From positions 186,001 through 250,000 of the forward strand of contig NZ_JACHWU010000003.1 of NCBI RefSeq assembly GCF_014191605.1: a stretch of 64,000 bases of DNA, in the 5' to 3' direction. Positions within the stretch are counted from its first letter, which is position 1. Each line of letters starts with the position of its first letter. Below are positions 1-64,000 of this stretch, piece by piece. This DNA comes from Prauserella isguenensis (lineage in GTDB: Bacteria > Actinomycetota > Actinomycetes > Mycobacteriales > Pseudonocardiaceae). The notes under the pieces were generated by a model. The model had not been told where the DNA came from. It saw nothing but the letters and a program-made list of their open reading frames with translations, and ran no database searches. The translations under genes and the position numbers were made by a program.

Positions 1-815
1 TCGACCTCGGGATCGAACACTTCGGTGATCCGGCTGCACCGCTCGTCCTGCTCGCCGGTGGCCCGACCATGCTGTCGTGGCCTGACGAACTCTGTGAGGC
101 GCTGGCTCGCCGGGGACGCCACGTGGTGCGCTACGACCTGCGCGATGCAGGTGCGTCGACCACCGGCGACCCCGACGCACCGAAGTACACCCTGCGCGAT
201 CTCGCCCGCGACGCCGCCGTGCTCGCCCGCGACCTCGACGACCTGCCGGCACACCTGGCCGGCATCGGGATCGGCGGCATGGTGGCCCAGGTGGCGGCGC
301 TCGATCACCCCGACGCGTTCTCGGCACTGACTCTCGCCGGTACGAGGCCGGTCGCCCCGGGCCCCGTCGACGCCGACCTGCCCGACCACGACGCCGGCAC
401 CCTGGAGCGGGCGTTCGCCCTCCCGATGCCGGACTGGTCCGACCGCGACGCCGTGGCGGACTTCGCCGCCGCCCACGCCGAGATCCTCGGCAACGACCCG
501 GTGGCCGCACGCGCCACCGCGGCCCGTGTGTTCGACCGCACGCCCTCGACTGAACCCGCGGTCCACCGCGCCAACCAGCTGGGCATGGTCTTCGCCGCGC
601 TGGACTGCACACCGCGCTGGCGGGAGCGGCTCTCCGAGTTGGCCGTGCCGACACTCGTCGTCCACGGCCGGCGCGACCCGTTCTTCCCCGTGGGCAACGG
701 CGAAGCCCTCGCCACGGAGATCCCCGACGCCCGGCTGCACGTGCTCGACGAGGCGGCGACCGCGATCCCCCTCCGTCTCGCCGAGGAGGTCGCGGCCGCC
801 ATGGTCGCGCGGTAG
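1..815 (+). CDS. Alpha/beta hydrolase fold protein, 5' end outside window; probable non-catalytic member
   Basis: The reading frame is open from base 3 and ends in TAG at 813-815, so the N-terminus lies upstream of the window. The order of features fits the alpha/beta hydrolase fold: an oxyanion-like L-A-G-G-P near the start, a helix entry like the nucleophile elbow, a cap region, and a late VVHGRRDPF strand that supplies the acid Asp. The elbow reads G-I-G-I-G-G where active members have G-x-S-x-G-G, so the nucleophile Ser is Gly. Near the C-terminus the usual G-H motif is replaced by E-A-A-T-A, so the catalytic His also appears to be missing. The fold is clear; hydrolase activity is doubtful. 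Substrate unknown. Confidence 0.8.
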   Translation, partial: DLGIEHFGDPAAPLVLLAGGPTMLSWPDELCEALARRGRHVVRYDLRDAGASTTGDPDAPKYTLRDLARDAAVLARDLDDLPAHLAGIGIGGMVAQVAALDHPDAFSALTLAGTRPVAPGPVDADLPDHDAGTLERAFALPMPDWSDRDAVADFAAAHAEILGNDPVAARATAARVFDRTPSTEPAVHRANQLGMVFAALDCTPRWRERLSELAVPTLVVHGRRDPFFPVGNGEALATEIPDARLHVLDEAATAIPLRLAEEVAAAMVAR

Positions 816-888
816 ACCGCCGCGGTCCGTGGGCGTGCTCGCACTCAGCCGCAGGTTCTCGGCGCCGGTGAGCGGTCCGTCCACGCGG

Positions 889-2058
889 TCACGAACACAG
901 GTGTCGCAGTCGCGCGGCCCGCCGGGTCAGGTGGTCGCGCTCGGGAACGCTCATGGCCGTGTGGGCCGCTTCGGCGTAGAGGTCCGCTGCGCGGGCGTGC
1001 TCGCCGGCGCGCTCGTGCAGGTAGGCCGACGCGGCGGCATACCGCGGCAGGCCCGGGTCCACGTCCTCGAGCGCCGCCAAGCCCGCTCTGGCCCCGTCGG
1101 CCTCGCCGACCGCGACCGCGCGGTTCAACCGCACGACGGGGCTCTCGGTGAGCCGGAGCAGCTCGTCGTACCACTCCACGATCTGCGGCCAGTCCGTCTC
1201 GGCCGCAGTCGGAGCGTCGGCGTGCAGCGCGGCGATCGCCGCCTGAGCCTGGTACTCGCCGAGCCGATCCCGTGCGAGCGCTGTCTGCAGGATCTCCACT
1301 CCCTCCGCGATCAGACCGGTGTCCCAACGGCCACGGTCCTGCTCGGCGAGGGGAATCAGCCGTCCGTCGGCGTCCGTGCGGGCCGCGCGGCGGGCGTGGT
1401 GCAGCAGCATCAGCGCCAAGAGGCCTGCCACCTCGGGGTCGTCGGTCAGCGCGACGAGCTGGCGGGTCAGTCGGATGGCCTCCGCCGCCAGGTCTACGTC
1501 GCCGCCGTAACCCTCGTTGAACACGAGGTACAGCACCCGCAACACCGTCGCCGGATCACCGGACCTGTCGAACGACTCGCCCGCGATCCGCCGCTTGGCC
1601 CTGCTGATCCGCTGCGCCATCGTCGCCTCGGGCACCAGGTACGCGGCGGCGATCTGCCGCGTGGTGAGCCCACCGACGGCACGCAGTGTCAGCGCGACCG
1701 CCGACGCGGGAGCCAGCGACGGATGTGCGCACAGGAAGTACAGCCGCAGCGTGTCGTCCGCGGCGGGAGCGGGGCCCGGCGGAGGCTCGGCCGCCACCTC
1801 GACCTCACGCCCCCGCCTCGACTCCTCCGCACGCTTGCCGTCGACGAACCGGCGCCACGACGCCGCGATCAGCCAGCCCTTCGGGTCCCTCACGGGATCC
1901 GCGCCGCTCGAGCGCGAGGAGGAATCGTCGGGCCAGGTCTCCAACGCACGGATCACGGCCTCCTGCACCGCGTCCTCCGCCGACGCGAAATCCGCCCCGC
2001 GCCGGACGAGCACCCCGATCACGGCGGGCACCAGCTCCCGCAGCAGCGTCGGATTCAC
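889..2058 (-). CDS. ECF42-type RNA polymerase sigma factor with long C-terminal extension
   Basis: This 389-residue protein has an ECF sigma2 region near residues 10-80 (the A-S-A-E-D-A-V-Q-E-A helix), a sigma4 region around 105-165 (TTRQIAAAYLVPEATMAQRI), and a long helical, TPR-like C-terminal half. That layout is the hallmark of the ECF42 (SigC-like, DUF6596) group. I chose GTG at 2058 because it overlaps the TGA of the upstream YCII/DGPF gene by four bases (GTGA), and translational coupling is typical for this pair. An in-frame ATG at 2106 would extend deep into the partner gene. The family is known to transcribe genes for DGPF proteins, and the C-terminal extension is reported to be needed for activity. 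No anti-sigma gene is adjacent. Confidence 0.88.
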   Translation of the reverse strand: MNPTLLRELVPAVIGVLVRRGADFASAEDAVQEAVIRALETWPDDSSSRSSGADPVRDPKGWLIAASWRRFVDGKRAEESRRGREVEVAAEPPPGPAPAADDTLRLYFLCAHPSLAPASAVALTLRAVGGLTTRQIAAAYLVPEATMAQRISRAKRRIAGESFDRSGDPATVLRVLYLVFNEGYGGDVDLAAEAIRLTRQLVALTDDPEVAGLLALMLLHHARRAARTDADGRLIPLAEQDRGRWDTGLIAEGVEILQTALARDRLGEYQAQAAIAALHADAPTAAETDWPQIVEWYDELLRLTESPVVRLNRAVAVGEADGARAGLAALEDVDPGLPRYAAASAYLHERAGEHARAADLYAEAAHTAMSVPERDHLTRRAARLRHLCS

Positions 2059-2462
2059 TCGACGCTCTCGGCCCGCCCGGACATGAACGGGCGCAGTTCG
2101 AGCCATTCGTGGATCGGCTCGCCGTTCGGACCGGGAGCCGCCGACAGTTCGCCCGCCAGTTCGAGCGCCCGGTCGTAGGAATCCACGTCGATGACCATCC
2201 AGCCCGCGACGAGATCCTTGGTCTCGGCGAACGGCCCGTCCGTCACCGGCGGACGCCCCTCGCCGTCGTAGCGCACGAACGTTCCCTCGGGCGAGAGCGC
2301 CTGGGCGTCGACGAACTCACCCGTGGACTGCAGCTTCTCCGCGAAGTCGCTCATGTACCGCATGTGGGCATCGACCTCGTCGGGGCTCCAGCTGTCGATC
2401 GTTCCGTAGTCGACGACCGGCTCCGGCCCGCCCCGGTAGTGCTTCAGCAGCAGGTACTTCAT
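2055..2462 (-). CDS. YCII-related (DGPF) domain protein
   Basis: The protein has 135 residues and opens with MKYLLLKHYRGG. It carries the family signature around residues 70-80 as T-D-G-P-F-A-E-T-K, followed by V-A-G-W-M-V-I-D-V. It is a small dimeric alpha/beta-barrel protein of the YCII superfamily; its biochemical role is unknown. The ATG at 2462 has a strong ribosome site (AAGGAGG) upstream. It is the first gene of a two-gene operon with the ECF42 sigma factor, which it overlaps by four bases. A TGTCGAG-N16-CGTC element lies about 55-80 bases upstream of the start and is a plausible target of that same sigma factor. Confidence 0.9.
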   Translation of the reverse strand: MKYLLLKHYRGGPEPVVDYGTIDSWSPDEVDAHMRYMSDFAEKLQSTGEFVDAQALSPEGTFVRYDGEGRPPVTDGPFAETKDLVAGWMVIDVDSYDRALELAGELSAAPGPNGEPIHEWLELRPFMSGRAESVE

Positions 2463-2513
2463 GGTGCTCCTCCTTCACCGTGGCGGCCCTCGTGGCCGCT
2501 CGCATGCCCCTGG

Positions 2514-2540
2514 GACGGAGCCGACTCCTCATTCTCGACA
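2514..2540 (-). promoter_or_regulatory. Candidate ECF42 promoter for the YCII-sigma operon
   Basis: Reading the minus strand, TGTCGAG (2540-2534) is followed after 16 bases by CGTC (2517-2514). From memory, ECF42 sites have TGTCGA at -35 and a CGTC/CGA-like -10. The position, about 50 bases before the ATG at 2462, fits autoregulation. Inference from pattern and position only. Confidence 0.55.
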
Positions 2541-2600
2541 CGATGCGAGCACTTTCTCCGAACTTTTTCCCGGGCCGTGCCGAAGACCGTCGTACGGCGT

Positions 2601-3512
2601 TCAGAGACTCAGGACGGTCTCGTGGGTGACATGGGACAGCTTCTCGGGGTTGCGCACTCCGTAGAGGCCGCTGATCAGGCCGTCGTCGATCCGCACCGCC
2701 ACCACGGTGTCGACCTCGTCGCCGCGCCACAGCACGAGAGCCGGGTGCCCGTTGACGCTCGCCGGGGCGAGCGTGCCGATCTCGGGGACACGCCATGCGC
2801 CGGTCGCCAGGACCCTGCCCACCTTATCCGCGCCCACGATCGGGTTCGGCACCGCCTGCGCCAGGCCGCCGCCGTCACCGATGAGCACCGCGTCGGGAGC
2901 GAGGATGTCCAGCAGGCCCTGCAGGTCACCCGTGTCGACAGCGCGGCGGAACGCGTCCAGCGCCCGCCGCGCCTCGTCCGGCGACGCCGGGCCGCGCGGC
3001 CTGCGGGCGGCGACGTGGCCGCGTGCCCGGTGGGCGATCTGCCGGACCGCGGCGGCGTTCTTGCCGACCGCCGCGGCGATCTCCTCGTACTCGACAGCGA
3101 ACACGTCCCGCAACACGAACACGGCGCGTTCGGTCGGCGACAGCGTCTCCAACACCAGCAGCATCGCCATCGACACGCTCTCGGCCAGCTCGACGTCGTC
3201 GGCCACGTCGGCCGCCGTGGCCAGCGGTTCGGGCAGCCACGCGCCGACGTAGGTCTCCTTACGCCTGCCGAGAGTGCGCATTCGCGTGAGCGCCTGCCGT
3301 GTCGTGATGCGCACCAGGTATGCCCGCCGGTCACGCACCCGCGCCAGTTCGACGCCCGTCCACTTCAGCCACGTCTCCTGCAGTACGTCCTCCGCGTCGG
3401 TGGCCGAGCCCAACATCTCGTAGGCGACCGTGAACAGCAGGTTCCGGTGCGCGACGAACACCTCGGTGGCGGCGTCGACGTCCGGCGCGGGCCGGTGCGG
3501 CATGGCGGTCAT
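2601..3512 (-). CDS. ECF41-type sigma factor with SnoaL-like C-terminal domain (SigJ-like)
   Basis: This 303-residue protein has sigma2 (about 15-80, with SATDAEDVLQETWLKW), sigma4 (about 115-170, with YEEIAAAVGKNAAAVRQI), and a C-terminal SnoaL/NTF2-like domain (about 185-300). It carries three motifs I associate with the ECF41 group: WLPEP in the linker, DGGG in the extension, and NPEKL near the C-terminus. In that group the C-terminal domain works as a built-in regulator in place of an anti-sigma factor. ATG 3512 is preceded by AAGGGAG at good spacing; a second ATG at 3503 is possible. It diverges from an AhpD-like gene, the classic ECF41 partner, and a matching promoter faces its own start. 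Confidence 0.93.
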   Translation of the reverse strand: MTAMPHRPAPDVDAATEVFVAHRNLLFTVAYEMLGSATDAEDVLQETWLKWTGVELARVRDRRAYLVRITTRQALTRMRTLGRRKETYVGAWLPEPLATAADVADDVELAESVSMAMLLVLETLSPTERAVFVLRDVFAVEYEEIAAAVGKNAAAVRQIAHRARGHVAARRPRGPASPDEARRALDAFRRAVDTGDLQGLLDILAPDAVLIGDGGGLAQAVPNPIVGADKVGRVLATGAWRVPEIGTLAPASVNGHPALVLWRGDEVDTVVAVRIDDGLISGLYGVRNPEKLSHVTHETVLSL

Positions 3513-3541
3513 GGGTCTCCCTTCGGACGTGACACCCCTAC

Positions 3542-3568
3542 GACGCCGACGAGCGCCGCGCTGTGACA
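3542..3568 (-). promoter_or_regulatory. ECF41 promoter driving the ECF41 sigma gene
   Basis: On the minus strand TGTCACA (3568-3562) is followed by exactly 16 bases and then CGTC (3545-3542). This matches the published ECF41 consensus as I remember it (TGTCACA-N16-CGTC). It lies about 30 bases upstream of the sigma ATG, indicating autoregulation. Confidence 0.85.
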
Positions 3569-3602
3569 CCCGCGGCCGGCACGGACCGGTGGCAACCACG
3601 GA

Positions 3603-3629
3603 TGTCACACGCTTCGCACCGCCGGCGTC
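3603..3629 (+). promoter_or_regulatory. ECF41 promoter driving the AhpD-like gene
   Basis: TGTCACA (3603-3609), 16 bases, then CGTC (3626-3629). This has the same spacing as the divergent element at 3568-3542, with the two -35 boxes 34 bases apart. It predicts a 5' leader of roughly 75 bases before the ATG at 3715. Confidence 0.87.
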
Positions 3630-3714
3630 TTCTGGTCGCCCCACGTCGACGTCGTCGCGCGACAACGCGTCATCCGGCGACGTCGCCGCCGCAGCAACGA
3701 GGAGGACCACAGCC

Positions 3715-4209
3715 ATGGAAACCCGATTCGACATGTTCGGCAACGAACTGGCGCTCAAGTTCGCCAAACGCTTCGCGAACGCCGGCGCCGTCATCACCGA
3801 CTCACCGCTGCCCGCGTCGATCCAGGAACTCGTGTCGCTGCGGGCCAGCCAGATCAACGGCTGCGGCTGGTGCGTCGACATGCACACCAAGGAGGCCGCC
3901 GCCCACGGGGAGAGCGCAGAGCGGCTCAACCTCGTCGCCGTCTGGCGGGAGACCACCGTCTTCGACGCCGCCGAGCGCGCCGCACTCGCCTTCGCCGAGG
4001 AGGGCACCCGGCTCGCCGACGCCCACCAGGGCGTGTCCGACGAGACGTGGGCAGCGGTCCGCAAGCACTACGACGATGACCGGATCGCAGCGCTTGTGGC
4101 ACTGGTGAGCTTGATCAACGCGGCCAACCGCATGGCCGTGATCGTCCACCAGAAGGGCGGTTCGTACCGGCCCGGCATGTTCGATGCCGCCCTCGCGGGA
4201 CAGTCGTGA
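3715..4209 (+). CDS. Carboxymuconolactone decarboxylase / AhpD-like protein
   Basis: The 164-residue protein carries the AhpD-type redox motif C-G-W-C-V-D-M-H near residues 45-52 (CxxC followed by His), preceded by E-L-V-S-L-R-A-S. AhpD-like proteins use this Cys pair in peroxidase-type thiol chemistry, so an oxidative or thiol-stress role is more likely than true decarboxylation. The start at ATG 3715 has AGGAGG at 3700-3705. It is transcribed away from the ECF41 sigma gene, and the pairing of ECF41 factors with such proteins is well known. A perfect ECF41 promoter lies upstream, so it is very likely the main target. The natural substrate cannot be told from sequence. Confidence 0.92.
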   Translation: METRFDMFGNELALKFAKRFANAGAVITDSPLPASIQELVSLRASQINGCGWCVDMHTKEAAAHGESAERLNLVAVWRETTVFDAAERAALAFAEEGTRLADAHQGVSDETWAAVRKHYDDDRIAALVALVSLINAANRMAVIVHQKGGSYRPGMFDAALAGQS

Positions 4210-4230
4210 CCTGACCGCCGTCACGGGACG

Positions 4231-4265
4231 TGCGCGGGTGCGCCCGGTTCGGGCGCACCCGCGCA
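4231..4265. terminator. Bidirectional hairpin between convergent genes
   Basis: TGCGCGGGTGCGCCCG (4231-4246) pairs perfectly with 4250-4265 over 16 base pairs around a GTT loop. It lies between the AhpD-like gene and the convergent methyltransferase. No T-tract, as is common in high-G+C actinobacteria. Confidence 0.8.
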
Positions 4266-4309
4266 TCCGTCACGCCCACTGCGACCGCATCACCGGACCC
4301 CGCGCGCCG

Positions 4310-5500
4310 TCAGGCGGGCACGCGTTCGGCTCTGCAGAGCAGCGCCGTCGGCCTCCGCCCGATCCGGGTGAGCACGACACTCGCCTCGCCCGAGCCGGAC
4401 GGCTTGAGCCTGCGGCGCAGCGTGTTCGGGTCGACATCCAGGCCGCGCACGAGGATCTCCACCCTGCCGACGTCGTGGCGCCGCAGCATCGCCCGCAGTT
4501 CCTTCTCGCTGTAGTGACCGAACTCCAGCACACGGAACGCACGCACCCCGGGTGGCGGCTCGTCACCGGTGAGGTAGGCAATGCGCTCGTCGAGCTGCCA
4601 CAGGCCGTGCCGAGCCCCGTAGTGCCGCACCAGACCGGCCCGGACGACGGCGCCGTCGGGGTCGACGAGCCACTCCCCCGGCTCCCCGACGCCGGCGTCG
4701 TCCGGCTCGTCGTCGGTGATCGTCCACTGTGCAGCGCCTGCCCCCGCCTCGCCGGTTCGCAGTACCGTGGCACGCCTGCGCGTCGTGGCGAGGCCGCCGG
4801 ACCACAGACAGGATTCCCGCACCTGCCCGTCGAGTGAGACCAGCTCGACCTCGCGCGCCCACGGCGCGATCGACGTGTCGAGTCCCGGTGCGCACTTCAC
4901 GACCAGGTCGCGTCCGTCGTACGCGGCGGCCAGCTCGTCGAGCGCGGGCACGAAGTCACCGGGTTTCCACGTGCGGCGCCCCGACGAGTCCCGCCTGGCG
5001 GGATCGGCCACCACCACGGCATCGCGGGTGACCGGCGCGAGCGCGTCCGCGCGCACCACCGTGGGAGACACCCCGGCCACGGCGGCGTTGTGCCGTGCCA
5101 TCGCGAGCCGGGTCGGATCGAGGTCCGAGCCCACGCACCGAGCCGCGGTCCGGGCCAACTCGACGAGGTCGGCCCCGATGGAACATGTCACGTCGTGCAC
5201 GTCACGCCCCGCGAGCCGTGCCGCCCGGTGGCGTGCCACCGGCGAGGCGCTCGCCTGTTGCAGCGCCTCCGAGGTCAACAGCCACGAAGCCGGATCGTCC
5301 AGTTTGGACGACGCTTTCCGGCGCAGCAGTACGGTTTCCAGCACCGCGGCGTACCGGTCACCCACCAGACGACGGGCGCTGGTCACGTCGGAGAGCCAGC
5401 TCGCGTCGGTGAGCCCCAGCCCGTCGCAGGCCGCGATCGCCTTCTCACCCTCGGCCGAGGCCAGGAAGGCGACGTCGTCGGGTGAGAAGGCGTACGGCAA
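4310..5500 (-). CDS. Class I SAM-dependent methyltransferase with THUMP-like domain
   Basis: This 396-residue protein has an N-terminal helical segment, a Rossmann methyltransferase core (about 95-245: V-T-C-S-I-G-A-D as motif I, V-G-S-D-L-D as motif II, V-V-A-D-P-A-R-R as motif IV), and a C-terminal domain resembling the THUMP-like family (about 290-396). The D-P-A-R-R motif and THUMP-like tail suggest RNA as substrate, though the exact target is unknown. The open frame begins with TTG at 5500; the ribosome site is weak, so the start is uncertain. It lies 31 bases downstream of another methyltransferase in the same direction and may be the last gene of a three-gene run with enoyl-CoA hydratase. 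Confidence 0.85.
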   Translation of the reverse strand: MPYAFSPDDVAFLASAEGEKAIAACDGLGLTDASWLSDVTSARRLVGDRYAAVLETVLLRRKASSKLDDPASWLLTSEALQQASASPVARHRAARLAGRDVHDVTCSIGADLVELARTAARCVGSDLDPTRLAMARHNAAVAGVSPTVVRADALAPVTRDAVVVADPARRDSSGRRTWKPGDFVPALDELAAAYDGRDLVVKCAPGLDTSIAPWAREVELVSLDGQVRESCLWSGGLATTRRRATVLRTGEAGAGAAQWTITDDEPDDAGVGEPGEWLVDPDGAVVRAGLVRHYGARHGLWQLDERIAYLTGDEPPPGVRAFRVLEFGHYSEKELRAMLRRHDVGRVEILVRGLDVDPNTLRRRLKPSGSGEASVVLTRIGRRPTALLCRAERVPA

Positions 5501-5531
5501 CGGTTCCGGTGCTCCTACTCCGACGAGCCGG

Positions 5532-6518
5532 TCAGGGCTCGACGGGCTCTGGCGGCTTGGTGCCCGTGATCATCACGTTGTAGAACAGTTCCCGCGGCAA
5601 CACCCTGGACAACAGCTTCTTGTCCACGGCCGAGAGCCGCAGCCACAGCTTGTAGGCGAACAACCGCCACTTGAGCGTGAGCTTCTCGTCCGGAACGGCG
5701 GCCTCGAACGTCCGGATCGGCCAGCCCGCCAGCGCCGCGCTGAACTCGTCGGTGACCGCCCGGACATCGGCCGCACCCGCCGACAGCGCCGTGCGCTCCA
5801 GATCGGACGGATCGAACGTGTGCAGGTCGACCACGGCCTCCAGCGCCGCGGCACGCGAGGACTCGTCCAGCTCGGCCTGCGGCCGCCGCCAGCCGCTCAG
5901 CGCGGGCAGCTTGGTGACGGTCGTCGTCAGCCACCATGTCAGCTGGCCCAGTCTGCGGGCGTAGAAGTCACCGACCTTGGTCGGCTCGCCCGCGAACACG
6001 AACCGCCCGCCCGGCTTGAGCACCCGCAGCACCTCGCGCAGCGACGCCTCGACGTCCGGGATGTGATGCAGCACGGCGTGCCCGATCACGAGGTCGAAAC
6101 TGTCGTCCTCGTAGGGGATCCGTTCGGCGTCCGCCACCCGGCCGTCGACGTCGAGTCCCAGCTGCTCGGCATTGCGCAGCGCGACCTCGACCATCCCGGG
6201 CGACAGGTCCGTCACCGAACCCTTCTTGATCACCCCGCCCTGCATCAGGTTCAACAGGAAGAAGCCCGTGCCGCTGCCCAGTTCCATGGCGGTGGGGTAC
6301 GGCCGATCGCTCTCCCCCGCCACCGCGGTGAACACGTCGGTCGCGTAGTCGATGCAACGCTCGTCGTACGAGATCGACCACTTCTCGTCGTACGTGCCGG
6401 CTTCCCAGTCGTGGTAGAGCACGTTGGCGAGCTTCGGGTCGGCATAGGCGGCCTGCACCTCGTCGGCGCTCGCGTGCGGGTTCGGAGCGGGGTCGAGGCC
6501 GCGTACGTCGTCGGACAC
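5532..6518 (-). CDS. Class I SAM-dependent methyltransferase
   Basis: The protein has 328 residues with SAM-binding motif I as A-M-E-L-G-S-G-T-G-F-F near residue 75, an acidic loop (DVDGRVADAERIPYEDDSFD) and the VLHHIPDVEASLREVLRVLKPGG segment typical of UbiE/Methyltransf_11 enzymes. The C-terminal 120 residues form a helical extension with no motif I recognise. The start is GTG 6518, seven bases after AGGGGA; GTG 6524, which overlaps the TGA of the upstream enoyl-CoA hydratase gene, is the alternative. Either way the two genes are translationally coupled. Substrate unknown; coupling to a CoA-pathway gene could hint at lipid metabolism, but that is weak inference. Confidence 0.87.
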   Translation of the reverse strand: MSDDVRGLDPAPNPHASADEVQAAYADPKLANVLYHDWEAGTYDEKWSISYDERCIDYATDVFTAVAGESDRPYPTAMELGSGTGFFLLNLMQGGVIKKGSVTDLSPGMVEVALRNAEQLGLDVDGRVADAERIPYEDDSFDLVIGHAVLHHIPDVEASLREVLRVLKPGGRFVFAGEPTKVGDFYARRLGQLTWWLTTTVTKLPALSGWRRPQAELDESSRAAALEAVVDLHTFDPSDLERTALSAGAADVRAVTDEFSAALAGWPIRTFEAAVPDEKLTLKWRLFAYKLWLRLSAVDKKLLSRVLPRELFYNVMITGTKPPEPVEP

Positions 6519-6520
6519 GG

Positions 6521-7300
6521 TCACTTCCCCTTGAACCGGGCCTTGCCGGGGCCGTTCTCGATGAACGACTCCATCCCCGCGGCCTGGTCCTCGGTGGCCC
6601 ACAGCGCCGTGAACAGCTGCGTCTCGAGCTTCAGCGCGTTGCGCAGGTCCATGTCCTGACCGCCGTCGATGGCGGCCTTGGCGGCCTTCAGTGCGACAGC
6701 AGGGCCGTCGGCGAACTGCGCCGCCCACGTGTGCGCCGCGGTGTACACGTCGTCCGGGGCGACGACCTGGTCGACCAGGCCCATCGCGAGCGCCTCCTCA
6801 GCCTTCACGAACCGTCCCGTGTAGACGATGTCCTTGGCCTTGCTCGGGCCCACGAGCCGGGTCAGGCGCTGCGTACCGCCCGCACCCGGGATGATGCCGA
6901 GCTGGATCTCCGGCTGGCCGACCTTCACGTTGTCACCGACGATCCGGCGGTCGGCGGTCATCGCCAGCTCGAGACCCCCGCCCAGCGCGTAGCCGGTCAC
7001 GGCCGCGACGGTCGGCTTCGGCAACTCGGCGATCGACGCCAACGACGCCTGTAGCTCGGCGCCGAACTCGTTGATCTCGACGTAGGACTTGGCCGCCATC
7101 TCCTTGATGTCGGCACCGCCCGCGAACGTCTTCTCCCCGCCGTAGAGGATCACGGCGCGGACGTCGTCGCGGCCCGCGGCCTCCTTCGCGGCCTCGGCGA
7201 GCTCACGCTGCACCTGGTTGTTCAGCGCGTTGACCGGGGGCCGGTCCAGCCTGATGGTGCCGACGCCTGCCTCGACCTCGAGTCGTACGAACTCGCCCAC
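6521..7300 (-). CDS. Enoyl-CoA hydratase/isomerase family protein
   Basis: The 259-residue length is typical of crotonases. The oxyanion-hole segment reads FAGGADIKEM. Both glutamates used by true hydratases are present, in the G-Y-A-L-G-G-G-L-E-L-A-M segment and in G-Q-P-E-I-Q-L-G-I-I-P-G, so it is predicted to hydrate 2-trans-enoyl-CoA in fatty acid beta-oxidation. GTG 7300 is preceded by AGGAGG at good spacing. The downstream methyltransferase overlaps its stop codon. Thiolase and methylmalonyl-CoA epimerase elsewhere in the window show the same catabolic potential but are not linked to it. Chain-length preference is not visible. Confidence 0.93.
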   Translation of the reverse strand: MGEFVRLEVEAGVGTIRLDRPPVNALNNQVQRELAEAAKEAAGRDDVRAVILYGGEKTFAGGADIKEMAAKSYVEINEFGAELQASLASIAELPKPTVAAVTGYALGGGLELAMTADRRIVGDNVKVGQPEIQLGIIPGAGGTQRLTRLVGPSKAKDIVYTGRFVKAEEALAMGLVDQVVAPDDVYTAAHTWAAQFADGPAVALKAAKAAIDGGQDMDLRNALKLETQLFTALWATEDQAAGMESFIENGPGKARFKGK

Positions 7301-7363
7301 GCCTTCCTCCTTGAACGCTTGCTCGACATGCCTGCGACCGGAAGCTACCGGCCGGTAATGAGC

Positions 7364-8215
7364 TTACCTGCGCCGTGCGAAGAAGCGATCACCCGAGCGC
7401 TCCAGCACGAGGTCCTGGCCGAACGTAGCCGACAGGTTCTCCGCCGTCAGCACGTCGTCGAGCAGCCCCGCGGCGACCGTGCGCCCCTCGGCGAGCAACA
7501 GTGCGTGGGTGAACCCGGGCGGGATCTCCTCGACGTGGTGGGTGACCAGTGCCATCGCGGGCGCGTCCGGGTCGAGCGCCAGCTCCGAGAGCCGCGCCAC
7601 GAGGTCCTCGCGGCCGCCGAGGTCGAGTCCCGCGGCCGGCTCGTCGAGCAGCAGCAGTTCGGGGTCGGTCATCTGCGCACGGGCGATGAGGGTGCGCTTG
7701 CGTTCACCCTCCGAGAGCGTGCCGTACTCCCGCGTGCCCAGGTGAGCGATGCCGAGCGCGGCCAGCAGCTCGTCGGCCCGCTCCGTGTCGAGCTCGTCGT
7801 AGCGCTCACGCCACCGTCCCATGACGGCGTAACCGGCGCTGACGACGACGTCGCGCACCTTCTCGTCACCCGGGACCCGCGAGTTGACGGCCGCCGACGT
7901 GAACCCGATCCGCGTGCGCAGCTCGAACACGTCGGTACGGCCGATCTTCTCCCCCAGCACGTGCACGGTGCCCGTCGTCGGGTGCAACTCCGCCGCCGCC
8001 AGCTTGAGCAGCGTGGTCTTGCCCGCGCCGTTCGGGCCGAGGATCACCCAGCGTTCGTCGAGTTCCACCGACCAGTCGAGATCGGCGAGCAACTTGTTGC
8101 CGCCCCGCCGGACCCCGACCCCCGAGGCGTGGACCACCAGGTCCTCGAGGTTCTCCGGCTGCCCGGTGCTTGCGTCGTCCCGTGGAGTGTCGTGCGCCGC
8201 GTTCACGAGTGCCAT
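7364..8215 (-). CDS. Stand-alone ABC transporter ATP-binding protein
   Basis: This 283-residue single nucleotide-binding domain has Walker A as GPNGAGKTT near residues 60-68, signature LSEGERKR (E replacing the usual second G of LSGGQ), Walker B LLLLDEPAAGLD, and the switch His in VTHH. No permease or binding-protein gene is adjacent, so its partner is elsewhere, or it serves a non-transport role such as the ABC-type proteins related to ModF. ATG 8215 is chosen because the domain begins about 30 residues later; the open frame extends much further upstream but runs through the 27-base repeats and the 3' end of glgP and is not coding there. Confidence 0.86.
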   Translation of the reverse strand: MALVNAAHDTPRDDASTGQPENLEDLVVHASGVGVRRGGNKLLADLDWSVELDERWVILGPNGAGKTTLLKLAAAELHPTTGTVHVLGEKIGRTDVFELRTRIGFTSAAVNSRVPGDEKVRDVVVSAGYAVMGRWRERYDELDTERADELLAALGIAHLGTREYGTLSEGERKRTLIARAQMTDPELLLLDEPAAGLDLGGREDLVARLSELALDPDAPAMALVTHHVEEIPPGFTHALLLAEGRTVAAGLLDDVLTAENLSATFGQDLVLERSGDRFFARRR

Positions 8216-8265
8216 TCTCACCGACCGGTCGCGCGCGCCCGCGTGTGGGCCCACGACAGGCCGAC

Positions 8266-8373
8266 TGGACTCACGCCGCCGTGCCCCACCCGTGGACTCA
8301 CGCCACGATGCTCGATCGATGGACTCACGCCACCGTGCCCCATCCGTGGACTCACGCCACGATGACCTTGCCG
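8266..8373. repeat. Four tandem copies of a 27-base repeat at the 3' end of glgP
   Basis: Units start at 8266, 8293, 8320 and 8347 and each begins TGGACTCACGCC. Units 1 and 3 share a GTGCCCCA-type second half and units 2 and 4 share ACGATG, giving a 54-base higher-order period. The last unit contains the glgP stop codon (TGA on the minus strand, 8352-8354), and each copy carries the same TGAGTCCA on the minus strand. The array looks like duplication of the glgP 3' end into the gap before the ABC gene. Confidence 0.9.
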
Positions 8374-10907
8374 AGCTCGGCCGGGCTCGCCAGCAGCCGG
8401 TGCCGCGGCAGCACCCGCACCGTGTAGCCCAGCGCGCCCGCGTGCGGCAGCCGCAACCGTGCCTCGAACACGCCACGTTCCACCGGTTCCATCGCCACGT
8501 GCACGCCGTCGGCGAGCTCGTCCGTGTCGCCGACCCGGCCGACCACGGCCTGCACCTCGACGTCGGCCGCATCCAGGCCCGCCATGTCGACCTGTGCGCG
8601 CACCCGCACGTCCGCACCGACCACGAGCGTCTCCGCCCCGTCTGCCAACAGCTCCGTGTCGGCGACACGCACCTGCGGCCACGCCTCGTCCAGGCGCGTG
8701 CGGTAGTCGTGGAACGCGCGCGACCCGGCGTAGGAGTCCGCCGTGGCCTCCGCGACCGTCTCGGCCGCCGGCAGGTAATACGACTCGACGTACTCGCGCA
8801 CCATCCGCGAGGCCTGCACGCTCGGGCCCAGCGTGCGCAGCGTGTGCCACACGCGGGAGAGCCAGCCCTTCGGCACACCACGCTCGTCCCGGTCGTAGAA
8901 CAGCGGCGCGATCTGCTGGCCCAGCAGGTCGTACAACGCGGCGGCCTCCAGATCGTCCCGCTGCAGCGGGTCGGCGACGCCGTCGGCCGTCGGGATCGCC
9001 CAGCCGTTGCTGCCGTCGTAGAACTCGTCCCACCAGCCGTCGCTCGTGGACAGGTTCAGGCAGCCGTTGAGCGCCGCCTTCATCCCGGAGGTGCCGCAAG
9101 CCTCGAGGGGGCGGGTCGGGTTGTTCAACCACACGTCACAACCGCGATACAGGTAGCGGGCCATCTGCATGCCGTAGTCCGGCAGGAACACGATGCGCCT
9201 GCGCACCTCGGGGTCGTCGTCGATGAACCGCACGATCTGCTGGATGAGCGCCTTGCCGCCCTCGTCGGCCGGGTGCGACTTGCCCGCGACGACGATCTGG
9301 ATCGGCCGGTGCTCGTCGAGCAACAGGGCGCGCAACCGCTCCGGATCCCGCAGCATCAGCGTCAGCCGCTTGTAGGTGGGCACCCGCCGGGCGAAGCCCA
9401 CGGTGAGCACGTCCGGGTCGAAGATCCGGTCCGTCCACCCCAGTTCGAGCGCCGAGGCGCCTCGCTGCAGCCACGCCTCCCGCGCGCGCCTGCGCACCTC
9501 GCCGACCAGGTTGGACCGCAGTTCCCTGCGCAGTTCCCACAGCTGCTCGTCGGTGACGTCGGCGGCGATGCGCGTACCGTTCCCGTCTCCCTCGTGGCCC
9601 CACTCCTCGTCGTTGCCGCCGAGCAGCGCGGTCATCTCCCGCGCCACCCAGGTCGGGCCGTGCACACCATTGGTGACCGAGCGGACCGGCACTTCGTCGA
9701 CGTCGAAACCCGGCCACAGCCCGGCGAACATCCGCCGCGACACGCGGCCGTGCAGTTCGGAGACGCCGTTGGCGCGCTGCGCCAACCGCAGCCCCATGTG
9801 CGCCATGTTGAACATGCCCGGGTTGTCCTCCGCGCCGAGCGCCAGCACGCGCCGCGGATCGACGTGCGGCAACAGCGCGCCGTCGCCGAAGTAGTGCTGC
9901 ACCAGGTCTACGGGGAACCGGTCGATCCCGGCGGGCACGGGCGTGTGCGTCGTGAACACCGTGCCCGCGCGGACGGCCGACAGTGCCTCGTCGAACCCGA
10001 GATCGCCGCCTTCGAGGATCTCGTCGGCACGCTCCAGGCCGAGGAAACCCGCGTGGCCCTCGTTGGTGTGGAACACCTCGGGCTGCGGATGACCCGTGAG
10101 TTCGCAGTACCGCCGCACCGCGCGCATGCCGCCGATCCCGGCGAGGATCTCCTGGCGGATGCGATGGTCTGCGTCCCCGCCGTAGAGCCGGTCGGTGATC
10201 CGCCGCAAGTCGTCGTCGTTGCCGTCGACGTCGGTGTCGAGCAGTAGCAGCACCGCCCGGCCGACGCTCGCCTTCCACAACTGCGCGCGCAGCTCGCGGC
10301 CGCCGGGCATCGCGACACTCACCATCGCGGGCTGACCCGAGTCCTCGGTGACGAGTTCGAGGGGCAGCCCGTCGGGGTCGATCACCGGGTAGTGCTCGAC
10401 CTGCCAGCCGTCGAGCGACAGCGACTGCCGGAAGTACCCGGCCCGATACAGCGGCCCGACACCGATGATCGGCACCCCCAGGTCGGAGGCGGCCTTGAGG
10501 TGGTCGCCCGCCAGCACGCCCAGCCCACCGGAGTAGTTCGGCAGCGCCTCGTGCACACCGAACTCCATCGAGAAGTACGCGACCGCCGACGGCACGCGCT
10601 CGTGGTCATCGGCCAGTCGTTGGTACCAGCGCGGTTCGGTCAGGTACCGGTGCAGACCGTCCACGGCCGCGCGGGTGCGTTCCAGGAACGCCTCGTCGTC
10701 GGCCAGTTCCTCGAGCCGGTCGGCGGGCATCTCGGTGAGCATGCGCAACGGGTCGCGGATCCGCCGGAACAACGCGTCGTCCATCGACGCGAACAGGTCG
10801 CGCGTCGGCGGGTGCCACGTCCAGCGCAGGTTCGTGGCCAGCGCGGTGAGCCCGGCCAACCGGTCGGGGATGCGCGCGTGCACGGTGAATCGGCGGACTG
10901 CTCTCAT
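8352..10907 (-). CDS. glgP: Alpha-1,4-glucan (glycogen) phosphorylase, DUF3417-containing actinobacterial type
   Basis: This 851-residue GT35 enzyme releases glucose-1-phosphate from glycogen or maltodextrin. The first ~120 residues match the DUF3417 domain found before the catalytic region in this type. The pyridoxal-phosphate lysine motif is recognisable as C-G-T-S-G-M-K-A-A-L-N-G in the last third, and V-F-H-T-N-E-G-H-A-G-F and the histidine-rich F-T-T-H-T-P-V-P segment belong to the active site. Length agrees with mycobacterial GlgP. No other glycogen genes lie nearby. ATG 10907 is the only sensible start. Its stop codon falls in the fourth copy of the 27-base repeat. Confidence 0.95.
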   Translation of the reverse strand: MRAVRRFTVHARIPDRLAGLTALATNLRWTWHPPTRDLFASMDDALFRRIRDPLRMLTEMPADRLEELADDEAFLERTRAAVDGLHRYLTEPRWYQRLADDHERVPSAVAYFSMEFGVHEALPNYSGGLGVLAGDHLKAASDLGVPIIGVGPLYRAGYFRQSLSLDGWQVEHYPVIDPDGLPLELVTEDSGQPAMVSVAMPGGRELRAQLWKASVGRAVLLLLDTDVDGNDDDLRRITDRLYGGDADHRIRQEILAGIGGMRAVRRYCELTGHPQPEVFHTNEGHAGFLGLERADEILEGGDLGFDEALSAVRAGTVFTTHTPVPAGIDRFPVDLVQHYFGDGALLPHVDPRRVLALGAEDNPGMFNMAHMGLRLAQRANGVSELHGRVSRRMFAGLWPGFDVDEVPVRSVTNGVHGPTWVAREMTALLGGNDEEWGHEGDGNGTRIAADVTDEQLWELRRELRSNLVGEVRRRAREAWLQRGASALELGWTDRIFDPDVLTVGFARRVPTYKRLTLMLRDPERLRALLLDEHRPIQIVVAGKSHPADEGGKALIQQIVRFIDDDPEVRRRIVFLPDYGMQMARYLYRGCDVWLNNPTRPLEACGTSGMKAALNGCLNLSTSDGWWDEFYDGSNGWAIPTADGVADPLQRDDLEAAALYDLLGQQIAPLFYDRDERGVPKGWLSRVWHTLRTLGPSVQASRMVREYVESYYLPAAETVAEATADSYAGSRAFHDYRTRLDEAWPQVRVADTELLADGAETLVVGADVRVRAQVDMAGLDAADVEVQAVVGRVGDTDELADGVHVAMEPVERGVFEARLRLPHAGALGYTVRVLPRHRLLASPAELGKVIVA

Positions 10908-11015
10908 GCTGCGATTGAACCTACTGGATCACTCGCGCGCCGCACGGGGGCCGTGATCGGCGACATTCCGAGCGCCCGATGTCCGGATCACCGCGTGCCG
11001 CACACCGACACTCAG

Positions 11016-11021
11016 TAAGGT
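11016..11021 (+). promoter_or_regulatory. -10 box of leaderless promoter, metallopeptidase gene
   Basis: TAAGGT ends eight bases before the ATG at 11030, so transcription should begin at or next to the start codon. There is no ribosome site upstream. Confidence 0.55.
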
Positions 11022-11029
11022 GCACCCCC

Positions 11030-12502
11030 ATGAGGACAGGGGGGCGCCCGGGACGCGTCAACGCAGTGCGGGTCATCGCCGGACTGGCCGTCGTGGCCCT
11101 GACCGCGACCGCCTGCGCGGGCGAACAGGTCACGGGCGAGCTGCAGACGGTGGGGGAGGTCGCCGGGCTGCCGGTGACGCACTTCGAGAGCGGGCTCAAG
11201 GACGACGCGGCGAAGCCGGACGTCCGGGCCGAAGGCGCCACCGACGCCGTCGAGGACCGGCTGGCGCTGGCGTCGATCGCCGACGTGACCGACTACTGGG
11301 ACGAGCAGATGCCGGAGCACTTCGGCGAGAAGTTCGAACACGTCGACAAGCTCATGTCCTACGACCCCGAGGGCGAGGCGCAGGAGGTCTGCGGCACCAG
11401 CACCCGGGACATGGCGCTCAACGCCTTCTACTGCCCACCGGAGGACCTGGTCGCCTGGGACCGTGGCGTCCTGCTTCCGCTGCTGCGCGAGAAGTTCGGC
11501 GATATGGCCGTCGCGGCGGTGCTGGCCCACGAGTTCGGGCACGCGGTCCAGACCCGGCTCGGCGAGAAGGCCGGCATCGACGGCGGCACGTCGACGATCG
11601 TGAAGGAGCAGCAGGCCGACTGCTTCACCGGCTCGTACATGCGGTGGATCGCCGAGGACAAGAGCAAATACTTCGAGCTGTCGACGTCCGACGGCGTGAA
11701 CGAGGTGCTCGGTGCCCTGTTCCTGATCCGCGATGCTCCGGGCTCGCACGCCAACGAACAGGGAGCCCACGGGTCCGGGTTCGACCGCACCTACGCCGTG
11801 CAACTCGGCTTCGAGGAGGGCGCGAAACGCTGCGCGGAGATCGACAAGACCGAGGTCGACGAGCGCATCACCGAGGTGCCGTTCAAGAACGCCACCGACC
11901 AGGCGCAGCAGGGCCAGGCACCCATCACGGGCGGCACCATGGTCCACGTGCAGCGGAGCCTCGACCAGGCGTTCTCCGCCACCGGTGTCGACCCGCCGCA
12001 GATCGTCGAGGGCGACGGCACCTGTCAGCAGGGCCGCTCCACCCCGCCGGTGTCGTACTGCGAGCAGAACAACGAGGTCCACATCGACCTGACGACGCTC
12101 GAGAAGATCGGCCAACCCGCCGACCAGGTGGGTGAGCTGACCGGGAAGAATTCACCCGACGCGGGCCTCGGCGACTTCGCGGTGTTCTCCGAGGTGGCGT
12201 CCCGGTACGTGCAGGGGATCCAGAAGGGCGTCGGGGCGCCCACCGAGGGCGGGCAGGCGGGGCTGCGCACGGCCTGCCTCGTGGGCGCGTGGGCCAAGTT
12301 CGCCAACAACCCCGACAGCGGCTCGACGCTGTACCTGTCCCCCGGCGACCTCGACGAGGCGATCGCCGAGCTGCTGCAGCCGCGCAGCCTGCTGGCCGCC
12401 GACATCAACGGGCACCGGGTCGCCAACGGTTTCGCCCGCATCGAGGCCCTGCGCAACGGCTACCTGGAAGGCTCCTCGGTCTGCACGGAGACCTACAAGT
12501 AG
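11030..12502 (+). CDS. Neutral zinc metallopeptidase lipoprotein (YpfJ-like)
   Basis: The protein has 490 residues with a basic N-terminus, hydrophobic stretch and a lipobox-like A-T-A-C at residue 29, so it is probably exported and lipid-anchored. The HExxH-type zinc motif appears as L-A-H-E-F-G-H-A-V-Q, with the first His near residue 167, followed by a K-E-Q-Q-A-D-C-F segment that would supply the third ligand. This fits the putative neutral zinc peptidase family (PF04228), here with an unusually long C-terminal half of unknown role. No peptidase substrate is known for the family. ATG 11030 is supported by the leaderless -10 box; earlier in-frame codons lack any signal. Confidence 0.88.
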   Translation: MRTGGRPGRVNAVRVIAGLAVVALTATACAGEQVTGELQTVGEVAGLPVTHFESGLKDDAAKPDVRAEGATDAVEDRLALASIADVTDYWDEQMPEHFGEKFEHVDKLMSYDPEGEAQEVCGTSTRDMALNAFYCPPEDLVAWDRGVLLPLLREKFGDMAVAAVLAHEFGHAVQTRLGEKAGIDGGTSTIVKEQQADCFTGSYMRWIAEDKSKYFELSTSDGVNEVLGALFLIRDAPGSHANEQGAHGSGFDRTYAVQLGFEEGAKRCAEIDKTEVDERITEVPFKNATDQAQQGQAPITGGTMVHVQRSLDQAFSATGVDPPQIVEGDGTCQQGRSTPPVSYCEQNNEVHIDLTTLEKIGQPADQVGELTGKNSPDAGLGDFAVFSEVASRYVQGIQKGVGAPTEGGQAGLRTACLVGAWAKFANNPDSGSTLYLSPGDLDEAIAELLQPRSLLAADINGHRVANGFARIEALRNGYLEGSSVCTETYK

Positions 12503-12568
12503 CGCCGATGTTCGCGGGCGCGCTGGGCTGAGGGCGCTCGTGCCGGATCGTTCCCGGCCGGGACACGA

Positions 12569-12606
12569 CGTCGGGCCGGGACGACCGGAGCCGCCCCGGC
12601 CCGACG
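12569..12606. terminator. Bidirectional hairpin
   Basis: CGTCGGGCCGGG (12569-12580) pairs with CCCGGCCCGACG (12595-12606), loop 14 bases, between the convergent metallopeptidase and thioredoxin-TPR genes. Confidence 0.7.
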
Positions 12607-12628
12607 CGCGGTGTGTTCGGCGGTCGGT

Positions 12629-13612
12629 TCAGAACAGGGCGCCGGCGAGGTCGCGGCGCGCCTTGACGACCCGTTCGTCAGCCGGGTCGAACAGCTCGAA
12701 CAGTCCGACCAGGTGCTCGCGGACGCGGTCGCGGTCCGGCCCCGCGGTGCGGCGGATCGCGTCGATGAGCCGGGCGAACGCTGCCTCGACCTGCTGCTGG
12801 GCGACTTCCTGGTCGGCCGCGGCGAGCTGGACGTCGAGGTCGGACGGATCAGCGTCGGCCTTGGCGATCGCCGAGGAGTCCGACTCCGCCGCCCGTGCGG
12901 CGAACCGCACCTGGTTCAACGCGGCCTTCGCCTGCTCGTTGGCGGGCTCGGTGTCGAGGATCCGCTGGTAGGCCGCTTCGGCGGCAGCGAGGTCGCCGCG
13001 CGCGAACGCGTCCTCGGCCTCGGTGAACCGCTCGTCCTCCGGCTCTTCCACCGGCTCCGCGGCGGCGCCTTCCTCTGCGGCACGGATGCCGGGCAGCTTG
13101 TCGCGCAGTGCGTCGAGCAGCTTGTTCAGCCACTGCTTGATCTCGGGCTCCGGCAGCGCACCGGAGAAGGCGTCAACGGGCTGTCCGCCCGCGATCGCCA
13201 CGATCGTCGGGATCGACTGCACACCGAACAGCTGTGAGATGCGCGGGTTGGCCTCGACGTCGACCTTCGCCAGCACCCACGCGCCGTTCGCCTCACCGGC
13301 GAGCTTCTCGAGCACCGGGCTGAGCTGCTTGCACGGCCCGCACCAGTCGGCCCACAGGTCGACGACGACGAGCGTGTTCATCGACCGCTCGACGATCTCG
13401 GCCTGGAACGACGACTCGGTCACGTCGATCACCGCGCCGCCGGTGGCTCCGGAACCGCCACCGGCACCTGCGGGCTGCGGCGCGGCCTCCCCACTCGACG
13501 CGGACGGGCCGGCCTGCTGTTTCGAGGCCTCGGCGCGCTGCTTCAAACCGGACAGATCGACCGCTCCGGAGAGGGCCGCCGGTACCCCTGGAGTGTTGCG
13601 TGGCTGTGTCAC
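12629..13612 (-). CDS. Thioredoxin-TPR co-chaperone (YbbN/CnoX-like)
   Basis: The 327-residue protein has a low-complexity Gly/Ala/Pro linker (about 25-60), a thioredoxin domain (60-170) with an intact WCGPC redox motif at residues 90-94 and the cis-proline segment S-I-P-T-I, then a helical TPR-like C-terminal domain (about 195-327). The E. coli relative CnoX/YbbN protects proteins as a chaperone during oxidative stress. Retention of both Cys makes a redox-active version likely. Start GTG 13612 follows AGGATGG. It is monocistronic and convergent with the metallopeptidase. Confidence 0.9.
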
Positions 13613-13712
13613 GGTTCCATCCTGGCACGGACTACTGGGAGCTGGGTCACTGGTGGAATCCTAGCGAATCCGCAGCTCGGCGCCCCACTGCGGGCGGGGC
13701 GGGTGCGGGCCG

Positions 13713-14015
13713 TCATGCGTCGCGCAGGTGCGCCTCGACGCGGTCGAGCTTGGCGTCGAGCTGGCCGGTGTAGCCGGGTCGGATGTCGGCCTTGATCACC
13801 AGGCCGACCCTCCCGGCGCCCTCGCCTGCGGCGTCCGTCGCGCGCTTGACCACGTCCATCACCTCGTCCCACTCGCCTTCGATCTCGGTGAACATGGACC
13901 CGGTGCGGTGCGGCAGGCCGGACTCGCGCACGACCCGCACGGCGCGCGCGACGGCCTCGCTCACGCCTCCGTCGGACTCGGCGGCGGCCGGGCTGACGCT
14001 GAACGCGACGATCAT
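13713..14015 (-). CDS. MTH1187 family thiamine-binding protein
   Basis: The protein has 100 residues beginning MIVAFSVSP and containing G-S-M-F-T-E-I-E-G near the middle, the pattern of the MTH1187/YkoF-like (former DUF77) family. Members form small ferredoxin-like oligomers; some bind thiamine or its derivatives, but a physiological role is not established. ATG 14015 has AGGGAG seven bases upstream. Downstream partner genes for thiamine transport are absent, so the ligand is inferred from the family only. Confidence 0.85.
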   Translation of the reverse strand: MIVAFSVSPAAAESDGGVSEAVARAVRVVRESGLPHRTGSMFTEIEGEWDEVMDVVKRATDAAGEGAGRVGLVIKADIRPGYTGQLDAKLDRVEAHLRDA

Positions 14016-14202
14016 GGTGGGACTCCCTGGGATCTCGTACCGGTTCTCGTGCCGGTGGCCTCGTCTCGTGCCTCCCGACCGGCTCGTGGCCCCTGCTGTT
14101 CTACCGCGATCCCGCCCCACCCGGCATCACCGGCGGCGAACCGTGGAGCGGTGAGGCGGCGGCCGGCTCGGGGCGAGTGCCCGGCGATCCGGTCCGCGCT
14201 GC

Positions 14203-14208
14203 TAACTT
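14203..14208 (+). promoter_or_regulatory. -10 box of leaderless promoter, MarR gene
   Basis: TAACTT ends eight bases before ATG 14217, in an otherwise G+C-rich stretch with no ribosome site. Confidence 0.5.
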
Positions 14209-14216
14209 CGGGCGCC

Positions 14217-14717
14217 ATGAACCGTCCGTTGCCGTTCGACCCGATCGCCCGCGCGGCGCAACTGTGGGAGGACCGCATCGGGCCTTCCGACACCATGGCG
14301 GCCGTCACCGGTGTCATGCGGGTGCAGCAGATCGTCCAGTCGGCGGTCGACGGCGCACTCAAACCGCACGGGCTGACGTTCGCCCGTTACGAGGCGCTGG
14401 TCCTGCTCACCTTCTCCCGCCAGGGCTCACTGCCGATGCGGGTCATGGGTGAACGACTGCAGCTGCACCCGACGAGCGTCACCAATATCGTCGACCGGCT
14501 GGAGTCCGGCGGACTCGTCGCACGAACTCCGCATCCGACCGACCGGCGCACGACCCTCGTCGAGATCACCGATGACGGGCGCGCCCGCTACGAGGTGGCG
14601 ACGAAGGCCGTCACCGACATCGACTTCGGGCTCAGCGGCCTGACCGGGCGACAGACGCAGCAGCTCACCGAACTACTGACCAAGGTGCGCAAAGCGGCAG
14701 GCGACTTCACCGAGTGA
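14217..14717 (+). CDS. MarR family transcriptional regulator
   Basis: The protein has 166 residues with the MarR winged helix-turn-helix at about 55-120: the M-R-V-M-G-E-R-L-Q-L-H-P-T-S-V-T-N-I-V recognition region and the wing containing the D-R-R conserved motif. Terminal helices would make the dimer. Effector and targets are not visible. It stands alone between the divergent MTH1187 gene, about 200 bases away, and a convergent membrane protein, so the MTH1187 gene or itself is a possible target. Its 3' end forms half of a terminator hairpin. Confidence 0.92.
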   Translation: MNRPLPFDPIARAAQLWEDRIGPSDTMAAVTGVMRVQQIVQSAVDGALKPHGLTFARYEALVLLTFSRQGSLPMRVMGERLQLHPTSVTNIVDRLESGGLVARTPHPTDRRTTLVEITDDGRARYEVATKAVTDIDFGLSGLTGRQTQQLTELLTKVRKAAGDFTE

Positions 14718-14731
14718 GCTGCCTGCCGCTT
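14692..14731. terminator. Hairpin overlapping the MarR stop codon
   Basis: AAGCGGCAGGC (14692-14702) pairs with GCCTGCCGCTT (14721-14731); the stop codon is in the loop. It serves the convergent MarR and DUF3817 genes. Confidence 0.65.
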
Positions 14732-14753
14732 GCGACGCGGGGGTGGGTGGCGC

Positions 14754-15110
14754 TCAGGCGCCGACCGGCTCACGGAACAGCGCCGTGCCGCCCTGCCGGG
14801 AACGCTGCGGGCCGTCGAGCTTGCCGCGGCGCAGCGCCCACGTCTCGAACCACCACGTGAACAGCGGCGGGATGCTCGCGAGGAGCGCGGTGACGGTCGT
14901 ACCGGCCGTCCAGCCCAGCGGCTTCGCAACGCCCAGCGTCACGACCAGGTACACCACGAACATGGCGCCGTGCACGGCACCGAGGACGGGAACGCCGCCC
15001 TCACCGAGCTCGACGACGTACTTCAGGAACATGCCGATCAGCAGGCCGGCCCACGACAGCGCCTCGGCCACGGCGACCACGCGGAACAAGACGGCGGCCT
15101 TGTTCGACAA
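14754..15110 (-). CDS. DUF3817 integral membrane protein
   Basis: The 118-residue protein has three predicted membrane helices: an N-terminal V-V-A-V-A-E-A-L-S-W-A-G stretch, a central G-A-V-H-G-A-M-F-V-V-Y-L segment with the conserved H-G, and a third around the A-L-L-A-S-I-P-P-L segment. This is the DUF3817 pattern, common and uncharacterised in actinobacteria. TTG at 15110 is chosen as start because AGGAGG sits five bases upstream; the open frame continues to 15221 without support. No function can be assigned. Confidence 0.85.
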   Translation of the reverse strand: MSNKAAVLFRVVAVAEALSWAGLLIGMFLKYVVELGEGGVPVLGAVHGAMFVVYLVVTLGVAKPLGWTAGTTVTALLASIPPLFTWWFETWALRRGKLDGPQRSRQGGTALFREPVGA

Positions 15111-15383
15111 CGGTTCCTCCTCCGCTCGGATTGGACCGCCTCGGACGGCGGCCACGTCACTTGCTGTATACGTCAACGCCGCCCGCGACGCGCAACATGC
15201 CCGTACGTTCCGTGACGGCACTCACGAACGTAGGTGTGACCTGGTGGGACCGTGACCACACGTAACCGCGCCGTGCGCATTGTCACCACTTCGGGCTCTC
15301 CGCCGCCGCGGCCCTCCGACGATCCGGACGGCCGCGGCATCGGCACCATTGATGGGCCCCGATGACTGTGTGACGATGCGATC

Positions 15384-16505
15384 ATGGCTCAGCGTCAGAC
15401 ACCGCCGTTCCGCGCAGACCACGTCGGCAGCCTGTTGCGCCCCGCCGAACTCCACAGGGCGCGGGAGCAGGCGGCGCAGGGCGCCATCACCGCCGAGCAG
15501 CTCGCTTCCGTCGAGGACGAGGCGATCCGCTCCGTCGTCGCCATGCAGCGCCGGGTCGGCCTGCAGTCGGCCACCGACGGCGAGTTCCGCCGTTCGTCGT
15601 GGCACATGGACTTCATCTACCAGCTCGACGGCGTCTCGAAGAGCGACGAGAAACTGCAGGTGAGTTTCCGCAACGCCGACGGCGAACTCGAGTTCAGCTC
15701 GTCCGGACTGAAGGTCGAGGGCAAGGTCGGCATCGGCCATGCGATCTTCGGCGACCACTTCGACTTCCTCAAGTCCACTGTGGACCCGGAGGTCACGCCG
15801 AAGCTCACGATCCCGTCGCCGAGCATGGTCTACTACCGCGGCGGCAGGGCGGCAGTCGACAGCACGGTCTACCCGGAACTCGACGACTTCTTCGCCGACC
15901 TGGGCTCCGCCTACGCCGAACAGGTCGCGGCGATGGGCCGGCGCGGCTGCCGGTACCTGCAGCTGGACGACACGAGCCTGGCCTACCTCAACGACCCGAA
16001 CCAGCGCGAGCTCGTCGCCGACATGGGCTTCGATCCCGAAACGCTCCATCTGCGCAACATCCGGACGATGAACGCCGCGATCGCTGCCAAGCCCGACGAC
16101 ATGGCGATCACCACGCACCTGTGCCGCGGCAACTACCGCTCGTCCTGGGCCGCCGAGGGCGGTTACGACTTCGTCGCCGAGGCGCTGTTCAACGAGCTCG
16201 ACGTGAACGGCTACTTCCTCGAGTTCGACGACGAGCGCTCGGGCGGCTTCGAACCACTGCGCTTCGTGCCGAAGGGCAAGTACGTCGTACTCGGCCTGGT
16301 CACAACGAAGCGCGGGGAGCTGGAGACGGTCGACGGGCTGCGGCGACGCATCGAGCAGGCATCGCAGTACATCGACCTCGATCAACTCTGCCTCTCCCCG
16401 CAGTGCGGCTTCTCCTCCACCGAGGAGGGCAACGACATCACCGAGGACGAGCAGATCCGCAAACTCGAGCTGATCGTCGAGACGGCCGAGAAGGTCTGGG
16501 GCTGA
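15384..16505 (+). CDS. Cobalamin-independent methionine synthase-like protein (MetE C-terminal domain type)
   Basis: This 373-residue TIM-barrel protein is similar to the catalytic half of MetE and to YxjG/YxjH. It opens with F-R-A-D-H-V-G-S-L-L-R-P and contains the zinc-site elements T-H-L-C-R-G-N and L-S-P-Q-C-G-F. It lacks the N-terminal half of full MetE (about 750 residues), as in archaeal and YxjG-like forms that transfer methyl groups from donors other than methyltetrahydrofolate triglutamate. Substrate is therefore uncertain. ATG 15384 lies about 270 bases beyond the divergent membrane protein. ManA follows after 65 bases. Confidence 0.88.
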   Translation: MAQRQTPPFRADHVGSLLRPAELHRAREQAAQGAITAEQLASVEDEAIRSVVAMQRRVGLQSATDGEFRRSSWHMDFIYQLDGVSKSDEKLQVSFRNADGELEFSSSGLKVEGKVGIGHAIFGDHFDFLKSTVDPEVTPKLTIPSPSMVYYRGGRAAVDSTVYPELDDFFADLGSAYAEQVAAMGRRGCRYLQLDDTSLAYLNDPNQRELVADMGFDPETLHLRNIRTMNAAIAAKPDDMAITTHLCRGNYRSSWAAEGGYDFVAEALFNELDVNGYFLEFDDERSGGFEPLRFVPKGKYVVLGLVTTKRGELETVDGLRRRIEQASQYIDLDQLCLSPQCGFSSTEEGNDITEDEQIRKLELIVETAEKVWG

Positions 16506-16556
16506 CGCCTGGACGGGACCGGCGACACGCGAAACCCCGGGCACCCGCACGTGGCC

Positions 16557-16562
16557 TACAGT
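16557..16562 (+). promoter_or_regulatory. -10 box of leaderless promoter, manA
   Basis: TACAGT ends eight bases before GTG 16571. It implies manA has its own promoter, separate from the upstream MetE-like gene. Confidence 0.45.
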
Positions 16563-16570
16563 GCTGTGCC

Positions 16571-17608
16571 GTGCCGGAATCACTCGAACCGATCTTCCTG
16601 CCCGCCAACCAGCCGCCGCAGTTCTACCGCGGCGGAGCCGCCATCGCCGCGCTCCGCGGGGACGAGGCCCGTGAATACGGACCTGAGGACTGGGTCGCCT
16701 CGACGACGACGCGGTTCACGGGCGGTCCTGACGGGCTGACCCGCCTGCCCGACGGCCGGTGGCTGGCCGACGCCGTCACCGCCGATCCGCGCGGCTGGCT
16801 CGGCGACGCGCACCTGCGCCGGTTCGGCGATTCGACGGCACTGCTGGTGAAACTGCTCGACGCGGGCCAGCGACTGCCGGTCCACTTCCACCCCGACGAC
16901 CGGTTCGCCCGCTCGCATTTCGACTCGCACTTCGGCAAGACCGAGGCGTGGGTCGTTCTCGGCACCACCGGTGACGACGCGACCGTCTACACCGGATTCC
17001 GGGAGACGACGTCCGCCGCGACGGTGCGGGACTGGGTGCGGGACCAGGACGCACCGTCGATGCTCGAGGCGCTCAACGCCGTCCCGGTCACACCCGGCGA
17101 CACGGTCGTGATCCCGGCGGGCCTGCCGCACGCGATCGGCGCGGGCGTGTTCGTCGTCGAACTGCAGCAACCCACCGACTTCTCGCTCACCATGGAGTGG
17201 CGGGGCTTCCTCGACTCCCCCGAGCAGGGCCACCTGGGCATCGGCTTCGACACCGCGTTGCAGGTCCTGGACACCTCCGGGTGGGACGCCGAACGCCTGG
17301 CCTCGCTGATCCGCCGCGGCCACAACCCCGACCCCGACGCGGCCGGTGGAACGACCGAACTGCTCGCACCGCTCGCCGACGGGTTCTTCCGCGCCGACCG
17401 TCTGCGCCCCTCCGAGGCGCCGTCCGACGCCGTCACGCTCACGCCGGGATTCGCCGTCCTGGTGGCGATCGACGGCGCGGGCACCCTCACGTCCGACCGC
17501 GGCGGCAGCGCGATCGCACGAGGCGACACCGTCGTCGTTCCGTACGGAGCAGGACCACTGCGACTGTCCGGCGGCGTCACCGTCCTCCGCTGCCGCCCAC
17601 CGGCCTGA
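16571..17608 (+). CDS. manA: Class I mannose-6-phosphate isomerase
   Basis: The 345-residue protein interconverts mannose-6-phosphate and fructose-6-phosphate. The zinc site is visible as P-V-H-F-H-P-D followed by G-K-T-E-A-W, and the later I-P-A-G-L-P-H-A-I-G segment supplies the second His; the C-terminal cupin-like part is present. It is somewhat shorter than the E. coli enzyme (391). I took GTG 16571 since homology begins immediately and a -10 box sits eight bases upstream. No mannose transport gene is adjacent. It is convergent with the MFS gene only 21 bases away. Confidence 0.88.
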   Translation: MPESLEPIFLPANQPPQFYRGGAAIAALRGDEAREYGPEDWVASTTTRFTGGPDGLTRLPDGRWLADAVTADPRGWLGDAHLRRFGDSTALLVKLLDAGQRLPVHFHPDDRFARSHFDSHFGKTEAWVVLGTTGDDATVYTGFRETTSAATVRDWVRDQDAPSMLEALNAVPVTPGDTVVIPAGLPHAIGAGVFVVELQQPTDFSLTMEWRGFLDSPEQGHLGIGFDTALQVLDTSGWDAERLASLIRRGHNPDPDAAGGTTELLAPLADGFFRADRLRPSEAPSDAVTLTPGFAVLVAIDGAGTLTSDRGGSAIARGDTVVVPYGAGPLRLSGGVTVLRCRPPA

Positions 17609-17629
17609 TCCGCCCTCGGCGATCCGCGG

Positions 17630-19051
17630 TCACCGCCCGGTGCGGACGCGGCGACGCCCGGCCGAACGCGTGCGCGGGCGCAGGAACGCAGGACCGCGAC
17701 CCGGATGCGCCCGGACGGCCCGGCCGCGGCGCTCCCGCACCCCGGCCGCGGCGGCCCGGCCGGCACCGCCGTCGCTGCGACGACCGCCCGGCCACCACAC
17801 CCGCACGCGGTGGAGCGGGTACGCGGGACGCTGGAACGCGACCACCGCCGCGGCGACGAACGGTACCGACGCGGCGGCGGCCGCCGTGGCCCAGGTCGTC
17901 GCGACGGCGAGCGGATGAGCCAACGTGATCAGACCGACCACCACCGCGGGCGCGCCGGAGCCGAGGTAGAACGCCACGTGCAGCGCTCCGGTGATCGCGC
18001 CCTTGCGCGCGACGGGTGTGACGGCGTCGACCGCCGCCGACGCCCCGCCGTACGCCAGCCCGTGCCCGGCACCCGCGATCACGGCGGCCACGAGGGTCAC
18101 CGTGGTGGACGCGCCCGCGGTCTGCGCCAGTAACGCCAGGCTCGTCAGCAGTGCGCCGAGGCCCACGACCTGTGCCCGACGGTCGCGCAGCCTGCCGACG
18201 AGCGGCTGGGTCACCACCGAGCACACCAGCACCAGGCCGAGAATCGCGCCCGTCACCGCCGGGTTCGTCTGCCCCGCCCGGTCGAGCAGCGTGGGGATGA
18301 TCGCCAGGAACAGGCCCGCCACCGTCCACGCGAGGAACCCCGCGGCGGCCGCCGAGACGAACACCCTGCGCATGCCACGCGGAATCTCCGGCTTCGTGGG
18401 GCGCCACCGCGTGAGGCCCGACGTCACCGTCATCCCGGGCGCACCGGCCCCGAGGCGGGACACGAGACGCCATCCGATCGCCAACAGGCCGAGATGGAGC
18501 GCGAACGGCAGCATCTCCGGGGCGGGCGCGTACCGTGCCAGCAGTCCGCCGACGACCGGTCCCGCCGCGGTGCCGCCCACGAAGGCGATACCGGCCAGTG
18601 CTGCCGGAGCGATCCGCCTGCCGCCGTGCAGCGAGGTCAGCGCACTCGCGGCCGCCGTCGCCGCGCCGAGCGCGAGACCCTGCGCCGCACGGCCCACCAG
18701 CAGCCATCCGGTGCCGGTGGCGATCACGAAACACGCCGAACCTGCCGCCGCGACCAGCAGCGCCCCACGCAGCACCGGCCGCGCACCCACCGCATCGGTG
18801 GCCTGCCCGAACAACAGCAACGCCGGTGCGCTCACCAGGGCGAACGTCGCGTAGACGACCGTCATCGTCAGATCGTCGATCCCGAACGCCCGTTGGTACG
18901 CGGGATACAGCGTGCTCGGCAGATACGCGCCGAGCGTCAACACGACGAGCACGTAGGCACCGGTACCGGCCGGCGATGTGAGAACGGGGCGACGGGGGAC
19001 AGCGAGGCGTTCCATCAGCAGCACACGACCAGGATGCCGCCGGTGATCCAT
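17630..19051 (-). CDS. Major facilitator superfamily transporter
   Basis: The 473-residue protein has about 12 hydrophobic helices; the loop 2-3 MFS signature is seen as F-G-Q-A-T-D-A-V-G-A-R-P. A basic, low-complexity tail of about 65 residues follows the last helix, which is unusual; a frameshift in the final 200 bases cannot be excluded. ATG 19051 is preferred over ATG 19015 because a weak -10 (TTGATT) lies six bases upstream of it. It is divergent from a LysR regulator with a short, A+T-rich spacer, so it is probably that regulator's target. Substrate unknown; drug-efflux-type proteins look like this. Confidence 0.85.
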   Translation of the reverse strand: MDHRRHPGRVLLMERLAVPRRPVLTSPAGTGAYVLVVLTLGAYLPSTLYPAYQRAFGIDDLTMTVVYATFALVSAPALLLFGQATDAVGARPVLRGALLVAAAGSACFVIATGTGWLLVGRAAQGLALGAATAAASALTSLHGGRRIAPAALAGIAFVGGTAAGPVVGGLLARYAPAPEMLPFALHLGLLAIGWRLVSRLGAGAPGMTVTSGLTRWRPTKPEIPRGMRRVFVSAAAAGFLAWTVAGLFLAIIPTLLDRAGQTNPAVTGAILGLVLVCSVVTQPLVGRLRDRRAQVVGLGALLTSLALLAQTAGASTTVTLVAAVIAGAGHGLAYGGASAAVDAVTPVARKGAITGALHVAFYLGSGAPAVVVGLITLAHPLAVATTWATAAAAASVPFVAAAVVAFQRPAYPLHRVRVWWPGGRRSDGGAGRAAAAGVRERRGRAVRAHPGRGPAFLRPRTRSAGRRRVRTGR

Positions 19052-19066
19052 GAGGAGAATCAAACA

Positions 19067-19090
19067 ATTTTCGTCATGACCGTGCAAAAT
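19067..19090. promoter_or_regulatory. Candidate LysR operator between MFS and LysR genes
   Basis: An A+T-rich island: ATTTT (19067-19071) and AAAAT (19086-19090) flank a perfect GTCATGAC palindrome (19073-19080). The whole lies between the divergent start codons and overlaps the probable -10 regions. Confidence 0.5.
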
Positions 19091-19096
19091 GACTGC

Positions 19097-20026
19097 ATGA
19101 TCGATCCGAAGCTGCGCGTGCTCCAGCTGGTGGCCCGGCACGGCACGGTCACCGCGGCCGCGGCGGCCTCGCACTACACGCCGTCGGCGGTCTCCTACCA
19201 GCTGCGCCAGCTGTCCGAGGAACTGGGCGTCCCGCTGCTGGAGACGCAGGGCCGCGGGGTCCGGCTGACCACCGCGGCACGCACAGTGTTGCGGCACGCC
19301 GACGTGCTGGCGGCACAGACCGAGCGTGCCTACGCCGAACTCGCCGCCCTCTCCGACGAGCCCAGTGGCCCGTTCACGGTGTGCGGCTTCTCGACGGCCG
19401 CCACCCACCTGCTGCCTCCGGTGGCGGCGACCCTGCGCGACCGGCATCCCCACGTCCGTATGCGCGTGATCGAGGCCGAACCGGGCCGGTGCTTCGACCT
19501 TCTCCTGGCGGGCGACGCGGACCTGGCGCTGGTGATCAACACGGAGCACACACCGCCGACCGGCGACGAACGGTTCCACCAGCAGCCGCTGCTGGACGAC
19601 CCGCTCGACCTGGTCGTACCCGAGGACCACCCGTTCACCACGCGGCGCCGCGTCACACTGGCGGACGCAGCCGACCAGGACTGGATCGTCGGCCGGCCCG
19701 GCACCGCGTACCACGACCTGGTGCGCACGGCGTGCACCGCGGCAGGCTTCTCCCCCAACATCGCGCACTACGCGGACGAGTGGGACACCGGAGCGGCGCT
19801 GGTCGCGCGCCGGTTCGGCGTGATCCTCGTGCCCCGGCTCGCGCGGTTGCACGACGACCGGCCGGTCGCGCGCGTCCCGCTCTCCGGTGACCCCGCACCC
19901 GCGCGCAGGGTGCTCGCCGCGACCCGGAGCGGCCACGCAGGCCATCCGCTCGTCACCGAGTCCCTCGAGGCGATCAACGAGGTCGCGGCACAGCTGCTGC
20001 CCACCGAGGCGCCGCAACCGCGGTGA
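19097..20026 (+). CDS. LysR family transcriptional regulator
   Basis: The 309-residue protein has an N-terminal winged helix (about 1-60, with T-A-A-A-A-A-S-H-Y-T-P-S-A-V-S-Y-Q-L as the helix-turn-helix) followed by a periplasmic-binding-type effector domain (about 90-300). A CAAAAT element six bases before ATG 19097 suggests leaderless expression; the in-frame ATG at 19076 is the alternative. It is divergently arranged with the MFS transporter, the standard layout for a LysR regulator controlling its neighbour in response to a transported small molecule. The effector is unknown. Confidence 0.93.
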   Translation: MIDPKLRVLQLVARHGTVTAAAAASHYTPSAVSYQLRQLSEELGVPLLETQGRGVRLTTAARTVLRHADVLAAQTERAYAELAALSDEPSGPFTVCGFSTAATHLLPPVAATLRDRHPHVRMRVIEAEPGRCFDLLLAGDADLALVINTEHTPPTGDERFHQQPLLDDPLDLVVPEDHPFTTRRRVTLADAADQDWIVGRPGTAYHDLVRTACTAAGFSPNIAHYADEWDTGAALVARRFGVILVPRLARLHDDRPVARVPLSGDPAPARRVLAATRSGHAGHPLVTESLEAINEVAAQLLPTEAPQPR

Positions 20027-20047
20027 CCACCTACGGCCCCCGACGCG

Positions 20048-20086
20048 CGCCGGCGCCGGGAGCCTCGGTGCTCACCGGCGCCGGCG
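20048..20086. terminator. Bidirectional hairpin between LysR and thiolase genes
   Basis: CGCCGGCGCCGG (20048-20059) pairs with CCGGCGCCGGCG (20075-20086), loop 15 bases. Confidence 0.7.
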
Positions 20087-20130
20087 ACGTACGGGACCCT
20101 GGCCGCCGCTTCTCGGGCGGCCGCTGACGG

Positions 20131-21315
20131 CTACTTCGGCACGTTCAGCAACAGCGCGTCGCCCTGACCACCGCCGCCGCACAGGGACGCGGCACCGAGA
20201 CCGCCGCCGCGGCGGCGCAGCTCGTGCACCAGGTGCACGGCCAGCCGGGCGCCGGAGGCGCCGATCGGGTGGCCCAGCGCGATCGCGCCGCCGTTGACGT
20301 TCACGATCTCCGGGTCGAGGCCGAGCTTGTCGGTCGAGACCAGGCCGACCGCGGCGAACGCCTCGTTGATCTCCACCAGGTCGAGCGCCGAGGCTTCCAT
20401 TCCGGCCTTGCGCAGCGCCGCGCCCACCGCGTTGGAGGGCTGCTCGTGCAGGCTTGCGTCCGGCCCGGCCACGACACCGTGCGCGCCGATCTCGGCGAGC
20501 GGGGTCAGACCCAGCTTCTCGGCCATCACCGGGCTCGCGACGACGACCGCCGCGGCCCCGTCGGAGATCTGCGACGCCGAACCGGCCGTGATCGTGCCGT
20601 CCGCGGCGAACGACGGGCGCAACTTGCCCAACGACTCGGCCGTGGTGTCACCGCGCACGCCTTCGTCGGTCTCGAACAGGACCGGATCGCCCTTGCGCTG
20701 CGGCACCTCGACGGGCGCCAGCTCGGCGGAGAACACGCCGTCGGCGATGGCCTTGGCCGCGCGCTGGTGCGACCGTGCGGCGAACTCGTCCTGCTGCTCG
20801 CGGGTCAGGCCGTAGCGCTCGTTGTACTTCTCCGTCGACACGCCCATCGCGACCTGGTCGAACGCGCAGTGCAGACCGTCGAAGGCCATGTGGTCGACCA
20901 GCGTCGCGTCGCCGTACTTGAACCCGGAACGCGACTTCGGCAGCAGGTGCGGCGCCTGGGTCATCGACTCCTGGCCGCCCGCCACGACGAGCTCGAACTC
21001 ACCGGCGCGCACCAGCTGGTCGGCAAGGGCGATGGCGTCCAGGCCGGACAGGCACACCTTGTTGATCGACAAGGCGGGCACGTCCATCGGAATGCCCGCG
21101 TCGACGGCGGCCTGCCGGGCGGGCATCTGCCCCGCGCCGGCGGTCAGCACCTGGCCCATGATCGTGTACTGCACCTTCTCGGGTGCCACACCTGCCTGTT
21201 CGAGAGCGGCCTTGATGGCGACGCCTCCGAGCTGGGCGCCCGAGAAGTCCTTCAACGAACCGAGCAACCGGCCGATCGGCGTGCGGGCCGCCCCCAGGAT
21301 CACGGAACCGGACAC
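20131..21315 (-). CDS. Acetyl-CoA C-acetyltransferase (thiolase)
   Basis: This 394-residue thiolase has the nucleophile Cys in S-I-N-K-V-C-L-S-G (Cys88), the His in G-H-P-I-G-A-S-G and the second Cys in S-L-C-G-G-G-G-Q-G, so it is catalytically complete. It condenses or cleaves acetyl-CoA/acetoacetyl-CoA in fatty acid or ketogenic amino acid metabolism. GTG 21315 is preceded by GGAGG seven bases upstream. The divergent neighbour is methylmalonyl-CoA epimerase, a frequent partner in actinobacteria, pointing to acyl-CoA/propionate metabolism. Confidence 0.95.
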
Positions 21316-21492
21316 GTGTCTTCCTCCAAGCGTTGACGATGCTGTCGGCGCTGACCCGGCACGCCTCGCGTGCCCTGTGCACCAGCGGCGCTTCGCCCGG
21401 AAACGATACCGGTCGTCGCGGTCGTACCGGCCTCCGCGGCGGCACAACCCACGGTGTGAACAAGCGCACGCCTGCCACCGCACCGGCGGGCC

Positions 21493-21498
21493 TATCCT
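21493..21498 (+). promoter_or_regulatory. -10 box of leaderless promoter, methylmalonyl-CoA epimerase gene
   Basis: TATCCT ends six bases before ATG 21505; no ribosome site is present. Confidence 0.6.
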
Positions 21499-21504
21499 GC
21501 GCGT

Positions 21505-21951
21505 ATGCAGCAGCAGGCAACCGCGGCGCTGGCGCCGTTCATCACGACGATCGACCATGTGGGCGTCGCCGTCGCCGACCTGGACGAGGCGATCTCCTTC
21601 TACGGCGACAGCTTCGGTCTCGAGGCCACGCACGTCGAGGTCAACGAGGAGCAAGGCGTGCGCGAGGCGATGCTGCACGCGCCGGGTGACGAGGGCGGCC
21701 CCGCGGTGCAGCTGCTCGCGCCGTTGCGGGAGGACTCGACGATCGCGAAGTTCCTCGACACCAAGGGCCCGGGACTGCAGCAGCTCGCCTACCGGGTCAC
21801 CGACGTCGAGGCGGCTGCGCAGGTGTTGCGCGACAAGGGGTTGCGGATGCTGTACGCGGAGGCCAAACGCGGCACCGCCGACAGCAGGGTCAATTTCGTG
21901 CACCCGAAGGACGCCGGCGGCGTACTCGTGGAACTGGTGCAGCCGGCTTGA
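21505..21951 (+). CDS. mce: Methylmalonyl-CoA epimerase
   Basis: The 148-residue vicinal-oxygen-chelate protein has metal-ligand elements I-D-H-V-G-V-A-V, a central L-Q-Q-L-A-Y-R-V strand, and V-N-F-V-H-P-K and V-L-V-E-L-V-Q at the C-terminus. It converts (S)- to (R)-methylmalonyl-CoA so that propionyl-CoA carbon reaches succinyl-CoA through the B12 mutase. Length and motif order match the family. The start is supported by the -10 box placed six bases upstream. It lies divergent to thiolase with about 190 bases between. Confidence 0.93.
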
Positions 21952-21967
21952 TCGAGAAGGCCGGTAC

Positions 21968-22000
21968 CGCTCACGGCGCCGTCACCGAACGCCGTGAGCG
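21968..22000. terminator. Bidirectional hairpin
   Basis: CGCTCACGGCG (21968-21978) pairs perfectly with CGCCGTGAGCG (21990-22000), loop 11 bases, between the convergent epimerase and SPW genes. Confidence 0.75.
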
Positions 22001-22015
22001 ACAGTGCGCCGGCCG

Positions 22016-22393
22016 CTAGTGCTGGCCCGCCATCCGATGTGCGGCACTGGCCACCGGTACCGCCGCCGCGCCCACGAGCACGGTCAGCCCACCGATGATC
22101 CAGGACGTCCACGCCGCGCCGGTGAGGGCCGTGTAGCCCATCACCCACGGGGACACGAACGCCAGCACACCGAGTACCACCTGGATGCCCTCGCCGACGA
22201 TCATGCCGGGCATGGCCAGGGACACCAGCCCGTCGATCGCGATGAGCGCGCCGAGCAGCGACATGGTCCACGCCGCTCCGGTACCGGTGCTCAGCCACAG
22301 CGGGGACAGAGCGAGTACCGCACCGAGAACGACCTCGGCCCAGTCGTGCGGCCGGGTCCACGGACGTGCCGGATGAGTCGATGATCCGGACAT
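22016..22393 (-). CDS. SPW repeat membrane protein
   Basis: The 125-residue protein has four hydrophobic segments arranged as two similar halves, each containing a Ser-Pro-(Leu)-Trp element (L-S-P-L-W-L near residue 30, V-S-P-W-V-M near residue 83). This is the SPW repeat family, which is structurally simple and functionally uncharacterised. ATG 22393 has an excellent AGGAGGTGA ribosome site. It is convergent with the epimerase and monocistronic. Confidence 0.88.
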   Translation of the reverse strand: MSGSSTHPARPWTRPHDWAEVVLGAVLALSPLWLSTGTGAAWTMSLLGALIAIDGLVSLAMPGMIVGEGIQVVLGVLAFVSPWVMGYTALTGAAWTSWIIGGLTVLVGAAAVPVASAAHRMAGQH

Positions 22394-22725
22394 CGTGATC
22401 ACCTCCTGGGGTCGACCCACGACGGACACCGCTGTGCCCGCCGTCGGGGTCGACCGCCGGACCACGCGCCGGCAGGTGTGCTGGTGCCCGCCTGCGGATC
22501 GAAGTGGTGCCGACGGCGGCCCCTAGTGTCAGGATGCGCCTCGCTCCCACCTCTGGTCAATGCCGCCGACGATGGTCCGAACGTCGGTGTTTTCCCAGCG
22601 CATCACGGAACCGATGGCGCGCCGACGCGCCCCGCGGGGCCCGGTTGTGAACCTCGCGTGAAGCACTGCGACGCCACGACCACATTCGGCGGCGTGGCGA
22701 TCACACGTGCGGTTAGGGTGGGGAC
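22394..22725. other. 332-base intergenic region without a credible gene
   Basis: Between the divergent SPW and DivIVA-like genes. The left end holds the SPW ribosome site; the right end holds the leaderless -10 box (22714-22719). A G+C-rich inverted segment lies around 22617-22642. Short open frames here lack start signals and are not called. Confidence 0.6.
22714..22719 (+). promoter_or_regulatory. -10 box of leaderless promoter, DivIVA-like gene
   Basis: TAGGGT ends six bases before ATG 22726. Confidence 0.6.
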
Positions 22726-23844
22726 ATGAGCCTTGGCGACGAACGGGATCTCGTGCCGCTGGGGGCCGGCTTCGACTTCGAGAAGCGCGGCTACAGCCGG
22801 GCACAGGTCGATGAGCACCTGGAACGGCTGGACGCCGATCTGCGGATGCTCACCTCCGACCGCGACGCGGCGATCTCCCAGGCCGGCGACCTCGCGAAAC
22901 AGCTGGAGTCGGCCCGCGTCGAGATCGACGACCTGCGCGGGCAGGTCGACCGGCTCGCGCAACCGCCGACGACGATCGAGGGACTCTCCGAACGCCTCCA
23001 GCGCATGCTCCGGCTCGCCCAGGAGGAGGCCGCCGACACCCAGGCTCGCGCGGAGGCCGAGGCCGGGCACATTCGCGCCAAGGCCGAGGCCGATGCGAGC
23101 GCTATGCGTGCCCGCTACGAGCAGCTCCTGACCGAACTGGCCGAGCGGCGCCGCGAGATGGAGGCCGAACACCGCAAGGTGATCGCCGACGCGCGGGCCG
23201 AGGCCGATTCGATCCTCACCAAGGCCAAGGAGGAGCGCGACCGTCTCGACACCGAGGCCGAGCAGCACCGCACCAAGGTCGAGGAGGACTTCGAGATCGC
23301 GATGGCCACGCGTCGCACCGAGGCGATGCGTGAGCTGGCCGTGCAGGAGGCCGCGAGCAAGGCCGAGGCCGAGCGCCGGGTCCGTGAGGCCACCGAGGAG
23401 GCCACCGCGATCCGCACGGAGGTCGCCGAGGAGGAGTCCAAGGCGAAGGCCGACATCGAGCGGCGGCAGCGCGAGTCCGTCGAGGACGCCAACCGGCGTA
23501 AGCAGAACTCGATCAGCGAGGCCAACGCGCGCGTCGCCGAGGCGACCGACGAGGCGAACCGCCGGGTCCGCGAGGCGACCGAGGAGTCCAACCGCCGCGT
23601 GCACGAGGCCACCGAGATCGCCAAGCGGCGCGTCGCCGACGCCAAGGCCAAGGTCGAAGCGCTGCGTACGTTGCGGCACAAGGTCGCGGACCAGGTCGTG
23701 TCCGCGAAGGCCATGCTCGCCGAGGTCGACTCCGCCATCGATGGCAAACACTCCGGCGCGGACCCGGCGGCGAAGCGCAACGGGCAGAAGGCCCACGCGG
23801 GTGCGTCGGCAGGAACGCCGGGAGCGGAAGCGACTCGCGAGTAG
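22726..23844 (+). CDS. DivIVA-domain coiled-coil protein (Scy/FilP-like)
   Basis: This 372-residue protein is almost wholly alpha-helical coiled coil. The N-terminus (F-D-F-E-K-R-G-Y-S-R-A-Q-V-D-E-H-L, residues 16-32) matches the DivIVA membrane-curvature domain. Residues 80-325 are an uninterrupted acidic/basic coiled coil rich in Glu-Ala-Arg. Residues 269-312 form four 11-residue units beginning R-V, a hendecad pattern like that of cytoskeletal Scy and FilP. The last 50 residues are flexible. In filamentous actinobacteria such proteins organise polar growth. A polarity or cytoskeletal role is inferred, not shown. Confidence 0.85.
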   Translation: MSLGDERDLVPLGAGFDFEKRGYSRAQVDEHLERLDADLRMLTSDRDAAISQAGDLAKQLESARVEIDDLRGQVDRLAQPPTTIEGLSERLQRMLRLAQEEAADTQARAEAEAGHIRAKAEADASAMRARYEQLLTELAERRREMEAEHRKVIADARAEADSILTKAKEERDRLDTEAEQHRTKVEEDFEIAMATRRTEAMRELAVQEAASKAEAERRVREATEEATAIRTEVAEEESKAKADIERRQRESVEDANRRKQNSISEANARVAEATDEANRRVREATEESNRRVHEATEIAKRRVADAKAKVEALRTLRHKVADQVVSAKAMLAEVDSAIDGKHSGADPAAKRNGQKAHAGASAGTPGAEATRE

Positions 23845-23934
23845 GTACGGTGTAGCCCCCGGTACGGCGACCGGCTACTGTTCGGCCAGCAGTACCGCCG
23901 AGGTTCACCGAGCCCGCTGGAGGATGCGAGAAGC

Positions 23935-24384
23935 ATGGCCGCTTACCAGACCGTCGTCGTGGGCACGGACGGTTCCGACTCGTCCTTTGCCGCCGTGGAC
24001 CGTGCCGCCGCCGTCGCGGCGGATTCCGGCGCCACGGTCGTGATCGTGTGCGCCTATTTCCCCGCAGGCAAGGACGAAGTGCTGCGGGCGCAGGACGAAC
24101 TCGGGGACGAGGCGTACCAGGTCGTCGGGTCCGCGCCCGCCGAGGACACATTGCAGTCGGCACGGGATCGCGCCGTGAAGGCCGGTGCCCGCGACATCGA
24201 GACGGTCGCCGTCAAGGGCGAGGCCGTGGACGCGTTGCGCAGCACGGCCCAGGAGCGTCGCGCCGACCTGCTCGTCGTCGGCAACCGTGGGCTCAACACG
24301 CTCGCGGGTCGTATCCTCGGCTCGGTGCCGTCCGAGGTGGCACGCAAGTCCGGCGTCGACGTGCTGATCGTGCACACCACCTAG
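23935..24384 (+). CDS. Universal stress protein (UspA family)
   Basis: The 149-residue single-domain Usp has the N-terminal V-V-V-G-T-D-G-S-D-S-S strand-loop and the ATP-binding motif G-x2-G-x9-G-S seen as G-N-R-G...G-S near residues 120-135, so it is likely an ATP-binding type. ATG 23935 follows GGAGG. The adenylate cyclase gene begins eight bases after its stop, so the two are probably co-transcribed. Some mycobacterial Usp proteins bind cAMP, so the neighbourhood invites a link between Usp and cyclic nucleotide signalling; this is inference. Confidence 0.93.
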   Translation: MAAYQTVVVGTDGSDSSFAAVDRAAAVAADSGATVVIVCAYFPAGKDEVLRAQDELGDEAYQVVGSAPAEDTLQSARDRAVKAGARDIETVAVKGEAVDALRSTAQERRADLLVVGNRGLNTLAGRILGSVPSEVARKSGVDVLIVHTT

Positions 24385-24391
24385 GCCGCCC

Positions 24392-25462
24392 GTGGACGAC
24401 GCGCTCGCGCGCCGGCTGGAGCGGATTCTCCTCGACGGCAAGCGCAAGTACACGCGACTGCAGGTCGCGGAGAAGGCCGGCGTCCCACCCGAGCGGACGA
24501 AACGGTTGTGGCGTGCACTCGGCCTGGCGACCGCCGCCGACGACGAGGTCGTGTTCACCGAGGCCGACGTCGAGGCGGTGCGCATCGTCGACCGGCTCGT
24601 GACGGCCGGACTGCTCGACGAGGACCTCGAGACGTCCGTGGCCCGCGCCGTGGGCCTGCACCTGTCCCGGCTGGCCGAATGGCAGGCGGACCTGCTGTGG
24701 TCGCTGGTCGCCGACAATCCGAAGCTGGCGGGCGACGAGCGCCGCATCGGCAAGCTCGTCGAGAGCGTGCTGCCGGAGCTCGAACGGGTGCAGAACTTCG
24801 TGTGGCGCCGTCACCTGGCGGCCTACTCGGCCCGGCTGCTCACCGCCGCCGACGAGGAACCGGAATCGCGCACCGAGGTGGTCGGATTCGCCGACATGGT
24901 CGGCTACACGCGCATGACGCGGCGGGTCGACGAGGACGAACTGAGCGCCGTGCTGGAACGGTTCGAAGCACTCGCTTCGGACATCATCGCCGAACGCCAC
25001 GGGCGCATCGTGAAGATGATCGGCGACGAGGTGCTGTTCGTCTGCGACGAGCCCGCCGCGGCCGCCGAGATCGCCCTGACCCTGGCCGAACGGGCGGGCG
25101 ACGACGAGGAGCTGCCGCACGTGCGCGTCGGTATGGCGGCGGGCCGGGTGCTGGGCCGCTTCGGCGACGTCTACGGCTCTGTGGTGAACCTGGCCAGCAG
25201 GCTGACCTCGCTCGCCCGGCCCGGCACGGTCCTCGTGGACCGCGAACTCGGCCGCGAATTGGCCGACCTCGACGACTACGACGTGCGGTCCCGCCGCGCG
25301 ACCTCGGTCCGCGGCTACAGCCGTCTCCGGCCCGGCGTGCTGCGGCGTGCGGGCACGTCCCGGCGGGTCCCGAGCGGCCAGCAACTCGCGGCCGAACTGC
25401 TCGGCCTCAGCAGGCCGGACCACGACACCCGGGAACGCGACGCGAGCGAACGCGACGACTGA
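24392..25462 (+). CDS. Class III adenylate cyclase with N-terminal regulatory domain (Rv1264-like)
   Basis: The protein has 356 residues. Residues 1-155 form an all-helical regulatory domain with a short winged-helix-like start. Residues 160-330 are the cyclase homology domain. All key residues are present: metal-binding Asp168 and Asp212, adenine-selecting Lys208 and Asp259, and transition-state Asn266 and Arg270. It should therefore make cAMP as a homodimer. The order resembles mycobacterial Rv1264, whose N-terminal half is an autoinhibitory pH-sensing domain; whether that holds here is unknown. The last 35 residues are basic then acidic and look disordered. GTG 24392 lies eight bases after the Usp stop. 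Confidence 0.9.
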   Translation: MDDALARRLERILLDGKRKYTRLQVAEKAGVPPERTKRLWRALGLATAADDEVVFTEADVEAVRIVDRLVTAGLLDEDLETSVARAVGLHLSRLAEWQADLLWSLVADNPKLAGDERRIGKLVESVLPELERVQNFVWRRHLAAYSARLLTAADEEPESRTEVVGFADMVGYTRMTRRVDEDELSAVLERFEALASDIIAERHGRIVKMIGDEVLFVCDEPAAAAEIALTLAERAGDDEELPHVRVGMAAGRVLGRFGDVYGSVVNLASRLTSLARPGTVLVDRELGRELADLDDYDVRSRRATSVRGYSRLRPGVLRRAGTSRRVPSGQQLAAELLGLSRPDHDTRERDASERDD

Positions 25463-25626
25463 CGCCGCTGACACTGCACGGAACTGCTCCCCAGGAACCC
25501 TGTGGTCCTCGAACGCAGCCCCGCGGCAGCGTGGCCTGAAGGCGGGTGGCCGGGCCGGCGGAGAAGCGCGACCACAGTGCCCGTCGGGCTGTTGGCCTCA
25601 CCGGCGCAGCAGCCTGCCGGGCCTCG

Positions 25627-27582
25627 TTACTTCTTCTGGTACCGCTCGCGGCGCACCGTGGCCTTGCGGCCCTTGATACTCGTGCCCTTCAGTGCCGTGA
25701 TCACGTCGTCGGCGGCGCCGGAGGGGACGTCGACGAGCGAGAACCGATCGGCGATGTCGATGGCGCCGATGTCCCGGCCCCGCAGCCGCGACTCGCCCGC
25801 GATCGCGCCGACGAGGTCCTGCGGCCGGACCCCCGACGTACGGCCGACACCCACGAACAGTCGGGTCATCCCGGGTCCGACGGCACGGCCGCCCTTCTGC
25901 TTGCCACCGCCGGGCCCGCCCTGGACGCCGTCGCGCTTGCCGCCGCGCTTGCCGTCCGCGGGCGGCCACGCCTTCACCTCGGGAATCTCTTCCTCTTCGG
26001 TGATCGTGCCGCCCGCCTCATGCGCCAGTTTGACCGCCGCGAGCGCGATCTCGACCACGTCGTACTCGTCGGCCAGCGGCTCGACGACCGAGCGGAACCT
26101 GTCGAGGTCCGCGGTGTCCTGGAGCGCCTCGGTCAGCGAGGACCGGGTCTGCTCGAGCCGCTGGGCGCGCAGGTCGGCGATCGTCGGCAGCTTCTTCACG
26201 GCGATCTTGTGCCCGGTGACGCGTTCGATCGTCTTGAGCATGCGGTGCTCGCGCGGCTCGGCGAGCGTGATGGCCGTGCCCTCGCGGCCGGCACGGCCCA
26301 CTCGGCCGATGCGGTGCGTGTACGACTCCGGTGCGCTCGGCACGTTGTAGTTGACGACGTGCGTCAGCTGATCGATGTCCAGTCCCCGCGCGGCGACATC
26401 GGTGGCGACCACCAGGTCGGCACTCGACCCGCGGAGACGTTCCACGACCCGGTCGCGCTGCAACTGGTTCATCCCGCCGTGCAACGGTTCGGCCCGGTAC
26501 CCGCGGCCGTTGAGCGTCTCGGTGAGCGTGTCCACTTCGTCGCGGGTACGGCAGAACACGATCGCCGCGGCGGGCGATTCGACGTCCAGCACCCGGCCCA
26601 GCGCCGCGGGCTTGTGCCCGCGCGGCACGACGTAGGCGGTCTGCGTGATCGGCGACTCGGCACCACCCGCGGTGCGTTCCCTGCCGACGCTGATGTGCGC
26701 CGGCTCGGTGAGGAACCGCTTGACGAGGCCGTTGATGCGTGGCGGCATCGTCGCCGAGAACAGCATCGTCTGCCGCTGCGTGGGCATCTCCGCGAAGATC
26801 GCATCGATGTCCTCGGCGAATCCCATGTCGAGCATCTCGTCGGCCTCGTCGAGCACGGCCATGCTCAGTTCGCCGAGCGACAGCGTGCCCCGCGACAGGT
26901 GGTCCAGCGCCCGCCCCGGGGTCGCGATCACCACGTCGACCCCGCGTTCGAGCGCCTTCAGCTGCCTGCCGATGGGCTGACCGCCGTAGATGGGCAGCAC
27001 GCGCGTGCCGAGTTCGCCGCCGTAGCGGTGCAACGCCTCCGACACCTGCACGGCGAGTTCGCGCGTCGGCGTGAGCACGAGCGCCTTCGGGCCGGCACCC
27101 TTTCCGTGGCCGGTGATGCGCTGCAGGATCGGCAACGCGAACGCCGCCGTCTTGCCCGTACCGGTGGCGGCCTGCCCGACGAGGTCGCGGCCGGCCAGCA
27201 TCGGAGGGATCGCCTCCCGCTGAATCGGGGTCGGCTCCTCGTAGCCAAGCGCCGACAGCGTGCTGAGCAGCTCCGGACGCAGGTCCAGGTCAGCGAACGT
27301 CACGCCCGCCTCGCCCCCGGTCTCGCCGAGGTCGCCGATCGCATCGTCGCTCTCGGCGGGCGTATCGACACTGTCGCTCTCGGCGGGCGTGTCGGCGGTG
27401 TCGGTATCGGCAGGCGTGTCGACGTCGTCCGCCTCGGCGGGAGTGTCGACGTCGGTCGTGTGAACCTCGGTGGTGTCGGTGTCGGTGTCGGCGGTCGCCG
27501 CGTCGGCGACGTCGGTGTGGTCCGGGACCGCCGCGGCGCCGGTGGCGCTATCGATGCTGTCGCCGGAAGCGCTGTCGTTCAC
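25627..27582 (-). CDS. DEAD-box RNA helicase with DbpA-type RNA-binding domain (DeaD/CsdA-like)
   Basis: The 651-residue protein starts with a ~95-residue acidic Asp/Thr-rich leader containing four 9-residue V-D-T-P-A-E-x-D-x repeats (residues 45-80). The helicase core follows: Q motif Y-E-E-P-T-P-I-Q, Walker A A-T-G-T-G-K-T, D-E-A-D box, S-A-T, and H-R-I-G-R-V-G-R-A-G-R. The C-terminus (about 570-651) resembles the DbpA RNA-binding domain. It probably remodels structured RNA during ribosome assembly or cold shock. GTG 27582 is chosen with AAGG nine bases upstream. It may be co-transcribed with the downstream-facing ProA-like gene behind it. Confidence 0.93.
   Translation of the reverse strand: MNDSASGDSIDSATGAAAVPDHTDVADAATADTDTDTTEVHTTDVDTPAEADDVDTPADTDTADTPAESDSVDTPAESDDAIGDLGETGGEAGVTFADLDLRPELLSTLSALGYEEPTPIQREAIPPMLAGRDLVGQAATGTGKTAAFALPILQRITGHGKGAGPKALVLTPTRELAVQVSEALHRYGGELGTRVLPIYGGQPIGRQLKALERGVDVVIATPGRALDHLSRGTLSLGELSMAVLDEADEMLDMGFAEDIDAIFAEMPTQRQTMLFSATMPPRINGLVKRFLTEPAHISVGRERTAGGAESPITQTAYVVPRGHKPAALGRVLDVESPAAAIVFCRTRDEVDTLTETLNGRGYRAEPLHGGMNQLQRDRVVERLRGSSADLVVATDVAARGLDIDQLTHVVNYNVPSAPESYTHRIGRVGRAGREGTAITLAEPREHRMLKTIERVTGHKIAVKKLPTIADLRAQRLEQTRSSLTEALQDTADLDRFRSVVEPLADEYDVVEIALAAVKLAHEAGGTITEEEEIPEVKAWPPADGKRGGKRDGVQGGPGGGKQKGGRAVGPGMTRLFVGVGRTSGVRPQDLVGAIAGESRLRGRDIGAIDIADRFSLVDVPSGAADDVITALKGTSIKGRKATVRRERYQKK
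27343..27450 (-). repeat. Four in-frame 27-base repeats in the helicase leader
   Basis: Residues 45-80 consist of four 9-residue units: VDTPAEADD, VDTPADTDT, ADTPAESDS and VDTPAESDD. The DNA repeats with a 27-base period and codes for a disordered acidic tail ahead of the helicase core. Confidence 0.85.
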
Positions 27583-27684
27583 TGTGGTGGACCTTCCTGA
27601 TCCGGGGAGTGTGCGGCGACGCCACAGCCGTGACATCCCCGACAGAGGTGACCACCTGCCGCCGCAGCGGCGGTGGGAGTGCGT

Positions 27685-28926
27685 TCACCGCGACGCCGGC
27701 AGAACGGCGTACTGGCGGACGTACAGGTCGGTGTAGGTGACCGGACCACGAGGGCCGGGCACGCGGTCCAGGTTGATGCCGGTCTCCGGCACGCCGAGCA
27801 GCTTGAAGCCGTCCAGCAGCCGGGTCGGGGCGTTCCAGAACACGCCGGTGCCCTGATAAGCGTCGAAGAAGGCCTCGGCCGCGGCGGAGTCCTCGGTCGC
27901 GATTCCCGCGGCGAGGCCGGAGGTCTGCTCGTTGGCGATCGTCACGGCTTCGGTGAGCCCGTCGACCGAAGCGACGGTCACCGTGGCCTCGCGGTCCGAG
28001 TCCAGTGACCACTCGTAGCCGATCGCGTGGTCGTGCGGGGGCAGCGACGGGGTCACGTCGCGACCGGCGAGGGCCTCGGAGACGACCGGCCACAGCCGCT
28101 CGTAGACGGCGGAGTGGATCAGCAGCAGGTTGAGCCGGTTGCAGACACCGAGCCGGTCCAGACTGCCACTGACGAGGCCGGCGACCGTATCGGCGTCGGC
28201 CGCCTCGTCCACGTACAGCACGCCACCGCCGTCGGCGTGCGCGAGCGTGCGCACCCCGTGCGTCGCGCCCTCGGCGGCAAGGGCCCGCGTGGTCTCGCCG
28301 CTACCCCGCAGGATGACCAACGGCACCAGGTCCGGCAGTCGGACGAGCGCCGCCGCCGCGTCCCGCTCGGTGCGCGGCACGAGCTGGACGACACCGGCGT
28401 CGATACCGGCCGCGGTGAGGGCGGGCGCGACGACGACCTCGATCAGCCGCTGCGCCGAGCCGAGCGCGGCCGAGCCGGTGCGCAGCACGCCCGCGTTGCG
28501 GGATTTCACGAGCTGCGACGCCACGTCGACCGTGACGTTCGGCCGCGCCTCGTAGTTCGCGCCGATGACGCCGACGGGCCTGCGCCGCTCGACGAGCGTC
28601 AGCCCGCCGTCGAGCGCGGACACGTCGACCGAGCGCTCCTGGTGCGGGGCGCCGGCGAGCAGCCGGAGCTGGTCGGCCATCCCGGTCAGGCGATCGCCGG
28701 TGACTGTGAGGCGGTCGAGCAGACCTGCGCTCATCCCCTCGGCACGGGACCGGGCGACGTCCTCCTCGTTGGCGGCGAGGATGTCGGCCCGGTGTTCGAC
28801 CAGCCTGTCGGCCATTGCGGTCAGGGCGACGTCGATCGCCTCGTCCGACGCGGTCGCCAGCGACGGCGCCGCGTGCTTGGCCACACGCGCGCACTCCTCG
28901 ACAGCCTTGGCGACCTCGTCCGTCAC
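27685..28926 (-). CDS. proA: Glutamate-5-semialdehyde dehydrogenase (ProA) family protein, divergent
   Basis: The protein has 413 residues, the usual ProA length. Conserved parts include the N-terminal helices (I-L-A-A-N-E-E-D-V), Y-E-A-R-P-N-V-T-V-D, a cofactor-domain R-T-G-S, the catalytic Cys in G-V-C-N-R-L-N, and a late A-I-A-T-E-D segment. Several ProA signatures are altered: the Gly-Gly-Lys loop reads R-G-S-G-E-T-T, C-N-A-x-E-T-L reads C-N-R-L-N-L-L, and the C-terminal A-R-G-P-M-G-L reads P-R-G-P-V-T-Y. It may be a diverged paralogue rather than the proline-synthesis enzyme. No proB is adjacent. GTG 28926 follows GGGGAAGGG. Confidence 0.75.
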   Translation of the reverse strand: MTDEVAKAVEECARVAKHAAPSLATASDEAIDVALTAMADRLVEHRADILAANEEDVARSRAEGMSAGLLDRLTVTGDRLTGMADQLRLLAGAPHQERSVDVSALDGGLTLVERRRPVGVIGANYEARPNVTVDVASQLVKSRNAGVLRTGSAALGSAQRLIEVVVAPALTAAGIDAGVVQLVPRTERDAAAALVRLPDLVPLVILRGSGETTRALAAEGATHGVRTLAHADGGGVLYVDEAADADTVAGLVSGSLDRLGVCNRLNLLLIHSAVYERLWPVVSEALAGRDVTPSLPPHDHAIGYEWSLDSDREATVTVASVDGLTEAVTIANEQTSGLAAGIATEDSAAAEAFFDAYQGTGVFWNAPTRLLDGFKLLGVPETGINLDRVPGPRGPVTYTDLYVRQYAVLPASR

Positions 28927-29066
28927 AGCCAGTGCCCTTCCCCGCTCACGCGGGCGCCGAGCCCGCAGTCGTCCGCACCGCCATCGTTACGGTGTCGACT
29001 CCTCAGTGTGCCTCACGGCGGGTGCGCGCCCACGGCCGGTCCCCGGTCGGTCACCTGCTCAGGGGG

Positions 29067-29792
29067 CTACAGGGGACCACCGAGGGCCGGCTCCACGAGC
29101 AGCATGCCGCCCACGACGGCGCATCCTCCGATCAGGACGCCCAGTACGAGCAACCACAGCGCGGCGGGCAGGCCGGTCAGCCGGGCGAGCTGATCGATGT
29201 CCGAGTCGCGGGCGGCCCCGCGACGGCGTTTGCGCTGCAGTTCGAACAGGGGCCGCACCGCGCCGAGGATCAGGAACCACGTCACGACGTACACGAACAC
29301 GGCCTGAACGCCCGGCGGGGCGAACCACGCCACGGCACCGAGCACGACGGCGGATGCCAGAACCGAGAAGACCCCGTAGGCGTTGCGCACGAGGACCAGC
29401 ACGCCGAGTAACAGCACCGCGGTCACGCCGAGCACCGCCGAGAGCTGCTCGGCCCACACCAGCCACGAGTACAGCAGGCCCAGCAATGCGGGCGCCGGGT
29501 ACCCGGCCAGCGACGTCAGCACCATGCCCGGACCTTCGGACCGTCCGCGCGACACGGTGACGCCCGAGGTGTCCGAATGCAGCCGAATCCCCTGCAGTCG
29601 CCTGCCCACCACGAGCGCCGCGAGCGCGTGACCCGCCTCGTGGACGATCGTCAGTACGTTGCGCGCGAGTCGCCACGGCGTCCCGGAGAGCACCACGATC
29701 AGCGTGGCGACACCGCTGATGAGGATGATGGTGCCCGCCGTGGTGGCATCCAGGTCGAACGCGCGGGTGATGTCGTCGATACGGTCCTGCAC
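29067..29792 (-). CDS. M50-type membrane metallopeptidase
   Basis: The 241-residue protein has the zinc motif H-E-A-G-H near residues 50-54 at the edge of the second hydrophobic segment and about six membrane helices in all. The M50B-like organisation (HExxH in a membrane helix, conserved Gly-rich and Asn/Asp segments later) suggests intramembrane proteolysis; a second zinc ligand could be the N-A-Y-G-V-F segment, but this is not certain. No PDZ domain is present, unlike RseP. Start GTG 29792. Substrate unknown. Confidence 0.82.
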   Translation of the reverse strand: MQDRIDDITRAFDLDATTAGTIILISGVATLIVVLSGTPWRLARNVLTIVHEAGHALAALVVGRRLQGIRLHSDTSGVTVSRGRSEGPGMVLTSLAGYPAPALLGLLYSWLVWAEQLSAVLGVTAVLLLGVLVLVRNAYGVFSVLASAVVLGAVAWFAPPGVQAVFVYVVTWFLILGAVRPLFELQRKRRRGAARDSDIDQLARLTGLPAALWLLVLGVLIGGCAVVGGMLLVEPALGGPL

Positions 29793-29821
29793 CGCGCCAG
29801 CTCACCACAGCCACCGTCGGA

Positions 29822-30871
29822 TCACCGTGACACCCCGGGGCGAACACCGCGTAGCAGCGCGGCGAGCCTGATCACGAAGCTCGCCCAGCTCCGGTACGGC
29901 CGCCAACGCTCGACCACGTCGACGAGCGGCTCGTCGTAGAGCTCCTCCGTCGCCGCGGCCAGCACACGGTCGTGCGCCGGGAACACGTCGGGATGCCCGG
30001 CGCCGCGGGCCACGACGAGCTCCGCGGACAACGGCCCGATCCCTGGCAGCTGTCCCACCAGGTCTACCGCCTCGTCCGGCTCCATCGCCCGCAGTGCGGC
30101 CCCGTCGAGCAGGCCGGATTCGGCCGCCTCGGCGACGACCGCCAGCCGTTCGCGCTTGCGGGCCGACAGTCGTGTCGTGGGCGACACGGCCCGCAACTCC
30201 GAGGGCGGAGCAACCACCGCCCGGCTGCTGCCGCCCACGGGGACCACGCGGCCGTACCGGGTGACCAGCCGCGCATACATGGCGACCGCCTGCTCGGTCC
30301 GCAGCCCCTGGCACACCACGGCCCAGCACGCGGCTTCGTACGGTGATCCGAACAGGATCGGCCGGGTGCCGGGACTCGCCCGCCGGAGCCCGTCGAGGAC
30401 CGGATCGCGGCCCGCGACGGCCGCGAACGCCGCACCGTCGCAGTCGAGCGACAACACACGGCGGGTCTGCGCCACCGCCCGCTCCACCTCGGGCTGCGAC
30501 AACTGGGCAGCCGGCGGCGGTGCGTCCCGTGCCCGCGGATCGATGTCCGCGCCGGCGGGACCGCGAGGTGCCGCTCCGACTCGGAACTCCACCATCGCGG
30601 GTGATCGCCGCCGCACGTGAACCCCGACCGCACGCCAATCCGGGACCGGACGCGAATCCCCGACCGCACGCCGACCTCCGTCCAACAGGAACGCCAATCG
30701 CAACTCGCTCCCGCTCCACAGGTCGCGGCCCACCGCAGGCACCACCGCGTGTGCGACGCTCCCCGACGTGCGGAGGTCGATCTCGTCGCAGGTCGCCGGT
30801 TCGAGTCTCGTCGTCACGGCCTGCACCCGCGTCGCCTCCGCCGTTGCCCGTCTCGCCTCGCCGGTCGTCAT
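29822..30871 (-). CDS. HhH-GPD DNA glycosylase, AlkA-like
   Basis: The protein has 349 residues. The C-terminal half (about 150-345) is a helix-hairpin-helix glycosylase: the hairpin is Q-L-P-G-I-G-P-L-S-A, followed by the catalytic-Asp segment V-F-P-A-H-D, which matches the AlkA arrangement for excising alkylated bases. No Cys cluster for an iron-sulphur site is seen. The N-terminal 130 residues form a separate region similar in place to the AlkA N-terminal beta domain, with an Arg/Pro-rich stretch. ATG 30871 is the likely start. It is probably base-excision repair of 3-methyladenine-type damage. The M50 gene follows 29 bases downstream. Confidence 0.87.
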   Translation of the reverse strand: MTTGEARRATAEATRVQAVTTRLEPATCDEIDLRTSGSVAHAVVPAVGRDLWSGSELRLAFLLDGGRRAVGDSRPVPDWRAVGVHVRRRSPAMVEFRVGAAPRGPAGADIDPRARDAPPPAAQLSQPEVERAVAQTRRVLSLDCDGAAFAAVAGRDPVLDGLRRASPGTRPILFGSPYEAACWAVVCQGLRTEQAVAMYARLVTRYGRVVPVGGSSRAVVAPPSELRAVSPTTRLSARKRERLAVVAEAAESGLLDGAALRAMEPDEAVDLVGQLPGIGPLSAELVVARGAGHPDVFPAHDRVLAAATEELYDEPLVDVVERWRPYRSWASFVIRLAALLRGVRPGVSR

Positions 30872-31092
30872 GCGTCCCCACTTCCCGCCCGGTGTTCCGG
30901 GCTACCTCGCTCCCACAGCGATTCGAACACTAGAGCGACTATCGATACCCCCGAAACCGGTGATCACGCGAAAATCGCGTTCATGCGGGGAAAGTGACAC
31001 GAGTGTCGAATTCTTTTCGCTCGAGCCACCGCGAAGGGCCCACTCGTGCCACCGGACGACGACTCGTGACACACGGCGTCGGGGCGGCGCGT

Positions 31093-31098
31093 TAGTGT
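31093..31098 (+). promoter_or_regulatory. -10 box of leaderless promoter, orn
   Basis: TAGTGT ends six bases before GTG 31105, with no ribosome site. Confidence 0.6.
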
Positions 31099-31104
31099 GA
31101 CCGG

Positions 31105-31707
31105 GTGACCGACCGTCTAGTCTGGATCGACTGCGAAATGACGGGACTCGATCTCGCGACCGACGCGCTGATCGAGATCGCCGTACTCATCACCGACGCC
31201 GACCTCAACGTGCTCGACGACGGCCTCGACCTCGTCATCCACGCCGACGACGAGGCGCTGGCCAACATGCCGGACGTCGTGGCCGAAATGCACGAGAAGT
31301 CGGGACTGACCGACGAGGTGCGCCGCTCGACGATCACGCTCGCCGAGGCCGAGCAGCAGGTACTCGACCACATCAAGCGCTACGTGCCCGACGCCCAGGC
31401 CGCCCCCCTGGCCGGCAATTCGATCGGTACCGACCGTGGCTACATCGCGCGGGATATGCCGGCGCTCGACGCCCATCTGCACTACCGCATGGTGGACGTC
31501 TCATCGGTCAAGGAGCTGGTGCGCCGGTGGTATCCGCGGGTGTACTACGCCAAGCCGGAGAAGGGTCTCGCCCACCGAGCACTGGCCGACATCAAGGAAT
31601 CGATCGCCGAACTGCGGTACTACCGCGCGACGGCGTTCGTGCCCCACCCCGGCCCGACCAGCGACGAAGCACGCGCCGCCGCCGAGAAGACCACCGCCAC
31701 GTCGTGA
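31105..31707 (+). CDS. orn: Oligoribonuclease
   Basis: The 200-residue DEDDh 3'-5' exonuclease clears nano-RNAs and the c-di-GMP product pGpG. Catalytic residues are visible: Asp9 and Glu11 in W-I-D-C-E-M-T-G, an Asp in G-N-S-I-G-T-D-R, and the His/Asp pair in H-R-A-L-A-D-I. Length is typical with a short acidic/Ala-rich tail. GTG 31105 is placed six bases after a -10 box. The gene is followed by tRNA-His, an arrangement I know from other actinobacteria. Confidence 0.97.
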
Positions 31708-31767
31708 CCGCCCGGCGTCCGGCCCACCCGTGGCGGACCTCCCCGAAACCCGATGGGGACGGTGCGC

Positions 31768-31773
31768 TACGAT
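31768..31773 (+). promoter_or_regulatory. Probable -10 box for tRNA-His
   Basis: TACGAT, about 30 bases upstream of the tRNA 5' end. No clear -35. Confidence 0.45.
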
Positions 31774-31803
31774 GTGTCAGCCGAGGCGCTCAGCGGCTCG
31801 CAT

Positions 31804-31880
31804 GGTGGATGTAGCTCAGCTGGTAGAGCACCTGGTTGTGGTCCAGGAGGTCGCGGGTTCGAGCCCCGTCATTCACCCCA
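31804..31880 (+). tRNA. tRNA-His (anticodon GTG)
   Basis: Full cloverleaf: acceptor GTGGATG/CATTCAC (one G-T pair), D arm GCTC/GAGC, anticodon stem CCTGG/CCAGG with loop TTGTGGT, T stem GCGGG/CCCGT with TTCGAGC loop. The tRNA-His-specific extra G(-1) at 31804 faces C73 at 31877, and CCA is encoded (31878-31880). Confidence 0.98.
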
Positions 31881-31904
31881 CACAACTGCAGTCCATGCGG
31901 TTAC

Positions 31905-31939
31905 AACCCCGGAGGCATCCCCTCCGGGGTTTCTTTTTT
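31905..31939 (+). terminator. Rho-independent terminator after tRNA-His
   Basis: AACCCCGGAGG (31905-31915) and CCTCCGGGGTT (31921-31931) pair perfectly around CATCC, followed by a run of T (31931-31939). It is the most classical terminator in the window. Confidence 0.95.
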
Positions 31940-32053
31940 CCCGCGCACCCCGCGGGACAGCTAGGCAACGCCCACGCCCCACGCGAACCGGCCGCAGCGG
32001 GTCACAGTCGAGCCACGTCACCCGAGCCATGCGCGCACACGGATTGCGGCCAG

Positions 32054-32098
32054 CATTCCGTAAGTCTAGACTTACCGTTCGTGGAGACTTACGGAATG
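32054..32098. promoter_or_regulatory. Triple half-site operator over the ArsR-type promoter
   Basis: GTAAGTCTAGACTTAC (32060-32075) is a perfect 16-base palindrome whose core TAGACT (32067-32072) is the probable -10 box, eight bases before GTG 32081. A further AGACTTACGGAATG (32085-32098) is the exact inverse of 32054-32067. Three AGACTTAC half-sites therefore cover the promoter and start codon, strongly suggesting autorepression. Confidence 0.8.
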
Positions 32099-32434
32099 GA
32101 CGCGTGGGACGCGATCGGCGACCCCACCAGGCGGGCGATCATGGCGTGCCTCGCCGGGAAGGAACTGGCCGTCGGGGAACTCGCCGACGAACTGCCGGTC
32201 AGCAGGCCGGCCGTCTCCCAGCACCTGAAGGTGTTGAAGAACGCCGACCTGGTCGCGGAACGGACCGTGGGCACGAGACGGATCTACCGGCTCAACCCGG
32301 CCGGGGTGGCCGCACTACGGGACCAGCTGGAGACGTTCTGGAGCCGGGCCCTCACCGGCTACCAGGACGTCGCCGAAGACCGGGCCGGCCAGACCACGAA
32401 CAGCAGAGCAGATCGACTCGAGGAGGAAGAATGA
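32081..32434 (+). CDS. ArsR-family winged-helix repressor
   Basis: The 117-residue protein has a winged helix: A-I-G-D-P-T-R-R-A-I-M at the start, then the V-S-R-P-A-V-S-Q-H-L-K-V-L recognition helix (about residues 45-57). The Cys pairs used by metal-sensing ArsR proteins are absent, so it belongs to the SRPBCC-linked type that senses something else. GTG 32081 is preferred because the -10 box predicts a leaderless transcript; ATG 32096 is the alternative. The stop overlaps the next gene by four bases (ATGA). A perfect multi-site operator covers its promoter. Confidence 0.9.
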   Translation: METYGMDAWDAIGDPTRRAIMACLAGKELAVGELADELPVSRPAVSQHLKVLKNADLVAERTVGTRRIYRLNPAGVAALRDQLETFWSRALTGYQDVAEDRAGQTTNSRADRLEEEE

Positions 32435-32904
32435 CGCAGGCGCAGACCTCGGTGGTGCGGCAGCAGATCGTCGTCGAGGCACCCCGCGACACGGCTTTCA
32501 CCACCTTCACCGAGCGGTTCGGCGACTTCAAGCCGAAGGAGCACAACCTGCTCGACTCGCCGATCACCGAGACGGTGTTCGAGCCTCGCGTGGGTGGGCA
32601 CATTTACGACCGCGCCGAGGACGGCAGCGAATGCCGGTGGGCACGGATTCTCGCGTACGAGCCGCCGAGCCGGGTGGTGTTCAGCTGGGACATCGGCCCG
32701 ACCTGGCAGCTGGAGGCGGACCCGGAGAACGCCAGCGAGGTGGAGATCCGGTTCGTGGCCGAGACGCCGGAGCGAACTCGGCTCGAACTGGAGCACCGTC
32801 ACATCGACCGGCACGGCCCGGGCTGGCAGGCCGTCGCGGACGGCGTCGGCGGTGACGGCGGCTGGCCGCTGTATCTGCGGCGGTACGCGGCACTGCTCGG
32901 CTGA
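32431..32904 (+). CDS. SRPBCC / AHSA1-like protein
   Basis: The 157-residue START-like helix-grip protein is of the type named for the activator of Hsp90 ATPase, with the opening V-E-A-P-R-D-T-A-F-T-T-F and the later W-A-R-I-L-A-Y-E-P-P-S-R-V-V-F-S-W strand pair. Such proteins bind hydrophobic ligands in a cavity; the ligand is unknown. ATG 32431 has AGGAGGAAGA directly before it and overlaps the ArsR stop (ATGA). ArsR-AHSA1 pairs are common in actinobacteria, and the SRPBCC protein is likely controlled by its partner. Confidence 0.92.
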   Translation: MTQAQTSVVRQQIVVEAPRDTAFTTFTERFGDFKPKEHNLLDSPITETVFEPRVGGHIYDRAEDGSECRWARILAYEPPSRVVFSWDIGPTWQLEADPENASEVEIRFVAETPERTRLELEHRHIDRHGPGWQAVADGVGGDGGWPLYLRRYAALLG

Positions 32905-32967
32905 GCCCGCGGCCCGGATGGATCCGGGCGAACGGCGACGCGGAATCGGGAGCACTCCGCGTCACGG

Positions 32968-33006
32968 TGGGAACGGGCGCCAGGAGGGCCCCGGCGCCCG
33001 TTCCCA
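32968..33006. terminator. Bidirectional hairpin between AHSA1 and L,D-transpeptidase genes
   Basis: TGGGAACGGGCGCC (32968-32981) pairs with GGCGCCCGTTCCCA (32993-33006), loop 11 bases. Confidence 0.8.
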
Positions 33007-33051
33007 TCCCCGCAGGGCGACAGACCCTCGGTGCGGCGCGCCGTCGGAGCG

Positions 33052-34254
33052 TCAGGCTTCCTCCGAGGTCCACTCGTCCCACGACAGCTGCCACACGCTC
33101 CAGCCGTCGGTCCAGTCAAGAGGTTGCCCGCCGGAGTTACGCACCGTGATGACGTCTCCCGGCTTCGAGTTCTTCATCAACCACGCGGCGTCGTCGGTGG
33201 CCAGGTTGATGCAGCCGTGACTGGTGTGGGTGTTGCCCTGGTAGCCCACCGACCACGGTGCCGAGTGGTAGAAGATTCCCGAGTACGACATCCGCGAGGC
33301 GTAATCGACCGTCAACCGGTAGCCGTCGCTGCTGTCGGTCGGCACCCCGTAGGTGCTGGAGTCCATCGTGTAGCCGTGGTGCTCGCTCATCACCGTGTAC
33401 GCGCCGTTCGGTGTGGGTGACGAGGGCTTACCCATCGAGATCGGCATCCGCCTGACGCGCTCGTCGTCCACGAACACGGACATGTGGTGCGACTCGCCGT
33501 CCACGATCGCCGTGACCTTCCGTCCGATCTCCAGCGATACCTTCCGGTCCTGGGCTCCGTACAGCCCGCCGCCGAGCGGCTTGCCGTAGATGGACGCGTC
33601 CACGGTGATCTTCGTGCCGGGTTCCCAGTAGTCCTTCGGCCGCCACAGGACCTCGGAGTCGCTGCGCCAGCGGAACGCACCCTCGGTGTCGTTGTCGGTG
33701 CGCACGCGCAACGCCTTCTCCGCCAGCTCGCGGTCGGGTACGTCGGTGCTGAACGTGAACATCAGCGGCATGCCCACGCCGACCTTCTGCCCGTCCTGCA
33801 CGTTGAGCCACACCTCGGCCTGTCCCTGCGGAACGACCGTCGTGAAGGTCGCCTTCTCCGTGACGGTCCGGCCGTCCTCGCTCTCGGCGGTCGCCTTCAA
33901 CGTGTAGGTCTTGCCGTATCCCAGCGCCTCGGACGCCCGCCACGCGGTGTCCTTCAACGTCGTCCCGCCGTCGACGACGGTGCCGTCTTCGCCCACCAGC
34001 GACGCCTCGGTGATCGTGCCGTGCTGCACCGTCGCCGTGAACGCACCCCCGGGCGCGACGTCGCTCGCACCCGGTTCCACGGACAGATCCAGCTGGGCGG
34101 GCTGCGGCGGCCGGGTCGTGTCCGCGGAACCTGCGCCTTCCTCACCCTGCTCCTGCGCCGACGAGCTACACCCTGCAACGAGCGCGCCCCCTACGACCAT
34201 GATCGTTGCCAGTCGAGCCCACCCACCGGGTCCTGCCATCCCCCAACGCCCCAT
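33052..34254 (-). CDS. L,D-transpeptidase lipoprotein with Ig-like domains (LdtMt2-like)
   Basis: The 400-residue protein has a lipoprotein signal (L-V-A-G-C, Cys near residue 29), an acidic Ser/Gly linker, two Ig-like domains (about 50-145 and 150-250), and a YkuD catalytic domain (about 255-380). The catalytic motif S-H-G-C-I-N-L has Cys348, and the upstream H-S-A-P-W-S segment supplies the conserved His/Ser. A Trp-rich C-terminal tail (W-S-V-W-Q-L-S-W) is typical of mycobacterial Ldt enzymes. It makes 3-3 peptidoglycan cross-links outside the membrane. ATG 34254 has GGAAGG six bases upstream. Confidence 0.94.
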   Translation of the reverse strand: MGRWGMAGPGGWARLATIMVVGGALVAGCSSSAQEQGEEGAGSADTTRPPQPAQLDLSVEPGASDVAPGGAFTATVQHGTITEASLVGEDGTVVDGGTTLKDTAWRASEALGYGKTYTLKATAESEDGRTVTEKATFTTVVPQGQAEVWLNVQDGQKVGVGMPLMFTFSTDVPDRELAEKALRVRTDNDTEGAFRWRSDSEVLWRPKDYWEPGTKITVDASIYGKPLGGGLYGAQDRKVSLEIGRKVTAIVDGESHHMSVFVDDERVRRMPISMGKPSSPTPNGAYTVMSEHHGYTMDSSTYGVPTDSSDGYRLTVDYASRMSYSGIFYHSAPWSVGYQGNTHTSHGCINLATDDAAWLMKNSKPGDVITVRNSGGQPLDWTDGWSVWQLSWDEWTSEEA

Positions 34255-34473
34255 CGACAACCTTCCAGTCGACGTTGTCAGTCCTCGCGCGGTCAGTGCT
34301 CGCACGAACGCCGCCAGTCTGCCGGAGCAGTCCCCCGATCGGGGCGGCTTTAATACGAGCGAGACGCGCGAGTACCCCGATTCGTTGTCTCCGACTCCCC
34401 TCGTGCGCGCCTGCCGCGACGTGCGGTGACGCGAAACGGGAGGGGGGCCGTTAGGGACCCTCACGCACCGTGC

Positions 34474-34479
34474 TAATCT
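34474..34479 (+). promoter_or_regulatory. Probable -10 box for tRNA-Lys
   Basis: TAATCT, with a weak TTAGGG (34451-34456) 17 bases upstream. It would give a leader of about 65 bases before the tRNA. Confidence 0.5.
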
Positions 34480-34552
34480 TTTTCTCGTCGCAAGGGAGAC
34501 CGAGGACGCCGGGCCGGACAGGCCAGGGCGACCGGGTTTTCATTCGAGTGAC

Positions 34553-34628
34553 GCGCCGTTAGCTCAATAGGCAGAGCAGCTGGCTCTTAACCAGCGGGTT
34601 CGGGGTTCGAGTCCCTGACGGCGCACCA
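34553..34628 (+). tRNA. tRNA-Lys (anticodon CTT)
   Basis: Acceptor GCGCCGT/ACGGCGC, anticodon stem GCTGG/CCAGC with loop CTCTTAA, T loop TTCGAGT, discriminator A and encoded CCA (34626-34628); 76 bases including CCA. Confidence 0.98.
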
Positions 34629-34629
34629 C

Positions 34630-34660
34630 AGCCCCAGGTCATCGATCTGGGGCTCTTCTT
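34630..34660 (+). terminator. Terminator after tRNA-Lys
   Basis: AGCCCCAG (34630-34637) pairs with CTGGGGCT (34647-34654), followed by CTTCTT. About 230 bases without genes follow before the symporter stop. Confidence 0.85.
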
Positions 34661-34892
34661 ATGTCGGCTCGTGTTGTTCTTGCTGCTCCAGCCGTCCCGC
34701 TGGCCGAAGCGGCGTGCGGGTCGGTAGCCCCACGGCCGAGCAGGTGGTATGGACCATTCGCCGCCCAGCCGCGTGCGCGGCGCCCGCGATCACCACGGTG
34801 ACACCATGGCGATCGCGGGCGCGGCGCTCGGTATCCACACCGACCGGCGTGGAGTACCGGCCCTCGGATCGCGGCTCGTGAGGAACGTCTCG

Positions 34893-36254
34893 TCAGACCG
34901 CCGCGGTCGCCTTGGCTCCGTCGTCGCTCGCCTGGGCTCCCGTGTCGGTCAGCAGCGGCGGAGCACTCGGTGTGCGCAGCACGTCGTCGTCGAGCAGTCC
35001 CTCCGTGCGCGCCACCACGGTCGGGACCACGATCTGGCCCGCGACGTTGGTCGCCGTACGCATCATGTCCATGATCGGGTTGACCGAGTAGATCAGCGCG
35101 ATGCCCGTGGCGACCTGCGCGGGATCGAGGCCGATGACCGTGCCCGTGAGCGTCAGGGCGGTGAGCCAGCCGGTGGTGCCCGCCGTCGCGAGTGCACCGA
35201 ACACGGCCACGACGACGATGCCGAGATACTGCCCGACGCTCAGCGACACCCCTGAGATATTGGCGATGAAGATCGCGCCGATGGCCGGGAACACCGCCGC
35301 GCAACCGTCCATTTTGGTCGCACTCGCGAGTGGTGTGGCGAACGCCGCGTACCCGGGATCCACGCCGAGGTTCACCGTCGTCTGCCGCGTCAGTGGCAGG
35401 GTCGCGCCCGACGACTGGGACACGAACGCGAACTGGATCGCGGTCCACGCCTTGCCGAAGAACCGTCCGGGGCTCACCCTCGCCACGAGCCGCAGCAACG
35501 TCGGGTAGACGACGAACATGACCAGCCCGCTACCGACGTAGACCGCGGCCGTGATCGACAGCAACGGCCGGAACAGCGAGTCGCCGTACTCGGCCACAGC
35601 GGAACCGATGAGACCCAGGATGCCCAGTGGGGCCAGCCGGACGATCCAGCCCAGGTACCGCTGGATGATCTCGAACACGCTCGTCACGACGTCGACGAAC
35701 GGCGCGGCGCGCTCCCCCAGGCTGTAGGCCGCGGCACCGATCACCAGCGCCAGAAACAGCACCTGCAGCGTCTGCCCCTCGGCGAACGCGGCGACGAAGT
35801 TGTCCGGCACGATTCCGTCGAGGAACGCCGTCCACGAACCCCACTCGCCGACGCTTCCCGCGGCCTTCTCGGCGTTCTCGGCCGTCGCCTGCGCCCCGCC
35901 GAGCCCACCGCTGCCGGGGTCGAACAGCAGGCCGACGCCGATCCCGATGAGCACGGCGATCAGCGACGTCGTCGCGAACCACGCGACGGTCTTCCCGCCG
36001 AGCCGCGCCGCGGTGCGCCCGCCGCCCAGACCACGCAGGCTGTTGATGCCGACGATGATGGCGGTGAACACCAGCGGCACGACCGCGATCTGCAGCAGCG
36101 TGGTGAACACCGAACCGACCTGGTCCAGAACCTCGGCGAGCCAGGTCGTGTCGGTGACACGGGCCAGCGCGCCGAGTCCGGCACCAAGGAGAAGAGAACC
36201 GATGACCGCGGACGCGAAGACCGCGGGTTTCGTATACACGCGCAGCAAGGACAC
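34893..36254 (-). CDS. Dicarboxylate/amino acid:cation symporter (DAACS family)
   Basis: The 453-residue membrane protein has the DAACS substrate-site motifs S-S-G-A-T-L-P-L-T (hairpin HP1) and M-D-G-C-A-A in helix 7 (the N-M-D-G motif has Lys in place of Asn). It takes up C4-dicarboxylates or glutamate/aspartate with H+ or Na+. GTG 36254 follows GGAG. It lies just downstream of the PucR-type regulator gene on the same strand, 194 bases apart. Glutamate is the end product of proline catabolism encoded next door, but a regulatory link is only inferred. The acidic C-terminus is a normal cytoplasmic tail. Confidence 0.92.
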   Translation of the reverse strand: MSLLRVYTKPAVFASAVIGSLLLGAGLGALARVTDTTWLAEVLDQVGSVFTTLLQIAVVPLVFTAIIVGINSLRGLGGGRTAARLGGKTVAWFATTSLIAVLIGIGVGLLFDPGSGGLGGAQATAENAEKAAGSVGEWGSWTAFLDGIVPDNFVAAFAEGQTLQVLFLALVIGAAAYSLGERAAPFVDVVTSVFEIIQRYLGWIVRLAPLGILGLIGSAVAEYGDSLFRPLLSITAAVYVGSGLVMFVVYPTLLRLVARVSPGRFFGKAWTAIQFAFVSQSSGATLPLTRQTTVNLGVDPGYAAFATPLASATKMDGCAAVFPAIGAIFIANISGVSLSVGQYLGIVVVAVFGALATAGTTGWLTALTLTGTVIGLDPAQVATGIALIYSVNPIMDMMRTATNVAGQIVVPTVVARTEGLLDDDVLRTPSAPPLLTDTGAQASDDGAKATAAV

Positions 36255-36448
36255 GAAGTCGCTCCGAAGACGGGGTTGCCGATAGATCCGGTATCGACAA
36301 CGCGATGCGACCGCCGCGTCTTCCGTGTCCCAGATCGTGGAATCCGGTCACGGCCCGCCCGCTCGACCCGTCCTGGGAGCGTGTCGACCGTGACGACGTC
36401 CGACCATGGGCCGGCCCTGACCACAGGCTCGGCGCCGGCTCGCCGCCG

Positions 36449-38089
36449 TCAGCCGCGGCGGGCGCGCATCACCAGCTGGAGTTCCAGCAAGAGCCGGTCG
36501 GACGGGTCGCGCAGATCGAGGCCCGTCACCTGTTCGACACGGCGCAGGCGGTAGCGCAACGTGTTCGGATGCACCCGCACGCGCTCGGCCGCGCTGCGGA
36601 CGTCGCCGTGGCCGGCCAGGAACGCCGCAGCGCTGGCGCGCAGTTCGGTGCCGTGCCGCTCGTCGTACGTCCGCAGCGCCTCGACCCGCGGGTCGTGCAG
36701 CTCCTCCCGCGCACTGACCAGGTCGAGGATCTCGCCCAGCAGTACCGCCGTCCGCGATTCGGCGAGCGTCGTCACCCGGCCCTCCGGCGGGTTGTCCGCT
36801 GTGCCGTCCAGCACCCGGTCGACCTCGGCGCGCGCGGCCGCGACGTCGCCGAGGTGCGCCACACCCGCCGCGATGGCCGCGCGCAGCACCACAGCCCGGC
36901 TCTCCTCGAGGGCACCGACCAGCTGCCGCGCCCACGCGGCGACCGCCTGCTCCGAGGTGTACCCCGGTAGCAGCACGTAGGCGCGGTCGCCGAACATCGT
37001 CGTCACCGAGTCACGTCGGAACGCGCTCGCGTGCAGGCGCAGCACGCTGCTCGCCCGCCCGAGCCTGCCGTGCCCGGACGCCGCGAACCCGAGCACCGCG
37101 ACCGGCCCGGCCGACGGCAGGTTCAACGCGCCCGCGAGCGACGGCACGTCCACTCCCTCGCCGTGCAGCCCGAACAGCCTCCGGATCAGCAGCTCCTCCG
37201 TGGAGGGCGCATTGTGGGTGCGCACGATGATCCGCGCCGCGATCGCCGCGGCACCGCGCAGCACGTCGGCGGCGTCCGCGGCGAACGGCTGCTCCCCCTG
37301 CTGCAGCCAGATGGAGCCCAGTGTCCGCCCCGTCTCGCTGCCGTCGGCCGGTTCGCGGATGCCGACGACGAGGCGTCGTTTCGTGCCGAGCTCGGCGTGT
37401 TCGGGCACGTCGACGACCTCGTCCCCGGTGCGCAACCGGTCGTAGACGCCCCACCGATGCAGCACCCGCAGGTAGTCGCGCGGGCCTTCCCTGCCCAGGA
37501 TCGACAGTGTGCGGAGTTCGTCGGCGGTCTCGTCGGACGGCGAATGCGCCAGTACGCGGGAGGTGGCGTCCTCGATCGACACCATGCCACCTGCATTGCG
37601 GGCGACGCTCTGTGCCAGGTCGAACAGGTCCGTGTCGACGGCGAGCAGGTCGGGGTCGGCGGGCGCGGTGTGCCGGTGGCTGCGGTCGAGCATCCGCTGC
37701 ACCCGCGGCAGGACGTGGTCCCAGCGCGCCCGCGGATGCATCTCGACGAGTGCCACGTCGGCGCCGCGCGCCGCCGCACGCACCTCCGGGGACGTGGTCT
37801 TCGACAACACCGCGCGCGGACGCAGGCTCGGCGGACGGCCCGTGAGCGAGGCGAAGTACGCCAGCGCCTCCTCGTCGCGCACGCCGACGTGCAGGCACAC
37901 ATCGGGCGCCGCGGACGCCGCGTCGCCCGGTTCGCCGGTGGGCCCGGCGTCGGCGGCCAGTTCCGCACCGTCGACCAGCGCCACCGAGGAGACCACCGCG
38001 GACGGATCGCCCACGACCGTGCCCACGACCGCGGTGTCGAGCGCGTCGACGAGTTCGCGCAGCGTGGTCGTCCGGCCGTCGATCGGCAT
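36449..38089 (-). CDS. PucR-family transcriptional regulator, likely activator of proline catabolism
   Basis: The 546-residue protein has an N-terminal PucR-like sensory region (about 1-150), a central GGDEF-like/CdaR-type region and a C-terminal PucR helix-turn-helix (about 490-545; V-R-V-H-P-N-T-L-R-Y-R-L-R-R). ATG 38089 is chosen with AGGGAGGG upstream; the frame extends to TTG 38128 without a ribosome site. It is divergent from pruA-pruB. I recall that Streptomyces PutR, also a PucR-type protein, activates proline utilisation, so an equivalent role is likely. Its own autoregulation is probable through the shared 150-base intergenic region. Confidence 0.87.
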   Translation of the reverse strand: MPIDGRTTTLRELVDALDTAVVGTVVGDPSAVVSSVALVDGAELAADAGPTGEPGDAASAAPDVCLHVGVRDEEALAYFASLTGRPPSLRPRAVLSKTTSPEVRAAARGADVALVEMHPRARWDHVLPRVQRMLDRSHRHTAPADPDLLAVDTDLFDLAQSVARNAGGMVSIEDATSRVLAHSPSDETADELRTLSILGREGPRDYLRVLHRWGVYDRLRTGDEVVDVPEHAELGTKRRLVVGIREPADGSETGRTLGSIWLQQGEQPFAADAADVLRGAAAIAARIIVRTHNAPSTEELLIRRLFGLHGEGVDVPSLAGALNLPSAGPVAVLGFAASGHGRLGRASSVLRLHASAFRRDSVTTMFGDRAYVLLPGYTSEQAVAAWARQLVGALEESRAVVLRAAIAAGVAHLGDVAAARAEVDRVLDGTADNPPEGRVTTLAESRTAVLLGEILDLVSAREELHDPRVEALRTYDERHGTELRASAAAFLAGHGDVRSAAERVRVHPNTLRYRLRRVEQVTGLDLRDPSDRLLLELQLVMRARRG

Positions 38090-38121
38090 CCGCGCCACCC
38101 TCCCTGTCGTCGTTGTCCGAC

Positions 38122-38151
38122 CGAACAAGCAGATCCCTGGTTCTTTGTTCG
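38122..38151. promoter_or_regulatory. Candidate operator in the regulator/pruA intergenic region
   Basis: CGAACAA (38122-38128) and TTGTTCG (38145-38151) form a perfect inverted repeat with a 16-base gap, between the divergent starts. It is a plausible binding site for the PucR-type regulator. Confidence 0.5.
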
Positions 38152-38241
38152 ATCAGCTCAGTTTACGGGCGCTCACACCCTGCTTCACTTCCCGCGTGCG
38201 GCGAACCCGCTCGCATCGCCCCGAAGGAGGTCACGAGGTCC

Positions 38242-39879
<1,638 letters not shown>

Positions 39880-39884
39880 TCACC

Positions 39885-40841
39885 ATGCCGTCTCCGCTGC
39901 GCACGAGCCTGCTGGCCGCGGCGAGGTCGAAGCGGCTCGAACGGACGGCCTCGCGGGTCCCGCTCACGCGCAAGGTCGTGGACCGGTTCGTGGCGGGCGA
40001 GACCGAGCAGCAGGCGCTCGACACGTCCCGGACCATCCTCTCCTCGGGCCGGTTCATCACGATCGACCACCTCGGCGAGGACACCACGGACGTCTCACAG
40101 GCGACGGCGACCGTATCGGCGTACCTGTCGTTGCTGTCGGCCCTCGCCCCGCTGGCGGGAAGGCAGGTCACCGCAGACGGCCCGCGCCCGGTGGAGGTGT
40201 CGTTGAAACTGTCGGCACTCGGGCAGTTCGTGGGCGCAGACGGTGACCGGATCGCCTTGGAGAACGCGCACAAGATCGCCGCCGCGGCCGAGGAGGCCGG
40301 GGTGTGGGTCACGGTGGACGCCGAGGACCACACGACGACCGATTCGACGTTGTCGATCGTGCGCGAACTCCGCACCGACTTCCCGCACCTGGGAACGGTG
40401 CTGCAGGCCTACCTCAAGCGGACCGAGGCCGACTGCGCCGACCTGTCCGGGCCGGGATCTCGCATCCGGTTGTGCAAGGGCGCCTACGCCGAACCGCCGA
40501 CCGTGGCCCATCAGGGCGACGCGGTCGACGAGGCATACGTCCGGTGTCTGCGCGTGCTGATGAACGGCCGGGGTTATCCGATGGTGGCCACGCACGACCC
40601 GGCGATGGTCGAGGCAAGCTTGCGGCTGGCGGCCGAGGCGGGGCGAAGCGCCGACGAGTATGAGCTGCAGATGCTCTACGGCATCCGCGACACCGAGCAG
40701 TTGCGGCTCGTCGGCCAGGGGCGTCACCTGCGCGTGTACCTGCCGTACGGCACCGAGTGGTACGGCTACTTCATGCGCAGGCTGGCCGAGAAACCCGCCA
40801 ATCTGGCCCTGTTCCTCCGCGCGTTGACGTCGAAGAAGTAG
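39885..40841 (+). CDS. pruB: Proline dehydrogenase (monofunctional)
   Basis: The 318-residue FAD-dependent TIM-barrel enzyme oxidises L-proline to pyrroline-5-carboxylate and passes electrons to quinone. The substrate-binding signature Y-L-P-Y-G-T-E-W-Y-G-Y-F-M-R-R-L-A-E is present at the C-terminus, and L-C-K-G-A-Y and D-A-E-D-H earlier. Length matches monofunctional actinobacterial enzymes, not the bifunctional PutA. It is the second gene of the pruA-pruB operon, same order as in Mycobacterium tuberculosis. No membrane segment. Confidence 0.95.
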   Translation: MPSPLRTSLLAAARSKRLERTASRVPLTRKVVDRFVAGETEQQALDTSRTILSSGRFITIDHLGEDTTDVSQATATVSAYLSLLSALAPLAGRQVTADGPRPVEVSLKLSALGQFVGADGDRIALENAHKIAAAAEEAGVWVTVDAEDHTTTDSTLSIVRELRTDFPHLGTVLQAYLKRTEADCADLSGPGSRIRLCKGAYAEPPTVAHQGDAVDEAYVRCLRVLMNGRGYPMVATHDPAMVEASLRLAAEAGRSADEYELQMLYGIRDTEQLRLVGQGRHLRVYLPYGTEWYGYFMRRLAEKPANLALFLRALTSKK

Positions 40842-40859
40842 TCCCCGCCGTCGCGTGCT

Positions 40860-40974
40860 CCAAGGACACCATCGGGCACTCGGGCACAGCCACGCGTCGG
40901 CGTGTCCTCGAGGGGTGGTCGTCGCCACCGAGGTGTCCTTGGGCGGCACCTCGGTGTGCTGCGGGCACTCGGGC
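40860..40974. repeat. Nested repeats in the pruB-oxidoreductase spacer
   Basis: CCAAGGACACC (40860-40870) has an exact inverse GGTGTCCTTGG (40932-40942), and CGGGCACTCGGGC occurs directly at 40873-40885 and 40962-40974. The 208-base spacer otherwise holds nothing I can name. It could be a terminator or regulatory hairpin. Confidence 0.55.
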
Positions 40975-41049
40975 GGGGCTGTCCCGTGGCAGATCGCGGC
41001 CATAGACTCGCCCACGGTCCATGATCAACGGCGAAAGGCGCGCACAAGG

Positions 41050-42021
41050 ATGTACGCAGCGACGGTCACCCGCACCGACGGCCCGGCGGCCCTCGAGGTC
41101 ACCGAGACACCCGCGCCGACACCCGGCGACGGCCAGGTACTGATCGACGTCAAGGCGGCCGGGGTCAACTTCCCCGACCTGCTGCTGACGAAGAACATGT
41201 ACCAGTACAAGCCCGAGCCGCCGTTCACGCTCGGCGGCGAGCTGGCGGGCGTCGTCCGCGAGGCCCCGGCCGGATCCGGTTTCTCCGCCGGTGACCGCGT
41301 CGCCGCGAGCACGACGACGGGCGCCTTCGCCGAACAGGTCCTCGCACCGGTCACGAACGTGTTCCCCCTGCCGGACGCGATGAGTTTCGCCGCGGGCGCC
41401 TGCCTGCCGATGAACTACCTGACCATGACGTTCGCCCTCCTCAAGCGCGGGCAACTGCAGCGGGGCGAGACCGTGCTCGTGCACGGCGCCGCGGGCGGGA
41501 TCGGCACCGCCACCATCCAGCTCGCGGCCGCGATGGGCGCACACGTCGTGTCCGTGGTGTCCACAGAGGACAAGGCCCGGTTCGTCTCGTCGGTCGGTTC
41601 CCACGACGTCGTCCTGGCCGACGGATTCAAGGACTCGGTCTCCGAACTCACCGGTGGCCGCGGCGTCGACGTGGTGGTCGACCCGGTCGGCGGCGACCGC
41701 TTCACCGACTCGCTGCGCAGTCTCGCGCCGTTGGGGCGACTGCTGGTCATCGGTTTCACGGCGGGTGACATCCCGACCGTCAAGGTCAACCGCCTGCTGC
41801 TGAACAACATCGACGTCCGCGGAGTCGCGTGGGGCGCCTACGTCATGGCCGACCCGAGCCGCCTCCGCACCGAGTGGGACGTGCTGCTGCCGTACCTCGA
41901 GTCCGGTGTGGTCGACCCGCCGATCGCGGCGACCTACCCGCTGTCCCGGGCGGGCGAAGCGGTCGCACAGCTGGAGGACCGCGCGGTGCTCGGCAAGGTG
42001 GTGGTCGACCCGACGGCGTGA
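41050..42021 (+). CDS. Zinc-independent NADPH:quinone oxidoreductase-like MDR protein
   Basis: The 323-residue medium-chain reductase has the catalytic GroES-like domain (1-120) and the nucleotide-binding domain with V-L-V-H-G-A-A-G-G-I-G-T-A. Zinc ligands are absent, placing it with quinone reductases and related enoyl reductases. It probably reduces quinones or other activated carbonyls with NADPH. ATG 41050. Its 3' end overlaps the convergent glycosyltransferase by 88 bases, an unusual amount of overlap. Confidence 0.9.
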   Translation: MYAATVTRTDGPAALEVTETPAPTPGDGQVLIDVKAAGVNFPDLLLTKNMYQYKPEPPFTLGGELAGVVREAPAGSGFSAGDRVAASTTTGAFAEQVLAPVTNVFPLPDAMSFAAGACLPMNYLTMTFALLKRGQLQRGETVLVHGAAGGIGTATIQLAAAMGAHVVSVVSTEDKARFVSSVGSHDVVLADGFKDSVSELTGGRGVDVVVDPVGGDRFTDSLRSLAPLGRLLVIGFTAGDIPTVKVNRLLLNNIDVRGVAWGAYVMADPSRLRTEWDVLLPYLESGVVDPPIAATYPLSRAGEAVAQLEDRAVLGKVVVDPTA

Positions 42022-43115
42022 CCACCCCGCGCTCGGGCGGGGTCGGCCAGGCGGCGATACAGCTCTCGGTGCCGTTCGGCGGCACCCGCCCAGCTGTATC
42101 GCCGCGCCAGCGCCCGCCCACGCTCCCGGTGACGGTCCGGCTCGGACAAAGCGCCGGCCAGCGCGTCGGCGAAGCCGCGGCGGTCGCGTGCGAACCGGAC
42201 GGCGGAGCCGAACACCTCGCGCAGCACCGGCAGGTCCCTCGTGACGACCGGAACCCCCGCCGCCAGCGCCTCCATCGCCGCGAGCCCGAATCCCTCCTTC
42301 GTGGACGGAAAGCCGAAGACCTCCGCCGCGGCGACGACGAGCGGCAACTCGTCGTGCTCGACCGCGCCGAGCACAACCGGTTCCACGCCCAGTTCGGCGG
42401 CACGGGCGTCGAAGCGCGCGCGGTAGTCGCGGTAGTCGAACAACGTCTCCCCGCCGACGATCACCAGCCGCAGTTCCGGATCCCGCTCCCGCAACGCGAA
42501 CCCCTCGAGCAGGTCGATCGTTCCTTTCCGCGGTTCGATACCTCCCACCGTGACGACGTAGCGGCCGAGTTCGTCGCGCCACCGGCCCGTGCCGTCGACG
42601 TCCGCCGCCGCACGCTCGAACCGGTCCGCCTCGACGCCGTTCGGGATCACGGTGGCGTCGATCCCCCAGCCGTCACGCAGTTCCTCCGCGACGGCTCCGG
42701 ACACGCACACGTGCGCGTAGGGCGCTGTGATCGCGTGTTCGTGGCATGCCGCCAGTTCCGGGGTGGTGAACCGGTCGATGTGGTGCACGGTACGCACGCA
42801 TTCGCCCGCCGCGTTGGCGCTGATGCAGTCCTGGGCGTGCACGATGTCGTACGCGCGGCCGTCGAAGGCCTCACGCAACGTCTCGATCGACCGCAGTATG
42901 CGCGGGCCGACGCCTTCGCCCTCGCGCGCCCCGAAGGGCACGACCCGGACCGTGACCCGTGGGTCGACGCGGCGGAAGAACCCTGTGTCGCCGTCGCGTC
43001 CGAGGGTCCACACCGTGACGTCCTCCCCCGCATCCGCAAGCGCCTCGGCGAGCGCCAGCGTGTGGACCACACCGCCACGGGGTTTCGTGGAGTAGCTCAG
43101 CAACGCGATCCTCAC
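41934..43115 (-). CDS. MSMEG_0565-type GT4 glycosyltransferase (Nit1C-like cluster)
   Basis: This 393-residue GT-B enzyme has the N-terminal R-I-A-L-L-S-Y-S-T-K-P-R-G-G start, the acceptor-domain H-A-Q-D segment, the GT4 donor site E-P-R-K-G-T-I-D and the E-x7-E motif in F-P-S-T-K-E-G-F-G-L-A-A-M-E. GTG 43115 follows GGAGGG and overlaps the upstream stop (GTGA). The last ~30 residues run antisense through the end of the quinone oxidoreductase gene. It is the distal gene of the conserved cluster; a sugar is presumably attached to the product made by the upstream enzymes, but donor and acceptor are unknown. Confidence 0.88.
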   Translation of the reverse strand: MRIALLSYSTKPRGGVVHTLALAEALADAGEDVTVWTLGRDGDTGFFRRVDPRVTVRVVPFGAREGEGVGPRILRSIETLREAFDGRAYDIVHAQDCISANAAGECVRTVHHIDRFTTPELAACHEHAITAPYAHVCVSGAVAEELRDGWGIDATVIPNGVEADRFERAAADVDGTGRWRDELGRYVVTVGGIEPRKGTIDLLEGFALRERDPELRLVIVGGETLFDYRDYRARFDARAAELGVEPVVLGAVEHDELPLVVAAAEVFGFPSTKEGFGLAAMEALAAGVPVVTRDLPVLREVFGSAVRFARDRRGFADALAGALSEPDRHRERGRALARRYSWAGAAERHRELYRRLADPARARGGHAVGSTTTLPSTARSSSCATASPARDSG

Positions 43116-43945
43116 GATGTCCCTCCGTACGCCTCGGGTTTTCGCTCGCCGAGGTGGTGCAGCACCCGCCGGGCGTTGGCCAGCTCGCCCGCCACGTCCA
43201 CCTCGGCCACGGCGATTCCCGCCTTGCTCCACGTGCGCGCCAGGATGTCCCCGCCGGGGCCGACGACCTTGGCCTGACCGAGGAAACGCATGCCGCCCAG
43301 CGCACCGGTCTGGTTGGCCGAGGCGAGCACCACCTGGTTCTCGGCGGCGCGCGCCTGGTCGTAGAGGTCGAACAGCCGTGCCTGGCGGTCCTGCGACATG
43401 CGGGGTGCGCGGTTGGTGATGCTGGTCGGCCACGCGGACAGGCACGCGATGATCTCCGCCCCGTCGACGGCGAGACTGCGCGCCGATTCGGGGAACGTCT
43501 TGTCGTAGTCGATCAGCATGCCAACCCTGCCCGCCGGCGTGTCGAATGCCGCGAACCGGTCGCCCGCGGCGTAGACGGCCCGCTCGCCGGGCGGCTGGTG
43601 CACCTTGCGATGCCTGCCGAGCACACCGTCACCGGTGACGGCCAGCGCCGTGTTGAAGCGGACGTCGCCGTCGGCCTCGCAGTAGCCGACGCACACGACC
43701 ATGTCCCGTGCCAGCGAGCCGATCCGCGCCAGGTGAGGGTCGTCGGGCGGCAGCGCGGGAGGCAGATTCCCGTCGTCGGGTTCGCGCAGGTCCGGCAGAT
43801 ATCCGCCGACGGCTGCGTCCGGCAGCACCAGCAACTGTGCGCCGGAATCGCGTGCGTGCTCGATCAGGGTGGCGATGCGGTCGAGGTCGAAATCGAGATC
43901 GCGGCCGAAGTGGGCGGCGACCGCGGCGATGCCGGTCAGAGCCAT
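43112..43945 (-). CDS. Nitrilase-superfamily pseudoenzyme
   Basis: The 277-residue carbon-nitrogen hydrolase fold protein aligns end to end with its upstream neighbour. The catalytic Glu of the E-K-C triad is Asp43 (L-V-L-P-D-A-A), the Lys is retained (Lys114, G-R-H-R-K-V-H-Q-P) and the nucleophile Cys is Asp146 (G-M-L-I-D-Y-D-K-T-F-P-E). The DNA codons at 43817-43819 and 43508-43510 are GAC, so this is not a reading error in translation. Without Cys it cannot form the thioester intermediate. The frame, length and hydrophobic core are intact, so it is not a decaying gene; a structural or regulatory partner role with the active copy is plausible. It is coupled by GTGA to the glycosyltransferase. 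Confidence 0.88.
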   Translation of the reverse strand: MALTGIAAVAAHFGRDLDFDLDRIATLIEHARDSGAQLLVLPDAAVGGYLPDLREPDDGNLPPALPPDDPHLARIGSLARDMVVCVGYCEADGDVRFNTALAVTGDGVLGRHRKVHQPPGERAVYAAGDRFAAFDTPAGRVGMLIDYDKTFPESARSLAVDGAEIIACLSAWPTSITNRAPRMSQDRQARLFDLYDQARAAENQVVLASANQTGALGGMRFLGQAKVVGPGGDILARTWSKAGIAVAEVDVAGELANARRVLHHLGERKPEAYGGTS

Positions 43946-43952
43946 GTCGTGA

Positions 43953-44792
43953 TCATCCCGCAGGTGCGCCGGCGGGGGCATACGCCTCGGGCCTGCGGTC
44001 GCGCAGGTGCGCCATCGAGCGACGTGCCGTCGCCAGCGCCTCGGCCACGTCGACCTCGGCGACCGCCAGCCCGTCACTCACACCCGTGTCCGCGACCACC
44101 TCACCACCAGGGTCCACGATCTTCGCGCTCGCCACGAACCGCAGGTCACCGAACGTGCCCGACTGGTTGGCCGACACCCACACGATCTGGTTCTCCAGTG
44201 CCCGCGCACGATCGAACAGATCGAAACGATGTTTCCACCGGTCCTGGGCGAGGTCGGCCGCCGCGTGGGTGCGACTGCCGGGCCATGCCGACATGCACAC
44301 CCCGATCTCTGCTCCGTCGAGTGCCAGGGTCCGCGCCGACTCGGGAAATGCCTTGTCGTAGCAGATCATCATGCCGAGCCGGCCGACCGGAGTGTCGAAC
44401 GCGGTGAACCCGTTGCCCGCGCGGTACGTGGCGTCCTCCGACAGCGGCTGGTGCACCTTGCGATGGCTGCCGAGCACGACACCGTCGGAGACGCACACGG
44501 CGCTGTTGTAGAGCACACCCCCGTCGGATTCGCAGTAGCCGGCCGTGACGACCAACTCGCCCGCGAGCTCGGCGAGTCTGCGGATCTCCGGGCCGTCGGC
44601 GTCCAGGGCGGGCGGCCCGTCGGCGCCGCCGTCGAGGTTCGCCAGATACCCGCCCAGACACGCCTCGGGCAGTGCCAGGAGCCGGACGCCGTCGGCGCGG
44701 GCACGGTCGATCAACGCGGCGATGCGCGCGAAGTCCTCGTCGAGGTCACGGCCGAACGGGGCGGCCGCCGCCGCGATACGCACCCCGGTCAT
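43953..44792 (-). CDS. Nitrilase / carbon-nitrogen hydrolase (active type)
   Basis: The 279-residue enzyme has the full triad: Glu43 (L-A-L-P-E-A-C), Lys112 (G-S-H-R-K-V-H-Q-P) and Cys144 (G-M-M-I-C-Y-D-K-A-F-P-E). It should hydrolyse a nitrile or amide C-N bond through a Cys thioester. It is shorter than the Nit6803-type nitrilase (about 340 residues) of the cyanobacterial cluster, so nitrile versus amide preference is open. ATG 44792 overlaps the upstream stop (ATGA). The degenerate paralogue follows after seven bases, which suggests tandem duplication. Natural substrate unknown; cluster relatives have been tied to nitrogen starvation and, in a Pseudomonas, to growth on cyanide. Confidence 0.9.
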   Translation of the reverse strand: MTGVRIAAAAAPFGRDLDEDFARIAALIDRARADGVRLLALPEACLGGYLANLDGGADGPPALDADGPEIRRLAELAGELVVTAGYCESDGGVLYNSAVCVSDGVVLGSHRKVHQPLSEDATYRAGNGFTAFDTPVGRLGMMICYDKAFPESARTLALDGAEIGVCMSAWPGSRTHAAADLAQDRWKHRFDLFDRARALENQIVWVSANQSGTFGDLRFVASAKIVDPGGEVVADTGVSDGLAVAEVDVAEALATARRSMAHLRDRRPEAYAPAGAPAG

Positions 44793-46183
44793 GCCACCGT
44801 GCCCAGCCCGGTCACCGCCGTGTCGAGCACGGGGATCTCCTCTCCGTCGGGCCACCGCAGCCGGACACCGCCGGTCGCGGTCAACTCGCCGCATTCGGCC
44901 GACACGGCGGGCCCGGCCGCCGGTTCCCGGTCGCCCACGGTGACCATCGCGAAGCCCGGGAAGCACGTCAGCCAGTCGCCCATCGTCGCGTTCGACGGCC
45001 GTGGCACGTCCGCGACGTCCAGTACGGCGCCGCACCCGCTCGCCTCCGCCAGCATGCCGAGGGTTCCGGCGATTCCCGCCATGGACACGTCCTTGGCGGC
45101 CCGCGGGCGCACCGCGGCCACCGAGCTCTGCATCGTGCGGAGCTCGGTGGTCCGCCGAGTGGACGTCGAGTCCCACTGCGCACCGGTGTAGCCGGGCCGC
45201 CACGACCCACCGAGGTCGGCGGTGAGCCGCACCCGTTGTCCCGGCGCGCCGCCACCTCCCGGCACCGGGTCGGGAGTCCTACCGAGCGCCGTCACCGCCA
45301 ACGACGCCGGTACGCCGAGCTGCGTGTGCCCGCCGAGCACGGGAACGTCCCAGGCCCGGCTCGCGGCCCGCAGCCCGGACAGCACCCGCGAGGCGAACGA
45401 CGCGTCCCGCGCGCCCAGCGCGTCGAGCAGCCCGACCGGGCTCGCACCCATCGCGGTCAGGTCGTTGACGTTGACCAGCACCGAACACCAGCCCGCCCAC
45501 TCCGGGTCGCGTTCGACCATGGACGGCAGGATCGCGTCGCACGCGGCGACCGTGTCGCCACCCGGAACGGGTACACCGTCGTCGCCGACGAACCCGGACA
45601 CGCCCGTCATGCCCTGCAGCAGGGAGCCGAGGGCGGTCTTGGTCGACCGCACCAGCGCCGCCACCCGGCCGATCGGGTGCCGCATCAGCACATGCGGTCT
45701 GCCGGACACGTCCACCTCCCGGACACGCTGCCAGCCGAGGCGGCGGAACATCCGTTCGTTGGCCGGCTGCACCCTCGCCTCGAACCGCAACACGCCCGCG
45801 TTCTCCGCGTACGCCTGCGCCGCCCTGACGAGCGCGGCGCCGACGCGGGTGCCCTCGCGGCGGTGTGCCGGAGCCACCACGAGCCTGCTGCCGTACCACC
45901 ACCCGATGTCTGCCCCGTCTGTCGCCGAATGCAGGCGCACACCTCCGAGCACGGCCCCGGACTGGTCCCTGGCGAGAAGCACCACTGTGCGCGGATCACC
46001 GTCGTGGCCGTCCGTGTCGTCGTTGTCGAAGATCCGTTGCTCGTCGACGAACACCGTGCGCCGCAACGCGCGGTACTCCGCGCGTGCGGCATCGTCGTCC
46101 GCGGGGCCGATACGAAACCGCGGTTGCCGCGCCACGCTGACCGGATCGCCGAGACCCGCCAGTACGTCGGGATACATGCTCAC
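44789..46183 (-). CDS. GNAT acetyltransferase fused to AIR-synthase-like domain (MSMEG_0567/Sll0786 + Sll0787 types)
   Basis: The protein has 464 residues. Residues about 20-165 form a GNAT domain (V-V-A-P-A-H-R-R-E-G-T-R-V-G-A-A binds acetyl-CoA); residues about 170-464 are an AIR-synthase/PurM-like domain with V-N-V-N-D-L-T-A-M-G-A-S-P and a glycine-rich later segment. In cyanobacteria these are the separate genes sll0786 and sll0787. GTG 46183 overlaps the upstream TGA (GTGA); ATG 46177 is possible. A PurM-like domain suggests ATP-driven activation or ring closure, and the GNAT suggests N-acylation of an amine. The reaction is not known. Confidence 0.88.
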   Translation of the reverse strand: MSMYPDVLAGLGDPVSVARQPRFRIGPADDDAARAEYRALRRTVFVDEQRIFDNDDTDGHDGDPRTVVLLARDQSGAVLGGVRLHSATDGADIGWWYGSRLVVAPAHRREGTRVGAALVRAAQAYAENAGVLRFEARVQPANERMFRRLGWQRVREVDVSGRPHVLMRHPIGRVAALVRSTKTALGSLLQGMTGVSGFVGDDGVPVPGGDTVAACDAILPSMVERDPEWAGWCSVLVNVNDLTAMGASPVGLLDALGARDASFASRVLSGLRAASRAWDVPVLGGHTQLGVPASLAVTALGRTPDPVPGGGGAPGQRVRLTADLGGSWRPGYTGAQWDSTSTRRTTELRTMQSSVAAVRPRAAKDVSMAGIAGTLGMLAEASGCGAVLDVADVPRPSNATMGDWLTCFPGFAMVTVGDREPAAGPAVSAECGELTATGGVRLRWPDGEEIPVLDTAVTGLGTVA

Positions 46184-47253
46184 GCTCCCGCCGCACTCAG
46201 CGCACCGCAGGCGCCACAGGCGGCGCAGCCCGCCTGTTGATCGGCGCCGGTCATACCCGCGGCACGCAGGAGGGCCGCGACGCGTTCGGTCACGTCACGG
46301 ACCAACGGCGCCGGGGGCGGCTGCACGCCGTCGGCACGCGCCAGCGTGCCCGCCATCGGACGCATCGGGACGACGAACGGATAGACACCGTGGTCGACGA
46401 GCTCGGCGGCGCCCGCCACCAGCTCGTCCGGGTCCTCGCCGAGGCCGACGAGCAGGTACGTCGAGACCCGGTTGCGGCCGAACACCCGCACCGACTCGTC
46501 CCACGCCTCCCAGTACTCGCTCAGCGGCACGGTCGACTTGCCCGGCATCCAGCGGGCCCGCACGGCGTCGTCGAGCGATTCGACATGGATGCCGATCGAC
46601 GTCGCACCCGCCTGGCGCAACTCCGTCAGCACGCCGAGGTCGCCGGGTGGTTCGATCTGCACCTGGATCGGCAGTCCCGGCACGGCCCGGAGAACGGCCC
46701 GGACGCAGCGTACGAGGTGGCGCGCTCCCCTGTCCGGTCCCGCCGTCGTCCCGGTGGTGAGCACCAGCTGCCGCACCCCGTCGAGGCGTACGGCCGCCTC
46801 GGCTACCTCGGCCAGCTGGGCGGGTGTCTTCGCGGCGACCGTCGACCCCGCCCGCAGCGATTCCTCGATGGTGCAGAACCGGCACCGCTGGTCCTCGACG
46901 TAGCGGATGCACGTCTGCACCACTGTGGAAGCGAGCACGTCCCTGCCGTGCAGCAGGGCGATCCGGTGATACGGCACGCCATCCTCAGTGGACAGTTCGT
47001 AGAACCTCGGCCTGGCGACGGGTTCCACCGACAGGCCGAGGTCCCGGGTCCCGTCGAAAACCCTGCCGTCGCGCACGGTGTAGGGACTCTCCGGGTTCAG
47101 CGGCAGGGTCGCGGCGGCACCACCCACCACGAGATGGCCGTCGTCGCTCGGCCCGGCACCCTTGGTGCGCCGCACCGGTGTCTCCGTCCGGACTCCCTGC
47201 ACCGCCAGATCGACACGCGTCGACACGACCGTGCTTTCGGCATCAGTTGTCAC
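46180..47253 (-). CDS. MSMEG_0568-type radical SAM protein with CX8CX2C cluster motif
   Basis: The 357-residue protein has cysteines at 115, 124 and 127 (T-C-I-R-Y-V-E-D-Q-R-C-R-F-C), spaced CX8CX2C in place of the usual CX3CX2C of radical SAM enzymes, followed by a TIM-barrel-like S-x-x-x-x-x-x-V-x-x-L region including L-V-L-T-T-G-T-T and S-I-G-I-H-V-E-S. It probably holds a 4Fe-4S cluster and cleaves S-adenosylmethionine. The C-terminus ends in a Cys-rich G-C-A-A-C-G-A-C tail, possibly a second cluster or metal site. GTG 47253 follows GGAGGT. It is the likely key chemistry step of the cluster; substrate unknown. Confidence 0.9.
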   Translation of the reverse strand: MTTDAESTVVSTRVDLAVQGVRTETPVRRTKGAGPSDDGHLVVGGAAATLPLNPESPYTVRDGRVFDGTRDLGLSVEPVARPRFYELSTEDGVPYHRIALLHGRDVLASTVVQTCIRYVEDQRCRFCTIEESLRAGSTVAAKTPAQLAEVAEAAVRLDGVRQLVLTTGTTAGPDRGARHLVRCVRAVLRAVPGLPIQVQIEPPGDLGVLTELRQAGATSIGIHVESLDDAVRARWMPGKSTVPLSEYWEAWDESVRVFGRNRVSTYLLVGLGEDPDELVAGAAELVDHGVYPFVVPMRPMAGTLARADGVQPPPAPLVRDVTERVAALLRAAGMTGADQQAGCAACGACGALSAAGA

Positions 47254-47290
47254 GACGTACCTCCGAACTCACCGACGGGCCCGATCACGG

Positions 47291-47803
47291 TCACCACATG
47301 TAGGTCGAATTGATGATCGCGCCCTTGCGCGCGTAGTGGATGAGCGCGTCCTGCACATCGAGCGGATGCGTGGGGATCACACCCTCGATGAGGTCCTCCT
47401 CGCGCAGCCCGTGCAACGACAGTCCGAACCGGCAGCAGTACACCTTGCCGCCTTCGGCTATGAACGTCTTGAGCTGTTCGTTGATGTTGTGCTCGCCGGG
47501 AAACGCCGAACTGCCCGTCGTCGGGAACCCGCGCGTGGCCATGCAGTTCATCGAACCGGGTCCGTAGAAGTAGATGGCGGCCTCGAAACCCTTCCGCAGC
47601 GCGCGGGTCGCCTGCAGGATCGCGACGAAGCTCACCGACGACTCGTGTGCGATGCCGTGCACCAGCGTGAAGTAGGACTGCCCGGGTTCTGCCTGGTAGT
47701 CGGGGAAGACCTTGGTGCCGCCGTAGATGTTGGAGCCGTCGGGAAGCGACGGGTGCGGGATCTCGTTCAGGCTCTGCTGTTCGGTCTCGGTCAGTTCGGG
47801 CAC
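47291..47803 (-). CDS. MSMEG_0572/Sll0783-type nitrogen starvation response protein
   Basis: The 170-residue protein contains N-I-Y-G-G-T-K-V-F, F-Y-G-P-G-S-M-N-C-M and G-K-V-Y-C-C-R-F-G-L-S-L-H-G, which match the conserved Sll0783 family. Two adjacent Cys (C-C) and a Met/Cys pair could bind metal or act in sulphur chemistry. The fold may be DsrE-like, but I cannot confirm that. Sll0783 in Synechocystis is strongly induced by nitrogen limitation and affects PHB formation (from memory). GTG 47803 follows AAGGAG. Radical SAM follows 37 bases downstream. Confidence 0.88.
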   Translation of the reverse strand: MPELTETEQQSLNEIPHPSLPDGSNIYGGTKVFPDYQAEPGQSYFTLVHGIAHESSVSFVAILQATRALRKGFEAAIYFYGPGSMNCMATRGFPTTGSSAFPGEHNINEQLKTFIAEGGKVYCCRFGLSLHGLREEDLIEGVIPTHPLDVQDALIHYARKGAIINSTYMW

Positions 47804-47854
47804 TGTTGCTCCTTCGTCGGTGTCGCGGATTTCCTGACTACGGCCGGCCGGATG

Positions 47855-48682
47855 TCAGCCGTAGAGCTTGTCGAAGTTCTCGCGGAACGCGAGGCGTGCG
47901 AGTTCCCCGTCGCCCGCGGCACCCCTGAGGGCCGCGAGTTCGGCGCCGTGGTCTCCCCAGGGCTCGTCGCTGGCGAACAGCACACGGTCGGCGCCGATGC
48001 CTCGCCGGGAGATCTCCTCGGCGAGCCAACGCGGCGCGAAGCCGATCGCCCACGACAGGTCGGTGTAGACGTGTTTGCCCGCCTCGATCCAGGAGAAGAA
48101 GCGGGAGCCGATCAGCTTGATGTGGCCGCTCATTCCACCGCCGAAGTGCACCAGGTGGATCTTCACGCGGTGGCCGTAGTCGTCGACGAGCGCGCCGACG
48201 TTGTCGATGTCCGAAGCGGCGCCCGGCGACGTGTGCACGTGAACGACGAGGTCGAGCGCCTCGGCGGTCGCGAAGATCTCGTCCAGCAACGGGCGGCAGT
48301 GCGGGTCCGTGGGATCGCCGCCGAGCAGGAAACTGAGCTTGAGTGCACGCACCCCCGGCTCGCCGGCGAGTGCCAGCGCCGCGCGGGTGCGCTGCTCGTC
48401 ACGCGGCAACGGGGAGACCCACAGTGCGGCACGGATCCGATCGTCCGAGGCTGCAGCCTCCACGCAGAGTTCGTTGAACGAGAACGACACGGCCGGGTCG
48501 GGCACGCCGTAGTTCGGGATCACCAACGCGCGCTCGGTTCCCTCGGCGTCCAGGTCCGCGATCAGCTCGGCGATCGTCGCCCGTGCCCGGGAGTCGGGCT
48601 TCACCGCAGGCCCGCCGTAGAACGGGAACGCCAGCATCGAACCGAGGTGCCGGTGCGCATCACAGAAGTCGAACCGTGTCAC
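47855..48682 (-). CDS. Amidohydrolase-2 family metal-dependent hydrolase
   Basis: The 275-residue TIM-barrel protein has the metal motif D-A-H-R-H at the N-terminus (HxH), a later V-H-V-H-T-S-P and I-H-L-V-H-F-G-G, and a late F-A-S-D-E-P-W acid, together matching amidohydrolase-2 enzymes (decarboxylase/hydrolase group). Start GTG 48682 lies six bases after GGAGG. It sits inside the cluster between the FAD oxidoreductase and the 0572-type gene, a place where I do not recall an amidohydrolase in the classical cluster. Likely a hydrolysis or decarboxylation step, substrate unknown. Confidence 0.87.
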   Translation of the reverse strand: MTRFDFCDAHRHLGSMLAFPFYGGPAVKPDSRARATIAELIADLDAEGTERALVIPNYGVPDPAVSFSFNELCVEAAASDDRIRAALWVSPLPRDEQRTRAALALAGEPGVRALKLSFLLGGDPTDPHCRPLLDEIFATAEALDLVVHVHTSPGAASDIDNVGALVDDYGHRVKIHLVHFGGGMSGHIKLIGSRFFSWIEAGKHVYTDLSWAIGFAPRWLAEEISRRGIGADRVLFASDEPWGDHGAELAALRGAAGDGELARLAFRENFDKLYG

Positions 48683-48758
48683 TGATATCCTCCCACATCG
48701 CTGTGTCGCCGCGGCCGCACCACGGCGGCGGTGGCCGCGCCGCCGTTCTCGTGGCCGG

Positions 48759-50087
48759 TCATGCGACCGTGCTCGGTGACGTCCGGAACACACCGGCCGG
48801 GCAGGTGTCCCTGCGGGTTCCAGCGATCCACGGCACGTCGAGTTCTGCGCCCCGGGCTGTGTCGACGATCCGGCGCGCGAGGTATTCCGCGTCGCGGCCG
48901 ACCCCGCTGAATCGCCCCGATCCCCACGTGCGCTGCCACGGCAGCCCCAGGAAGTACAGACCCGGACACCCCGTGGCACCTCGCTGATGTGCCGGATATC
49001 CGCGCCCGTCGAAGACCGGAACGTCGATCCAGCAGTGGTCCATGTCGAAGCCGGTGGCCCACACCACAGACGTGATTCCCGTGCTGTCCAGCACGAGCTC
49101 CCCGGTCTCGTCCGCCGGCTCCCACACCGGGACGTAGCGCCGCTCGGCGGGCGCGTCGAACCCGTGCAGTTCCACATACGCGTCGATCGAGTCCTTGATC
49201 CCCTCGGACACGGCGTCGGCGGCGTCGAGGTTCTCGCGCAGATCCGGGAGGAACCGCACGACCCCGGATTCCGCATCGGACAACCGCCCGTACAGCCGCA
49301 TCCCCTCGAGGGCGAAGGCCCGCAGGTCGATGTCGCGACCGCCGCCCCGTCCGGTGACGTAGTGATTGGCCCGGAATCGGAGGGCATCGACGTCGGAGAA
49401 CTCGTCGATGCCGCGGCGGTAATGGCCCATGTCCTCGAGCCAGTCGACGACGTCCCTGCCGCGGTACCGGCGTGCGACCCTCGGCGCGCCGCCCACGGAC
49501 AGGTGTACCACGCGCCCGGCCAGATGCAGGTCCTCGGCGATCTGGCATCCGGACTGTCCCGATCCGACCACGAGCACCTCGCCGCCGGGGAGCTGCCGCG
49601 GATTCCGGTACGCCGACGAGTGCAGCTGGGTCAGTCCCGAAGGGAGGCGCTCCGCCAGTCGCGGGATCCGCGGGACTTGATACGGCCCGGTGGCCACCAC
49701 GACCTGGTCGGCGGTCATCGTTCCGTGCGATGTGGACAGTACGAAGATCGTGCCGTCGTGGCACAGCCGTGTCACGTCCACTCCCGTGACGAGCGGACAC
49801 GGGAAGGATCGTGCGTAGTCCTCGACGTAGGCCGCGACCTCGTCCCGGGACATGAATCCGCCGGGATCGCTTCCCTCGTAGGGAAAACCGGGGAGGTCGC
49901 ATTGCCGGTTCGGGGTGACGAGACAGAACGAGTCCCAGCGCCGACTGCGCCATTCGAATCCCGGACTCTCCCGCTCCAGCACGACATGCTCGACCCGGTC
50001 CCGAGCCAGGCAGTAACTCATCGCCAGCCCGGCCTGTCCCCCGCCGACGATCGCGACAGTCCGATGCATTCCGTCCACAGTGGTCAT
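48759..50087 (-). CDS. MSMEG_0569-type FAD-dependent oxidoreductase (flavin monooxygenase-like)
   Basis: The 442-residue protein has two Rossmann dinucleotide motifs, G-G-G-Q-A-G near residue 16 for FAD and G-S-G-Q-S-G near residue 175 for NADPH, with W-R-S-R-R-W-D-S-F as in flavin-containing monooxygenases. It probably hydroxylates or oxidises an amine or carbonyl with O2. ATG 50087 overlaps the upstream stop (ATGA) and follows AAAGG; ATG 50069 is possible. It is the second gene of the cluster. Confidence 0.9.
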   Translation of the reverse strand: MTTVDGMHRTVAIVGGGQAGLAMSYCLARDRVEHVVLERESPGFEWRSRRWDSFCLVTPNRQCDLPGFPYEGSDPGGFMSRDEVAAYVEDYARSFPCPLVTGVDVTRLCHDGTIFVLSTSHGTMTADQVVVATGPYQVPRIPRLAERLPSGLTQLHSSAYRNPRQLPGGEVLVVGSGQSGCQIAEDLHLAGRVVHLSVGGAPRVARRYRGRDVVDWLEDMGHYRRGIDEFSDVDALRFRANHYVTGRGGGRDIDLRAFALEGMRLYGRLSDAESGVVRFLPDLRENLDAADAVSEGIKDSIDAYVELHGFDAPAERRYVPVWEPADETGELVLDSTGITSVVWATGFDMDHCWIDVPVFDGRGYPAHQRGATGCPGLYFLGLPWQRTWGSGRFSGVGRDAEYLARRIVDTARGAELDVPWIAGTRRDTCPAGVFRTSPSTVA

Positions 50088-50365
50088 CGGTCGAACCTTT
50101 CGACGAGCACAGCGGCGTCGGCGGGCAGGTCCGTAGCGAGATCGTCGAGCGCCACGACGGTGGCTGCCGCCCTGCCGCACGGGAATCCGTGCACCGCGGC
50201 GACTCGCTCCGACGCGACGACCAGCGCCGCCCTGGTCCGTTCCAGGAAATCGCCGATCCGGTACCGTCCACCGGTCCGGAGGTGCTCCTCGATCACGGTC
50301 GACGGGGAGTAGAACCGGCGCGACACACCGTCCGGCCAGCGCACGTGGAAATACACTTCGGGCAC
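50084..50365 (-). CDS. MSMEG_0570-type nitrogen starvation response protein
   Basis: The 93-residue protein starts V-P-E-V-Y-F-H-V-R-W-P-D-G and contains Y-S-P-S-T-V-I and G-F-P-C near residue 70, matching the small conserved 0570 family found only in these clusters. No catalytic motif is visible; it may be a structural or binding partner. GTG 50365 is chosen because AGGAG is five bases upstream; the frame extends to 50428 without signal. It is the first gene of the nine-gene operon. Confidence 0.85.
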   Translation of the reverse strand: MPEVYFHVRWPDGVSRRFYSPSTVIEEHLRTGGRYRIGDFLERTRAALVVASERVAAVHGFPCGRAAATVVALDDLATDLPADAAVLVERFDR

Positions 50366-50453
50366 GAACACTCCTCTCACGGGGTGGTTCTGCAACGGAC
50401 GGACGGGATACGATCGGCCCGCGGCCATCGCGGCGACGACTTCGCTGCAGTCA

Positions 50454-50477
50454 CTCCGAACACCCGTGTGTTCCGAG
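50454..50477. promoter_or_regulatory. Candidate operator upstream of the Nit1C-like operon
   Basis: Imperfect palindrome CTCCGAACAC-CCGT-GTGTTCCGAG (8 of 10 positions symmetrical) in the 241-base region between the operon and the divergent methyltransferase gene. Confidence 0.45.
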
Positions 50478-50594
50478 CACCGACGGCGATCGGATGTGAC
50501 GAGAACCAGTAGAGCCGCCGACGATTGCCGACCGATGTCACCCGGACTACCCGTGCGTTACCGAGAACGCGCCTTGTTACGAGAAAACGTCCGA

Positions 50595-50600
50595 TAGCCT
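50595..50600 (+). promoter_or_regulatory. -10 box of leaderless promoter, three-domain methyltransferase gene
   Basis: TAGCCT ends six bases before GTG 50607; TTGTTA (50574-50579) lies 15 bases upstream as a possible -35. Confidence 0.55.
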
Positions 50601-50606
50601 CGGGCG

Positions 50607-52130
50607 GTGATGAGCACGCCCGGAGCCACCGCATCCCACCCGGACACCGTGACCGATCCGGAGGCCGCGGCCGCCCTCGTGGACCGCGCCTACCGTCTGA
50701 TCCTCGGCAGGACGCCCGACCCCGACGGCCTGGCCTACTACACGCACCGGCTGCGTTCCGGCGAGCTGTCGGACCGGCAGCTGTGCGCGGCACTGGCCAG
50801 CTCGGACGAGTTCGCGAGCCGGCTCTCCCCCGGCGAGACCGCGGCGTCCGGCGATACCGCACCCGCCGACGGGACGTCCGGCGCGCGGGAGGTGGTCGCC
50901 CGTGAACCCGGGTTCGTCGACGCCGCCGAACTCGCCCGCGCCGCGACGGTCGAGGATCTCGCCGCCACCGCCGAGGCGTACTTCTCGTCGCTCGACGACG
51001 CCGAACTGCTCCTGACCAAGCCGTTCAAGGAACCCGGCGAGGCGGCCGACCTACTGGTGACGTTCGGCCAGGTGCTGCGCGGGCTGCAACCTGCGGCGGG
51101 CATGACGGTGCTCGACTTCGGAGCCGGAACCTGCTGGACGAGCCGCATGCTGACCCAGCTCGGTTGCCGCGTGATCGCCGCGGACGTCTCGCCGTCGGCG
51201 CTCGACCTCGGCCGCGAGCTGTTCCGGCGGCAGCCCGTGCTCGGCGACCGGCCGGAACCGGAGTTCCTGACGTTCGACGGCCACCGCCTCGACCTGCCGG
51301 ACGGCAGTGTCGACCGGATCCTGTCCTACGACGCACTGCACCACGTGCCGAACCCCGACCGGGTGCTCGGCGAGTTCGCCAGGGTGCTGCGCCCCGGCGG
51401 GGTCGCCGCGTTCGCCGAACCGGGGCCGGAGCATTCGCTGCAACCGCAGTCGCAGTACGAGATGCGGCACTTCGGCGTTCTCGAGAGCGACGTGGTGATC
51501 GAACGGGTGTGGGACCGGGCACGCGAGGTCGGGTTCACCGACGTGCGGTTGTGCCTGCTCGACTCGTCGCCGCAGTGGGTCGACCTGCCGACATTCCAGG
51601 ACGTGCTGTCCGGCCGGGCCGACGACTCGGTGTTCCCGGAACCCGCACGCGCGGCGATCGGCGACCGGCGCATGTTCGTGCTGCGCCGCGACGGTGTCGA
51701 GACACCCGACAGCCGCGCCGCCGACGGGCTCGCCGCCGACGTGGTGCTGTCCGACGTCGACGTCACGGCAGGCGACGGCGACCCGATCGCCGCGACCGTC
51801 CGCGGCACGTGCCTGCTGCGCAACACCGGCACCCGCACGTGGTTGCCCTCCGACGCCCGGTACGGCCCCGTGTTCCTCGGCGCTCGCGTGCGCACCGCCG
51901 ACGGCTCGCTCAGCGACCGCCTCGCCGACTCCGGGGGCCGCATCGCCCTGCCGGGACGCGGCGTCGCCCCGGGCGAGGAGGTGACCGTCGCCGTGGACCT
52001 CGACGTGCCCGCACGGCTCGGCGACGGCACGGGCGGCGGCCCGGTCGCCGTCGAGTTCGATCCCGTCAGCGAGTTCGTGTGCTGGTTCTCCGTCAACGGG
52101 TCGACCCCGGCGACGGTGCCGCTGCCCTGA
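50607..52130 (+). CDS. Three-domain SAM methyltransferase (DUF4214-like, methyltransferase, Ig-like)
   Basis: The protein has 507 residues. Residues about 20-70 resemble DUF4214 (Y-R-L-I-L-G-R-T-P-D-P-D-G-L-A-Y-Y), usually found in secreted or surface glycoconjugate proteins. Residues about 130-330 are a class I methyltransferase (V-L-D-F-G-A-G-T-C as motif I; Y-D-A-L-H-H-V-P-N-P). Residues about 395-505 form a beta-rich domain like the Ig-like NBR1-type domain (L-R-N-T-G-T-R-T-W). The start is GTG 50607 (leaderless) or ATG 50610. It may modify a sugar or surface polymer. It is divergent from the Nit1C-like operon, so a functional link is possible but unproven. Confidence 0.86.
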   Translation: MMSTPGATASHPDTVTDPEAAAALVDRAYRLILGRTPDPDGLAYYTHRLRSGELSDRQLCAALASSDEFASRLSPGETAASGDTAPADGTSGAREVVAREPGFVDAAELARAATVEDLAATAEAYFSSLDDAELLLTKPFKEPGEAADLLVTFGQVLRGLQPAAGMTVLDFGAGTCWTSRMLTQLGCRVIAADVSPSALDLGRELFRRQPVLGDRPEPEFLTFDGHRLDLPDGSVDRILSYDALHHVPNPDRVLGEFARVLRPGGVAAFAEPGPEHSLQPQSQYEMRHFGVLESDVVIERVWDRAREVGFTDVRLCLLDSSPQWVDLPTFQDVLSGRADDSVFPEPARAAIGDRRMFVLRRDGVETPDSRAADGLAADVVLSDVDVTAGDGDPIAATVRGTCLLRNTGTRTWLPSDARYGPVFLGARVRTADGSLSDRLADSGGRIALPGRGVAPGEEVTVAVDLDVPARLGDGTGGGPVAVEFDPVSEFVCWFSVNGSTPATVPLP

Positions 52131-52496
52131 CGTCACTGGCCGGCGGCACCGGCTGCCGCCACGTCACCCGTCGCCGGACCTCACCCACGCTGTCCTGTTT
52201 GTCGGCTTCATCAGCGTTACTGGCCGGTCACCCCCGCGTTTTCTCCCCGTTGTACGACTTCCCGGACGTCCCGACCCATACGAATGAACCACTGTCGACG
52301 GGGAGCGGTAGCCTCCGCTCGCACATTCGGGGCAGACCTGCGGCGCAGGGACCGCATGGGACACGCGCAGACGGCGCAAACGAGGTGAACACCGATCCAG
52401 CAGGCGACGACGGCGGGCCCGGCAGGCACGGGCCCCACGGAGGCGAACCTGTACGCCGCCTTCCGCCGCTACGCGGTCGGCGTACGGATCGCCGTC

Positions 52497-53552
52497 GTGC
52501 TCGCGTGCATCGTGCTGGCGATGATCGGCATGCCGCAGCGGTACGAGCCGGCCGTGCTGGTCGCCGTCGTGACGGTCGGGTGGTGCGGCCTGTCGGCGTG
52601 GTGGACGTGGCGCGCCCCCGACCGAGCCGGACCCGCACTCGTCGTGGCAGCCGCCGTCGTCGCGCTGCTCACGGTCGAACTGCCCCAGGCCTGGACCGCG
52701 GTCGGCCCGTACAACGGCTGGGCGTTCGCGGTCGCGAGCATCACCGGCATCGCCGTCCAGTTCGAACTGCCCGCCCGGCCGCGGCTCGCGCTGTTGGTCA
52801 CGGTCGTCGCCGCAGTGTCCTACGTGATCGGCGCGGCGATGGCCCGTCCGCTGCCGGACGCCGCTTGGTTCGGCGGCAGGGTGTTGCTCGACGCCCTGCT
52901 GTCCCGCTGCGCGTTCCTGCTCATCCGCTCGCGTGCGCGCGCGGCGGATCGGGCACGCGAACGTGCGGCCGCGGGCCGGCGCGCGGCCCGGGTCGCCGAC
53001 GCCCGCCGCAGCGCCGAACGCGAGTACCTCGCCACGCTGCACGACACCGCCAGCGCCACACTGCTGATGGTGTCACTCGGCGCCGCGGCGCCCCAGCACT
53101 CGTGGCTGCCCGAGCGCGCCCGCAACGACCTCGACGCGATCACGACCGTGCCTGCCCCGCCCGGCGCCCGGCAGGGCACCGTCGACCTGCCCGTCCTGCT
53201 CCGGCAGGCCGTCGCGCACCCGCTCGTCGAAGTCACCCTCGACACGCCGGGGACACTTCCGCTGCCCGCGCGACCCGCCCTGGCGATCTCCCACGGCGTG
53301 CGCGAGGCCGTGGAGAACGTCGCCCGGCACGCCGGGGTCGGCGAGGCGCAGCTCCGTGTCCGCCCCACGGCGGCCGGGGCAGAGGTCACCCTGGCCGACG
53401 ACGGCCACGGATTCGACCCCGCGACGATCGGCGACCATCACCACGGCATCAGCGAGTCGATCTCCCGCCGCATGACCGATGCCGGCGGTGCCGCCGCGAT
53501 CGACTCCGCTCCCGGTAGGGGCACGACGGTGCGGTGGAGCTGGCATGACTGA
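52497..53552 (+). CDS. Sensor histidine kinase (HisKA_3-type); 5' end uncertain, possible frameshift
   Basis: From GTG 52497, 351 residues: three or four membrane helices (about 1-145), a coiled linker, the phospho-acceptor His182 in A-T-L-H-D-T-A-S, and an HATPase with N-box E-A-V-E-N-V-A-R-H-A and G-box D-D-G-H-G-F. Coding similarity seems to continue upstream of 52497 (E-A-N-L-Y-A-A-F-R-R-Y) with no start codon before a stop at 52386. A GTG with plausible context at 52385 is in the +2 frame and runs into the same region, so one indel near 52405-52430 would restore a longer N-terminus. Partners: the response regulator two genes downstream. Confidence 0.8.
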   Translation: MLACIVLAMIGMPQRYEPAVLVAVVTVGWCGLSAWWTWRAPDRAGPALVVAAAVVALLTVELPQAWTAVGPYNGWAFAVASITGIAVQFELPARPRLALLVTVVAAVSYVIGAAMARPLPDAAWFGGRVLLDALLSRCAFLLIRSRARAADRARERAAAGRRAARVADARRSAEREYLATLHDTASATLLMVSLGAAAPQHSWLPERARNDLDAITTVPAPPGARQGTVDLPVLLRQAVAHPLVEVTLDTPGTLPLPARPALAISHGVREAVENVARHAGVGEAQLRVRPTAAGAEVTLADDGHGFDPATIGDHHHGISESISRRMTDAGGAAAIDSAPGRGTTVRWSWHD

Positions 53553-54786
53553 CCACGCCACCACCGCCCGGCCCGGTGCCGCCCCGGCGCTGCCTGCGCC
53601 CGTGCCGGATCCACCCGGGTCCGCGACGGCACCCGCACCGGACCCGCATCCGGCGCCGGCACCGCCGGGACAGACGGCCGAACAGGTGCGTGACCGGCTG
53701 GTTCGGGGTGCCCAGCTGGCCGTACTGCTCGTGGGCGTGACCACCCAGCTCACCAGCTGTCTGCCTCAACTGTTGGCCAACCGCGACCGCTTCGGTGCGT
53801 GGTGGACGGAGGTGGTGGGCTTCGTCGTACTGGCGGGCGTGGCCGCGACGATCGCGACCCGGTTGCTGCGGAGCAGACCCATGTCCCGACCGCTCGCGTT
53901 CACGTTGTGCGGCCTGTGCGTGGCCGCCGCGGCACTGGCGTCGATACCGATTCCGGCCCGTTTGCTCCTCGTGGCCGACGACTGGTCGTTCGGTATCGCG
54001 GGCTGGTACATCCTGGCGATCCTGCTGCGCACGCGTATGCGCACCATCGCGGCGGTCTTCGCGATCCACGCGCTCGTCACCGTCGTCGAGGTGTTGCTGA
54101 AAGGCGTGCCCGACCGGTACGTCACGGTGCAGATGGGCATGGTGGCCGTGTCGGTGTTCGGCCTCGAACTCGCCGTGGCGCTGCTCGCGGTGGTGCTGCA
54201 CCGCACGGCGGCCGACGCGGGCGAGGCGGCCGAGCGCGAGGAACGAACCCGCACCGCGGAGGAGATCGCCGAGGCCACCCACCGCGACCACCGGGCCCGC
54301 TACACCCGGCTGCTCGACACCACCGTCCCCCTCCTCACCGGCCTGGCCTACGGCGCGCTCGACCCCTCCGACGAGACGGTGCGCAGACGCGCGGCCGTCG
54401 AAACGGCCCGCATGCGCCAGCTGTTCGCCGAGACGGACGACGTGTCCGACCCGCTGCTGCACGAACTGCGCGCGGGCATCGACGTGGCCGAACGGCAGGG
54501 TGTCTCGGTGCAGCTGGCGGTACGCGGCGAGATCCGGCCCGTACCGCAGCCGGTACGCCAGGAGCTGGTCGAGACCGCGGCAGCGGTGCTCGCGTCGGCG
54601 CGCACCACGGCCCGTGCCACCGTTGTACGCACCCCGGCGGCGATCCGCGTCAGCGTCCTGGCCGACGCCCCCGCCGAGGGCGCCGCGGCGGTCGACGCAC
54701 AGCGACGGTCCCGCACGGAGACCACGACCACCACGAAGAACGGCAAACTCTGGGTAGAGGCGGTATGGCGGACGAAATCACCGTGA
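53545..54786 (+). CDS. Membrane histidine-kinase-like protein with degenerate ATPase domain
   Basis: The 413-residue protein has a Pro/Ala-rich cytoplasmic start (about 50 residues), four to six membrane helices (55-225), a helical DHp-like segment (about 245-315), and a C-terminal region aligned with an HATPase domain that lacks the Asn of the N box (E-T-A-A-A-V-L-A-S-A) and the D-x-G-x-G loop. It should not bind ATP normally, so I read it as a pseudokinase partner or sensor. Its ATG (53545) overlaps the kinase stop by eight bases and the response regulator starts inside its 3' end, so all three are translated together. Confidence 0.75.
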   Translation: MTDHATTARPGAAPALPAPVPDPPGSATAPAPDPHPAPAPPGQTAEQVRDRLVRGAQLAVLLVGVTTQLTSCLPQLLANRDRFGAWWTEVVGFVVLAGVAATIATRLLRSRPMSRPLAFTLCGLCVAAAALASIPIPARLLLVADDWSFGIAGWYILAILLRTRMRTIAAVFAIHALVTVVEVLLKGVPDRYVTVQMGMVAVSVFGLELAVALLAVVLHRTAADAGEAAEREERTRTAEEIAEATHRDHRARYTRLLDTTVPLLTGLAYGALDPSDETVRRRAAVETARMRQLFAETDDVSDPLLHELRAGIDVAERQGVSVQLAVRGEIRPVPQPVRQELVETAAAVLASARTTARATVVRTPAAIRVSVLADAPAEGAAAVDAQRRSRTETTTTTKNGKLWVEAVWRTKSP

Positions 54787-55418
54787 CGGTCGTGGATGAT
54801 CACCCTGCGATGCTGGTCGGCATCGAACAGTGGTATGCCGACGCACCGGAACCCGTACGCGTGGTCGCCGGTGGGGCGACCTCGAAGACCGCGTGGCTGC
54901 CACCGGGCGACACCGCGGACGTCGTGGTGTTCGATCTGCAACTGGCGGGGCAGGCGGCCCCCGCGCTCGGCGAGCTGCGCCGGCTCGTCGACGCGGGCCG
55001 GAACGTCATCGTCTACACCATGCGAGACGACGAACAGACCGCGCTGACGTGCCTCGACCTGGGCGCCGTGACGTTCCTGACCAAGACCGAGGGCGCCGAC
55101 CACCTCGTGTCCGCGACACTGGCCGCCGCGAGGGACCGGCCGTACACCCCGCCGGCACTGGCCGGTGCCTTGTCCGCCAACACCAACTCCGACCGGCCGA
55201 AACTGTCGACCCGCGAGGAGGAGGTGCTCGTCGAGTGGTTCCAGTCCGAGTCGCGGGACCTCGTGGCCGAGCGCCTGGGGCTGTCCCCGAAGACGGTCAC
55301 GACCTATCTCGACCGGGTGCGGTTGAAGTACGCCAACGCCGGTAGACCCGCGCGCAGCAAGGCCGCCCTCGTCGCGCGCGCCATCCAGGACGGGCTGATC
55401 AGCGTCGACGACCTCTGA
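54765..55418 (+). CDS. LuxR-type response regulator
   Basis: The 217-residue protein has a receiver domain (1-125) with acidic D-D-H near residues 11-13, phospho-acceptor Asp57 (V-V-V-F-D-L), Thr/Lys switch residues (Y-T-M-R-D; L-T-K-T-E), and a C-terminal LuxR helix-turn-helix (about 150-210; L-S-P-K-T-V-T-T-Y-L). ATG 54765 overlaps the upstream gene by 22 bases. It is likely phosphorylated by the histidine kinase two genes upstream. Targets unknown; the SARP regulator lies convergent. Confidence 0.93.
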   Translation: MADEITVTVVDDHPAMLVGIEQWYADAPEPVRVVAGGATSKTAWLPPGDTADVVVFDLQLAGQAAPALGELRRLVDAGRNVIVYTMRDDEQTALTCLDLGAVTFLTKTEGADHLVSATLAAARDRPYTPPALAGALSANTNSDRPKLSTREEEVLVEWFQSESRDLVAERLGLSPKTVTTYLDRVRLKYANAGRPARSKAALVARAIQDGLISVDDL

Positions 55419-55453
55419 GGCGACAGGCGACGGGGGCACACGGCGGGGTCGGG

Positions 55454-55500
55454 AACGTCCGGTGATCGTGCCACCCCCAGACGCACGATCACCGGACGTT
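55454..55500. terminator. Long perfect hairpin shared by convergent regulator genes
   Basis: An 18-base-pair perfect stem (55454-55471 with 55483-55500) around an 11-base loop. The SARP stop codon (55489-55491) lies inside the right arm, so the protein's last codons are part of the terminator. Confidence 0.8.
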
Positions 55501-57447
55501 CACCGGTCGCCGCTCCAGAGCGGCGAGTCGTTGCAGGTCACCGAGCCGGAAGGCGTCCGGGCCGCGCTGGGCGACGAGGCTGACCATGACCAGCCCACGC
55601 ACCAGCGTCCGCGCCTCGTTCCGGTCACGACCGGTGAGACCCGCGACATCGTCGACGTCGAAGTCCAGCTTCCCCTCGGCCGCCAGTGCGTGCAGCAGTT
55701 CGGCCTGCGCCGGGGTGAGCCGGTCCTGGGCCCGCGTCAGTACCGCCCGCATGCCGGTCTCCACGTCCCCGGTGTCCAACAGGTCGAGCCGCGTGGCTTC
55801 GGCGCCCAGTCTGCTCGCGAGCCACGCCGGGCCCCGGCTCCCGCCGCGGGTGAGTTCCTCCGCGGCGATGCGCAGCGCCAACGGCAGGCCGTCGCACAGG
55901 TCGACCAGTTCGTAGACGTCGGCGGGTTCCGGGGCCTCGGCCCCGGCCAGCGCGGCGACCACACGCGCACCGTCCCGCGCCCCCAACGGCGCGACGGTCA
56001 CGCGCACCGCACCCTCTCGGGCGACCAGTCCCCGCAACTGGTTCCGGCTGGTCACGATGGCCGCCGAGGTGCCGCCCGGCAGCAGCGGCCGGAGCTGGGC
56101 CGCGTCCCGGGCGTTGTCGAGCACGACGGCGGTGCGGCTCCGCGCCGTCACGCGGCGCAGCATCGCGCCGAGCGCGACCGGGTCCGCCGGCAGCCGTTCC
56201 GGCTCGTAGCCGACCTGGATGAGCAGGTCGGTCAACGCCTGCACGGTCGTCAACGGCGGTTCCGGATGGAAGCCGCGCAGGTCGACGTGCAGCACGCCGC
56301 CCGGGAACCGCGGCCTGGCCGCTGTTGTCCCGGCTGATCGGACCCAGTGGGACACCAGCGCCGTCTTGCCGACCCCGGCCGGCCCGTCGACGACGACGAG
56401 GCGGGCCCGCCCAGCGCCGAGCGCACCGTCGAGTGCCGCAAGCTCCCGCTGCCGACCCGGCAACGGGTCCGCCGGCTCCTGTCCCGCTTGGACCTCGGTC
56501 GACGGCTCGATCCCCGCCACCGGCGCCGGGTCGGTCGTGGCCTCCGCGGCGGTTCCGTCGAGGTCGGTACCGGCGCGGTCGCCGCTCACCGTCGCCTGGG
56601 TGCGGGCGGTGTCGGCCCGCACGCCGCCGAGGGCCGGGTCTCGTTGCGGGCCATCCTCACGCAGCAGCCGTTCGTGCACGGCACGCAGACTCGCGCACGG
56701 TCCGACCCCGAGTCCTTCAGCCAACGTGCGCCGCACCTCGTCGTAGGTGAGCAGCGCCTCGGCCGTCCGCCCGCTGTGATGCAGCGCCAGCAGCAGCCGG
56801 GCCCACAGGCTTTCCCGGTTCGGATGGGCGGTGACGAGTGGGCGCAGCTCGGACACGGCACGTTCGGCCTGGCCGAACTCGAGGCGCAGTTCGGCCCGCC
56901 GTTCGCAGACCTGCAGGTACTCCTCCTCGGCCGCGTCCGCGGCACTGGTGACCCACGGCATCGGCTCGAGCCCGCTGAGTGCCCGGCCGCGCCACCGGGA
57001 CAGCGCGTCCCCCAGCCGCTGCAGTTCGCCTGCATGGCCGTGCGTGCCCGCGACCACCTGCTCGCCGGAGCCGTTGGGGCCGGACCCGGTGGGCGCGGAC
57101 GCTGCTGCGGCGTCCCGCCGTAGCGTCCGGAAGCGCTCCAGGTCGACGTCCTCGGGTTCGACACAGAGCCGGTAGCCGCCCGGCACGGCTTCGATCGCCG
57201 TGTCCGCTCCGGCGCGGGCGAAGCCGGTCCGCAATCGTTTGACATAGCCCCGCAAGGTCGTGCGCGCCGTATCGGGCGGCTGCTCTCCCCACACGCGGTC
57301 GATGAGTTCCTCGGTGGTCAGCAGTCGACCCGGCCGCAGGGCGAGTGCCGCGAGAAGGAGGCGTTGCTTGCCTCCCGGGATGACCACCGGTGCGCCGGCC
57401 ACGCGCACATCCAGCTCCCCGAGCATGCCGATCTCGATCGACGTCAT
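55489..57447 (-). CDS. SARP-type regulator with BTAD and NB-ARC domains (AfsR-like)
   Basis: The 652-residue protein has an OmpR-type winged helix (1-95; T-T-L-R-G-Y-V-K-R-L), a BTAD domain (100-265), an acidic linker (265-330) and an NB-ARC-type ATPase (330-590) with P-loop G-P-A-G-V-G-K-T at 355-362, V-V-L-D-N-A and C-D-G-L-P-L-A-L. The TPR array of full AfsR (about 990 residues) is missing. ATG 57447 follows GGGGGA. SARP proteins usually activate secondary-metabolite genes, but no biosynthetic cluster is next to it; the adjacent operons are two-component and ESX-type. Targets unknown. Confidence 0.9.
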   Translation of the reverse strand: MTSIEIGMLGELDVRVAGAPVVIPGGKQRLLLAALALRPGRLLTTEELIDRVWGEQPPDTARTTLRGYVKRLRTGFARAGADTAIEAVPGGYRLCVEPEDVDLERFRTLRRDAAAASAPTGSGPNGSGEQVVAGTHGHAGELQRLGDALSRWRGRALSGLEPMPWVTSAADAAEEEYLQVCERRAELRLEFGQAERAVSELRPLVTAHPNRESLWARLLLALHHSGRTAEALLTYDEVRRTLAEGLGVGPCASLRAVHERLLREDGPQRDPALGGVRADTARTQATVSGDRAGTDLDGTAAEATTDPAPVAGIEPSTEVQAGQEPADPLPGRQRELAALDGALGAGRARLVVVDGPAGVGKTALVSHWVRSAGTTAARPRFPGGVLHVDLRGFHPEPPLTTVQALTDLLIQVGYEPERLPADPVALGAMLRRVTARSRTAVVLDNARDAAQLRPLLPGGTSAAIVTSRNQLRGLVAREGAVRVTVAPLGARDGARVVAALAGAEAPEPADVYELVDLCDGLPLALRIAAEELTRGGSRGPAWLASRLGAEATRLDLLDTGDVETGMRAVLTRAQDRLTPAQAELLHALAAEGKLDFDVDDVAGLTGRDRNEARTLVRGLVMVSLVAQRGPDAFRLGDLQRLAALERRPVNVR

Positions 57448-57559
57448 CGTGTCCCCCACCTGAACGTGATGGCACCGGCCGGTCGCCCGGTGCGTCGCCG
57501 ACGCTAACGACACGCACACGAAGAGGATGTCGGCAGAACTACCTACAAAATAGTCCGAG

Positions 57560-58081
57560 TCAGCGACCTCGCCGCAGGTATGAGAACTGTGAGTAGTCAG
57601 CCGGTTCCGTATCGGCGTGATGACGCCCCCGGGACACGGGTGGCGGCACCGGGGGCGGGGCCTGCGACGTCGGAGTCGGTTCGGGCGGCGGGCCGGGATC
57701 GGCGGGCCTGCGGTCGCCGAACACCCGCGCATCGGCGTCGAGGACACGGTCGAGCAGTTCGCTGTCGCCGAGCCCGCGCCGCACCACCTCGGCCTGCTCC
57801 CGCGCCGCCGCGTACCGGGCTTGTGCGATCGTGTGCGTCACCGACGCCGACAGTGCCTCCGGTGCGACGTCGCGGACACCGCCGGTGAAACTCACCCGGG
57901 AGACGCCGCCGTCGGCCGTCGCCACCACCGTGACGACCCCGTCCGGCGAGGTCGCCGTGCCGGTCACCTCGGCCAGCTCCTCGGTCATTCGCCGGTACGC
58001 CTCTGCGGCCCGTGCGTTGTCGGCCGCGGCCGTGTCGATCGCCTCGATCCGCCGCATCATGTCCTGCCCGGGGTCGGTCAC
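57560..58081 (-). CDS. YbaB/EbfC-family DNA-binding-like protein
   Basis: The 173-residue protein has an N-terminal helix (R-R-I-E-A-I-D-T-A-A-A-D-N-A-R-A), a beta-core with D-G-V-V-T-V-V-A and a C-terminal helix like YbaB, then a proline-rich tail of 45 residues. GTG 58081 follows GGAGGG. YbaB-like genes are often found beside ESX-type genes in actinobacteria, as here, where their role may be as secretion accessory proteins and not nucleoid binding. It is the last gene of the four-gene operon. Confidence 0.82.
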   Translation of the reverse strand: MTDPGQDMMRRIEAIDTAAADNARAAEAYRRMTEELAEVTGTATSPDGVVTVVATADGGVSRVSFTGGVRDVAPEALSASVTHTIAQARYAAAREQAEVVRRGLGDSELLDRVLDADARVFGDRRPADPGPPPEPTPTSQAPPPVPPPVSRGRHHADTEPADYSQFSYLRRGR

Positions 58082-58194
58082 CTGTCCCTCCGTCCTCGCC
58101 GCGTGGATCGCGGATGCTCGTCGCCGTCGTGGCCTGTCATTCACAGTCGTGGGGCTGGACCGCACCGTCGTGTGCTGTCACTACGCCCCGCCGG

Positions 58195-58776
58195 TCACGG
58201 TTCCCTGCGATGCCTGCCCGGCCGCCCGGGCGGCGAGTGCGGCGGCAGGCGTGGCCACGGCGGCCGGGACGGAGCGGGACGCCGACGGGGACGCGACAGG
58301 TCCGGCCGGATACCGCCGACGAACGCGTGGAAGTCGGCGATCAGTTGGGCCAGTTGGGCGGGCGTGGCCGTCAGCACGACGTCCACGACGAGCAGTCGGC
58401 CGCTGCCGGTGCGCTCGGCGACCGTGAGGAACGTCCGCAGCTGCGCCAGATCGGTGAGCTCACCGCCGGTCCGAACCCGCAGGCCGAGCGCCTGCGTCAG
58501 GCTGCCGCTCGTCTCGTCACCGGCCCGTTCACGTCTGCCGATCTTCACGGCCACGGCCTGCTCGGCCAGCCGCCGCGTGGACTCGTCGGCGAGCTCGTCG
58601 AGCCCCGCACCGTCCTCACGCACCCGGCCGGTCACGGCGATCGTCGCGGTGAAGCCCGCGCTCGACCCGGGGTGCACCGCGAGGAACTCCACGTCCGGTG
58701 CACCGGCCCGCGCCGGTGGCACGGAACGCCAACCGTCGGGGAGCGTGAATTCGATCGGGACGGGCAGCATCGTCAC
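58195..58776 (-). CDS. LpqN/LpqT-like (DUF1795-type) protein, ESX-associated
   Basis: The 193-residue protein begins M-L-P-V-P-I-E-F-T-L-P-D-G-W and has a beta-rich body as in LpqN-like proteins, which adopt a Mog1p/PsbP fold. There is no signal peptide, so it is cytoplasmic, unlike LpqN itself. The C-terminal 30 residues are Pro/Arg-rich. GTG 58776 overlaps the upstream TGA (GTGA). Position between the WxG protein and YbaB-like gene suggests an ESX chaperone or accessory role, by analogy only. Confidence 0.75.
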   Translation of the reverse strand: MTMLPVPIEFTLPDGWRSVPPARAGAPDVEFLAVHPGSSAGFTATIAVTGRVREDGAGLDELADESTRRLAEQAVAVKIGRRERAGDETSGSLTQALGLRVRTGGELTDLAQLRTFLTVAERTGSGRLLVVDVVLTATPAQLAQLIADFHAFVGGIRPDLSRPRRRPAPSRPPWPRLPPHSPPGRPGRHRREP

Positions 58777-60011
58777 CAGCCCAGGTCGCGCACCATCGAG
58801 CCGACGGTGTCGGCCGCTCCGGTGACGGAATCGCCGAGCTGAGCCGGATCGACCGTGATCCCGCCACCGACCTTGCCCCCGAGGCCGACTCCGAGGCCGA
58901 GATCGGCTCCGACGTGGAACTTGCCGTCCTCGCCCATGCCGAACTGGAGGCCGGCCTCGGCACCCGCGCCTGCCCAACCCTCGGCGTTGACACCCGCCCC
59001 GATGCCGGCGATCTCGACACCTGCCCCGGCGTCCGCCCGCGCTCCGATGAACGCGTCGGCGCCCGCGTCGATACCGGTCAGCCCGACGTCGGCGTTCGCG
59101 TTCGCCGCGGCCTCGACCGCGGCGTTGGCCTGGCCGTTGACACCGAGCGGACCGAAGTCGAGTCCGCCTTCGGCGCTGCCCCGGGCGGCGTGCGCCTCGG
59201 CGCCCGCGCCCGCCGACACGCCGGTGAGATCGGCCGACGCCTCGGCGCTCGCGCTCGCCCCGAGCACGGATCCGCCGAGCGTTCCCTGCCCCGCGAGCGG
59301 GCCGCGGTCGAACTGGCCGCCGAGCTCGCCCTCCGCGACGCTCACCCCCGCTTCCGCCTGCGCGCTCGCACTGGGCAACCCGATGCCGAGCGTGTCGACC
59401 AGCCGCGCGACGGGGTCCTCCTTCAGCCCCTGCGAGCCGCCCCAGGACCGGTCCGCCCGCCGCTCGCGGATCCGTTCGTGTTCGCGGCCGTAGCCGCCCT
59501 GCCCGTCGGGTTGCAGGCCGAGTTTCGACGCCAGCTGTGCGCCGACCGCGTCGACCCGTTGCCGGGCGTTGTCGAGCACGGCCTGAGCCTCCACCAGTAG
59601 GCCGCCGCCCGGGTCGGTCTGCTGCGGGGGCGCACCCGCCGCGGCCTGCGCCTGGTGCCGCGCCATCGCCGCCCGTTGCACGGCCTGCGCCTGGGTGTGC
59701 ATTTCGATCGCCCTGAGCGCCTCGCCTTGCCCCCAGGCCAGGACGTCGGCGAAGTCCGCGAGCGTCTGCCCTCCCCCGGCGACGGCGTCGACCAGTTCCG
59801 TCCACTTCGGCGGTTCGGCGGCGAACACGTCCCGGAACGCGGTGCTCGCGTCGCCGGTCCAGTCGCCTGGGTCGATCTGCCCCAACAGTCCGCCGACCTC
59901 GCCGACGGTGCCGAGGTTGCCGACGATTCCCCGCAGATCCGCGGCGATCTGCTCCGGCTCGCCCGGGATGAGCTGTTTCGGATCCGCCGTCTGCCCGAGC
60001 TGCACGACCAT
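58773..60011 (-). CDS. WxG-containing putative T7SS protein with long Ala/Gly-rich repeats
   Basis: The 412-residue protein has an N-terminal helical region with the WxG-type D-W-T-G (Trp51-Gly53) in an ESX-signal-like helical hairpin (1-120), then a coiled region to about 180. Residues 215-400 are a low-complexity Ala/Gly/Asp stretch of alternating small and polar residues with recurrent T-G-I-D-A-G-A and G-I-G-A-G-V units. No toxin, nuclease or other C-terminal domain follows, and no immunity gene is present, so it differs from the polymorphic-toxin layout. ATG 60011 lies directly after the upstream stop. Probably a secreted ESX substrate; function unknown. Confidence 0.78.
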   Translation of the reverse strand: MVVQLGQTADPKQLIPGEPEQIAADLRGIVGNLGTVGEVGGLLGQIDPGDWTGDASTAFRDVFAAEPPKWTELVDAVAGGGQTLADFADVLAWGQGEALRAIEMHTQAQAVQRAAMARHQAQAAAGAPPQQTDPGGGLLVEAQAVLDNARQRVDAVGAQLASKLGLQPDGQGGYGREHERIRERRADRSWGGSQGLKEDPVARLVDTLGIGLPSASAQAEAGVSVAEGELGGQFDRGPLAGQGTLGGSVLGASASAEASADLTGVSAGAGAEAHAARGSAEGGLDFGPLGVNGQANAAVEAAANANADVGLTGIDAGADAFIGARADAGAGVEIAGIGAGVNAEGWAGAGAEAGLQFGMGEDGKFHVGADLGLGVGLGGKVGGGITVDPAQLGDSVTGAADTVGSMVRDLGW

Positions 60012-60374
60012 CTAGCCACCCCCGTCCAGGACGCTCGCGATCCGCCCCGGCGCCGCGCCGAACGCGGGCGCCCGCGGGGACCGCTCGACCGCATCCTGCA
60101 GTTCGGAGAAGACGCTCAGCCCCTCCTGCTCCTGCTCCAGGTACCGGTCGGCCGCGTCACGCAGGCCACTGCCGTGTTCACCGGCCCGTTCCCGGAGCGA
60201 GCGCAGTCGCCGATCGACGTCGTCCATGAACCGGCCCCACGCCGACTGGATGTCGCCGTGCCCGTAATCCCCACCGGGCCCCCGCCACGCGACCTCCGCG
60301 GCCCGTTCCACCGTGTCGGCGATGCGCCCGGCCGTCCGTCGCAGTTCGTCGGGTACCGCACCGAAACCCGCCAT
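60012..60374 (-). CDS. EspC-like / ESX-associated small helical protein
   Basis: The 120-residue all-helical protein begins M-A-G-F-G-A-V-P-D-E-L-R-R-T-A-G-R-I, the pattern of the EspC (excreted virulence factor) family that adopts a WXG100-like helical hairpin. The conserved central W-R-G-P-G-G-D-Y-G and A-W-G-R-F turn is present. It is the first gene of the operon and the downstream WxG protein begins immediately at its stop, so the two likely form a dimer. No ESX core genes (EccA-E, MycP) are in the window. Start ATG 60374. Confidence 0.84.
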   Translation of the reverse strand: MAGFGAVPDELRRTAGRIADTVERAAEVAWRGPGGDYGHGDIQSAWGRFMDDVDRRLRSLRERAGEHGSGLRDAADRYLEQEQEGLSVFSELQDAVERSPRAPAFGAAPGRIASVLDGGG

Positions 60375-60549
60375 GCCGCTCCCCGTCGTCTCCTCGCCTC
60401 CTCGGCTCCGCTCACCGGGCCGTGCCCGGCCTCCACCCCTCGCCTGCCGGCGATACTGCCGAGGCGTCGTGGTTCTCCGGTGGTACAGCCGTGGCACCGG
60501 AGCGCGGGGAGGTGCCGTGCCGGCTCCGCGGAAGCGGCGCGGTCCGGGG

Positions 60550-61560
60550 TCAGCCCGTGCGCGTACTGTCCCGGACGACGAGCTTCGGCACCAGAGCGAC
60601 GTGCGCGGCGTCGCGCGCCGCGGGCCCGCCCGCGGCGTCGGCCAGTAGGCGAACCGCCTCGTCCGCGATGCGCCGGGTCGGCTGGTCCACGGTGGTCAGT
60701 GGAGGCTCGGCGAGCCGGGTGAACTCGATGTTGTCGAAACCGGTGACCTGCACCCGGGCGGGCACCCCGATGCCACGGGTACGGCAGGCGCGCACCGCGC
60801 CGAGCGCGATCAGGTCGTCGGCGCACACGAGGGCATCGGGCAGTCGGCCGGAGTCGGCGAGCATGCCTACCGCACGTTCGCCCCACTCCACGCTGTAGTC
60901 GCCGAGGAGTGTCCACTGTGGTCCGGTTTCGACATCGAACTCGTTCGCGTGGCGGAGGAATCCGGCGTGGCGCAGTTCGCTCGACGAGTTGGTGAGCCGG
61001 GCACCGAGATACGCCGCCGACCGTGCACCACCGGCATGGACGTGTTCGACGACCGAACGCATCGCGGCGATGTCATCCACCCCGACCCAGTCCGTACTCG
61101 TGCCGCCGACGAACCGGTCGAGCTGGACCAGCGGGAGTCGCTCGGCCGTCCGCTGCACCGCGGGAGTGCTGTCGGTGCCGTGGCACGGGCTGACGATGAT
61201 GCCGTCGACGTTGCGGGTCACGAGGGCGTCCAGGCGCTTGGCCTCCGTGTCGGGGTCGGACTGGGCGTCACAGAGCAGCAACTCCTTGCCGTCAGCGCCG
61301 AGTGCGTGTTCGACGCTCTCGACGAGCGCGGTGAAGAACGGGTTCCGGATACTCGGCACGACCATGCCGACCGTGTCCGTCCGGCTGACGCGCAGCGCCC
61401 GCGCGATCGGGTTCACCTCGTAGCCGAGCTCACGGGCGGCCGCCCGAACCCGTTCGGCGACGTCCGACGACACCTTGCGCCCACCCGACAACGCGCGGGA
61501 AACCGTGGCCGTCGAGACCCCGGCGCGGCGTGCGACGTCGGCAATGGTGACCCGCTGCAA
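60550..61560 (-). CDS. LacI-family transcriptional repressor
   Basis: The 336-residue protein has the helix-turn-helix V-T-I-A-D-V-A-R-R-A-G-V-S-T-A-T-V-S-R-A-L at residues 4-24, the hinge helix and a periplasmic-binding-type sugar domain (about 60-330; D-G-I-I-V-S-P and the C-A-D-D-L segment). I chose TTG 61560 because GGAGGGG is seven bases upstream; an earlier ATG (61614) adds a basic stretch without support. It is divergent from the btpA-pfkB-SBP operon and should repress it; palindromes between them are candidate operators. The sugar is unknown. Confidence 0.93.
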   Translation of the reverse strand: MQRVTIADVARRAGVSTATVSRALSGGRKVSSDVAERVRAAARELGYEVNPIARALRVSRTDTVGMVVPSIRNPFFTALVESVEHALGADGKELLLCDAQSDPDTEAKRLDALVTRNVDGIIVSPCHGTDSTPAVQRTAERLPLVQLDRFVGGTSTDWVGVDDIAAMRSVVEHVHAGGARSAAYLGARLTNSSSELRHAGFLRHANEFDVETGPQWTLLGDYSVEWGERAVGMLADSGRLPDALVCADDLIALGAVRACRTRGIGVPARVQVTGFDNIEFTRLAEPPLTTVDQPTRRIADEAVRLLADAAGGPAARDAAHVALVPKLVVRDSTRTG

Positions 61561-61585
61561 TCGTTTACCCCTCCGTAGTGAGCGA

Positions 61586-61604
61586 AACCGTAACTTAATC
61601 GGTT
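61586..61604. promoter_or_regulatory. Candidate LacI operator, proximal
   Basis: AACCG (61586-61590) and CGGTT (61600-61604) are inverted around nine A+T-rich bases just upstream of the repressor ribosome site. Confidence 0.4.
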
Positions 61605-61679
61605 CCCTTGACACTGGTCCAGGCTAAACCATTGACGTTCCACCGAAAGTCTCTCTAACCTACTCCGCAATTCGCTGGC

Positions 61680-61687
61680 AATCGATT
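61680..61687. promoter_or_regulatory. Candidate LacI operator, distal
   Basis: AATCGATT, perfect palindrome with a central CG as in typical LacI/GalR sites, extended on the left by GC. It lies 157 bases before the BtpA start. Confidence 0.5.
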
Positions 61688-61843
61688 ACACACGCGGAAC
61701 GCCACGTTCGGGTCGCGGTCGAGCACCGGCCGCCGCCCACGACGACGGGACCCACCACAGGCGGCCCCCACGCTGCCGATGCCGTCCCGTCGAGCCACCC
61801 GCCCGCCGAGCCCCGCCCCGCCCATCGAGCACAGAGAGCACTG

Positions 61844-62698
61844 ATGACCACCCTCGGAGTCTTCCCTCCCAAACCGCACGCCCTGCGTGAACTGTTCGGC
61901 ACCGACAAGGTCGTGATCGGCGTCGTGCACCTGCCCGCTCTGCCCGGCAGTCCGCACTACACCGGAACTCCCCTGGCCGACATCCGCACGTTCGCCGTCG
62001 AAGAGGCCCGCGCCTATCTCGACAGCGGCTGCCACGGCGTCGTCGTCGAGAACCACTGGGACATCCCCTTCCCGAAACCGGGCGAGCACGGCTACGAGAC
62101 CGCCGCGGCGATGGGAGTCGTCACCGCGGCCGTGCGCGACGCCACCGACGGCGGCGTCGGCGTCAGCGTGCTGTCCAACGCGGCCGAGTGCGCGATCGCC
62201 TCGGCGTGGTCCGGTGGTGGTGGGTTCGTGCGGGTGAACCAGTGGGCCAACGCCTACGTCGCCAACGAGGGCATCATCGAGGGCCAGGCGGCCGCCGCGA
62301 CGCGCTACCGCAGCCGCATCGGCGCGGGCCCGGTGAAGGTGTTCGCCGACGTCCACGTCAAGCACGGTGCCCACGCGATCGTCGCCGACCGCACGTTGGC
62401 CGAGCAGACCGAGGACGCCGAGTTCTTCGACGCCGACGTGCTCATCGCCACCGGTTCCCGCACCGGGGACGCTGCCGCAGTCGACGAGGTGGCGGGCATC
62501 AAGGACCACACGAGCCTGCCCGTCGTCATCGGCTCCGGCATCACCGCGAACAACATCGGCGAGCTGCTGCCCGCCTGCGACGGCGTCATCGTCGCCTCGT
62601 CGGTGAAGGACAACGGCCGCTGGTGGGGCCGCGTCGACCCGGCCAAGGTCCGCGAGCTCACCGCCGCCGCCGAACGGGCGGGCGCGGTTCTGCCGTGA
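61844..62698 (+). CDS. BtpA/SgcQ family protein
   Basis: The 284-residue protein has a TIM-barrel-like pattern with V-I-G-V-V-H-L-P-A-L-P, G-V-V-V-E-N at about residue 64, V-F-A-D-V-H-V-K-H and V-V-I-G-S-G-I-T at the end. The SgcQ/BtpA family is part of sugar or pentitol catabolic loci; BtpA was first linked to photosystem I, but its reaction is not known. An isomerase or aldolase-type step on a phosphosugar is likely given the TIM-barrel fold. It overlaps the kinase gene (GTGA). Likely controlled by the divergent LacI repressor. Confidence 0.9.
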   Translation: MTTLGVFPPKPHALRELFGTDKVVIGVVHLPALPGSPHYTGTPLADIRTFAVEEARAYLDSGCHGVVVENHWDIPFPKPGEHGYETAAAMGVVTAAVRDATDGGVGVSVLSNAAECAIASAWSGGGGFVRVNQWANAYVANEGIIEGQAAAATRYRSRIGAGPVKVFADVHVKHGAHAIVADRTLAEQTEDAEFFDADVLIATGSRTGDAAAVDEVAGIKDHTSLPVVIGSGITANNIGELLPACDGVIVASSVKDNGRWWGRVDPAKVRELTAAAERAGAVLP

Positions 62699-63612
62699 TC
62701 GTGTTCTGCGGGTACGCCAACAACGACGTCACCGCGTCGGTGCCCGCGTTGCCCACGGCCGGGCAGCGGGTGCAGGCCGTCGCGGTCGACAGGGGCGACG
62801 GCGGAATGGCCGCCAACGCCGCGGCCGCCGCCGCCCGGCTCGGCGCCCACGCCCGGTTCGCGGGCGCCGTCGGCACGGATCCGCTGTCGACGGCGTTCCT
62901 CGATGCCCTCGCCGCCGACGGCGTCGACGTGTCGCTCACCCGCCGCGATGCGCAGCTGACGACCGCGTTCGTGCTGCTCACCCCGGACGGGGAACGGGCG
63001 ATCATCAGTCAGGACGACGACCTCACCGGCACCGACATCGCGGAGGCCGCCCGGCGCGCAGCCGGCGGCTGGCTCTACCTGGACGGTTACCGCTTCCCGG
63101 AGGCGGCGCCGGCGCTGCCGGACTCCGCGCGGGTGGTGGTCGACCTCGACGGCTGCGAAACCCGGACGGCTGCGCTCACGGCACTCGACGTCGCCGAACA
63201 CGTCGTACTGGGCCGCGGCCAGGCGGCGGCGTTGCTGGGTGACGACGACGCGTGCGCCTCGCTGGCCCACCGGCACGGCACACACCTGGTGATCACCGAC
63301 GGGGGTCGCGGCGCGCTGCTGATCCCCCCGGACGGACGCCGCAGCCGGATCCCGTCGATCGAGGTGTCCGTCGTGGACACCACGGGTGCGGGCGACTGCT
63401 TCGTCGGCGCCTACTGCACCGAGCTCGCCCGCGGCGCCGCGCCGGCGAGCGCCGCCCGGTTCGCGGCTGTGGCCGCGGGCCTGTCCTGCACGCGCCCCGG
63501 TGCGCGCGCCGGACTCCCGCACCGCACCGCGGTGCTGTCCCGTCTCGACACCGGATCAGGCGCGGACACCGGTTCCCCCGGAGAGGAGCGAACGTCATGC
63601 GACGCAAGCTGA
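62695..63612 (+). CDS. PfkB-family carbohydrate kinase
   Basis: The 305-residue kinase has a start V-I-V-F-C-G-Y-A-N-N-D, the substrate G-D-G-G-M-A-A-N-A-A loop near residue 35 and the catalytic signature D-T-T-G-A-G-D-C-F-V-G-A-Y near residue 225, the last Asp being the base. Like ribokinase it phosphorylates a sugar or nucleoside with ATP. GTG 62695 overlaps the BtpA stop. The next gene starts inside its 3' end (63597). The sugar brought in by the transporter is the expected substrate. Confidence 0.93.
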   Translation: MIVFCGYANNDVTASVPALPTAGQRVQAVAVDRGDGGMAANAAAAAARLGAHARFAGAVGTDPLSTAFLDALAADGVDVSLTRRDAQLTTAFVLLTPDGERAIISQDDDLTGTDIAEAARRAAGGWLYLDGYRFPEAAPALPDSARVVVDLDGCETRTAALTALDVAEHVVLGRGQAAALLGDDDACASLAHRHGTHLVITDGGRGALLIPPDGRRSRIPSIEVSVVDTTGAGDCFVGAYCTELARGAAPASAARFAAVAAGLSCTRPGARAGLPHRTAVLSRLDTGSGADTGSPGEERTSCDAS

Positions 63613-64000
63613 TCGCGCTCGCCGCACTGGGCCTTCTGCTCGTGGTGACGGCGTGCGACACCGCCGCACGCCACGACATGGCGGCCGAGGCCCGGGCCCA
63701 GCAGCAGGGCCCGCCACCACCGTCCGAGGTGGCCGAGTCGTGCGAGGTCGACGGCGACCGGCCCAAGATCGGCATCGTGCCGATCAATCTGCAGGCGCTG
63801 TTCTTCAACCAGATCGTCACCGGCGCCGAGCACATCGCACGGGAGGCAGGCGTCGCGACGCAGGTCGTCAACGGTGACGACGACTCCCAGAAGCAGGCGA
63901 ACGCGATCGACGACCTCGTGGCGAACGACGTCGACGCGATCATCGTCGACGCGGTCGACACCGACGGCATCCGGCCCGCGATCCGCCGGGCCGACGCGGC
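63597..64000 (+). CDS. Sugar ABC transporter substrate-binding lipoprotein (RbsB-like), 3' end outside window
   Basis: The first 134 residues are present: basic start M-R-R-K, hydrophobic stretch and a lipobox V-T-A-C near residue 19, then a short Gln/Pro linker and the first Rossmann lobe of a type I periplasmic-binding protein (I-G-I-V-P-I-N-L; later V-D-A-I-I-V-D-A-V-D). It should capture a pentose, hexose or related sugar for an ABC importer whose other genes would follow. ATG 63597 has a GGAGAGGAG site and overlaps the kinase stop by 16 bases. It is the fourth element of the LacI-regulated locus. Confidence 0.9.
   Translation, partial: MRRKLIALAALGLLLVVTACDTAARHDMAAEARAQQQGPPPPSEVAESCEVDGDRPKIGIVPINLQALFFNQIVTGAEHIAREAGVATQVVNGDDDSQKQANAIDDLVANDVDAIIVDAVDTDGIRPAIRRADA

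Follow-up and report, generated by a model that had tools for sequence, protein, structure and literature searches.

The nine minus-strand genes at 41934..50365 of the window (the whole stretch of 64,000 nucleotides analysed, from Prauserella isguenensis) represent, judged by their sequences, a form of the gpr operon (MSMEG_0565-0572) common among soil actinomycetes; this nitrogen-starvation operon is a relative of Nit1C. The finer novelty lies in two paralogous hydrolase-like proteins encoded side by side: in the alignments NitA keeps a Glu-Lys-Cys triad while NitB carries Asp-Lys-Asp at these positions. The best explanation overall, to which we give a probability of about 0.5, is a gpr-type operon and pathway in which NitB would serve as a non-hydrolytic ligand holder.

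Thirty-two genomes besides the window's own scored above the radical SAM cut-off (11, plus 21 from an even draw of the phylum); 31 of them were used, one represented by a 3.7-kb contig (G181) being omitted, and five below the cut-off were added. The set of relatives corresponds to the best 80 of 470 and for that reason leans to close kin. Five duplicate loci were removed from the counts given as distinct, and were retained in the survey of adjacency breaks and in the distance correlations.

Gene content and layout

Start and stop analysis placed the nine genes in the order proposed by the initial annotation, with identical outer limits. Six of them score above NCBIfam cut-offs, confirming the kinship to MSMEG_0565-0572 / Sll0783-0787 suggested there, and the 0565, 0567 (GNAT plus AIRS), 0568, 0569, 0570 and 0572 families are all present on one strand within 8.4 kb. 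These genes encode a 0570-type small protein of 93 aa with a GTG start (50084..50365; TIGR04042, 98 bits, cut-off 79.85), an MSMEG_0569-type flavin-dependent oxidoreductase of 442 aa (48759..50087; TIGR04046, 617.1 bits, cut-off 498.35), a DsrE-like 0572/Sll0783-type protein of 170 aa (47291..47803; TIGR04044, 255.4 bits, cut-off 109.85), an MSMEG_0568-type radical SAM protein of 357 aa (46180..47253; TIGR04043, 489.8 bits, cut-off 303.7; PF04055), a GNAT-AIRS fusion of 462 aa (44789..46177, alternative GTG at 46183; TIGR04045, 120 bits, cut-off 68.45; TIGR04050, 468.6 bits, cut-off 312.2) and an MSMEG_0565-type GT4 glycosyltransferase of 393 aa with a GTG start (41934..43115; TIGR04047, 456.8 bits, cut-off 259.85). 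The TIGR04047 profile spans residues 2-355 of the glycosyltransferase, whose tail extends into the convergent neighbour. The radical SAM gene is the only match in the genome among those listed, and the 0572-type protein falls below the PF02635 cut-off (21.8 against 22.7 bits) and has no PDB sequence relative up to E 0.1. In six genomes of another family the 0570 protein and the FAD enzyme occur as one in-frame fusion. The initial annotation would have been contradicted by several members lying outside the MSMEG families; three of the nine genes do lie outside, but these three recur as components of the cluster.

Overlaps of 4 bases, initially said to join most of the genes, are found at only four of the eight junctions (0570/FAD, radical SAM/GNAT-AIRS given the GTG start at 46183, GNAT-AIRS/NitA and NitB/glycosyltransferase). 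The others are gaps of 76 (FAD/amidohydrolase), 51 (amidohydrolase/0572), 37 (0572/radical SAM) and 7 bases (NitA/NitB), with GGAGG- or AAGGAG-like ribosome-binding sites ahead of the genes that follow the three larger ones. Scanning 41700-50800 for regulatory sites gave one terminator-like candidate, against a shuffle mean of 2.2, and nothing promoter-like. The gene set recurs in many relatives, mostly in the same order, an arrangement far beyond chance, and all nine genes almost certainly belong to the operon.

Relation to the gpr operon and to Nit1C

As described in the available portions of PMC6039565 and PMC4222082, the gpr operon of M. smegmatis shares with the window a glycosyltransferase, two carbon-nitrogen hydrolases (0566 and 0571), a GNAT-AIRS protein, a radical SAM protein, a flavoprotein and the 0570 and 0572 proteins. 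The window differs from it in its additional amidohydrolase, in the juxtaposition of NitA and NitB, and in placing the 0570-FAD pair first. Excerpts of PMC6039565 describe the M. smegmatis operon as GlnR-dependent and induced more than 500-fold in the absence of nitrogen. In an order mate (locus L057) the exact 0572-to-0565 gene order is found, with NitA at the 0571 place and NitB at the 0566 place. From this order and the published annotation, as available in part, rather than from M. smegmatis sequence, we infer that NitA and NitB are orthologues of 0571 and 0566, so that NitB would be MSMEG_0566.

Compared with Nit1C, as presented in the accessible parts of PMC1199592 and, for the Pseudomonas nitA-H genes, of PMC11049912, the window has homologues of the 0572, radical SAM, GNAT, AIRS, 0570 and flavoprotein components; both sets include a hydrolase, and a glycosyltransferase is present in the Burkholderia cluster. 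In contrast, Nit1C sensu Podar 2005 has separate GNAT and AIRS genes where the window has one fused gene, and the window is devoid of a subfamily-1/Nit6803 nitrilase while carrying NitB and the amidohydrolase as extra members. No TIGR04048 subfamily-1 nitrilase scored above the cut-off of 502.6 bits in this genome, NitA and NitB giving 40.2 and 30.1 bits, respectively. The function of Nit1C was left open in the 2005 description (PMC1199592, in its available part), and the accessible text of this paper and of PMC6039565 names no established product, in agreement with the initial annotation.

NitB and its altered active site

NitA (43953..44792) and NitB (43112..43945) are both PF00795 proteins and share 55% identity (BLASTP). 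They were first described as two nitrilases, which stands as regards the family, but neither is a Nit1C nitrilase and only NitA keeps the catalytic cysteine. The N-carbamoylputrescine amidase/archaeal nitrilase branch is nearest to both (best family relatives TIGR03381 and NF040852; structures 1j31, 3ivz and 5h8i), but far below the curated cut-offs, and relative to this branch NitB lacks two of the catalytic residues, Cys and Glu.

The NitA triad (Glu43-Lys112-Cys144) is kept in 95/95 distinct NitA sequences among the matches listed, as is the E/K/E/C set that includes the second Glu; one "nitA" (locus L060, 34% identity), a different hydrolase, was left out of this count. The motif table also shows Glu, Lys and Cys in all 13 outgroup and two third-paralogue hydrolases. 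As for NitB, D43, K114 and D146 occur in 88/88 distinct sequences among the matches listed, window included, the lysine count being biased because the retrieval patterns contain this residue, while the two Asp positions are not part of them. The second Glu (E121) is kept in 87 of these 88 and is Asp in one. In a tree built from 15 loci hand-picked among the best 80 of 470 relatives, NitB forms one clade (100/97) and NitA another (96/98), the branching order of NitA, NitB and the third paralogue not being settled by it.

In three congener comparisons dN/dS was 0.107-0.125 for NitB, comparable to 0.082-0.175 for NitA, which indicates that NitB is not decaying; by this measure it is under purifying selection. 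A decaying pseudogene was dropped as an explanation on account of the low dN/dS and the invariant residues, and a sequencing error because the protein is seen in many genera. The Pfam domain spans NitB, whose AF2 model has a pLDDT of 94.1.

Since aspartates replace the catalytic cysteine and glutamate in every relative examined, NitB probably binds rather than cuts, and there are good grounds to expect that it is neither a nitrilase nor an amidase. The missing cysteine makes doubtful both its deposited annotation, "carbon-nitrogen hydrolase family protein", and that of MSMEG_0566 as "aliphatic amidase" (PMC6039565 and PMC4222082, in the portions available). Our inference is that NitB binds a ligand without hydrolysing it and perhaps passes an amine to the glycosyltransferase. 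The invariance of D43, K114 and D146, the near invariance of E121, the confident AF2 model and the low dN/dS would also suit a NitB that is catalytically active through a novel, aspartate-based chemistry on the nitrilase fold, for example forming amides, passing through an acyl-aspartyl intermediate or depending on a metal. A search of open-licence PubMed Central found no precedent for such chemistry, nor a relevant paper on Cys-less or inactive nitrilases, and we regard an active NitB as quite improbable.

Possible partners of NitB

Among the matches listed, NitB is followed by the glycosyltransferase as the next member of the gene set at 92/92 loci (87/87 distinct); in this distinct set the spacing is 50 bases or less in 82 loci, with the exact 4-base overlap in 54. 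NitA, in view at 86/87 distinct NitB loci, directly precedes NitB in 81 of the 86, again among the matches listed. This proximity, the close paralogy of the two proteins and the assembly of nitrilase-fold proteins via conserved surfaces would fit a NitA-NitB hetero-oligomer, with NitB as a catalytically dead subunit that could mould the active site of NitA or control it. Other enzyme families are well known to include such pairs of a working and a dead partner. However, the NitA-NitB adjacency is broken in five loci where the NitB-glycosyltransferase pair, which is never separated, stays intact; the partial correlation of NitA-NitB evolutionary distances is -0.20; and a structural subunit need not retain two specific acids in the old active site throughout the NitB sequences listed. 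A dead subunit of this kind seems rather unlikely.

Regarding the glycosyltransferase as partner of the putative binding protein, 61 genomes of another family were searched and all nine with TIGR04050 above cut-off were inspected. In the eight where NitA was in view, the cluster had no NitB, glycosyltransferase or amidohydrolase (8/8). At one locus (L232) a glycosyltransferase-like sequence matched weakly (47 bits), about 6 kb away from the cluster. From this joint absence NitB and the glycosyltransferase seem to form a single module, although its confinement to one family implies few events. The glycosyltransferase is not generally dependent on NitB, being present without it in Burkholderia and in distant clusters. 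Distance matrices (80 loci, duplicates kept) gave no clear signal of co-evolution for NitB with the glycosyltransferase (partial correlation 0.12) or with NitA. That NitB acts together with the glycosyltransferase is proposed tentatively.

The amidohydrolase

The initial annotation saw in the amidohydrolase (47855..48682; 275 aa; PF04909, 62.8 bits, cut-off 26.4) and the twin hydrolases an unusual operon variant, a reading that can be extended to a lineage-specific duplication and an inserted amidohydrolase gene. Both features are indeed present in the window, and in the even draw of the phylum NitB occurs in only 4/21 other genomes above the radical SAM cut-off, with the amidohydrolase in two of these four. 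The gene-neighbourhood comparison that it had proposed nevertheless refutes the claim as far as rarity is concerned: among the matches listed, which lean to close kin, the amidohydrolase accompanies NitB in 79 of the 83 distinct loci with its region in view, and NitA in 86/87, across many genera. The M. smegmatis operon, as far as its descriptions are available, also has two hydrolases. The unusual-variant reading is thus extremely improbable, and the amidohydrolase is better viewed as a recurrent ninth part, absent from the available portions of the published operon descriptions found.

The protein keeps the HxH, two further His and the Asp of the Amidohydrolase-2 family, but is above the cut-off of no named subfamily. 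No NCBIfam family matched above cut-off, one relative reaching 20 bits to NF042924 (cut-off 500). H10, H12, H148, H179, D239 and K115 are invariant in 19/19 aligned rows, and, following the pattern of the family, we take them to be likely metal ligands. Its closest solved sequence, 5-carboxyvanillate decarboxylase (4inf), is weakly similar (E 2.2e-6), and its AF2 model has a pLDDT of 85.9. A search of plasmids found no copy, and no match was found in two order mates (G131 and G354) that have the cluster without the amidohydrolase.

Proposed pathway

In the pathway that we propose, the radical SAM and flavin steps would make or oxidise a small compound containing nitrogen. In the fusion protein, the GNAT half would acylate an amine and the AIRS half activate the resulting amide with ATP. 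NitA would hydrolyse a C-N bond, be it of an amide, a ureide or a nitrile, yielding an acid or an amine plus ammonia. NitB, unable to form the thioester of nitrilase catalysis, may use its acidic pocket to retain a product or intermediate with a positive charge, and the glycosyltransferase encoded beside it could then glycosylate the retained compound. The amidohydrolase may add a metal-dependent hydrolysis or decarboxylation. A glycosylated nitrogenous metabolite is a possible product. The idea of a "viridisamide" from Nit1C had no support, the literature under that name being cyanobactin and other cyanobacterial or natural-product work.

The operon could instead be catabolic and recover nitrogen out of cyanide-derived nitriles, amides or ureides, a role suggested for Pseudomonas Nit1C, given the link of nit1C to cyanotrophy in the accessible part of PMC11049912 and the similarity of NitA to N-carbamoyl and nitrile hydrolases. 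Moreover, nitrile hydratase beta genes, together with frames that carry an alpha-type CTLCSC motif, are seen in two distant relatives, next to the 0572 gene in L053 and at a distance of about 4-6 kb in L068; other relatives have carbamate-kinase-like and FdrA-like genes in the vicinity. On the other hand, neither hydrolase is a Nit6803 nitrilase, simple hydrolysis would not need GNAT, AIRS, radical SAM and glycosyltransferase steps, and the M. smegmatis phenotype reported in the excerpts of PMC6039565 is a requirement for peroxide resistance, with altered NADPH. On balance we lean slightly towards a biosynthetic operon, a catabolic one being possible but less likely.

The 0572, radical SAM, GNAT-AIRS, 0570 and flavoprotein genes plus one predicted active hydrolase would form the core, with NitB-glycosyltransferase as a separable module, and therefore the pathway is testable piece by piece. 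More speculative is the idea that replacement of the active-site Glu and Cys by Asp, with Lys unchanged, turned the nitrilase-fold NitB into a conserved ligand-presenting partner or a new aspartate-based enzyme, within a widespread nitrogen-starvation-linked actinomycete pathway to an undescribed glycosylated nitrogenous metabolite; in this full form it is doubtful.

Upstream region

The divergent intergenic region at 50366..50606 is a probable promoter, in which the sequence, an alignment with three congeners and a motif scan revealed no convincing GlnR box: the best site has 7/9 consensus letters in the window and 6/9 in the three congeners. Among relatives, 8/9 letters were matched in 12/72 (5.2 expected) and 9/9 in none (0.2 expected, dinucleotide shuffles), and another pattern occurred in 11/73 loci against 1.8 expected from simple shuffles.

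Two Paralogous Carbon-Nitrogen Hydrolases, One with the Cysteine Replaced

Catalysis in the nitrilase superfamily requires a Cys nucleophile together with Glu and Lys. NitA (43953-44792, minus strand) and its paralogue NitB (43112-43945, minus strand) are 55% identical in the window and carry the motifs LPEA...HRKVH...ICYDK and LPDA...HRKVH...IDYDK, respectively. When 100 NitA and 93 NitB sequences were aligned (window included, five duplicates in each set), Glu/Lys/Cys was present in 100/100 NitA and Asp/Lys/Asp in 93/93 NitB, corresponding to 95/95 and 88/88 distinct sequences. The second active-site Glu was kept in 95/95 distinct NitA and 87/88 NitB, the remaining NitB having Asp, and few other columns split the paralogues cleanly (A/T150, R/L191 and D/E267, NitB numbering). 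All comparison rows (13 outgroup and two third-paralogue sequences) had Glu, Lys and Cys. Values of dN/dS against three congeners were 0.107, 0.125 and 0.121 for NitB, and 0.084, 0.082 and 0.175 for NitA; the AlphaFold2 model of NitB reached a pLDDT of 94.1. No report of a NitB-type cysteine loss was found among the titles and abstract openings of the open-licence PubMed Central papers listed.

A maximum-likelihood tree, with several long outgroup branches, separated three paralogues from the outgroup with 100/100 support: NitA, NitB and a third one outside the cluster (loci L190 and L205). The NitB and NitA clades received 100/97 and 96/98, the branching order among the three paralogues not being settled. 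A third paralogue, 49-54% identical to NitA/NitB and with Glu-Lys-Cys intact, was seen in two genomes of another family whose cluster has NitA only (L234, 9476-10582; L235, 9034-10908), and no other operon genes were matched within about 20 kb of it.

Operon Layout and Family Identity

The operon comprises nine minus-strand genes read from 50365 to 41934, as the initial annotation had stated, encoding in order the 0570-type protein, FAD flavoprotein, amidohydrolase, 0572-type protein, radical SAM protein, GNAT-AIRS fusion, NitA, NitB and glycosyltransferase. Its description of most genes as overlapping by four bases did not hold, since exact four-base overlaps occur at 4/8 junctions, one of them only if GNAT-AIRS uses a GTG start, the others being gaps of 76, 51, 37 and 7 bases. 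A site scan found no promoter-like sites inside the operon, and one terminator-like site versus 2.2 expected. The set is bounded by a divergent frame beginning at 50607 and a convergent frame terminating at 42021. The glycosyltransferase has a C-terminal tail of about 38 residues past its family profile, which overlaps the 3'-terminal part of the oxidoreductase-like frame converging on it (41934-42021). Two GTAAC elements 19 bases apart lie upstream (50557-50580), both conserved in congener locus L048 and one reading GCAAC in L049, while L050 does not span the site; the pair's spacing does not match that of the GlnR motif.

Kinship with the MSMEG_0565-0572 nitrogen-starvation operon was borne out for six of the nine proteins, which exceeded NCBIfam curated cut-offs: 0570-type (TIGR04042), flavoprotein (TIGR04046), 0572-type (TIGR04044), radical SAM (TIGR04043), GNAT-AIRS (TIGR04045 and TIGR04050) and glycosyltransferase (TIGR04047). 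It did not extend to the two presumed nitrilases, both PF00795 members, which scored 40.2 and 30.1 bits against TIGR04048, far below the cut-off of 502.6. Among named families they came closest to N-carbamoylputrescine amidase and an archaeal nitrilase, again far under cut-off. Six PF00795 matches were found in the whole genome, none being a Nit6803 nitrilase over cut-off. The amidohydrolase belongs to PF04909 and matched no NCBIfam family. Its residues H10, H12, H148, H179, D239 and K115 were conserved in 19/19 aligned rows, and its profile gave only weak matches in the PDB, to two related decarboxylase sequences.

Nit1C was defined as seven genes including a subfamily-1 nitrilase, with function then unknown (PMC1199592), in contrast to the window's PF00795 proteins. 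In M. smegmatis the operon depends on GlnR and confers peroxide resistance, MSMEG_0566 being termed a putative aliphatic amidase (PMC6039565); GlnR binds upstream of MSMEG_0572 (PMC4222082, PMC3662644), and the cyanide connection comes from Pseudomonas (PMC11049912). A selenoprotein was also proposed by read-through of MSMEG_0571 into the flavoprotein (PMC6039565). In the window, the TGA that ends NitA leads into NitB (43945-43955), with the flavoprotein upstream, a layout that makes such a fusion impossible.

Distribution among Relatives

Two radical SAM searches provided 36 annotated regions; one covered the window's genome together with 59 relatives (60 in all), the other 396 genomes from the phylum, again counting the window's. 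To these were added the best 80 of 470 named relatives from a NitB-alignment scan, a set leaning to close kin, and eight regions from one additional family (61 genomes searched). NitA, NitB and the glycosyltransferase occurred together in 12/36 regions, 10 of them also with the amidohydrolase. The NitA-only form accounted for 2/36, one (L060) assigned by 0572 and radical SAM, with its NitA on another contig (L232). Distant clusters, with radical SAM proteins 43-49% identical, represented 13/36, and the other 9/36 had nothing beyond a radical SAM gene more distant still, except for a distant AIRS match in one.

After removal of five duplicates, the 36 regions and the 80 named relatives gave 87 distinct NitB loci. 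In this set leaning to close kin, the glycosyltransferase was present in 87/87, NitA in 86/87 and the amidohydrolase in 79/83 having the 0572 gene in view; one of the four without it (L121) stops at a contig edge. In the even phylum draw, NitB was found in 4 of the 21 genomes, besides the window's own, whose radical SAM match exceeded the cut-off, two of these 4 with the amidohydrolase. In the search of 60 genomes, 3/6 congeners exceeded the radical SAM cut-off. Genera named as hosts in the best 80 of 470 relatives are, among others, Amycolatopsis, Kutzneria, Actinokineospora, Herbidospora, Microbispora, Streptomyces and Rhodococcus. The nine-gene form is therefore a common one in actinomycetes rather than a peculiarity of this genome, and its earlier portrayal as an unusual variant can be set aside. 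By profile, 0570 was not found in 47/80 named NitB loci (best 80 of 470 relatives), some of which end at contig edges.

No plasmid record matching the amidohydrolase was found. The mobilizable Rhodococcus qingshengii plasmid pLP1 (L236) bears an eight-gene version of the operon flanked by IS3-family transposase genes; by reading, its NitB has Asp-Lys-Asp and its NitA Glu-Lys-Cys, as in the window. Three further Rhodococcus records have a similar NitB.

The NitB-Glycosyltransferase Pair

The glycosyltransferase gene was the next of the nine on the same strand after NitB in 92/92 loci (87/87 distinct), at 50 bases or less in 82/87 distinct loci (maximum 233) and with an exact 4-base overlap in 54/87. 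NitA immediately preceded NitB in 81/86 distinct loci having NitA. In the other five (L045, L046, L055, L057, L058) the intervening genes were 0570/FAD, FAD, or FAD (with 0570 in L057) plus radical SAM and GNAT-AIRS, the NitB-glycosyltransferase pair remaining unbroken. In the NitA-only family, the order is 0572, radical SAM, GNAT-AIRS, NitA, 0570, FAD, and NitB, glycosyltransferase and amidohydrolase were absent in 8/9 genomes, the eight with NitA in view; the region of G497 is cut before NitA and falls outside the eight. In G157 the cluster falls on two contigs, and a glycosyltransferase-like match, weak at 47 bits, lies about 6 kb away. The unbroken adjacency, together with a cluster devoid of both genes, suggests that the pair is a module added to the core, the comparison comprising one family and few events. 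Against this, however, the glycosyltransferase is found elsewhere without NitB, and the NitB-glycosyltransferase evolutionary-distance correlation is 0.12, no clear link; that of NitB and NitA is negative (-0.20).

GT4 enzymes transfer sugars, GNAT enzymes are acyltransferases acting on amines, and members of the AIRS family use ATP to activate amide oxygens. Given this chemistry and that of nitrilases, the GNAT-AIRS fusion would perform acylation first and amide activation second, NitA would hydrolyse a C-N bond, and NitB may offer a non-hydrolytic, cation-friendly pocket, from which hand-over to the glycosyltransferase would be the least certain step.

Distant Forms of the Cluster

In six NitA-only-family genomes (L059, L227, L228, L229, L230, L231), 0570 and the flavoprotein are encoded in a single open frame with 0570 N-terminal, which suggests that 0570 is a partner of the oxidoreductase; the two are separate frames in L226 and L232. 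The amidohydrolase also occurs in 8/13 distant clusters, adjoining the radical SAM gene, with a further gene between it and 0572 (208 and 224 residues in the two read).

In the distant cluster L053 (about 10236-12069), a nitrile hydratase beta gene over the TIGR03888 cut-off overlaps 0572, beside a frame with an alpha-type CTLCSC motif; in L068 (11347-18146), such a pair lies about 4-6 kb from 0572. Since a Nit6803 nitrilase is found in Burkholderia, NitA in the actinomycete type and nitrile hydratase in L053, the C-N hydrolase accompanying the shared core seems to have been swapped between lineages, though the L053 and L068 genes may instead encode the homologous thiocyanate hydrolase. A carbamoyl step is perhaps part of the distant form of the pathway: carbamate-kinase-like genes (L052, L069; in L053 an amino-acid-kinase domain only) and FdrA-like genes under the FdrA cut-off (L053, L069) precede a glycosyltransferase gene that resembles MSMEG_0565 and lies close to the radical SAM gene.
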